IMG/VR virus record: IMGVR_UViG_3300042905_002238
Coordinates: 1 to 27,238 of that record
Strand: one strand, 5' to 3'
DNA: 27,238 bases
Origin: a virus
Position numbers and translations under genes: made by a program. Each line of letters starts with the position of its first letter. Position 1 is the stretch's first letter. Shown piece by piece: positions 1 through 27,238 of this stretch. The notes under the pieces are model-generated. The model searched no databases. It had not been told where the DNA came from and saw only the letters and a program-made list of their open reading frames with translations.

Positions 1-1521
1 CTTGGAGATACTTCACTTTCACCAGTTCTTTTAGTTGATAGTCAACCAGGAACTACATTAGCAAATGGTCAACCATTCGGTGCAGTTGCTCCCAATAATC
101 CAAATGCTCCCACAACCCCATCAACTCCTTCCACACCAACAGTAACTGGAACCACAACATCTGATCAAGTCACAACATCCACATCAATTTCAAATGTTGT
201 AGCAACATCTCAAGTTACTTATAATGTAAGTAGTCTTGATGGAAATGGGTACGGTACAGTTCAGAACTACACTGATACTGTAGAAACTACAACTCCAGTT
301 ACAACAACCACTACAACCACAACACCAGTTACAACCACCACATATTCTGATGGTTCCACAACCACATCAAATGGAACTCCAGTTGTAACCACATCCACAT
401 CTAACGGAACATCAAGTTCACAAGTAACTGGAACAGTTCTGAACTATACTTCAACAATTGCTCCTTCCGTTTCTTCTGCAATTGCTGCATCACAAACACT
501 TCCAGCAGTTACAACTAAAGCATATAATTTTGAAGCAAGTGAATCTAGTGGAAAACAGCAAATCAAAAAGCAAACGGTGACGACTGTAACCACTCCAATG
601 GTTACGACCACAACCACAACTCCAGTTACCACAACTGTTTATGCTGATGGAACAACAACAGTAATCGACGGAACTCCATCATATTCTTATACTTATTCTA
701 ATGATGTTGCGGTATCAGATTCTTATGATTTTTACTTTGGTAGAGTGGATCAGTTAGAAGTTCTTGATGGAATCAATGATGGTATCAATGGACTTCTGAA
801 TCACGAACCAACCGCAGGTAAGCAAAGATTGAGAGTATTTGAGAACAACAGATTTGTTCAGTCTTATAATGCTGATGGTTATAATGCTGATTCTAAAATC
901 TTCGGTGGTGGGTTTGAGTTTGATGTAACCAAAGGTTGGACTCTTGGTGCTCAGTATAATAGAGTTAACACAAACCTCAATGGCGTTGACTCAAGCACAC
1001 AACAGAACAAAGACCATTTCGGTATATTCAGTGAACTCAGAGGTAATACACTGACTCTGAATACCAATGCTGCGATTGCGAACAGCAATTATAAGTACAA
1101 TAGAAATGTAGAAGGTGTCTTTAATAATGCTGGTGAAACAACTGGAACTGAGTGGTGGGTTTCTAATCGATTATATTGGCATCTTAATAAAGCAGTAAAA
1201 CCATTTATTGGTTATACTGTTCAAAATGTAAAGAGAAATGCATATAATGAAACTGGTTCCATTCAGTCTGCTAGAAGTGTTGATGGTCACAATCAAACAA
1301 CACATGTTGGTGAAGCAGGACTTAAATTAGAAACTCGTTTTGGTGGCAAGAAGAAAGATTTATTTGGTGTCAGTGTAGAAGGTGCTTATGGAACTGATAG
1401 TTCTTATGGTGTAAGTGCTTCTCTGGATTATAAAGAAATATTATTTGTTGAAGGTTCTCATGGTGTAAACAATGGAGTTACTAACAATTCTGTTGCTGCA
1501 AAAGTCAAGTTTAAGTTCTAA
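1..1521 (+). CDS. Thr-rich protein with C-terminal autotransporter-like beta-barrel (5' partial)
   Basis: The frame is open from base 1, so the gene starts upstream of the window; 506 residues are visible. The first ~230 residues are low-complexity Thr/Ser/Pro/Val-rich sequence containing two copies of a unit with the core TTTPVTTT-Y-DG-TTT (about nt 300-380 and 600-690). From about residue 240 the sequence becomes alternating polar/hydrophobic, Asn/Gly/Tyr-rich, like outer-membrane beta-strands, and it ends in KVKFKF, the terminal-Phe pattern of Gram-negative outer-membrane barrels. A Met at nt 577 is internal, not the start. Inference: an outer-membrane or virion surface protein with a Thr-rich stalk. 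A plain virion fibre is the alternative. Confidence 0.75.
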   Translation, partial: LGDTSLSPVLLVDSQPGTTLANGQPFGAVAPNNPNAPTTPSTPSTPTVTGTTTSDQVTTSTSISNVVATSQVTYNVSSLDGNGYGTVQNYTDTVETTTPVTTTTTTTTPVTTTTYSDGSTTTSNGTPVVTTSTSNGTSSSQVTGTVLNYTSTIAPSVSSAIAASQTLPAVTTKAYNFEASESSGKQQIKKQTVTTVTTPMVTTTTTTPVTTTVYADGTTTVIDGTPSYSYTYSNDVAVSDSYDFYFGRVDQLEVLDGINDGINGLLNHEPTAGKQRLRVFENNRFVQSYNADGYNADSKIFGGGFEFDVTKGWTLGAQYNRVNTNLNGVDSSTQQNKDHFGIFSELRGNTLTLNTNAAIANSNYKYNRNVEGVFNNAGETTGTEWWVSNRLYWHLNKAVKPFIGYTVQNVKRNAYNETGSIQSARSVDGHNQTTHVGEAGLKLETRFGGKKKDLFGVSVEGAYGTDSSYGVSASLDYKEILFVEGSHGVNNGVTNNSVAAKVKFKF

Positions 1522-1525
1522 AAAC

Positions 1526-1532
1526 CTAAATA
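1526..1532 (+). promoter_or_regulatory. Putative late promoter motif CTAAATA
   Basis: CTAAATA lies just after the stop of the beta-barrel gene and before the 1582-2963 gene group. It matches the late-promoter motif described for T4-like cyanophages, a relative of T4 TATAAATA. It was judged from the motif and position only. Confidence 0.5.
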
Positions 1533-1581
1533 AGAAGTACATCAATCATCAGGACTGATGGAAAAGAAAAAGGAAAACGCT

Positions 1582-1899
1582 ATGGGACAATTGATTCGTA
1601 TTTCGATTTTGAGTTGGTCTGCCGCACTTCTGACAGCATCGTATGCTGGGCTTCTTGCTAAAATGGATCCAACTTTTATCGCAACCGTTTTTACTGCCTC
1701 CGCTGCAACCTTTGGAATTAACACCATGAAGAAAGGTGGAGATGATGATGACCAAAAAGAGGAACCACGTAGGGAAGAAGTAGTTGCTGCTGCTCCACCA
1801 GAACCAGAAGCACCAGAAACTCTTGAAGCAAGAGTTGAAGCACTTGAAACTAAGGTGGAAGATGGTGAAGGTTACGTTCAACCCCGCACAGGAGCATAA
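1582..1899 (+). CDS. Small membrane protein with acidic C-terminal tail
   Basis: 105 residues. The N-terminal half has hydrophobic stretches (LSWSAALLTASYAGLLA, then ATVFTASAATFG), consistent with one or two membrane segments. The C-terminal half is highly charged and Pro/Glu-rich, with a probable short coiled coil (LEARVEALETKVEDGE). I chose ATG 1582 because an AGGA lies 7 nt upstream; an in-frame ATG at 1558 would add eight lysine-rich residues but has poor spacing. It resembles small conserved cyanophage membrane proteins. A holin-like role is conceivable from topology alone, but nothing proves it. The stop overlaps the next start (TAATG). Confidence 0.8.
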   Translation: MGQLIRISILSWSAALLTASYAGLLAKMDPTFIATVFTASAATFGINTMKKGGDDDDQKEEPRREEVVAAAPPEPEAPETLEARVEALETKVEDGEGYVQPRTGA

Positions 1900-2012
1900 T
1901 GTCCAAGTCTGCTAATAAAGGTAAGAAAGGTTCTGCTGGAGGAAAACAATCCAAGCAGAACCAGGGTAATGCTACTGCTAAAAAGGCAAAGAATGGTGGT
2001 AAGAAAAAATGA
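1899..2012 (+). CDS. Tiny Lys/Gly-rich basic protein
   Basis: 37 residues, beginning MSKSANKGKK and composed almost wholly of Lys, Gly, Ser, Ala, Gln and Asn. The ATG overlaps the previous stop as TAATG, indicating translational coupling. No fold or hydrophobic core is expected; the composition suggests a disordered nucleic-acid-binding or packaged basic peptide (inference). Coupling and the clean stop 13 nt before the next start support a real gene. Confidence 0.65.
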   Translation: MSKSANKGKKGSAGGKQSKQNQGNATAKKAKNGGKKK

Positions 2013-2025
2013 TTTATGAGGTATT

Positions 2026-2220
2026 ATGCCACGCGAATGGAATACTCCAATTCGGGAACCCTGGAATCCTGTAATTAAAAAGTGCCTTGATGCTGTCGAT
2101 GAACACATCAAGGCATATATTAAATCGGGAGATGACTGGCACTTATCACAAGCAGAAATATTAAGAAAATATGTAAAAGATTTGAAGGTCTGGATACATA
2201 AACAAGAGGGAAGAGAATGA
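2026..2220 (+). CDS. Small conserved hypothetical protein
   Basis: 64 residues, Trp-rich at the N-terminus (PREWNTPIREPWNP) followed by two probable amphipathic helices rich in Lys/Asp/Glu. A GAGG sequence sits about 6 nt before the ATG. The end overlaps the next gene by ATGA. No signal peptide or catalytic motif is seen. It resembles a short hypothetical protein common in cyanomyoviruses; function unknown. Confidence 0.8.
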   Translation: MPREWNTPIREPWNPVIKKCLDAVDEHIKAYIKSGDDWHLSQAEILRKYVKDLKVWIHKQEGRE

Positions 2221-2963
2221 AGAAACTCTTTGCAGCATTTGGTTTATCATTAACTCTGGCATTTCCCGCATTTGCTAGTTCATTAGAAAAGAAACAACCA
2301 ACAGTTCCAGCATACAGCCTTGCAGCGATGGGTTGTATGATACTCAGAGAATGTACAGAAGGAGTCGAACAACTTACACCAGAATCTGCATTTTTATCTG
2401 GTAAAGAGTTTGATACCTTTCGATCCGAAATCAAATCTATTCTAGTAGCACTCAACAAATTGGATGTCCCAGTTTATGTTGGTCCTAGTAGATACTTTAC
2501 ACCAAGAACGATAGGTTTATATAAACCAGAATATAATCGTTTCTTCATTAACGAAAGTCTTATTCAAGACCCTAGAGAGTTTCTGGGAACTCTAAGACAT
2601 GAAGGATGGCACACTGTTCAGGATTGTATGGGTGGTGGATTGAAAACATCTTTTATGGCACAAGTTCATCAAGATTCTGAGATTCCTGCTTGGGTGATGA
2701 AGACGACTAAACTTGCTTATGAATCTATGGGTCAAAGTCGTGCTGTTCCTTGGGAAGCAGATGCCAACTGGGCAGAAGAACAATTAAATCAAACTGCCAA
2801 ATACTTGGAGATGTGTGCTAAAGGACCACTGTGGGAACAGGTAAGACCTACTCCAATGACGATGGAGTGGTTGATTGGTTGTGGATGGATGAATCCACAA
2901 GAAGGTTATAAGGAATATACACCAAATAAAAAGTCAGATTACTGTGTGGAGGGTAAATACTAA
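2217..2963 (+). CDS. Exported HExxH zinc-metallopeptidase-like protein
   Basis: 248 residues. Residues 1-20 form a classical signal peptide (KK, hydrophobic core, AFA cleavage region), so the product should leave the cytoplasm. Residues 128-132 read HEGWH, an exact HExxH zinc-binding motif within a helix-like stretch. WEADANWAEE at about 179-188 offers a glutamate third ligand (E180), the gluzincin arrangement. Cysteines at about 40, 46, 137 and 200 could form disulfides outside the cytoplasm. It starts by ATGA overlap with the upstream gene. Inference: a periplasmic protease acting on envelope proteins during lysis or entry. The family is not identified. Confidence 0.75.
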   Translation: MKKLFAAFGLSLTLAFPAFASSLEKKQPTVPAYSLAAMGCMILRECTEGVEQLTPESAFLSGKEFDTFRSEIKSILVALNKLDVPVYVGPSRYFTPRTIGLYKPEYNRFFINESLIQDPREFLGTLRHEGWHTVQDCMGGGLKTSFMAQVHQDSEIPAWVMKTTKLAYESMGQSRAVPWEADANWAEEQLNQTAKYLEMCAKGPLWEQVRPTPMTMEWLIGCGWMNPQEGYKEYTPNKKSDYCVEGKY

Positions 2964-2966
2964 ATA
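2960..2966 (+). promoter_or_regulatory. Putative late promoter motif CTAAATA
   Basis: CTAAATA overlaps the stop codon of the metallopeptidase-like gene and lies 22 nt before the ATG at 2988, a spacing similar to the other copies. It could drive the 2988 gene and the large structural gene that follows. Confidence 0.5.
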
Positions 2967-2987
2967 TAATATAATGGATTGTTTCAG

Positions 2988-3308
2988 ATGAAATCTTTCA
3001 AACAATTTTTGTCAGAAAGTGTAACGATTGCTGGAGATTTTAACGGCAATCTTTATATTAATAATTCAGAACCACAAACACAACAAGTTGGGGAAGAATA
3101 CTCTGCGGATATTATGTGGAAGGGTAATCTTTATAGACTTGATTTAGTCTCCAAAAATGGAATTCCTTCAAAGAGGGATTTGGGAGAACAACTTCAAGGT
3201 GAATATCCAGGTGCTGTAGTTCATCAAATTTATCCAGCAGAAGAAAAAAACTTCAATATTAAAAATACAAAAAGATACCACCCCTCAAAATTAGAATGGA
3301 TTGATTGA
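2988..3308 (+). CDS. Small protein with T4-like capsid-targeting N-terminus
   Basis: 106 residues from ATG 2988; a TTG three codons upstream is a weaker start. The N-terminus MKSFKQFLSES closely resembles the T4 capsid targeting sequence found on internal proteins IPI-III and Alt (MKTYQEFIAEA), which sends proteins into the prohead and is then cleaved by the prohead protease after Glu. The remainder is a compact domain with no motif I recognise. Being directly upstream of a virion structural gene fits a packaged internal protein. The targeting function is inferred from the peptide only. Confidence 0.75.
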   Translation: MKSFKQFLSESVTIAGDFNGNLYINNSEPQTQQVGEEYSADIMWKGNLYRLDLVSKNGIPSKRDLGEQLQGEYPGAVVHQIYPAEEKNFNIKNTKRYHPSKLEWID

Positions 3309-3311
3309 TTT

Positions 3312-4913
3312 ATGGCACAGTGGAATATACAAAATCAAGATTATTTAAATCAAGAAAGATCTTTATTTGAAGTTAATAATATTGCAACTAAAGATGGTCA
3401 ACCAGTTAGTGTTGACAATCCATTTCCAGTATCTCTTGGAAGTTCTAGTATTACAATTAATGGTGATATTAGTATTCCTGGAATAGTAACTGTTACAAGT
3501 ACACCAGAAAATCCAATTCATTCCCATATAGTTGAAGTTGGAACCAGTGGTGCATTAACAACACCATATCTTCCAGTCGGTATTTCTACATTACTGAATA
3601 CTGTAGGTATTGGAACCACTGGACAAGTATCAATTAACCTCAATAATTCACCAGTCAGCACCACAAATCCATTTCCAGTTACAGGAACTGTTGATATCGA
3701 ATTACCACCAATAGCAACAGATGCATTTGGTAGGCAGAGGATGTCTACTCCACTCACTCTCTTTGATTCATCTCACAGATATAGAGACAATAATCTTTGG
3801 AGTGGTTTAGTTGTTGGTACTGGTTCAACAGTTGGATTTTCGACAGCACAAGGTTTGATTAATATGACTGTTGGTGTTGGAAGCACCGCATCAATCATCA
3901 GAGAAACTACAAAAGTATTCTCTTATCAACCAGGAAAATCATTACAGGTATTGAATACGTTTGTAATGAATCCAACAAAATCAAATCTTCGTCAAAGAGT
4001 AGGATACTTTGGTGCAGATAATGGGATGTATTTAGAACTTGATGGAAGTAATTTATATTTTGTAGAAAGAACATATGTTCCAGGAATTACAACAGAAACA
4101 AGAGTATCACAAGCAAGTTGGAATGTTGATACGATGCTTGGTCCTGGGCATCTCAATCCATCTGGTGTCACATTAGATATCAGCAAAGCACAAATTATGT
4201 GGATGGATATTGAATGGTTGGGACTTGGAACGGTAAGACTAGGATTTGTAGTTGATGGTAAGTTTATTCACTGCCACTCATTCCATCACGCAAATCTTAT
4301 CAATACAACTTATATCACAACAGCATCATTACCTTTGAGATATGAGATTGCAAATACTGGAATTACAACGAGTGCGAGCACATTAAAACAAGTTTGTTCT
4401 ACTGTAATTTCAGAGGGTGGTTATGAACTTCGTGGATTGCAGCAAGCAGCAGGAACACCTGTTCAAACACCAGTTGATTTAACAACTGCAGGAACTTATT
4501 ATACTGTTTTATCAATTCGTCTTAAAGCAACGCCAAATAGATTGGATGCAATTGTAATTATGACTGCACTTTCAATTCTTGGTATTACAAACAATGCAGT
4601 TTATAACTGGCAAGTAAGAGCAACAGGAACATCTGTTGGTGGAACTTGGGTCGATGCTGGTATTGATAGTTCTGTGGAATATAAAATTGATGGTGGAACT
4701 TATACTGGTGGAAGAATATTAGCATCTGGATATTTGTACGGGTCTAATCAAGGTTCAACACCAGTTGATATTCTTAAAGAGGCATTATTTAAGTTTCAGT
4801 TGGAAAGGGATGCATTAACAGGAACACCTTATGAACTTTCTCTCGTTGCTTCTTCCAATTCTAATGGTGCAGATATTCACGGGTCTATGGACTGGGAAGA
4901 GATTAGTAGGTAA
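3312..4913 (+). CDS. Virion structural protein (AFGRQR family)
   Basis: 533 residues, rich in Thr, Ser, Gly, Val and Ile with few charged residues, typical of beta-structured virion proteins. Around residues 137-153 it has DAFGRQRMSTPLTLFDS, a signature (AFGRxRxSxPxTLFD) seen in many myovirus structural proteins. N-terminal repeats of the type (D/T)NPFPV occur twice (about residues 36 and 119). The central and C-terminal parts resemble lectin/jelly-roll strands (for example GYELRGLQQAAGTPV). It starts 3 nt after the upstream stop and is probably co-expressed late. The exact position in the particle (neck, baseplate or fibre) cannot be told from sequence. Confidence 0.85.
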   Translation: MAQWNIQNQDYLNQERSLFEVNNIATKDGQPVSVDNPFPVSLGSSSITINGDISIPGIVTVTSTPENPIHSHIVEVGTSGALTTPYLPVGISTLLNTVGIGTTGQVSINLNNSPVSTTNPFPVTGTVDIELPPIATDAFGRQRMSTPLTLFDSSHRYRDNNLWSGLVVGTGSTVGFSTAQGLINMTVGVGSTASIIRETTKVFSYQPGKSLQVLNTFVMNPTKSNLRQRVGYFGADNGMYLELDGSNLYFVERTYVPGITTETRVSQASWNVDTMLGPGHLNPSGVTLDISKAQIMWMDIEWLGLGTVRLGFVVDGKFIHCHSFHHANLINTTYITTASLPLRYEIANTGITTSASTLKQVCSTVISEGGYELRGLQQAAGTPVQTPVDLTTAGTYYTVLSIRLKATPNRLDAIVIMTALSILGITNNAVYNWQVRATGTSVGGTWVDAGIDSSVEYKIDGGTYTGGRILASGYLYGSNQGSTPVDILKEALFKFQLERDALTGTPYELSLVASSNSNGADIHGSMDWEEISR

Positions 4914-4918
4914 TTATT

Positions 4919-5071
4919 ATGAGTGAGTTTCCTTGGGGTGTTGTAATATTATTATCCTGCGGACTTGCCTTTACTGCATATATCATTTACTACATATTAA
5001 GGTTAGCATTTGAGGAAATGAAAGATGAAGAACCTAGCGATCATTCTGTCAGCGACAAGTCTAGCGATTAG
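4919..5071 (+). CDS. 50-residue single-pass membrane protein
   Basis: It starts MSEFPWGVV, has one strongly hydrophobic segment (about residues 8-31, Tyr-rich end IIYYILRLA) and an acidic Ser/Asp-rich tail. It starts 5 nt after the structural gene and overlaps the next gene in another frame by 47 nt. Short inner-membrane proteins at this kind of position are common in cyanophages; function unknown. Confidence 0.7.
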   Translation: MSEFPWGVVILLSCGLAFTAYIIYYILRLAFEEMKDEEPSDHSVSDKSSD

Positions 5072-5237
5072 TGGAGCACTTTGTTATGGTGCTTATGTAA
5101 CTTATCAGAAAGCACAGAAGATTCTTAACAACCCAGAAGAGTTTGTTGGTGCCGTTGTAGAGAAGCAGGTTAATAAGGCATTTGAAAAACTACCTATTCC
5201 CAAACTAAATACTGAGAAGTTTAAATTACCATTCTAA
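5025..5237 (+). CDS. Small membrane-anchored protein
   Basis: 70 residues: an N-terminal hydrophobic helix (about 4-27, AIILSATSLAISGALCYGAY) followed by a charged region ending in KFKLPF. GAGGAA 7 nt upstream of ATG 5025 fixes the start. It overlaps the previous gene by 47 nt in a different frame and the nuclease gene by TAATG. It is probably an inner-membrane protein facing the periplasm or cytoplasm through a short helical tail. Function unknown. Confidence 0.75.
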   Translation: MKNLAIILSATSLAISGALCYGAYVTYQKAQKILNNPEEFVGAVVEKQVNKAFEKLPIPKLNTEKFKLPF

Positions 5238-5653
5238 TGGCTGACAAAGATCCTTACGTCTATAGAATACGTTCAGTTCACAAGGTAGTAGATGGCGACA
5301 CTATTGACGCTGACATTGATTTGGGTTTTGATATCTCCCTTACTAAGCGAATTCGTCTTGCTGGTATCGATACCCCAGAGAGCAGGACAACTGATGCGTA
5401 TGAAAAGAAACTTGGTCTCGAAGTTAAAGATTGGCTCAAAGAAAGACTAAAATTTGCTAAAGATATTTTAATCAAAACAGAACTACCTGATAGTACCGAA
5501 AAGTATGGTCGTATCATTGGTCATCTATATGTCAATGGTGAAGAGATTTCCATCAACAATCAAATGATTACTGAAGGTTATGCTTGGGAATATGATGGTG
5601 GAACAAAGAAGAAAGATTTCGACCTACTTCTATCAAAAAGAAAGTCGAGCTGA
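5237..5653 (+). CDS. Staphylococcal-nuclease-like (SNase) endonuclease
   Basis: 138 residues covering one SNase OB-fold domain. Catalytic features are visible: VVDGDT (D21) near the N-terminus, RLAGIDTPE (R40, D45, E48) and KYGRIIG (R92), matching R35, D40, E43 and R87 of S. aureus nuclease. It lacks a signal peptide, so it likely acts in the host cytoplasm, for example in host DNA degradation and nucleotide recycling (inference). The start overlaps the previous stop (TAATG). The 3' end overlaps the convergent gene by 21 nt. Confidence 0.92.
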   Translation: MADKDPYVYRIRSVHKVVDGDTIDADIDLGFDISLTKRIRLAGIDTPESRTTDAYEKKLGLEVKDWLKERLKFAKDILIKTELPDSTEKYGRIIGHLYVNGEEISINNQMITEGYAWEYDGGTKKKDFDLLLSKRKSS

Positions 5654-6502
5654 TAACTTCTTAGCAATCTTTTTAGGTGGGGCATAGAGACCTTTAAATC
5701 TCTCTTGCCCCTCTTTTGTGAATTTATCTTTCATTACATCATCAATAATAATTTTATTGTCCATTTCATAGTAAGCATTGGTCTCTACTTGGTCGCGGAT
5801 ATACTGCTCTACGTTATCTGTCTGCGCTACTAAGCGGGTGCCATCTGCAGAGTATTCAAATATATCAACATGTCCACCGTCTGACATGACATAATGTAGA
5901 ACAGGTTTAACTTGTTTAATTTTAATTTTAAATTTGTTTTTTGTTGCTTCTCTAATCAATGGTTCAGCAGCGTTTTTAACTACATTTAAAACTGTTGTTG
6001 ATGCCATTGTAGCAGCAGTGGTTACTACTGCGACAGCACCAGCCGTAGCAACAAGAGAAGGGTCAGGTAAATTAATATCGACTCCATAAACACTAAAAGA
6101 TGGTGTTGTTTTTGGTTTATCCGCTGGTATCTCAGCAATAGGTGTTTGTGTGGGAGGGGTTTGAGTAACTTGAGGCAGTTGAGGTGGGGGGGTAGAGTCT
6201 GGAAGTCCTCTATTTTTTGCTGCATCTTCTTGTGCCTGCTTTTCTTTATCCGCCCTTACAGCAGCATCAAACTCTTCTTGTGTAGGTACATTAATAATTG
6301 GATATTTAATAGAAGTATTTGGCATTTCAAATACTGGAAGTGCCATTCCACGAACAACAGGAACTTCTACACTACGAAGAACTGGTGGTTCTATTGTTGA
6401 AATAACACTAGGACCATTAATACCAACTTTTGGTACTTCGTTGGTATTAGTTTTTATATTGGCAATTCCATTTGCATTACTTATTGGTGGTATGAGATCC
6501 AT
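5633..6502 (-). CDS. Conserved hypothetical protein, Pro/Val-rich with hydrophobic helix
   Basis: 289 residues. The N-terminal ~95 residues are rich in Pro, Val, Ile and Asn. A charged, probably helical stretch follows (QEEFDAAVRADKEKQAQEDA), then a Pro/Gln/Thr linker (PPPQLPQVTQTPPTQTP), a hydrophobic Ala/Val/Thr segment (about residues 148-175) and a basic/acidic C-terminal domain. No enzyme motif is seen. It is the last of four overlapping minus-strand genes and its 3' end overlaps the convergent nuclease gene. A membrane-associated or virion-linked protein is likely; function unknown. Confidence 0.75.
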   Translation of the reverse strand: MDLIPPISNANGIANIKTNTNEVPKVGINGPSVISTIEPPVLRSVEVPVVRGMALPVFEMPNTSIKYPIINVPTQEEFDAAVRADKEKQAQEDAAKNRGLPDSTPPPQLPQVTQTPPTQTPIAEIPADKPKTTPSFSVYGVDINLPDPSLVATAGAVAVVTTAATMASTTVLNVVKNAAEPLIREATKNKFKIKIKQVKPVLHYVMSDGGHVDIFEYSADGTRLVAQTDNVEQYIRDQVETNAYYEMDNKIIIDDVMKDKFTKEGQERFKGLYAPPKKIAKKLSARLSF

Positions 6503-7064
6503 TTGGATACCTCACAACTACGTCGGCACAGATTTTATGGTAGGGACTTTCTGGATGAAATGTAATACCAGACTTGATTGCCTCACCACACTTTAAAAGT
6601 CTTACTAATTCAAAATCAAGTCTTGCTTTATCTGATTCAGCATTTTGTCTTTTGATTTCTGACCTTGCTCTTTCTTTACAAAGTTCTGTTAGTCCCCCAT
6701 CCAAAGGGAAGTTAAATCCCATACTGACACCAGCGTTACCATTATGGGATTGGAATGTTGATGGGTCTTGACTACCATTCATACTTCCCAATACAAATGG
6801 GGAAAAACTCATGGTTGGTCCTTGACAACTTACACCTCCACCATAAGTGTTGACTGCATAAGGACCTTGTAACACCTGCACGGCCTGGTTTGTAACATTA
6901 CCAGTAGCAGATGCTGAAGGTCCTGCAATATTTGTATTAGAAGGTGCTTGTTGTGCTTTACTTCTGGTAGAACCTGCAAGTGTTAATACTAAAATGGTTG
7001 CTACTGCGTAAAGACTGATATTGATGTAGTTGTTGATTGGGTTTCTGTGGTGCGATCTATCCAT
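6477..7064 (-). CDS. Membrane-anchored or secreted hypothetical protein
   Basis: 195 residues. A hydrophobic segment at about 16-32 (ISLYAVATILVLTLAGS) ending near SKAQQA could be an uncleaved anchor or a signal peptide. The middle is Gly/Ser/Asn-rich. The C-terminal third has a charged helix (ELCKERARSEIKRQNAESDK) and paired cysteines. It overlaps the upstream gene by 64 nt and the downstream gene by 26 nt, an unusually deep overlap, so a later start is possible. No known domain recognised. Confidence 0.7.
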   Translation of the reverse strand: MDRSHHRNPINNYINISLYAVATILVLTLAGSTRSKAQQAPSNTNIAGPSASATGNVTNQAVQVLQGPYAVNTYGGGVSCQGPTMSFSPFVLGSMNGSQDPSTFQSHNGNAGVSMGFNFPLDGGLTELCKERARSEIKRQNAESDKARLDFELVRLLKCGEAIKSGITFHPESPYHKICADVVVRYPNGSHTTNK

Positions 7065-7366
7065 GTTTCCTTTGCCACTCCAGGACCGAGATAAGTCTCA
7101 CTAAACTGGAAGGGAGCACCTTGATTCATAATACTGTAGTTTGCTCCTTGTTGAGGAGTGCCAGGAATGTTAATATTAGTTCCAGTCACAGTATAAGATG
7201 TGCCAGTTGCATATTCAACTTGGCGAATTGTTTCTATAACTTTTGTAGTTGATTCAGTTGTTGCGTTGATTGTACCTCTAGTAAAATTAGGCACAACAGT
7301 ATTAGCCATAGCAGGAGTACAAATGACTCCCGCTGCTAAAAGCAAGACGGGAGTTAGATGTCTCAT
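7001..7366 (-). CDS. Secreted small protein, paralog of the 7363-7824 product
   Basis: 121 residues with a signal peptide (MRHLTPVLLLAAGVICTPAMA, cleavage after AMA). The mature part is Thr/Asn-rich and contains SYTVTGTNIN and APFQFSETY, matching SYSASGTNIQ and QAFSFSESF in the neighbouring product with the same spacing and an intervening GANY/GTYD turn. The pair therefore look like tandem duplicates. Coupled to the upstream gene by a 4-nt overlap. Probably periplasmic or cell-surface; function unknown. Confidence 0.75.
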   Translation of the reverse strand: MRHLTPVLLLAAGVICTPAMANTVVPNFTRGTINATTESTTKVIETIRQVEYATGTSYTVTGTNINIPGTPQQGANYSIMNQGAPFQFSETYLGPGVAKETWIDRTTETQSTTTSISVFTQ

Positions 7367-7824
7367 TTGAATACGCTTAACTCAATACTACGTTGTGCAG
7401 TTGCGGTGGTTCCAGGACCACCAGCAGTGACTGTAGGAACACCAGTAGGTGATAATGTACCAGCGAGAGAACCTTTGTCTCCTGCTAACTGAGTAACAGA
7501 ATCCCCATAAAGGTTGGGAGAAGCAATAACTCCACCACTGACCGACTGAGTGGTGACTGGCGTATCAGCAGCATTGAAAGATTCTGAGAAACTGAATGCT
7601 TGACCTGCTGTATTGATATCATAAGTTCCAGCACCATTCACTCCACCAAAGGAGGTTGATTGAATATTTGTACCTGAAGCAGAATAAGATGCTCCAATTC
7701 GAGTTGATTGTACCGCAGCACCCTGAACATTTAGTTGAACAGAATCAGTAATTCTTGATGTAATTTCAGCAGCACTTGCAGGAGTAATGAAGAATAACGA
7801 AAAAACTAGAAGAAGTCTTTTCAT
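7363..7824 (-). CDS. Secreted small protein, first gene of minus-strand operon
   Basis: 153 residues: signal peptide (MKRLLLVFSLFFITPASA) followed by a Ser/Thr/Gly-rich, probably beta-structured mature part. Shared blocks with the next gene are ASYSASGTNIQ and GQAFSFSESF; it has an extra C-terminal Gly/Thr/Pro-rich stretch. A CTAAATA motif on the minus strand, 27 nt upstream of the ATG, suggests late expression of this gene and the three that follow. The product is exported; a role in the envelope or as a virion decoration is inference only. Confidence 0.8.
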   Translation of the reverse strand: MKRLLLVFSLFFITPASAAEITSRITDSVQLNVQGAAVQSTRIGASYSASGTNIQSTSFGGVNGAGTYDINTAGQAFSFSESFNAADTPVTTQSVSGGVIASPNLYGDSVTQLAGDKGSLAGTLSPTGVPTVTAGGPGTTATAQRSIELSVFK

Positions 7825-7850
7825 TTTTCTTAAGTAGTAAACACTACTGT

Positions 7851-7857
7851 TATTTAG
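7851..7857 (-). promoter_or_regulatory. Putative late promoter motif CTAAATA (minus strand)
   Basis: TATTTAG on the plus strand reads CTAAATA on the minus strand, 27 nt before the start of the minus-strand operon (7824 down to 5633). Confidence 0.5.
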
Positions 7858-7882
7858 GTGGTATTTGTTTTAAATTGAATTC

Positions 7883-7911
7883 TTGACAAAATCTAAATAA
7901 TAACTTATTAT
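7883..7911 (+). promoter_or_regulatory. Sigma70-type promoter overlapped by CTAAATA
   Basis: TTGACA at 7883-7888, a 17-bp spacer, and TATTAT at 7906-7911. The spacer itself holds CTAAATA (7893-7899), so an early/middle and a late signal may share the site. The predicted start near 7918 falls on the first base of the hairpin described next. Confidence 0.55.
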
Positions 7912-7917
7912 GCAGGG

Positions 7918-7940
7918 AACCCACTCAAAAGGTGGGTTTT
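7918..7940 (+). terminator. Short terminator-like hairpin right after a promoter
   Basis: AACCCAC (7918-7924) pairs perfectly with GTGGGTT (7932-7938) around a 7-nt loop, followed by only two more T residues (TT, then GTC). It could act as an attenuator or 5' stabilising hairpin for the lysozyme transcript, because it begins at about the predicted transcription start. Confidence 0.45.
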
Positions 7941-8042
7941 GTCATAATGAGTCCTTGAAGTGACATTTAGAGCCGTGGAAAGTGCCCTTTGAAAAGAGGG
8001 TGTACCCCCTTTCTATACGGATGTAGAGTTCTATCAATTTAA
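7941..8042 (+). promoter_or_regulatory. Leader of the lysozyme gene
   Basis: About 100 nt without an open frame of note. It holds competing short inverted repeats around GCCCTTTGAAAAGAGGG and GGGTGTACCC, which could fold in alternative ways before the lysozyme start. No clear Shine-Dalgarno precedes ATG 8043. Confidence 0.3.
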
Positions 8043-8690
8043 ATGCAAAATTTCTTTACAGTAGCCCTGCCCCTTCTGGCATCGGTTACAACCAGTACGG
8101 CATCACTGCCATTCGTCAACTACAAGATGCAAGGTCCCCCACCTCCAGTGGAAGAGACAATTAAAATGAATCTTGTAGATGAAAAGAAGACAGCAATCCG
8201 CGAGGTTGCACTACCAAAGCCAAAAGAGAAAAGGCTTATTTGTAAAGGGTGTAATGAACATGAGAATGCTACCCTGGTATTTTTCCAGGAGCGTGGTATT
8301 AAAGACAGAAACGCCCTTGCTACCATCATGGGCAATATTCGTCAGGAATCAACTTTTATTCCTAACATTTGCGAAGGTGGTAGTAGAACCAGTTGGAGTA
8401 ACTGCGGACGCGGTTACGGACTGATTCAATGGACATCTGCCGATCGTTATTATGGATTGGGTGATTTTGCTAAGAGGTATGGTGGTTCTCCATCAGCACT
8501 TCACACGCAACTTCGTTATCTAACGACTGAGGTTCAATGGCAACGAATTGAGGACAGGATGAAAACTCCTGGTAAGTCCATCAATCGTTACATGGACTAT
8601 GCGTATAGTTGGATTGGTTGGGGGCATCATGGTGCTCGCACTTCGTATGCTCATGATTATGCTTCTAAACTGATCACGGTAGAAGTTTAA
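8043..8690 (+). CDS. Secreted phage lysozyme (Phage_lysozyme2-type)
   Basis: 215 residues. An N-terminal hydrophobic stretch (residues 3-20) looks like a signal or anchor, followed by a Pro/Lys-rich linker to about 66. The catalytic domain (about 74-210) has the pattern of phage tail-lysozyme domains: ALATIMGNIRQEST with probable catalytic E102, then GYGLIQWTSADR (about 124-135) and a C-terminal WIGWGHHGARTSY segment. It should cleave peptidoglycan, with export matching a lysis or entry role. CKGC and further cysteines may form disulfides. It is followed directly by a strong terminator, so it is the end of a short transcription unit. Confidence 0.88.
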   Translation: MQNFFTVALPLLASVTTSTASLPFVNYKMQGPPPPVEETIKMNLVDEKKTAIREVALPKPKEKRLICKGCNEHENATLVFFQERGIKDRNALATIMGNIRQESTFIPNICEGGSRTSWSNCGRGYGLIQWTSADRYYGLGDFAKRYGGSPSALHTQLRYLTTEVQWQRIEDRMKTPGKSINRYMDYAYSWIGWGHHGARTSYAHDYASKLITVEV

Positions 8691-8707
8691 CAAACTGAAT
8701 AAATATT

Positions 8708-8734
8708 GGGGAGTTCTACAGAACTCCCTTTTTT
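8708..8734 (+). terminator. Rho-independent terminator after lysozyme
   Basis: GGGAGTTC (8709-8716) pairs with GAACTCCC (8721-8728) around loop TACA, followed by six T residues (8729-8734). This is a textbook intrinsic terminator. Confidence 0.9.
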
Positions 8735-8758
8735 AGTAATTTAATTTAAATAAAAGTT

Positions 8759-8920
8759 ATGACACAAGACAAATCTATAACTTCCAATTTAAATACTTTT
8801 GGGCATGAAGATCTAAAAGGTTTTGCCTCTTACTTGGGTATGGATTATGATGAACTTTTGAAAGTTCAAAAGAAAAATAATGAAGTGATACAAAAATATC
8901 TTGAATGTAATGAGGGTTAA
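8759..8920 (+). CDS. 53-residue hypothetical protein
   Basis: The product begins MTQDKSITSN and is mostly helical and charged after residue 15 (EDLKGFASYLGMDYDELLKVQKKNNE). It lies 25 nt after the terminator, behind an AT-rich stretch with TTTAAATA that may serve as a weak late promoter. It overlaps the next gene by 11 nt in another frame, which supports translational coupling. No recognised domain. Confidence 0.6.
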   Translation: MTQDKSITSNLNTFGHEDLKGFASYLGMDYDELLKVQKKNNEVIQKYLECNEG

Positions 8921-9311
8921 TTTTAATCTTGGTAAGAAAAAACCAGACATAAAACAATACGCAATAATCGGTATAGTATTATCTTCTATTATTGCAGCAC
9001 TTTCACAATGCACAGGAGTTTCTGAGACTGGTCTTTGGGACTTACTGGACGAAATTCAAAGAAAATATTTTCCAGGCACAATACTTAATGAGTTTGTGAT
9101 TAAGGATGATAAGAAACTTGAAAGAAGAATTAAGCGTGATGTTGATGCAGCAATTGCAGAGTATGAACGCTTGACAGGGGACGATGGAAAGGTTAGAATG
9201 CCTAAACCACGATACTCAGAGAAACCACCAGATGGGTCTTATGCCCAATCAGTTCTTGGAGGTGAAATGAGATTGTGTGCTCCCTGGGTTGACGACTGCC
9301 CCAAACAGTGA
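8910..9311 (+). CDS. Membrane-anchored conserved hypothetical protein
   Basis: 133 residues from ATG 8910 (a TTG at 8901 is a possible alternative). There is a basic N-terminus (NLGKKKPDIK), one hydrophobic helix at about 18-35 (AIIGIVLSSIIAALSQC), then a charged soluble part with KRDVDAAIAEYERLTGDDGK and a short Pro/Tyr-rich end. This layout is common in small cyanophage inner-membrane proteins. No catalytic motif; function unknown. Confidence 0.72.
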   Translation: MRVNFNLGKKKPDIKQYAIIGIVLSSIIAALSQCTGVSETGLWDLLDEIQRKYFPGTILNEFVIKDDKKLERRIKRDVDAAIAEYERLTGDDGKVRMPKPRYSEKPPDGSYAQSVLGGEMRLCAPWVDDCPKQ

Positions 9312-9409
9312 TATCATTACCACATGGACTCCAGCAAGGTGCTTGCTTGGATATAAAAAACTGACGCCTCCCTCCGCAGAAAGAGTAACCATCAGGTCAG
9401 TGTCCACAT
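9312..9409 (+). other. Gene-free leader of the first tRNA with two stem-loops
   Basis: AGCAAG (9333-9338) pairs with CTTGCT (9342-9347), flanked by CC/GG; a second long-range pairing joins ACTGAC (9360-9365) with GTCAGT (9396-9401). No open frame or consensus promoter is seen. It may be a terminator for the upstream gene or the 5' leader of the tRNA-Tyr transcript. Confidence 0.4.
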
Positions 9410-9491
9410 GGGTAGGTGTCCGAGTGGTTAATGGAGGCGGACTGTAAATCCGCTGGCTCTGCCTACGGGGGTTCAAATCCCTCCCTGCCCA
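9410..9491 (+). tRNA. tRNA-Tyr (anticodon GTA)
   Basis: Acceptor GGGTAGG pairs with CCTGCCC (one G-T wobble), anticodon stem GCGGA/TCCGC with loop CTGTAAA, a long variable arm as expected for bacterial tRNA-Tyr, and T-loop TTCAAAT. Discriminator A; the CCA end is not encoded. Confidence 0.93.
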
Positions 9492-9493
9492 CC

Positions 9494-9522
9494 TTGACAA
9501 TTAAATCCATCACTGGTATAAT
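9494..9522 (+). promoter_or_regulatory. Consensus sigma70 promoter for tRNA-Arg
   Basis: TTGACA (9494-9499), exactly 17 bp, TATAAT (9517-9522), a perfect match to the bacterial consensus. The tRNA-Arg gene starts 8 nt after the -10 element, so transcription would begin almost at the mature 5' end. Confidence 0.85.
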
Positions 9523-9530
9523 TGTCTTAT

Positions 9531-9607
<77 letters not shown>

Positions 9608-9680
9608 GGGGAATTAGCTCAGTTGGTAGAGCGCCTGCTTTGCAAGCAGGATGTCAGCGGTTCGAGTCCGCTATTCTCCA
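9608..9680 (+). tRNA. tRNA-Ala (anticodon TGC)
   Basis: It begins immediately after the CCA of tRNA-Arg. Acceptor GGGGAAT/ATTCTCC, anticodon stem CCTGC/GCAGG with loop TTTGCAA, T-arm AGCGG/CCGCT with loop TTCGAGT, discriminator A, CCA not encoded. Confidence 0.95.
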
Positions 9681-9696
9681 TAACTAATAATTGAGT

Positions 9697-10389
9697 ATGT
9701 TACATATATCACCAGATCCATTACTGATATTTCATACTATTATGGGAAGATTTTATTCTTTAGAAGAAATAAATCCTGAACTTAAACTCCTCTCTGACAA
9801 TTATCAATCAATTGTTGAAGAGTTTAATCAAAATAAGGATAAACTTATTTGGACAAATTGGGCAGGTAATAATTATTACACGTCTGTAAAATCAAACCCA
9901 TATGATGGGTGGCAAGTTGCTGCATTATATCTTGAATATAATAATTATATTGAACAGAATAGACATTACTATGAGCATGTTTACAAAACCAAGGCTCATA
10001 TAGATTATGAAAGAGATATTATTTACAGCGATAATGCAGAATATCTACCAACTTTAACTAATGTTTCTTATCAGTCTGGTTTAAGACAAAGGGTTGGTAT
10101 TAGTGTTGTTTATCCAGGTAAAGCAATTGACTGGCATGTAGATAATGATCCTTCTGATGATGATTACATCACTATTAGGGGTTTGTGGGGATTAGACGTT
10201 CAATCATCTAAAGATGAGTATGCATTTTTGGCATTGAATACTCAAAAGGGAGTATTTAGTGAATATTTTGAAAATAATAAATTTATGTTTTTTTGGGGAA
10301 ATACTACTCATATGGTTTATAATACTTTGTCAACCCCAAGGTATTGTTTATGCTTTGATCAAAAAGTTAAGATTGATGATTTACTCTAA
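9697..10389 (+). CDS. 2OG/Fe(II) oxygenase-like protein
   Basis: 230 residues from ATG 9697; a second in-frame ATG at 9742 (215 residues) is also possible, and neither has a clear ribosome site. The core looks like a double-stranded beta-helix dioxygenase: WHVDND supplies H147 and D149, GNTTHMVYN supplies H205, and STPRYCLCFD supplies the basic residue R215. The pattern resembles the aspartyl/asparaginyl hydroxylase-like branch. Substrate unknown. It lies directly after the Arg-Ala tRNA pair and may be read from the same promoter. Confidence 0.72.
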   Translation: MLHISPDPLLIFHTIMGRFYSLEEINPELKLLSDNYQSIVEEFNQNKDKLIWTNWAGNNYYTSVKSNPYDGWQVAALYLEYNNYIEQNRHYYEHVYKTKAHIDYERDIIYSDNAEYLPTLTNVSYQSGLRQRVGISVVYPGKAIDWHVDNDPSDDDYITIRGLWGLDVQSSKDEYAFLALNTQKGVFSEYFENNKFMFFWGNTTHMVYNTLSTPRYCLCFDQKVKIDDLL

Positions 10390-10392
10390 ATA
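10386..10392 (+). promoter_or_regulatory. Possible late promoter motif CTAAATA
   Basis: CTAAATA overlaps the stop codon of the oxygenase gene, as at 2960, about 70 nt before tRNA-Asn. It may be fortuitous in this AT-rich sequence. Confidence 0.25.
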
Positions 10393-10403
10393 AAAAAACC
10401 TAC

Positions 10404-10432
10404 TTGACAATTTAAAATAAGTGTGATAACAT
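10404..10432 (+). promoter_or_regulatory. Sigma70-type promoter for tRNA-Asn and following RNA region
   Basis: TTGACA (10404-10409), 17 bp, TAACAT (10427-10432) with a TGA extended -10 element just before it. The transcript would contain tRNA-Asn, the hairpin-rich region and tRNA-Val. Confidence 0.65.
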
Positions 10433-10460
10433 TTATAGGTGATTAAATAAAAAAATATAA

Positions 10461-10532
10461 TGCCTAGTAGCTCAGCGGTAGAGCTATCGACTGTTAATCG
10501 ATTGGTCCCTGGTTCGATCCCAGGCTGGGCAG
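10461..10532 (+). tRNA. tRNA-Asn (anticodon GTT)
   Basis: Acceptor TGCCTAG/CTGGGCA, D-stem GCTC/GAGC, anticodon stem ATCGA/TCGAT with loop CTGTTAA, T-arm CCTGG/CCAGG with loop TTCGATC, discriminator G, CCA not encoded. Confidence 0.95.
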
Positions 10533-10713
10533 TTGGAAGGTCTAGAAATGTCTGGGTCTTCCTTACTAAATCCTAAGTTCGCTTAGGTCGGGGACTTGAT
10601 CACCCCCGCCAGTAACAAAAAACATGTCAATAGCGTGTCTATTGACTCTTCACGAAAGTGAAGCTTTTGCGGAAAGTGTCTTCCGCGAGTGGTGGGCACT
10701 CACTACTCATTAA
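10533..10713 (+). ncRNA. Candidate structured noncoding RNA between tRNA-Asn and tRNA-Val
   Basis: 181 nt with no open frame but a chain of stems: GGAAG/CTTCC (10535-10562), CCTAAG-TTCG-CTTAGG (10572-10587), CGGGG/CCCCG (10589-10608), GTCAATAG/CTATTGAC with loop CGTGT (10626-10646), CTTCAC-GAAA-GTGAAG (10648-10663), GCGGAA/TTCCGC (10669-10686) and GAGTGGTG/CACTACTC with one G-T pair (10687-10708). Two loops are the very stable TTCG and GAAA tetraloops. This density of perfect stems is not expected by chance. T4 carries stable RNAs of unknown role (species 1 and 2) in its tRNA cluster, a fair analogy. Confidence 0.65.
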
Positions 10714-10785
10714 GGGCGAATAGCTCAGCGGTAGAGCTACTGGTTTACACCCAGTCGGTCGGGGGTTCGATCCCCTCTTCGCCCA
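10714..10785 (+). tRNA. tRNA-Val (anticodon TAC)
   Basis: Acceptor GGGCGAA/TTCGCCC, anticodon stem ACTGG/CCAGT with loop TTTACAC, T-arm GGGGG/CCCTC with loop TTCGATC, discriminator A, CCA not encoded. Confidence 0.95.
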
Positions 10786-10812
10786 TACATATTTAATATA
10801 TGGTTTGATAAA

Positions 10813-11064
10813 ATGTTAATACGTTGTAAATCTTGCAATAAAGAACTGCAAGCTCATGTTGCAAAAACTATTTCTTGTGGATGTCCTAATATGACATCTA
10901 TTAAGAATGATACTATTTTTGCAAATGACCTTAGTCAAGTCATTATTATTGAAAGTACTAAGACCCCAAATAAAAATATTGGAGTCTTATCTTCTGATGA
11001 TATTTCTTGGCAAGAAAGTAGAAGGCAAAGGAAAGTCCGTAAGTTGGACTTTGAAGTTAGATAG
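10813..11064 (+). CDS. Small zinc-ribbon-like protein
   Basis: 83 residues. The N-terminus carries CKSC (C5, C8) and CGC (C22, C24), a likely zinc knuckle. The middle is plain, and the end is very basic (SRRQRKVRKL). The combination suggests a small nucleic-acid-binding protein. It lies 28 nt after tRNA-Val and its 3' end overlaps the convergent gene by 8 nt. Function unknown. Confidence 0.75.
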   Translation: MLIRCKSCNKELQAHVAKTISCGCPNMTSIKNDTIFANDLSQVIIIESTKTPNKNIGVLSSDDISWQESRRQRKVRKLDFEVR

Positions 11065-11656
11065 GATGCATATCTAAATCTTCTCCAATAATTGAATATT
11101 GCATTCCATCTTCTTTTAACTCTCCAAACCTGAATACTTTTTTTGAAAGTATGCTTCTTTGGAGAGTTCCTTCTTTTTCCGATTCTTCATTAAATCCCAT
11201 ATCAAATTTAATTCCTATTGGTTTAGATGCTACAATATCACCTGGTTGTGCTCTGATTCCGTCCAACCATTCACCTTTTAAAATTAAGGTTCTAAATTTT
11301 TTAAAACTAGATACAACAATACGTGCTCTTTCTTCAGCAGTAAATTCTCTGGGGTCTACAAGATATTCTGCTTCCCATCCAATATCACCAACTCTACCTG
11401 GTTCTGGATATTTAATGTATTTGATTAAATTTAGAATTTTTTGTTTGGTTACTTCTGGATTGTCGTAGTAAACTGAGTAATTATATTCTGCTGCTATGTA
11501 ACTTTTTTTGCTATAATATGGAACAATGTATGGGCAGATATTAATTCTTTTACCATTAAAATCAAATGGAATTTTTATAGATAACTTCTTACCAGGTTCG
11601 TATAAGGTCTCTTTATCGTCATATCCTAGACTTAAAAGATATTCATCTATGTTCAT
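11057..11656 (-). CDS. Hypothetical protein, minus strand
   Basis: 199 residues from the ATG at 11656 (a TTG at 11665 would add three residues). Soluble, mixed alpha/beta composition with Tyr-rich central strands (YIVPYYSKKSYIAAEYNYSV) and a helical middle (EFTAEERARIVVSSFKKF). No signal peptide, membrane segment or catalytic motif recognised. It is isolated on the minus strand between tRNA-Val and tRNA-Ser, with its 5' end over the plus-strand tRNA-Ser promoter region. Probably a phage accessory gene of unknown function. Confidence 0.7.
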   Translation of the reverse strand: MNIDEYLLSLGYDDKETLYEPGKKLSIKIPFDFNGKRINICPYIVPYYSKKSYIAAEYNYSVYYDNPEVTKQKILNLIKYIKYPEPGRVGDIGWEAEYLVDPREFTAEERARIVVSSFKKFRTLILKGEWLDGIRAQPGDIVASKPIGIKFDMGFNEESEKEGTLQRSILSKKVFRFGELKEDGMQYSIIGEDLDMHPI

Positions 11657-11658
11657 GT

Positions 11659-11687
11659 TTGACAAAATAATATAGATATATTATACT
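11659..11687 (+). promoter_or_regulatory. Sigma70-type promoter for tRNA-Ser
   Basis: TTGACA (11659-11664), 17 bp, TATACT (11682-11687), 17 nt before the tRNA-Ser 5' end. It overlaps the extreme 5' end of the divergent minus-strand gene. Confidence 0.75.
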
Positions 11688-11704
11688 ATAAGAAATCAAA
11701 TACT

Positions 11705-11790
11705 GGAAGCGTGGCCGAGTGGTTTATGGCAGTTGTCTTGAAAACAACCAACGTTAACAGCGTTCGTGGGTTCAAATCCTACCGCTTCCG
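11705..11790 (+). tRNA. tRNA-Ser (anticodon TGA)
   Basis: Acceptor GGAAGCG/CGCTTCC, anticodon stem GTTGT/ACAAC with loop CTTGAAA, long variable arm as expected for Ser, T-arm GTGGG/CCTAC with loop TTCAAAT, discriminator G, CCA not encoded, followed by five T residues. Confidence 0.95.
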
Positions 11791-11822
11791 TTTTTAACTA
11801 TTTCTTTTGATTGTTATTAAAC

Positions 11823-11842
11823 TTAGTATCAGGAGATACTAA
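11823..11842 (+). other. Perfect 8-bp stem-loop
   Basis: TTAGTATC pairs with GATACTAA around AGGA, between tRNA-Ser and the next promoter. No T-run follows, so it is more likely an operator or RNA-processing hairpin than an intrinsic terminator. Confidence 0.45.
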
Positions 11843-11849
11843 TGAGACG

Positions 11850-11878
11850 TTGACATTATTGTATTACCTATATACAAT
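11850..11878 (+). promoter_or_regulatory. Sigma70-type promoter for the small-gene cluster
   Basis: TTGACA (11850-11855), 17 bp, TACAAT (11873-11878), 28 nt before ATG 11907. It should drive the six tiny overlapping genes that follow. Confidence 0.75.
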
Positions 11879-11906
11879 TTGTAAGTACACGTAGCACTGT
11901 GCCTTA

Positions 11907-12146
11907 ATGGACCCATCTACAACAACTCCTTTACTAGGATTTTATATAACAATAATAATCCTTGGACTTATGGTTGCCTATGCAGGACTTGAAGGGACCA
12001 TGAGAGTTTTTACATATCTGGATCTTGAATTGCGTCACTTTTTTATTCGGATGCAAATGAAAGTTTTAGGATGGAAATTAAAGCGTCAGCTAATTAAAGA
12101 CACAAAGAGCTACGAAAAATTTCTAAAGGATTATCCTAATGAATAA
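11907..12146 (+). CDS. Small membrane protein, first gene of tiny-gene operon
   Basis: 79 residues: one strong hydrophobic helix (about 8-28, LLGFYITIIILGLMVAYAG), then an amphipathic, basic segment (RMQMKVLGWKLKRQLIKDTK). Typical of small cyanophage inner-membrane proteins expressed early. It overlaps the following start by 8 nt. Function unknown; host-membrane remodelling is speculation. Confidence 0.78.
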   Translation: MDPSTTTPLLGFYITIIILGLMVAYAGLEGTMRVFTYLDLELRHFFIRMQMKVLGWKLKRQLIKDTKSYEKFLKDYPNE

Positions 12147-12399
12147 TAAAGAACTGTCCGACCTGTCTATTGATAGGAAGGAATGTCCTAAGTGTGGTGC
12201 CATTTGGTTGAATGGGCAGCATTATTGGTCTGGTACTGGGAAAGAAGGTGACCCACATGATCTTGCAGGTCTTGTATGTAATAACTTTGGTGATGAAACC
12301 TGCATAAATCCATGCAAAGGTTCAACAAGTGGGATAACATGGGAAAGGAGATTGACCCAATTAGAGCAAGACGAGTTCCGTGGTCCACAGAATGACTAA
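12139..12399 (+). CDS. Small Cys-rich, probably zinc-binding protein
   Basis: 86 residues. CPKCG (C16, C19) followed by cysteines at 47, 55 and 59 and histidines near 28 and 40 suggests a zinc-binding fold of the treble-clef or ribbon type. Trp and Tyr cluster around IWLNGQHYW. No other domain. It overlaps both neighbours by 8 nt, so translation is coupled. Related small zinc proteins are frequent in cyanophages; function unknown. Confidence 0.75.
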   Translation: MNNKELSDLSIDRKECPKCGAIWLNGQHYWSGTGKEGDPHDLAGLVCNNFGDETCINPCKGSTSGITWERRLTQLEQDEFRGPQND

Positions 12400-12598
12400 A
12401 ATAAATTCAGAACATTATGTGACACAGAAGCAGTGTCAGGAGATGATTGATGATGCCATACGAAGACATAATCGTAATGCTTCGGTTATTTCAATGTGTG
12501 TTGGTTGGGTTGTTCTTTCACTTTTTGCTGAAGGTCTTCTTCGACTTATTGGAGTAATACCACCTCTACTACCATGGCTCAATATCACCTTGAAATAA
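12392..12598 (+). CDS. Small membrane protein with N-terminal helix
   Basis: 68 residues from ATG 12392 (a GTG at 12380 is in frame). A polar helix (YVTQKQCQEMIDDAIRRHNR) is followed by a hydrophobic stretch (about 32-60, Leu/Ile/Pro-rich). It overlaps the previous gene by 8 nt and the next by 25 nt, each in a different frame. Function unknown. Confidence 0.7.
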   Translation: MTKINSEHYVTQKQCQEMIDDAIRRHNRNASVISMCVGWVVLSLFAEGLLRLIGVIPPLLPWLNITLK

Positions 12599-12753
12599 TT
12601 GGAATAGTTTTTCTGTTAGTATTTGCTGCCACGATGTTTTATCAGGGCACTTGTATTATGAAGGGTCACCGAGGATATTCTCTTCGGGACTATTTGAAAC
12701 AAGATAGCACAAATATGCGTAAAAGAATAGAAGAATTACTCAAGGACAAATGA
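12574..12753 (+). CDS. 59-residue membrane protein
   Basis: The product begins MAQYHLEIIG, has one hydrophobic helix (about 8-22, IIGIVFLLVFAATMF) and a basic amphipathic tail (DSTNMRKRIEELLKDK). It overlaps both neighbours (25 nt upstream, 4 nt ATGA downstream), the usual arrangement of tiny phage genes. Function unknown. Confidence 0.65.
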   Translation: MAQYHLEIIGIVFLLVFAATMFYQGTCIMKGHRGYSLRDYLKQDSTNMRKRIEELLKDK

Positions 12754-12881
12754 TATCGCTTACAGAAGAAGATTTAAAGGAATTGCAAGAACTAGTTAAA
12801 CAACAAAAGATGTCTGAGTTGTTTGAAGAACCATCAACTTATGAGGACGATGATGACTATGGAATGGCAGGAACTTATTGA
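12750..12881 (+). CDS. 43-residue acidic protein
   Basis: It begins MISLTEEDLK with a Glu/Lys/Gln-rich helix, then an Asp run (YEDDDDYG). It starts by ATGA overlap with the preceding gene and overlaps the next in a different frame. The strongly acidic, short, soluble character could fit a DNA-mimic or inhibitor, but there is no direct evidence. Confidence 0.55.
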   Translation: MISLTEEDLKELQELVKQQKMSELFEEPSTYEDDDDYGMAGTY

Positions 12882-12975
12882 GTTTCTTGGTAAACAAGTT
12901 TTGATTTTTATTGTGTTTATGTGTGGTCTTATTGTGGGATACGTGTATGGGTTTAGGAATGGTAGTGGGTTATAA
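12853..12975 (+). CDS. 40-residue single-pass membrane peptide
   Basis: GAGGA five nt upstream favours ATG 12853; in-frame ATGs also lie at 12841, 12850 and 12859. The product has a short polar start (MTMEWQELIEFLG), one hydrophobic helix (VLIFIVFMCGLIVGYVYG) and a short tail. It is the last gene of the tiny-gene operon. Small membrane peptides like this are easily missed; function unknown. Confidence 0.55.
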   Translation: MTMEWQELIEFLGKQVLIFIVFMCGLIVGYVYGFRNGSGL

Positions 12976-12979
12976 CCCC

Positions 12980-12987
12980 ATAAATAA
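12980..12987 (+). promoter_or_regulatory. Late-promoter-like CATAAATA
   Basis: CATAAATA is close to T4 TATAAATA and lies 21 nt before the oxygenase gene at 13009. The sequence is AT-rich, so the call is tentative. Confidence 0.35.
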
Positions 12988-13008
12988 TAAAAATTATTAT
13001 ATTAAATA

Positions 13009-13605
13009 ATGTTTATTGAACCAAAATTGAGTAAAATACAAACTTCTATTTTTACATCTAATTACTCTCAAATTAAAAGTGATTATATTGAATTTAGGGA
13101 TTGTAATTATTTTATAGATTATTCTCATACATACAATTTAACTTCATTAGATAATAATTTTTTGGGGTTTGTTCCAACATACACTCCAAATTTTCCCTGG
13201 AAAGTGTGTCCATTAATTTTTAATAGACAGCAAATTTTAAGGACACCTCTTCAAGTACAACAGTCTGAGACAGTAAGAATATTACTTAGTCAATCAATTA
13301 AACCAGTTCTTGCTGTATTTTCTATTCTTGAACCAGGAGTTGAAATTAGTCCCCATTCTGATGGAGATGAAAGAATTGATGATAACTTTTTACATTCAAG
13401 TGTAATAAAGTATCATTTTAGTTTAGATATTCCAAGCGATGGACCTTCAGCATTGGTTGTTAATGGAGAAGAACGTCTTCTTAAAAATGGAGACTTAAAT
13501 TTATTTGATGAAAAATTATCAGAACATTATGCTTATAATAAGTCAGATACTCGTCGAGGGGTATTGATTGCTTCATATATAAGAGAGGAAGTCTTAAACG
13601 CTTGA
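13009..13605 (+). CDS. Aspartyl/asparaginyl beta-hydroxylase-like oxygenase
   Basis: 198 residues. The C-terminal half follows the Asp/Asn beta-hydroxylase pattern: ISPHSDGD (H116), VIKYHFSLDIPSDGPSALVV (beta-strands), LKNGDLNLFDEKLSEHYAYN (H173) and SDTRRGVLIASY (R182/R183 for 2OG). Family members hydroxylate Asp/Asn side chains in protein substrates using Fe(II), oxygen and 2-oxoglutarate. The N-terminal ~85 residues are not recognisable. The TGA stop is embedded in the -35 box of the next promoter. Substrate unknown; host or virion protein modification is inference. Confidence 0.82.
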   Translation: MFIEPKLSKIQTSIFTSNYSQIKSDYIEFRDCNYFIDYSHTYNLTSLDNNFLGFVPTYTPNFPWKVCPLIFNRQQILRTPLQVQQSETVRILLSQSIKPVLAVFSILEPGVEISPHSDGDERIDDNFLHSSVIKYHFSLDIPSDGPSALVVNGEERLLKNGDLNLFDEKLSEHYAYNKSDTRRGVLIASYIREEVLNA

Positions 13606-13630
13606 CAACAAAATTATGAGGATGTATAAT
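13602..13630 (+). promoter_or_regulatory. Consensus sigma70 promoter for tRNA-Pro
   Basis: TTGACA (13602-13607), 17 bp, TATAAT (13625-13630), perfect consensus. The -35 overlaps the TGA stop of the preceding gene, and the -10 sits in the centre of a perfect 8-bp inverted repeat. Confidence 0.85.
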
Positions 13631-13638
13631 ATCCTCAT
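13616..13638. promoter_or_regulatory. Perfect inverted repeat enclosing a -10 box
   Basis: ATGAGGAT (13616-13623) and ATCCTCAT (13631-13638) flank GTATAAT. Such symmetry around a -10 element is typical of a repressor operator, although the last arm would also be in the transcript leader. Confidence 0.5.
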
Positions 13639-13648
13639 ACCAAGTCAA

Positions 13649-13723
13649 CGGGGTGTAGCTCAGTTTGGATAGAGCACTGCTTTTGGGAAGCAGGGGCCGA
13701 AGGTTCAAATCCTTTCACCCCGA
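13649..13723 (+). tRNA. tRNA-Pro (anticodon TGG)
   Basis: Acceptor CGGGGTG/CACCCCG, anticodon stem CTGCT/AGCAG with loop TTTGGGA, T-arm GAAGG/CCTTT (one G-T) with loop TTCAAAT, discriminator A, CCA not encoded. Confidence 0.95.
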
Positions 13724-13750
13724 CTTGGACAATATTTGTTCTTTTAATTC

Positions 13751-14362
13751 ATGGATAAAAGTATTAAAATAAACGGTCAAGAACCACATGTTCTTGCAGA
13801 TTCTCCATTAGTTTATCATAGAGAAGTTCTTCCAGAAGATTTGGTAGATCTTATGGTCAAAGAATTGAAAGAGATGGAAGAATTTAAAGTTCCATTTGAA
13901 GATGCTGGTGTTGGTGGTGAGGATAATGGTCGGATAGACCCAAAAATTAGAAATTCTAAAATCAATTGGTGGTTTGAAGACCATTGGGCATGTAGTGTAA
14001 TTTCTTATTATATTGGTTTATCTAATAGAAAGTATTGGGAATATGATTTGAATTTACTTGAAAGTATACAAATCTCAGTATATCTTGAAAATGGACACTA
14101 TGGTTGGCATAGTGATTATGGAACTTCAAAAAATGGGAAGTGGACTAGAAAACTTAGTGCAAGTGTTTTAGTTAGTGACCCTTCTGAATATGATGGTGGT
14201 GACTTAGAATTCATAGACTATCATGGCAATATTATACAGGCACCAAAAGAAAAAGGATCTGTTATTGTATTTGATTCAAGAATTCCTCATAGAGTTACTC
14301 CAGTAACAAGAGGAAGAAGAGTATCTTTGGTTACTTGGATGTATGGTCCCAAATTAAAATGA
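13751..14362 (+). CDS. PKHD-type 2OG/Fe(II) hydroxylase
   Basis: 203 residues. A complete facial triad is visible: GWHSDYG gives H120 and D122, SRIPHRVTPV gives H180, and RGRRVSLVTWMYGP gives the 2OG-binding R190. DGGDLEFID between them is typical of the PiuC/prolyl-hydroxylase class, whose members are about 220 residues, so this is full length. It should couple 2-oxoglutarate decarboxylation to hydroxylation of an unknown substrate. The next gene starts at its stop codon (ATGA). Confidence 0.88.
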   Translation: MDKSIKINGQEPHVLADSPLVYHREVLPEDLVDLMVKELKEMEEFKVPFEDAGVGGEDNGRIDPKIRNSKINWWFEDHWACSVISYYIGLSNRKYWEYDLNLLESIQISVYLENGHYGWHSDYGTSKNGKWTRKLSASVLVSDPSEYDGGDLEFIDYHGNIIQAPKEKGSVIVFDSRIPHRVTPVTRGRRVSLVTWMYGPKLK

Positions 14363-15042
14363 AGTGGCCAAGTTTTGCAGATAATCCGTTTAAACTGGTC
14401 AGGGTTCCAGAGAATTTATATTCTGAAATATTGAATTTTTATAATACTTGCGACTTCTCACAAAAAGAAGATTCTACCAATTCTCATTATGATCCTAAAT
14501 ACGGAGAACACATTACGGCTGGTTCGATAGCATTTAGAAATCCTTTAGGTGACCCTAAAAGAATTAAAAATCCTTATACCCATATAAACCATATTCCCAC
14601 AGAAAAATTAAAAGAATGGGCGGATATTCTTCAACCAATATTGGAAGAATGGTCTCATCAAAAATTAAAATATAGCACGGGTTATGGAATAAGAAGTTAT
14701 CCAAAAGACTCAATATTATGTTTACACCGAGATGAAATAAAAACTCATATTATTAGTTGTATAATTTTTATTGACGAGCAACCCAAAAATACAAATTGGC
14801 CTTTAGATTTTTGGGATCATGATGGTGTTAGACACAAGGTTGTTTTTGAACCTGGTGACATGTTATTATATGAGAGTCTATGTGTTCACTCTAGATATAC
14901 TCCATTTCAAGGAGATTATTATAGGAACATGTACTTTCATTGGAGACCAGAAAATTGGGATTATATCCCATATAAAAATAATAAAGTACAATATCTTTGT
15001 CCTGCGGAGGTTGATGATGAGTATCGAAAAGGAACTTGGTAG
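14359..15042 (+). CDS. Prolyl-4-hydroxylase-like 2OG/Fe(II) oxygenase
   Basis: 227 residues from ATG 14359, which overlaps the previous stop; a Met 24 nt earlier is less likely. Iron ligands are H123 and D125 (CLHRDE) and H177 (SLCVHSRY), with R189 (YYRNMYFHW) as the 2OG ligand. The spacing and EPGDMLLYES strand fit the prolyl hydroxylase branch. Coupled to the PKHD-type gene upstream; its end overlaps the small Phd/YefM-like gene by 26 nt. Substrate unknown. Confidence 0.82.
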   Translation: MKWPSFADNPFKLVRVPENLYSEILNFYNTCDFSQKEDSTNSHYDPKYGEHITAGSIAFRNPLGDPKRIKNPYTHINHIPTEKLKEWADILQPILEEWSHQKLKYSTGYGIRSYPKDSILCLHRDEIKTHIISCIIFIDEQPKNTNWPLDFWDHDGVRHKVVFEPGDMLLYESLCVHSRYTPFQGDYYRNMYFHWRPENWDYIPYKNNKVQYLCPAEVDDEYRKGTW

Positions 15043-15214
15043 TTTAAAGAGGTATACTGTGGAAGAGTTTCAAGCAGATTTTGATAACTTAATGAATTTG
15101 GTTGAAAAGGAAATGAAGTCTTTTATCATCACTAGTGAGTATGGTGAAGCAGTGCTCATGCCAGCAGATGAAGAATTGATACGAATATACACTGACCACA
15201 ACGAAGCACCTTGA
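15017..15214 (+). CDS. Phd/YefM antitoxin-like small protein without partner toxin
   Basis: 65 residues from ATG 15017, set by GGAGG six nt upstream. KRYTVEEFQADFDNLMNLVE followed by KSFIITSEYGEAVLMPADE is the typical fold signature of Phd/YefM antitoxins (DNA-binding N-terminal half, short beta-turn 'ITxxxxxxAVLxP'). No toxin-like reading frame follows; instead an oxygenase gene comes next. It may be a transcription regulator or an anti-toxin that counters a host system (inference). Confidence 0.7.
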   Translation: MSIEKELGSLKRYTVEEFQADFDNLMNLVEKEMKSFIITSEYGEAVLMPADEELIRIYTDHNEAP

Positions 15215-15239
15215 CAACCATAAGACCATCTGTTACTAT
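15211..15239 (+). promoter_or_regulatory. Promoter-like pair overlapping a start codon
   Basis: TTGACA (15211-15216), 17 bp, TACTAT (15234-15239). The -35 overlaps the TGA stop of the antitoxin-like gene, exactly as before tRNA-Pro, but the -10 runs into the ATG at 15238, so transcription would start inside the oxygenase gene. It may serve tRNA-Ile downstream, or be fortuitous. Confidence 0.35.
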
Positions 15240-15735
15240 GGACCAGTCAACAAAAATTATTGATAACTTTATTGAACCATCAATTTTTGAACATTTTAAA
15301 AAAACAATTGTGGGAAATAATACAATTCCTTGGTTTTTAAATCATGGAATATCAACAAAGAATACTTACAATGATGAAGGAATTTATTTTACCCACACGT
15401 TTTATACAGACTACAATATTTCTAGTCAATACTTTGGATCTTTAAACCCAATCTTTGAAAAAATAAATCCAAAAGCAATTATTAGAGCAAGAGCAAATGT
15501 CTATCCAAAAACAAATAAAATTGTCCAGCATGGGATGCATATAGATTATCCATATGAACATTTTGGATTGATAGTTTATTTGAATACTAATAATGGATTT
15601 ACTATTTTGGAAGATGGAACTAAAGTAGAATCAATAGAGAATAGAGCACTATTCTTTGATCCAAGTAAAAATCATTGTAGTACAACTTGCACGGATTCTT
15701 TTTTTAGATCTATTGTAATAGTTAACTATTTTTAA
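15238..15735 (+). CDS. 2OG/Fe(II) oxygenase-like protein
   Basis: 165 residues from ATG 15238. HGMHIDYPYEH gives H101 and D103, KNHCSTTCTDSFFRS gives H146 and R157; the strands GLIVYLNTNNGFTILEDG lie between. This is a complete small dioxygenase core of a type frequent in cyanophages. No signal peptide. Function probably hydroxylation of an unknown partner. It is followed 4 nt later by tRNA-Ile. Confidence 0.83.
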   Translation: MDQSTKIIDNFIEPSIFEHFKKTIVGNNTIPWFLNHGISTKNTYNDEGIYFTHTFYTDYNISSQYFGSLNPIFEKINPKAIIRARANVYPKTNKIVQHGMHIDYPYEHFGLIVYLNTNNGFTILEDGTKVESIENRALFFDPSKNHCSTTCTDSFFRSIVIVNYF

Positions 15736-15739
15736 TCGA

Positions 15740-15811
15740 GGGACTGTCGCCTATTGGTTAAGGCCCACTGCTTATAACGGTGTGAACTGAGTTCAATTCT
15801 CAGCAGTCCTA
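15740..15811 (+). tRNA. tRNA-Ile (anticodon TAT)
   Basis: Acceptor GGGACTG/CAGTCCT (first pair G-T), D-stem GCC/GGC, anticodon stem CACTG/CGGTG with loop CTTATAA, T-arm CTGAG/CTCAG with loop TTCAATT, discriminator A. A UAU anticodon reads AUA directly, which is rare in bacteria, where a CAU tRNA modified with lysidine is the rule. Confidence 0.85.
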
Positions 15812-15943
15812 TTGGTAGTCCTTAGCGATTAACTAAGTAGACGCCAACTTCTACTACGGATATCTTCCGTAGCGTCGTATGGGGATGGTTGGGCAGGGTC
15901 CGAGGACTTTGCCCAAATTGGGTGAAGTTCGACTATCCCCACT
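15812..15943 (+). ncRNA. Candidate structured noncoding RNA between tRNA-Ile and tRNA-Met
   Basis: 132 nt without a plausible gene. Stems seen: TTGG-GTC-CTTAG (15812-15825) with CTAAG-GAC-CCAA (15833-15847); CTACGGA/TCCGTAG (15854-15860, 15866-15872); an alternative GACGC/GCGTC (15840-15844, 15872-15876); TGGGGAT/ATCCCCA (15880-15886, 15935-15941) enclosing TTGGGCA/TGCCCAA (15889-15895, 15910-15916). The last domain resembles a tRNA acceptor closing an internal arm but lacks an anticodon arm and proper T-arm, so it is not a tRNA. It is probably co-transcribed with the flanking tRNAs. Confidence 0.6.
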
Positions 15944-15944
15944 T

Positions 15945-16017
15945 GCTCCTTTAGCAATCTGGTGAATGCAGCGAACTCATAATTCGCCTGAGGCGTGTTC
16001 GATCCACGCAAGGAGCA
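15945..16017 (+). tRNA. tRNA with CAT anticodon (Met or Ile2)
   Basis: Acceptor GCTCCTT/AAGGAGC, anticodon stem GCGAA/TTCGC with loop CTCATAA, T-arm GCGTG/CACGC with loop TTCGATC, discriminator A, CCA not encoded. A CAT anticodon can mean initiator Met, elongator Met or lysidine-modified Ile; sequence inspection alone does not settle this. Confidence 0.9.
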
Positions 16018-16018
16018 C

Positions 16019-16047
16019 TTGACAGATAACTGTCAAACCCTTATACT
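16019..16047 (+). promoter_or_regulatory. Sigma70-type promoter with palindrome at -35
   Basis: TTGACA (16019-16024), 17 bp, TATACT (16042-16047), 22 nt before ATG 16070. TTGACAG (16019-16025) and CTGTCAA (16030-16036) make a perfect inverted repeat centred just downstream of the -35 box. Confidence 0.75.
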
Positions 16048-16069
16048 ATTAAGGTCAACATTCAAAGCA

Positions 16070-16285
16070 ATGACTCTCACAGAAAAATTTAAAAAAGATG
16101 TGCAAACTCTTCGTGGTGCTGCAAACGGTGATTTTTACCTAGATGTAAAAAACCCAAAACTCTTTAAAAAAGTCCGTCGTTATTATGAAAATGAAGGTGT
16201 AGTCTTTTCTGGAGATCCTCTAGATGATTATGATATTCTCATTGATTGTCTGGTTCAAGATCTTGAGCAAATTGAAGTTGCCTAG
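16070..16285 (+). CDS. Small conserved hypothetical protein
   Basis: 71 residues from ATG 16070. Charged and probably helical (MTLTEKFKKDVQTLRG at the start, PKLFKKVRRYYENEG in the middle, acidic DDYDILIDCLVQDLEQIE end). No membrane segment or motif. It has its own promoter with a palindromic operator-like repeat, so it may be an early gene under repression. Function unknown. Confidence 0.75.
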   Translation: MTLTEKFKKDVQTLRGAANGDFYLDVKNPKLFKKVRRYYENEGVVFSGDPLDDYDILIDCLVQDLEQIEVA

Positions 16286-16322
16286 TCTCGGAATGACTAT
16301 AAAAGTGCCCTGGTCGGGAGCA

Positions 16323-16334
16323 ACCCCTTATGTC
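16323..16334 (+). repeat. Direct repeat copy 1 (ACCCCTTATGTC)
   Basis: A 12-nt sequence spanning the start codon of the 16330 gene, repeated exactly at 16581-16592. Confidence 0.5.
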
Positions 16335-16557
16335 TAAATCTGATTTACTTCGGTGGATTGGAAACATTCTTCTTATAATTGGTTATCAAACTATGTTATG
16401 GGGAGAATTTAAATATGGTTTGATGATTAAAGTTATTGGAGGTCTTCTCACAATTCCTTTTGCTATCAAACTTAAACTTTGGGATGTGCTGTTTTTATGT
16501 GCATTCTTTGGTATCTCCGAAATATCAAAGTTAACCCAACTTTTCTTAGTTTCTTAA
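16330..16557 (+). CDS. Small two-to-three-helix membrane protein
   Basis: 75 residues, nearly all hydrophobic: LLRWIGNILLIIGYQTMLWG, then GLMIKVIGGLLTIPFAIKL and WDVLFLCAFFGISE, giving two or three membrane helices. Function unknown; small PQ-loop- or holin-like proteins have similar layouts. The stop codon sits inside a perfect 8-bp hairpin (16545-16564). Confidence 0.72.
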   Translation: MSKSDLLRWIGNILLIIGYQTMLWGEFKYGLMIKVIGGLLTIPFAIKLKLWDVLFLCAFFGISEISKLTQLFLVS

Positions 16558-16690
16558 AACTAAGTGGTGGAGTCAATCTGACCCCTTATGTCCTCGTCGG
16601 ATGGACTTTAAATATGCCGACTGGTGCGGATGGGAATCTCTCCCGCCTGTTTCCTAGTTCAGTCAAAACTAGGTGGCGCGTCCTTCTTTG
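16545..16690 (+). other. Hairpin-rich intergenic region with a repeated stem element
   Basis: About 140 nt between a membrane-protein gene and an oxygenase gene. CTTAGTTT-CTTA-AAACTAAG (16545-16564) and CCTAGTT-CAGTCAA-AACTAGG (16653-16673) are related hairpins, each followed by GTGG and a nearby GTC. GTCGG/CCGAC (16596-16600, 16617-16621) and GGGA/TCCC lie between. A remnant start ATGTCCTCGTCGGATGGACTT then stop resembles the beginning of the 16330 gene, so a partial, decayed duplication is possible. Confidence 0.45.
16581..16592 (+). repeat. Direct repeat copy 2 (ACCCCTTATGTC)
   Basis: Exact copy of 16323-16334. The codons after the ATG read MSSSDGL then stop, against MSKSDLL in the intact gene. 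Confidence 0.5.
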
Positions 16691-16696
16691 GTTTTT

Positions 16697-17311
16697 ATGG
16701 AAAACAAAAAATCTACACCAACTAATTCAGTTTTAGATAACTTTATTGGTGTTTGGGATAATGTATTTGATCAAGAATTCTGTGATTTTATTATTAATTA
16801 TATTGATAATACTTCATTCATTAATTCTAGAAATTATAGTTTTGTTACAGATAAGCAAGTATGCCTTAGTGCATTTTCTCCATCTGAGGCAAACTATTTG
16901 ATGGGAGGAATTGACTTCTGTATGAATCAATATATTGATTCATACCCTTATTTAAAACAATTTAGTTACCATAGTTGTACAGTTCTTCTTCAAAAAACGG
17001 AACCAAGGCGTGGTGGTTATCATTCTTTCCATGCAGAAAATACAACATGGATAACAAAAGAAAGAACTCTTGCTTGGACAGTGTACTTTAATGATATTGA
17101 AGATGGTGGAGAAACTGAATTTTTATATCAGGGGGTAAAAGTAAAGCCAAAATTAGGTAGAGTTGCAATTTGGCCTGGATCTTTTACTCATCTGCATAGG
17201 GGTAATCCCACACCAGTTAATAAGTATATTGCAACTGGGTGGTATGCTGGTAATATTGGAATGAGAACTTTCTCTCCTGAAAGAGATGTATCTAGTATTG
17301 ATGCCCAATGA
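16697..17311 (+). CDS. Prolyl-4-hydroxylase-like oxygenase with HxE metal motif
   Basis: 204 residues from ATG 16697. The dioxygenase core reads SFHAEN (H112, E114), WTVYFNDIEDGGETEFLYQG, PGSFTHLHRGNPTPVNKYIATGWY (H165 or H167 as distal ligand, K176 for 2OG). The lysine and 'HRGNP' are prolyl-4-hydroxylase traits, but the usual HxD is HAE here. Glu at this place is tolerated in some family members, so activity is plausible. It overlaps the radical SAM gene by 4 nt. Substrate unknown. Confidence 0.82.
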   Translation: MENKKSTPTNSVLDNFIGVWDNVFDQEFCDFIINYIDNTSFINSRNYSFVTDKQVCLSAFSPSEANYLMGGIDFCMNQYIDSYPYLKQFSYHSCTVLLQKTEPRRGGYHSFHAENTTWITKERTLAWTVYFNDIEDGGETEFLYQGVKVKPKLGRVAIWPGSFTHLHRGNPTPVNKYIATGWYAGNIGMRTFSPERDVSSIDAQ

Positions 17312-18123
17312 TTAAAATCCCCCACTTAGAGTGGCATGTTACCCATTCTTGCAATTTTACTTGTGAGGGATGTGGTCATTATACTAATGATGGGTACAAA
17401 GAAAATATTTCACTTACCACTCTAAAAGAGTGGTATTTGTGTTGGAATAAAAAAATTTATCCAAAAGAATTGTCAATGTTAGGTGGAGAACCTCTTCTCA
17501 ATAAGGAGATCGTTGATATTATTTACATGACAAAAGAGATTTGGAATATACAAGATGACCAAGAATTTGAATTAGTATCGAATGGATTGCTATTTGATAG
17601 AATTGATGGACTATCAAAAGCACTGATTGATACAAATTGTATTTTGACTATAACTAAACATTCGCAGGACCATAATTACATCAGATTATTTGATATTGCG
17701 ATTCAAAAAATTAAGTCATCTGGAGTAAATTATAAAATACATGATGCATCTACTTATTGGTTAAGAACATATACTGGATATGGGTGTTCTATTGAACCAA
17801 TTTGCAGTGATGATTATATTGAGAGTTGGAATAATTGTCCAGGAGGACAAGAAAACTTTCAATTATTGGATGGTAAAATATATAAATGTGCGGCGCTTGC
17901 TTACTTACCACTACAAAAGAAAAAATTTGGGAATAATCTATCATCAAAATGGGATCCTTATTTAAAGTATAACCCATTGTTACCAACTAGTTCTGAGATA
18001 GATATTCTAGAATTTTTCACAAGAACTGCGGAACCAGTTTGTACAATGTGCCCTAAAAAGGCAAATAAATTTACGAAAAAGACACCATTACATTCTCCAA
18101 ATTATGGAAAAAAATATTATTAA
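17308..18123 (+). CDS. Radical SAM enzyme with auxiliary-cluster cysteines
   Basis: 271 residues. CNFTCEGC near the N-terminus (C15, C19, C22) is the CX3CX2C motif binding the SAM-cleaving 4Fe-4S cluster, with GGEP (59-62) as the SAM-binding motif. Further cysteines at 160, 166, 177, 194, 245 and 248 (NNCPGG, YKCAAL, VCTMCPKKA) resemble a SPASM/twitch domain for extra clusters, as in peptide-modifying radical SAM enzymes. It overlaps the upstream oxygenase (4 nt) and the downstream one (20 nt), implying a joint pathway. Substrate unknown; no peptide precursor gene seen nearby. Confidence 0.85.
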   Translation: MIKIPHLEWHVTHSCNFTCEGCGHYTNDGYKENISLTTLKEWYLCWNKKIYPKELSMLGGEPLLNKEIVDIIYMTKEIWNIQDDQEFELVSNGLLFDRIDGLSKALIDTNCILTITKHSQDHNYIRLFDIAIQKIKSSGVNYKIHDASTYWLRTYTGYGCSIEPICSDDYIESWNNCPGGQENFQLLDGKIYKCAALAYLPLQKKKFGNNLSSKWDPYLKYNPLLPTSSEIDILEFFTRTAEPVCTMCPKKANKFTKKTPLHSPNYGKKYY

Positions 18124-18757
18124 ATCTGATTATGTACATGTAGTTAAAAATGTTTTTTCTGATGATTTGCAGAATGAATTAAAAGTAAGTTCTGATAAAC
18201 ATTTTAAATATAATTTACTACATGCAGATGCAATAGAAGTAACAAAATGTATTATTGACTGCCATGGATTGGCATTATCATCAAGTTCTTATTTTCCCTA
18301 TGATGAGAGATGTTGGAATATATTTTGTCTTAGAGTAAAACATCATGTACTGGAATATTTTAAAGTTGTTGGTGTTGATGAATCTTTAATTGTTCCCCAT
18401 TCTTGTTGGGGAGAAAGATCAGCAACAAAACCAAATAGCATATTTAGTGTAATTAATTTTGAATCTTCAATTTTTCAGGATGATTTTGGACTCGTTGATG
18501 ACGACTGGCTTAAAAAACATATGATAAGAACTGTATATTATCTAAGAAATGATAATGTACATATGGGAACGGATATAAAAATAGGAAATAAAATTAAATC
18601 TATTCCTGGAGAACAGAATTCGTTGGTTATTTTTAATGGTGGTTCATATCCATGTTCAAATAAATTTTTAATTAATAGTGATTTTATAAAATATAATATT
18701 GTATTTGATTGGTATATTAATATTCCCTTTGGAGTTCCTGATTGGGTTTTACCTTAA
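18104..18757 (+). CDS. Degenerate 2OG-oxygenase-like protein, paralog of the convergent gene
   Basis: 217 residues. Similar in length and several blocks to the minus-strand product 18754-19392: VYYLRN...GTDIKIGNK and GEQNSLVIFN against VYYLKN...GTIVKITNK and GEENTIMIFD. Where the sister has HSH and YHTAL as likely iron ligands, this protein has no matching His pair and SYPCSN in place of YHTAL, so it probably lacks the metal site. It could be a non-catalytic partner. It overlaps the radical SAM gene at its start. Confidence 0.7.
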   Translation: MEKNIIKSDYVHVVKNVFSDDLQNELKVSSDKHFKYNLLHADAIEVTKCIIDCHGLALSSSSYFPYDERCWNIFCLRVKHHVLEYFKVVGVDESLIVPHSCWGERSATKPNSIFSVINFESSIFQDDFGLVDDDWLKKHMIRTVYYLRNDNVHMGTDIKIGNKIKSIPGEQNSLVIFNGGSYPCSNKFLINSDFIKYNIVFDWYINIPFGVPDWVLP

Positions 18758-19392
18758 TCAATATACTCACAATCAACTACAATGGTAATTCTAGGATAAA
18801 CTTCAGTTTCTTTAATTGGTGGATATAATGCTGTATGATATAGTCTAGGGTCAAAAATCATAATAGTATTTTCTTCTCCGTTATTATTAAATATTTTTTT
18901 ATTTGTTATTTTTACTATAGTTCCATATTTTGGGTCTGGGTTTTTTAAATAATAAACCATTCCTATAGGATTGGTTTTATGGGAATGCATATTTCCAAAT
19001 GTATTATGCAACCCTAATCTTTTTTCCAACTCATTTTTTGAGTGTACACTTGGAAAATCTAAATTGTGCAGTCTAGTAATCCAAGAAGAATGTAAACGAA
19101 TATTTTGTATATTGATTCCTGTTACTTTGCAATATTGTGCAATATGTTTTTTTGCTTCCGAATAAAAATTTACCCAAACTTGCTCAGATAGGAAAGATTC
19201 TTGTATCGCGTTACCCAATAAATTCTGAGATGCTTCTGGGGGAAATACTTCTTCAAGTGTACTCTTTCGAGTATTCTCTAACCATTTTACCGCAGAGGAA
19301 TATAGTTCTGGAAGAGATTCTTCTGGCATAAAATTATATGCTTTGTAGAAATAATTCCCTTCGTGCTTTTTTATTTGAGCGGTTTTTTCCAT
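18754..19392 (-). CDS. 2OG/Fe(II) oxygenase-like protein (2OG-FeII_Oxy_5 type)
   Basis: 212 residues on the minus strand. NMHSHKTN (H136, H138) followed by GMVYYLKNPDPKYGT and RLYHTALYPP (H186), with R201 in PRITIVVD, fits the HxH...H...R layout of the 2OG-FeII_Oxy_5 family. It faces, and overlaps by 4 nt, the paralogous plus-strand gene, which lacks these residues. A TAATAAATA on the minus strand (19416-19424) could be a late-type promoter. Substrate unknown. Confidence 0.75.
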   Translation of the reverse strand: MEKTAQIKKHEGNYFYKAYNFMPEESLPELYSSAVKWLENTRKSTLEEVFPPEASQNLLGNAIQESFLSEQVWVNFYSEAKKHIAQYCKVTGINIQNIRLHSSWITRLHNLDFPSVHSKNELEKRLGLHNTFGNMHSHKTNPIGMVYYLKNPDPKYGTIVKITNKKIFNNNGEENTIMIFDPRLYHTALYPPIKETEVYPRITIVVDCEYID

Positions 19393-19424
19393 TAAGATAA
19401 TGAGTCCAGTAAGAGTATTTATTA

Positions 19425-19453
19425 TTGATGTTTTTGTTTGGAGGTGCTATAAT
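19425..19453 (+). promoter_or_regulatory. Promoter of the glycan operon
   Basis: TTGATG (19425-19430), 17 bp, TATAAT (19448-19453) preceded by TGC (extended -10). It lies 22 nt before ATG 19476; all later genes follow with overlaps or near-zero spacing, so this may drive the whole cluster. Confidence 0.75.
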
Positions 19454-19475
19454 TTTTGGTGAATATACACTTACT

Positions 19476-20483
19476 ATGAAGACTGCTTTAATTACAGGAA
19501 TCACGGGGCAAGATGGTTCTTATCTTGCTGAATTATTGATTGAAAAGGGATACATGGTTCATGGAATAATTCGTAGAGCATCCCTTATTAATACACATAG
19601 GATTGATCATATTTTTAATCACCCACATCTCAAGTTACATTATGGGGATTTGACCGATTCTGCAAATATTATTCACATTCTCCAACAAACTAAACCTGAT
19701 GAGATTTATAATCTCGCGGCACAAAGTCATGTAAAAGTATCGTTTGAGATGCCTGAGTATACTGGTAATGTTGATGGATTGGGAACTCTTAGAATTCTTG
19801 AAGCGGTAAGAATTTTGGGAATGGAAAAAACTTGTAGAGTTTATCAAGCATCTACAAGTGAACTTTATGGATTAGTGCAAGAGGTTCCTCAAAAAGAAAC
19901 TACTCCCTTTTATCCACGTTCTCCTTATGGGGTAGCAAAATTATATGGATATTGGATTACAAAGAATTATCGAGAATCCTATGGAATGTATGCTTGCACA
20001 GGAATACTTTTTAACCATGAATCTCCTCGTCGTGGTGAGACATTTGTTACCCGTAAAATAACAAGAGGTCTTTCTAAAATTAGTGCTGGATTGCAGGATG
20101 TTTTATATCTTGGCAATTTAAATGCTAAAAGAGATTGGGGACATGCCAAAGATTTTGTCGAAGCAATGTGGATGATGCTTCAACAAGATGAACCCGATGA
20201 TTATGTGATTGCTACTGGTGAACAATATTCAGTTAGGGCATTTGTTGAGACTGCAGCACCTTACTTTGGAATGAAGATTAAATGGGAAGGTAGTGGTCTA
20301 GATGAAGTTGGTATTGATAAGAATACTAATAGAGTAGTTGTTAAAGTTGACCCTAAATATTTTAGACCTGCTGAAGTTGAATCTTTGTTGGGAGATCCCA
20401 CAAAAGCAAAGGAAAATCTTGGGTGGGAACCAAAAATTACTTTTAATGAATTAGTTGAGGATATGTGCATTTATGGACAGTGA
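19476..20483 (+). CDS. gmd: GDP-mannose 4,6-dehydratase
   Basis: 335 residues. An extended short-chain dehydrogenase: [17 protein letters not shown] provides the NADP-binding glycine motif (G8, G11, G14), STSELYG (127-132) the Ser/Glu of the active site, and YGVAKLYG Y151/K155 the catalytic Yxxx[14 protein letters not shown] and [14 protein letters not shown] are typical of GMD. It converts GDP-D-mannose to GDP-4-keto-6-deoxy-mannose in the cytoplasm, the first step to GDP-fucose. Start chosen at ATG 19476, matching the family N-terminus. First gene of the operon. Confidence 0.95.
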
Positions 20484-21408
20484 TTCTAAAATTTTAGTTG
20501 CTGGTGCTCGTGGTCTAGTGGGGTCAGCAATTGTTAGAAATCTAAGAAGCAAAGGATATACTAACATTATTGAAGGGACTCGTGATGATATAGATTTTAC
20601 TAATCAGGATGATACTGAAAGGTATTTTTGTTCAGAAGAACCAGAATATGTATTCCTTGCTGCTGCTAAAGTTGGTGGCATTATGGCAAACAAAACTCGC
20701 CCAGCAGAATTCATCTATGATAATTTGATGATCCAATCAAATATCATAAATGCGGCGTATAATTATGGTATTAAAAAGTTGGTATTTCTTGGGTCCTCTT
20801 GCATTTATCCAAAGCACCCAAACATTCCAATTACTGAAGACCAGTTGATGACTGGTCCTTTAGAACCAACTAATGATGCATATGCAATTGCTAAGATTGC
20901 TGGAATTAAAATGTGTCAATCATATCGTCAACAATATGGATTTGATGCAATTTCTTTACAACCAACTAATCTATATGGAGTAAATGATAATTTTAATCCA
21001 GAATCTAGTCATGTAATTCCTGGTATCATGCGTAGAATGCATGAGGCAAAGTTAAATGGAGATTCTCAATTTGTTTGTTGGGGAGATGGTTCTCCTCTTC
21101 GTGAATTTCTTTATATTGATGATATGGCAGAAGCATGTTATATTTGTATGAATGAATATGATGATTCAGAAATTATCAATATTGGTACTGGATCTGATAT
21201 TACAATTAAAGAATTAACAGAAATTATTGCTAAAGTAATTGATTATCGTGGAGAAATTGTTTGGGATATTAGTAAACCAAATGGTACTCCAAGAAAGGTA
21301 ATGAATGTTGACAAACTTAAGTCTCTTGGTTGGAGTCCTAAAGTTGGAATCCGTCAGGGAATTTATCAAACGTATGAATGGTTTAAAGAGAACTATGATC
21401 GGATTTAA
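20473..21408 (+). CDS. fcl: GDP-L-fucose synthase
   Basis: 311 residues from ATG 20473. [13 protein letters not shown] is the NADPH-binding motif, [13 protein letters not shown] and AYAIAKIAG (YxxxK) the catalytic region, and [10 protein letters not shown] and LGWSPK are typical of WcaG/Fcl epimerase-reductases. It turns GDP-4-keto-6-deoxy-mannose into GDP-L-fucose, completing the nucleotide sugar made from gmd's product. It overlaps gmd by 11 nt and the fucosyltransferase gene by 14 nt, so the pathway is translated as a unit. Confidence 0.95.
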
Positions 21409-22198
21409 TAATCTAGGAAAACTAGGAAGACTTGGAAATCAAATGTTTCAGTATGCCTCTTTGAGAGGAATTGCTGCAAACAATGGATATAACTGGATGA
21501 TTCCACCACCATCTGATGACCCATCTGGATATGATGAGTGGAGTGACCATCAATTACTTTATCCATTTGTGCTTGAAAATTTGCAAAATTTAAATGTTCA
21601 GCATATTTGTGGAGCAAGACCTACATTAAAAGAAAGCACCTTTGCTTTTGATGAAGAACTTTTTAATAACTGTCCCAAATGGGTTAATTTGGAAGGATAC
21701 TTTCAAAGCGAAAAATACTTTAAAAATATTGAAGATCAGATCAGAGAAGATTTTACATTCAACCCCCAGTATCTTCGACCTTCAAGATCTATGATGAATA
21801 GTGTTGAAGAACCAGTATCTTTGCATATACGCAGAACAGATTATTTGCAACTTGCACATAACCATAATAATCTTGGTTTGGATTATTATGAAGAGGCACT
21901 AAGTCATTTTGATAATGATCGAACTGTAATTATATTCTCTGATGATCCTAAATGGTGTAAGGAACAAAAATTGTTTGAGGACGATAGATTTTTAGTTGCA
22001 GAAGGAAATATTAGTTACATCGATTTGTGTCTTATGACTATGTGTAAGTCACACATCATTGCCAATTCCTCATTCTCTTGGTGGGGTGCTTGGTTGGCAA
22101 AAAGTCAAAAAGTTATTGCACCTAAAAACTGGTTTGGTCCAGATAATCAACACCTAGATACAAAAGATCTTTATTGCCCTGATTGGATTGTAATTTAA
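21395..22198 (+). CDS. Alpha-1,2-fucosyltransferase-like (GT11)
   Basis: 267 residues from ATG 21395. GRLGNQMFQYA (11-21), HIRRTDYL (144-151, the HxRRxD(Y) motif binding GDP-fucose), FSDD (181-184) and ANSSFSWWGAWLA (223-235) are the four signature motifs of GT11, whose enzymes add fucose in alpha-1,2 linkage, usually to galactose. It directly follows the two GDP-fucose genes. The acceptor is not provable from sequence. Overlaps the next start by TAATG. Confidence 0.92.
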   Translation: MIGFNNLGKLGRLGNQMFQYASLRGIAANNGYNWMIPPPSDDPSGYDEWSDHQLLYPFVLENLQNLNVQHICGARPTLKESTFAFDEELFNNCPKWVNLEGYFQSEKYFKNIEDQIREDFTFNPQYLRPSRSMMNSVEEPVSLHIRRTDYLQLAHNHNNLGLDYYEEALSHFDNDRTVIIFSDDPKWCKEQKLFEDDRFLVAEGNISYIDLCLMTMCKSHIIANSSFSWWGAWLAKSQKVIAPKNWFGPDNQHLDTKDLYCPDWIVI

Positions 22199-22917
22199 TG
22201 AAAGTCGCTGTTATTTTTATTGGAACAGAAAAATATTTAAACTTTTTGCCTGCGTGGTATGAAGGATGTGAAAAGTTTTTGTTGCCAAATGTAGACAAAA
22301 AGTATATAATTTTTACGGATGGAGAGATTCCAGAATCTCCAGATAATGCCATTGTATATCATCAAGAACATCTAGAATGGCCATTTATTACTTTGTATAG
22401 ATTCAAAATGATTCAAAAATGTTTTGATGATATTCAAGATTGTGATTGGTTAATTTTCTTGGATGCAGATATGAGAGTTGTTGATACTGTCAACATTGAG
22501 GATTTACTTGATGATACCAAGAAATACATTGGTGTTCATCATCCATGTCATTATTTAAAAATGCAACCTCATGATGAACTTCCTGGTGCATTTGACGTAA
22601 CGCCTTTATCCAAAGCTTGTGTTACAGAATCTGATGACTTGTCTGTTTATGTTCAGGGATGTCTTTGGGGAGGTAAATTGCCATATGTTATGGATATGAT
22701 CAAAGAACTTGACCAGAGAATTGATGATGATTATAAAAATAATATTATTGCAACTTGGCATGATGAGAGTCATCTAAACAAATTTTATATTCAAAATCGT
22801 GAAGACGTATTTGTAGCATCTCCAAGTCTTGCTTATCCAGAGGTATTTGCCAAAGCATGTACCTTTGAACCAAAAATTGTACACCTAGCAAAAGATAATA
22901 GTAAATATCATGTCTAA
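22198..22917 (+). CDS. GT6 glycosyltransferase (ABO blood-group-transferase-like)
   Basis: 239 residues from ATG 22198 (TAATG overlap). Key GT6 features: VAVIFIGTEKYLNFL at the start, DADMRV (D89, D91, a DxD metal motif) and WHDESHLNKF (187-196), the conserved HDESH block of mammalian A/B transferases and alpha-1,3-galactosyltransferase. VQGCLWGGK matches the acceptor region. Lengths of bacterial and phage GT6 catalytic domains are similar. ABO-type members transfer Gal or GalNAc alpha-1,3 to fucosylated galactose, exactly the product expected of the previous gene. GT6 has been reported in at least one cyanophage, so the family is not new to phages. Confidence 0.9.
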   Translation: MKVAVIFIGTEKYLNFLPAWYEGCEKFLLPNVDKKYIIFTDGEIPESPDNAIVYHQEHLEWPFITLYRFKMIQKCFDDIQDCDWLIFLDADMRVVDTVNIEDLLDDTKKYIGVHHPCHYLKMQPHDELPGAFDVTPLSKACVTESDDLSVYVQGCLWGGKLPYVMDMIKELDQRIDDDYKNNIIATWHDESHLNKFYIQNREDVFVASPSLAYPEVFAKACTFEPKIVHLAKDNSKYHV

Positions 22918-23614
22918 AATTGCTATGATTTACTCGGGTCAACCGAGGCATTTGAAGGAGTGTTATGAAAATCATCGTCAAACTTTTTGGGAAGCAAACC
23001 CAGATTGTGAGATTGATGTATTTGCTCATATTTGGTATGATGAGGCATGGGTTGGAACTTATTTTTGGGATCAATACAAGGACCGTGGTCGTTGGGAATC
23101 AGACCTAAAAGACTTTATGGTTGATAAATGGCAACCTAAAGGTCTTGTCTTTGAAGAACCAAAGGAATTTGAAGCAGAAGATATTCATCCAGACCCTAGA
23201 TTTCCTCACCCAGTCAATAATATTATCTCAATGTTTTATAGTCTGAGTGAAGCAAATAATCTTAAGAAAAAATATGAGGAAGAAAATGATTTCAAGTATG
23301 ATTGTGTTGTCCGTTTGAGAACTGACGAATACTTCTATACTCCTATTGGTCCCATTTCAAACTATGATTTGAATACTGTGAATGTTCTTAACGAATGGGC
23401 ACATGTGGAACATGGTATTAACGACCATTTTGCGTTTGGGTCTTCCGAGTTAATGGATAAATATTTTGACGTATATGACAACTTTGTTGAAATATGTGAG
23501 ATGGGTGCAGAAATCAACCCTGAATGTTTGATTGGATTTAATGCACAAAAGAGGCATAATCTTCCCATCACTAAAAACCCCTGGCACTATGTACTTTGGA
23601 GAGATAAAAAATAA
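22910..23614 (+). CDS. GQPR-type putative glycosyltransferase or glycan enzyme 1
   Basis: 234 residues, cytoplasmic, starting MSKIAMIYSGQPRHLKE. The N-terminal YSGQPR, DVFAHIWYDE and later DCVVRLRTDEYF resemble a family of proteins found in polysaccharide clusters, with the R-x-R-x-D element similar to a nucleotide-sugar site. It is clearly related to the product of 24987-25733 (GQPR, DVFGHMWW, and SQMYSIKSVAN against SMFYSLSEANN), so the two are paralogs. Activity is not assigned; a glycosyltransferase is the best guess. Confidence 0.72.
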   Translation: MSKIAMIYSGQPRHLKECYENHRQTFWEANPDCEIDVFAHIWYDEAWVGTYFWDQYKDRGRWESDLKDFMVDKWQPKGLVFEEPKEFEAEDIHPDPRFPHPVNNIISMFYSLSEANNLKKKYEEENDFKYDCVVRLRTDEYFYTPIGPISNYDLNTVNVLNEWAHVEHGINDHFAFGSSELMDKYFDVYDNFVEICEMGAEINPECLIGFNAQKRHNLPITKNPWHYVLWRDKK

Positions 23615-24987
23615 TGACCAAACTTGTTATCTTTGATTTGGATGGAGTCTTAATCGACAGTAAAGATTATCATTATGAAGCATTAAACCAAGCACTTGGA
23701 GATGAGTATGCTATCAGCAGAGAAGAGCATGTTAGCATTTATGATGGTCTTCCTACCAAAGCAAAACTAGAACTTTTAACCAAGAATAAAGGTCTTCCTG
23801 TAGATCTTTATGATACAATTTGGAGAGATAAGCAAGAAGCAACACTTAAGATTTTTAACGACTGCGTTGCAAAGGATTATGAGTTGATGGGGTACTTCCA
23901 ACAACTTGTAGATGCAGGATATAAGATTGCTGTTGCATCTAATAGTATTAGGAATACTGTGAAGATTATTCTATTGCGTCTTGGACTTCTGGAATTTGTG
24001 GATATGTACGTCTCTAATGAAGACGTTGTTCGCAACAAACCATTCCCAGCAATGTATTGGAAGTGTATGACTGCTCTTGGAGCACTTCCTGCAGATACCG
24101 TGATTGTCGAAGATAGTCATATTGGTCGTCAAGGTGCTCTTGACAGTAAGGCACATTTAGTTCCTGTAGAAGATCGTAAAGATCTCAATCAGGTAAAGAT
24201 TGATAGAATTAAAAAAATTCTGAATGGTACAAAACAAAAAGTTGCATGGGAGAGTAAAACAATGAATGTTCTTATTCCTATGGCAGGTGCTGGTAGCAGG
24301 TTTGCTAGTCAGGGTTACACCTTCCCTAAACCTTTGATTGAAGTTAAAGGTAAACCAATGATCCAAGTGGTTGTTGAGAACCTGAACATCAAAGCAAATT
24401 ATACTTTTATTGTTCAAAAGGAACATTATGAAAAGTATAATCTGAACTATCTACTTCCTTTGATTGCTCCTGGATGCAATATTGTTCAAGTTGATGGTCT
24501 AACTGAAGGTGCTTGCTGCACCACTCTTCTTGCAAAGGAGTTTATCAATAATGATGAACCTCTTGTAATGGCAAATTCGGACCAGTTTGTGGAATGGGAT
24601 AGCAACGAAACCCTTTATGCATTCCAGAACGGTGAAGTTGATGGTGGAATTGTTACATTCCCAGCGACTCATCCTAAGTGGTCTTATGCTAAACTTGGTG
24701 AAGAGGGTTATGTTGAGGAGGTTGCTGAGAAGAAACCAATTTCTGAACATGCCACTGTTGGTATCTACTATTGGAAGAAAGGTTCTGACTATGTGAAGTA
24801 TGCAGAACAAATGATTGCCAAAGATATTCGTGTTAATAATGAATATTATGTTTGTCCAGTATTTAATGAAGCGATTGGTGATGGTAAAAAAATCCGCATC
24901 AAAGAAATCGATAAGTCTGGTATGTGGGGTATTGGTACTCCAGAAGACCTGAACTACTTCCTTGAACATTATAAAGGAGAAGTCTGA
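23614..24987 (+). CDS. HAD phosphatase fused to sugar-phosphate nucleotidylyltransferase
   Basis: 457 residues with two domains. Residues 1-205: HAD hydrolase with FDLDGVL (D8, D10), ASNS (motif II), NKPFP (K142, motif III) and VEDS (E166/D167, motif IV), so a phosphatase or phosphomutase. Residues 217-457: nucleotidyltransferase with MAGAGSRF (223-230) and PKPLIEV (K239) and ANSDQFVEWD. Together they could dephosphorylate and activate a sugar phosphate, giving a nucleotide sugar for the glycosyltransferases around it. Sugar and nucleotide cannot be told. Starts 1 nt before the previous stop ends and overlaps the next start. Confidence 0.87.
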   Translation: MTKLVIFDLDGVLIDSKDYHYEALNQALGDEYAISREEHVSIYDGLPTKAKLELLTKNKGLPVDLYDTIWRDKQEATLKIFNDCVAKDYELMGYFQQLVDAGYKIAVASNSIRNTVKIILLRLGLLEFVDMYVSNEDVVRNKPFPAMYWKCMTALGALPADTVIVEDSHIGRQGALDSKAHLVPVEDRKDLNQVKIDRIKKILNGTKQKVAWESKTMNVLIPMAGAGSRFASQGYTFPKPLIEVKGKPMIQVVVENLNIKANYTFIVQKEHYEKYNLNYLLPLIAPGCNIVQVDGLTEGACCTTLLAKEFINNDEPLVMANSDQFVEWDSNETLYAFQNGEVDGGIVTFPATHPKWSYAKLGEEGYVEEVAEKKPISEHATVGIYYWKKGSDYVKYAEQMIAKDIRVNNEYYVCPVFNEAIGDGKKIRIKEIDKSGMWGIGTPEDLNYFLEHYKGEV

Positions 24988-25733
24988 TGAAAGTAGCACT
25001 TGCATTTTTTGGGCAACCTAGATTTGTTGACAACCAACAAATTATTGATACTTACAAAGAAGTAATTCTTGACCGATATGATACTGATGTATTTGGGCAT
25101 ATGTGGTGGGAGGAAGATGCTGAAGAGTATGACTATTCCTCATGGTCCAAAATAAACAAGTGTCCTGTTTCTAAAGATGCACCTAAAATTATTGCTGATA
25201 ATTATCAACCATTGATTTTGGGTATTGAAAGTCCAAAAACTTTTGAGTTACCCTCAAAAGCAAAAGAATTCATTGATGAAAAGTTTACTAATAAACACCC
25301 AGCAAGAGAGTTGTATGGGGAGAGTGGTAATCACTGGAATCCTAAAAATTACAGTAATGTAATGTCCCAAATGTATTCCATTAAATCTGTTGCAAATATT
25401 GTCAAATCATACGCTGAGGAAACAAATACCAGCTATGATTTTATTGTCCTTGCAAGATATGATACTGTTCTTCTTAACTTCCCAGATCTTAATACCTGCG
25501 ACAAATACAAATTCTATCTACCAGGACATCATCCTAGATTTCCAGATACAATTCAATTTTTTGGACCTAAGTATCTTACTTGGGCACTCAATGCATTTGA
25601 TGATATTGAAGATGTTTATGAAGACATTTGGGAACCATCTCCAGAAGCATTTAAAATGGGATCATTTTTAAAATGGTTTGAGCACTCTGATCTTGCTCCT
25701 TGTCCTATGGATGCTGCTTGTATTAGAGGTTGA
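24987..25733 (+). CDS. GQPR-type putative glycosyltransferase or glycan enzyme 2
   Basis: 248 residues, starting MKVALAFFGQPRFVD. Paralog of the 22910-23614 product: GQPR, DTDVFGHMWW, SNVMSQMYSIKSVANIVK and YDFIVLARYD in the same order, but with a longer middle. It shares the R-x-D type element of a GT-A-like enzyme. Located after the fusion gene and 1 nt before the GDPD-like gene. It probably adds a second, different sugar than its paralog. Confidence 0.72.
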   Translation: MKVALAFFGQPRFVDNQQIIDTYKEVILDRYDTDVFGHMWWEEDAEEYDYSSWSKINKCPVSKDAPKIIADNYQPLILGIESPKTFELPSKAKEFIDEKFTNKHPARELYGESGNHWNPKNYSNVMSQMYSIKSVANIVKSYAEETNTSYDFIVLARYDTVLLNFPDLNTCDKYKFYLPGHHPRFPDTIQFFGPKYLTWALNAFDDIEDVYEDIWEPSPEAFKMGSFLKWFEHSDLAPCPMDAACIRG

Positions 25734-25734
25734 T

Positions 25735-26193
25735 ATGAAACTAATTGCCCATCGTGCTAATATTGATGGACCAAATCCATCAATTGAAAATAGTCCAGAA
25801 CAAATTGACAAATGTATAGAACAGGGTTATGATGTTGAAATAGATCTAAGATACCATAAAGCAACTAATACTTTATGGTTAGGTCATGATGAACCTCAAT
25901 ATCTGGTAACTCGGTGGTGGTTAGCAACAAGAATTGATAGTCTTTGGATTCATTGTAAAGACTTAGATACTCTTCATGAAATGTCAGTTAATACCTCTGG
26001 ATACAATTATTTTTGGCATCAAGAGGATGATTATACTCTCACCAGTAAAAAATATATCTGGGCGTATCCTGGTAAATCATATACATCTAATACTGTTATT
26101 GTTATGCCAGAATGGAATAATATGATTTGGGATACCCTAAGAGTTACTAATTGTTATGGTATTTGTACAGATTACCCCGAAAAATTAAAATGA
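25735..26193 (+). CDS. Short GDPD-like phosphodiesterase domain
   Basis: 152 residues from ATG 25735. MKLIAHRA (H6, R7), IENSPEQI (E18, N19), DVEIDLR (E35, D37) and LGHDEPQY (H51) line up with the catalytic residues of glycerophosphodiester phosphodiesterases, and the end, YGICTDYP, is the usual GDPD C-terminal strand. Normal members are ~250 residues, so this one is compact. It could cleave a glycerophosphodiester in a glycan or lipid head group; alternatively it has another role in the glycan cluster. Overlaps the next gene by 4 nt. Confidence 0.75.
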   Translation: MKLIAHRANIDGPNPSIENSPEQIDKCIEQGYDVEIDLRYHKATNTLWLGHDEPQYLVTRWWLATRIDSLWIHCKDLDTLHEMSVNTSGYNYFWHQEDDYTLTSKKYIWAYPGKSYTSNTVIVMPEWNNMIWDTLRVTNCYGICTDYPEKLK

Positions 26194-27140
26194 AAATCAC
26201 TCTCATAGGTCCTGGAATTATGCCGATCCCTCCAACTGGTTGGGGTGCGGTTGAGATTCTTGTTTGGGATACTAAATGTGCCCTAGAAGAACTGGGTCAT
26301 GAAGTACAAATTATTAATACCAAAGATAATCGTCAAATTATCAATGGGATTAATGCATTTGTACCAGACTTTGTTCATGTGCATTATGATGAATTTATTC
26401 CTATTGTTCCTTACATTCAATATCCAAATGCAATTACAAGTCATTTTGGATATCTAGAACGTAAAGAAATGTTCAATGGTTACATTAATGTTGCCAATGA
26501 ATTCATGAGGATTAAACCAAATGTATTTTGTCTCTCACCAGGAATTGAGAAAGTATATAATGTTATGTTTGATATTCCAAAAGAGAATACTTACATAACA
26601 CCTAATGGGGTCAATACTGATAAGTTTACATTTAAAGATACTCCAGAATATCCCGATAGAAGTTTATATCTTGCAAAGATTGATTATAGAAAAAGACAAC
26701 ATTTATTCCAATCAATTGATAGTCTTTGGTTTGCTGGTAATCTCGCTGATAGCAGATTTAATACTAGTAAAAACTATTTGGGAGAGTGGTCAAAAGAGAC
26801 TCTTTATAATCAATTGACTGATTATGGTAATCTTGTTCTTCTTTCAGATGGAGAGGCACATCCTCTTGTTTGTATGGAAGCACTTGCTGCTGGACTTGGA
26901 GTAGTTGTTTGTGAATGGGGTAAAGCAAATCTTGATACTGATAAAGAATTTATTACAGTAATTCCAGAAGAAAAGATTACCGATATTGATTATGTTGAGA
27001 ATGCTATAATTAAAAACAGAGAATATTCTATTGCTCATAGAAATGAGATTGTAGAATATTCAAAACAGTTTGACTGGAAAGAAGTTCTTAAAAAGTATTA
27101 CATCCCTAGTGTAGAAAAAGTAATTGAACGTCATGCATAG
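26190..27140 (+). CDS. GT4-family glycosyltransferase
   Basis: 316 residues from ATG 26190, overlapping the previous TGA. MKITLIGPGIMPIPPTGWG is the N-terminal GT-B motif of GT4 enzymes, TPNGVNTDKF the linker/acceptor region, and LLSDGEAHPLVCMEALAAG carries the EX7E motif that binds the nucleotide sugar. A retaining transferase that adds one sugar to a lipid- or protein-linked glycan in the cytoplasm. Sugar unknown. Confidence 0.88.
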   Translation: MKITLIGPGIMPIPPTGWGAVEILVWDTKCALEELGHEVQIINTKDNRQIINGINAFVPDFVHVHYDEFIPIVPYIQYPNAITSHFGYLERKEMFNGYINVANEFMRIKPNVFCLSPGIEKVYNVMFDIPKENTYITPNGVNTDKFTFKDTPEYPDRSLYLAKIDYRKRQHLFQSIDSLWFAGNLADSRFNTSKNYLGEWSKETLYNQLTDYGNLVLLSDGEAHPLVCMEALAAGLGVVVCEWGKANLDTDKEFITVIPEEKITDIDYVENAIIKNREYSIAHRNEIVEYSKQFDWKEVLKKYYIPSVEKVIERHA

Positions 27141-27238
27141 TACTTTATTAGATAAAAATAAATCTGCATATAAGTTAAATGGGTTTGGTCCCATTTATTA
27201 CTTGAATATGGACGAAGATGCTGATCGTCGTCAACATA
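27133..27238 (+). CDS. Start of a probable GT25-like glycosyltransferase (3' partial)
   Basis: 35 codons visible from ATG 27133, overlapping the previous gene by 8 nt. GPIYYLNMDEDADRRQH matches the N-terminal pattern of GT25-type transferases (YxxNxDxxxxRR). It continues beyond the window, so the family call rests on this one motif. Confidence 0.6.
   Translation, partial: MHSTLLDKNKSAYKLNGFGPIYYLNMDEDADRRQH

Follow-up and report, generated by a model that had tools for sequence, protein, structure and literature searches.

A cyanophage glycan operon predicted to build a blood-group-B-like cap

RESULTS

The cassette and its operon

The window analyzed here, a stretch of 27,238 nucleotides, comes from a cyanophage. 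On its + strand, positions 19476 to 22917 hold the genes gmd, fcl, GT11, and GT6, each of which overlaps the next (Table 1). A first-pass annotation had claimed such a cassette, and profile scores, motifs, overlaps, and predicted folds bear it out. For the GDP-L-fucose supply, the equivalog score of gmd exceeds its cutoff and that of fcl falls below its own; the catalytic Cys, Tyr, Lys, and His are kept in all 21 aligned viral fcl products. The same annotation had described a four-gene unit, but a closed unit is ruled out by the continuation of the operon past GT6 at 22917: packed genes continue to 27140, and on the near-identical contig L046 (99.99% identity) they run on to a GT25 gene and an OprB porin gene. 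As for the claim of one promoter, a candidate site does lie before gmd, and a single promoter there for the cassette is plausible from its sequence, but such sites are no commoner than in shuffles (54 observed in 17000 to 27238 versus 51.5 ± 6.1).

Table 1. Features of the cassette and of the operon downstream of it; gene starts in the cassette were set at internal ATGs and then checked
Feature	Positions	Strand	Evidence and remarks
Sigma-70-like promoter candidate, TTGATG-N17-TATAAT	19425..19453	+	Upstream of gmd; 10/12 matches, TG before -10
gmd, GDP-mannose 4,6-dehydratase	19476..20483	+	TIGR01472 571.7 bits, cutoff 415; PF16363
fcl, GDP-L-fucose synthase	20473..21408	+	NF047922 466.7 bits, under cutoff 500; 11-base overlap with gmd
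GT11 fucosyltransferase-family protein, HIRRTD type	21395..22198	+	PF01531 1.4e-29; phrog_2644 1.6e-115; 14-base overlap with fcl
GT6 (ABO-transferase family) protein	22198..22917	+	PF03414 3.1e-20; phrog_3317 8.9e-107; TAATG junction with GT11
phrog_13607 protein, no assigned function	22910..23614	+	PHROGs; PF25072 below cutoff
HAD phosphatase-sugar nucleotidyltransferase fusion	23614..24987	+	PF13419 residues 5-181; PF00483 residues 223-390
Second phrog_13607 protein	24987..25733	+	PHROGs
phrog_34507 protein, no assigned function	25729..26193	+	PHROGs
GT4-like glycosyltransferase	26190..27140	+	phrog_33732 7.6e-186; PF13439 2.5e-5, below cutoff; start at internal ATG of ORF 26151-27140

Pfam gave no family for the phrog_34507 protein or for its counterpart in phage DSL-LC03, where a similarly placed gene is annotated as glycerophosphodiester phosphodiesterase. 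At its end, the island adjoins genes that we judged by eye to be hli, ferredoxin, peroxiredoxin, and psbA, and the first three of these are annotated after the DSL-LC03 island as well. Genes for a 2OG-Fe(II) oxygenase and an Asp/Arg-hydroxylase are located near the island.

The two transferases

The GT6 product scored 72.6 bits against PF03414 (curated cutoff, 25) and falls in a phage glycosyltransferase family of PHROGs, phrog_3317. The motifs noted earlier were confirmed intact in the window, with DAD (DxD) at residues 89 to 91 and WHDES, whose WHDE occupies 187 to 190; the donor triplet reads QGC. An AlphaFold2 model (mean pLDDT, 92.7) has Bacteroides ovatus GT6a (BoGT6a, 4ayj) as its closest solved structure (Z 31.4, rmsd 1.6, 223 aligned) and also matches human GTB (4frq; Z 27.7, rmsd 1.9, 223 aligned), so that the protein has the predicted GT-A fold of the ABO enzymes, with an aligned catalytic Glu in WHDE. 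Its 174.8 bits against NCBIfam NF041524, a Gltr_6 subfamily, are below the cutoff of 250 and place it outside that subfamily. Met266 and Ala268, the human B-type donor residues, are absent, with Gln and Cys instead. QGC has no glycine at either deciding position; by the rule proposed in PMC4692239, this argues for Gal (B-like) as the donor and makes use of GalNAc unlikely. At the residue that aligns with BoGT6a Thr134, the window GT6 has Ala and some relatives have Ser, so the acceptor pocket of the phage enzyme is not identical.

The first-pass annotation had also remarked that this GT6 keeps DxD, like the animal enzymes. D[AV]D is indeed present in 52 of 52 dereplicated GT6-seeded viral loci (a set built on the best 80 of at least 558 relatives), which assigns the window GT6 to the DxD type, the putative metal-dependent class. 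In a quick tree of 98 rows, NxN was the motif of 65 of the 78 bacterial rows; all 18 phage rows and another 11 bacterial rows had DxD, and 2 had another motif. There were 3 motif changes when "other" was scored as its own state. The window GT6 does not group with human GTB in this tree, where human GTB is a long branch of unsure placement, and we rejected DxD as a mark of animal origin. With regard to a photosynthetic cyanobacterial source, PF03414 occurs in 11 of 386 genomes sampled from the phylum, and 2 of these 11 have a reaction-centre gene.

The GT11 product scored 103.7 bits against PF01531 (curated cutoff, 23.9), falls in the phage glycosyltransferase family phrog_2644, and contains the signatures HIRRTDYL and ANSSFSWWG, as first reported. 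Because a sequence search found no PDB relative, we turned to a fold search. The AlphaFold2 model (mean pLDDT, 92.8) matched POFUT1 with GDP (Z 14.1, rmsd 4.6, 228 aligned), NodZ (Z 13.6, rmsd 3.9, 225 aligned), and plant FUT1 (Z 13.5, rmsd 3.8, 228 aligned), scores that tie within 1 and all belong to fucosyltransferase families other than GT11. The protein carries the HxRRxD motif and, as modeled, a fucosyltransferase GT-B fold.

GT11 and GT6 are linked across phages and bacteria

The window, 80 relatives, and 11 chosen phage loci made 92 viral loci, which were reduced to 52 at 95% GT6 identity; the window is represented by an identical locus (L032), and a contig that starts within GT6 (L036) is among the 40 folded away. 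These GT6-seeded loci sample one clade, because the relatives are the best 80 of at least 558. In all 52 (best 80 of at least 558), GT11 lies upstream of GT6 on the same strand with a gap of at most 1.9 kb, and in 44 of them the two are within 200 bases. Among bacterial GT6 loci (80, or 79 after dereplication at 95% GT6 identity), 55 have GT11 within 10 kb (within 200 bases in 37 of these), and 24 have none in the available sequence, which is incomplete for 9 of the 24. A single Hoeflea reading frame (L165) fuses GT11 and GT6. The dependence is asymmetric: GT11-seeded viral loci, the best 80 of at least 586 and not dereplicated, contain GT6 in just 7 cases. The order of the two genes in phages is not universal: in two of those seven (L249 and L255; best 80 of at least 586), GT11 lies ~0.8 kb downstream of GT6, and in a third of the seven (L281) the distance downstream is ~3.7 kb and the 3.5 kb upstream contain no GT11. 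The first interpretation is thus supported in part: conserved and asymmetric pairing (52/52 versus 7/80) supports the pathway order proposed there, from GDP-fucose through GT11 to GT6, and suggests, on the strength of genomic linkage, an ABO(H)-type succession of GT11 and then GT6.

Relatives appear to exchange the sugar supply

Among the 52 viral GT6 loci (best 80 of at least 558), 25 carry a gene for GDP-mannose-3,5-epimerase (GME), which makes GDP-L-galactose, 21 carry gmd and fcl, and 6 carry neither, 5 of these 6 having at least 2.5 kb of upstream sequence; none (0/52, best 80 of at least 558) has GME together with fcl. In these relatives, L-galactose seems to have replaced fucose as the sugar supplied, with the capping enzyme retained. 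In a literature search whose coverage took in few subscription journals, neither this swap nor the GT11-GT6 pairing in phages was described, and we regard the swap, as read from sequence, as new here. PMC8787198 names a Cys/Lys acid-base pair and an Arg as separating GME from GDP-fucose synthase, and the relatives' epimerases have them: the catalytic Cys, Tyr, Lys, base Lys, and Arg are present in 25 of 25 viral loci, relatives of the window. The S-CAM9 copy matches 2c59 with an E value of 6.2e-81, versus 3.5e-20 for GDP-fucose synthetase.

In trees of 44 rows, which leave out the 6 no-supply rows and two long-branch gmd+fcl rows (L024 and L026), supply changes once on the GT11 tree (969 of 1,000 bootstraps; 2 changes in 31) and 5 times on the GT6 tree (range, 4 to 6); quick trees that include both long branches gave 2 versus 5. 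These counts fit a supply type that follows the GT11 tree and not the GT6 tree; an independent-pairs test yielded 1 and 4 pairs, too few for significance. The variable residue of HxRRxD in GT11 was T in 20, S in 1, and G in 0 gmd+fcl loci and G in 22 and T in 3 GME loci (best 80 of at least 558), and of five two-supply GT11-seeded loci (best 80 of at least 586), four combine a T-type with a G-type GT11. We rejected this residue as a simple donor switch and retain it as a lineage mark only, because bacterial GT11 proteins in loci with gmd or fcl are mostly G (8 G, 1 T, and 2 unread; n = 11) and because T-type GT11 occurs in GME-only loci, 3 in the GT6-seeded and 3 in the GT11-seeded set (best 80 each). 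G-type GT11 also occurs in two gmd+fcl-only GT11-seeded loci (best 80 of at least 586). Motifs that could not be read by pattern in the bacterial and GT11-seeded sets were counted as neither. Mutual exclusion of the supplies was likewise rejected as a universal rule, given fcl with GME in 5 of 80 GT11-seeded loci (best 80 of at least 586). One locus (L027) has GME plus a weak gmd-like frame, and PMC9602691 reports all three genes, gmd, fcl, and GME, in S-SCSM1.

DISCUSSION

The families, order, and overlaps of these genes, together with their conserved catalytic residues and linkage, are seen in the sequences. From them, we infer the glycosidic linkages, the GT6 donor, the acceptor, and a host surface glycan as the target. 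The cassette opens a cyanophage glycan operon. During infection, GDP-mannose would be converted by Gmd and Fcl to GDP-L-fucose, GT11 would place fucose on a beta-galactose-type end, probably in alpha-1,2 linkage to give the H structure, and GT6 would then extend the fucosylated end by a sugar in alpha-1,3 linkage, with galactose the likeliest. The resulting cap would be blood-group-B-like and sit on a larger glycan assembled by the island's other transferases, including the GT25 enzyme encoded just past the window. We consider this reading, taken whole, to be reasonably probable.

It is somewhat unlikely that GT11 and GT6 instead form a branch with another linkage or acceptor sugar and resemble the blood-group pathway at the family level only. 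GT11 linkage is not uniform, the family also including the alpha-1,3-fucosyltransferase HhFT2 (PMC4202792); QGC differs from the human A as well as the human B residues at 266/268; and Ala or Ser occupies the Thr134 position. Nevertheless, the pairing is kept in distant bacteria, and the predicted GT6 fold is very close to that of the ABO enzymes. That the two genes travel together merely through the clustering of cyanophage sugar genes, with no pathway order, is very unlikely. GT11 and GT25 are common in these islands, and 35 of the 52 viral GT6 loci have GT25 within the available sequence (best 80 of at least 558), but the adjacency described above, which peaks at the neighboring gene, the Hoeflea fusion, and the one-way dependence speak against mere clustering.

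A virion protein such as a fiber, where the cap would shield or tune the particle rather than the host surface, is an unlikely target in our estimation. It would suit the absence of any flippase or polymerase recognized by Pfam among ten proteins scanned, the nearby oxygenase and hydroxylase genes, and the matches of the phage GT25 profile to Mimivirus R655 (5.1e-8), procollagen galactosyltransferase (4.5e-4), and bacterial GT25 (1.2e-3). Tail-fiber-like genes of P-SSM2 start ~12 kb past GT6, and mycobacteriophage virions carry glycosylation (PMC12619734, citing Freeman 2023). The genes that adjoin the island end, however, are those of host takeover and not of the virion. Glycosylation of phage DNA is extremely unlikely: PMC12619734 names virus glycosyltransferases in DNA hypermodification, but Pfam recognized no base-modification enzyme among the ten proteins scanned, and the structural matches of the GT11 and GT6 models are to transferases whose substrates are proteins or glycans.

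Returning to a blood-group-B-like cap, a wider version is possible but doubtful, namely, a polymorphic system in which modules for fucose or L-galactose at the H position recombine under a constant GT6. A fucose module (gmd, fcl, and T-type GT11) would be swapped with an L-galactose module (GME and G-type GT11), and two kinds of cap would exist, one from QGC enzymes (predicted Gal) and one from the AGG enzyme of P-SSM2 (predicted GalNAc). If this is true, the virus would alter the face that infected cells or virions present as antigen or receptor, like ABO alleles in animals. The analysis itself makes a concrete, testable pathway of an unstudied part of cyanophage islands, with a natural control: the GT6 proteins of the window and L037 are nearly the same, but the first stands next to a fucose supply and the second next to a predicted L-galactose supply. 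Public annotations that label the phage GDP-mannose epimerase a UDP-glucose 4-epimerase would be corrected. The bacterial loci suggest that GT6-GT11 pairing is wider than the few characterized cases.

It is already known that cyanophages carry GT6 and sugar islands and that Escherichia coli O86 makes blood group B. Like the window, E. coli O86 pairs GT11 with GT6: according to PMC4202792, WbwK makes the H structure and WbnI adds alpha-1,3-Gal, giving a blood group B product. The O86 pair belongs to a bacterial O-antigen cluster, whereas the window pair sits in a cyanophage island, and the same review describes bacterial GT6 as NxN, in contrast to DxD in phage GT6. BoGT6a, which acts on 2'-fucosyllactose (PMC3961637), differs from the window GT6 in its NAN motif, metal independence, AGG triplet, and GalNAc donor. 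Prochlorococcus phage P-SSM2 and Synechococcus phage ACG-2014f resemble the window operon in that a single island holds gmd, fcl, GT11, GT6, and GT25, but other genes separate fcl, GT11, and GT6, and the AGG-type P-SSM2 GT6 falls outside the main phage clade. The islands of S-CAM9, S-PRM1, S-8S53, and Bellamy share with the window a GT11 immediately upstream of GT6, and S-CAM9 also shares the HAD-nucleotidyltransferase fusion and GT25; in all four, GME, which the records label UDP-glucose 4-epimerase or NAD-dependent epimerase, replaces the gmd and fcl of the window.

Results

The first-pass annotation described a four-gene gmd-fcl-GT11-GT6 cassette, and the gene coordinates, overlaps and protein families bear this out. 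The four genes overlap on the plus strand, with one base common to the GT11 stop and the GT6 start (TAATG), and tight packing on the same strand continues beyond GT6. A near-identical contig, L046 (99.99% identity to window 12198-27238), carries GT25 and then a porin gene beyond the window end, as well as genes that by eye look like Hli, ferredoxin, peroxiredoxin and psbA. An annotated porin is present in S-SRM01 too. Relatives of the GT6 occur in 71 of 50,697 phage records, 64 of them named for Synechococcus or Prochlorococcus, and relatives of the GT11 in 104, 90 of them named for these genera or as cyanophage. From this distribution, the window virus is a cyanophage.

Coordinates of features in the window and in compared loci
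Feature	Position	Strand	Remark
Autotransporter beta-domain (PF03797, 2.3e-15)	window 1-1521		cut by window start; behind Thr/Ser-rich repeat region
Nine tRNA genes	window 9410-16018		interspersed with small genes
2OG-Fe(II) oxygenase or Asp/Arg-hydroxylase-like genes near glycan operon	window 9691-10389, 13009-13605, 13751-14362, 16673-17311, 18754-19392		18754-19392, weak PHROG match only
Radical SAM protein	window 17308-18123		PF04055; viperin-like model match weak, far under its cut-off
gmd, fcl, GT11, GT6	window 19476-22917	+	
Operon genes after GT6	window, up to 27140	+	two phrog_13607 proteins, HAD-nucleotidyltransferase fusion, phrog_34507 protein, GT4-like protein
HAD phosphatase-nucleotidyltransferase fusion	window 23614-24987		common to S-CAM9 (L018 10360-11745)
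OprB/SLH porin	L046 15840-17315		just past window end, directly after GT25
GDP-mannose-3,5-epimerase-like genes	L018 7068-8189, L019 7116-8201, L027 7099-8151		record annotation UDP-glucose 4-epimerase or NAD-dependent epimerase; only L018 compared with PDB, residues read in all 25
Frame with GT6 and GT11 domains	L165 9416-11590		Hoeflea sp. MAG, 725 codons
Viral frames with GT6 match	L249 720-2390, L255 5485-7155		>550 codons, upstream of GT11

Profile and model both place the GT6 confidently in the ABO family; among PDB matches the Bacteroides ovatus enzyme BoGT6a ranks first and human GTA/GTB next. Its score against NCBIfam Gltr_6 lies under that model's cut-off. The protein retains the DAD motif and WHDE, and also a His that aligns to His122 of BoGT6a. 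Of the 52 viral loci, 51 carry QGC as the triplet that decides the donor (human 266-268); the exception is P-SSM2, with AGG. PMC4692239 proposes that an enzyme must have glycine at position 266 or position 268 to use GalNAc; QGC has it at neither, so the predicted donor is galactose in the window and, by the same rule, GalNAc in P-SSM2. A DxD GT6 with the triplet QNC, close to the phage motif, was seen in L202, part of a 2.3 Mb genome (G259) with reaction-centre genes, which is a possible cyanobacterial source. The GT11 has the fucosyltransferase motifs, and its model matches GDP-bound fucosyltransferase structures, plant FUT1 among them.

IMG/VR holds at least 558 confirmed GT6 relatives, and the best 80 were taken. 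Together with the window itself and loci from 11 phages these made 92 loci, which dereplicated at 95% identity to 52. In every one, GT11 lies upstream of GT6 on the same strand, no more than 1.9 kb away, and within 200 bases in 44. For 79 bacterial loci, from the best 80 of 225 relatives, GT11 was within 200 bases in 37 and within 10 kb in 55; it was not found in the available flanking sequence of 24, where 9 contigs end early. A single Hoeflea frame encodes both domains. When viral loci were instead retrieved with a divergent GT11 query, seven of 80 had a GT6. In four of the seven GT11 stood upstream of it, adjacent or one gene away, and in the other three (L249, L255, L281) it stood downstream; the GT11-before-GT6 order is thus common, not universal. 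S-SRM01, S-T4, S-SM2 and S-SSM7 carry GT11 and are absent from the full list of 60 Synechococcus-phage GT6 records.

The S-CAM9 gene preceding GT11, annotated as a UDP-glucose 4-epimerase, has Arabidopsis GDP-mannose-3,5-epimerase (GME) as its top PDB match (E 6.2e-81; GDP-fucose synthetase follows at 3.5e-20 and a UDP-glucose 4-epimerase at 2.9e-19). The marker Lys and Arg of GME, as described in PMC8787198, are kept in all 25 viral copies. Donor supply in the 52 loci is GME in 25, gmd plus fcl in 21 and neither in 6; GME never occurs together with fcl. On the 44 rows left after removal of two long branches and of every row with no supply gene, the GT11 tree needs one supply change (969 of 1,000 bootstraps; two in the remainder) and the GT6 tree four to six, which indicates that supply genes and GT11 have been exchanged together relative to GT6. 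L037 is an instance: its GT6 is 90% identical to that of the window, homology starts within GT11 at window 21552, and upstream GME stands in place of gmd, fcl and the earlier genes.

Discussion

The first-pass annotation proposed an ABO(H)-like pathway in which GT6 caps the GT11 product. In gene content the dependence runs one way, from GT6 on GT11, as predicted if GT6 acts on that product, and enzymatic action of GT11 before GT6 is likely. The proposal is partly supported and can be extended to loci with the other supply. The three downstream cases among seven speak slightly against the overall explanation, in which we have moderate confidence.

Among the 52 loci, the GT11 signature HxRRTD (T-type) accompanies gmd plus fcl in 20 of 21 cases and HxRRGD (G-type) accompanies GME in 22 of 25. 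Five loci retrieved with GT11 carry both supplies, and four of these pair one T-type with one G-type GT11; in that set, too, T-type occurs in three GME-only loci, and G-type sits alongside T-type in two of three loci with gmd plus fcl only. Bacterial loci that contain gmd or fcl yielded 11 GT11, of which 8 are G-type, so this residue is a lineage mark and does not set the donor alone. The predicted transfer of L-galactose in the GME loci is chemically reasonable, since fucosyltransferases accepting GDP-L-galactose are described in PMC8787198.

As the target, we would place a host surface glycan first and a virion protein second. The autotransporter-type product is a phage-coded outer-membrane-type protein and may serve as a glycan acceptor.

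In the literature searched, we found no description of GT11-GT6 coupling in phages or of donor-module exchange. The kind itself is already known. PMC3961637 (2014) counts 36 species of bacteria and two cyanophages with GT6 genes, with NxN in most bacterial GT6 and two with DxD then known; cyanophage S-SCSM1 has gmd, fcl, GME and an alpha-1,2-fucosyltransferase listed as cell-wall genes (PMC9602691); and the GT11 and GT6 of E. coli O86 produce blood group B (PMC4202792).
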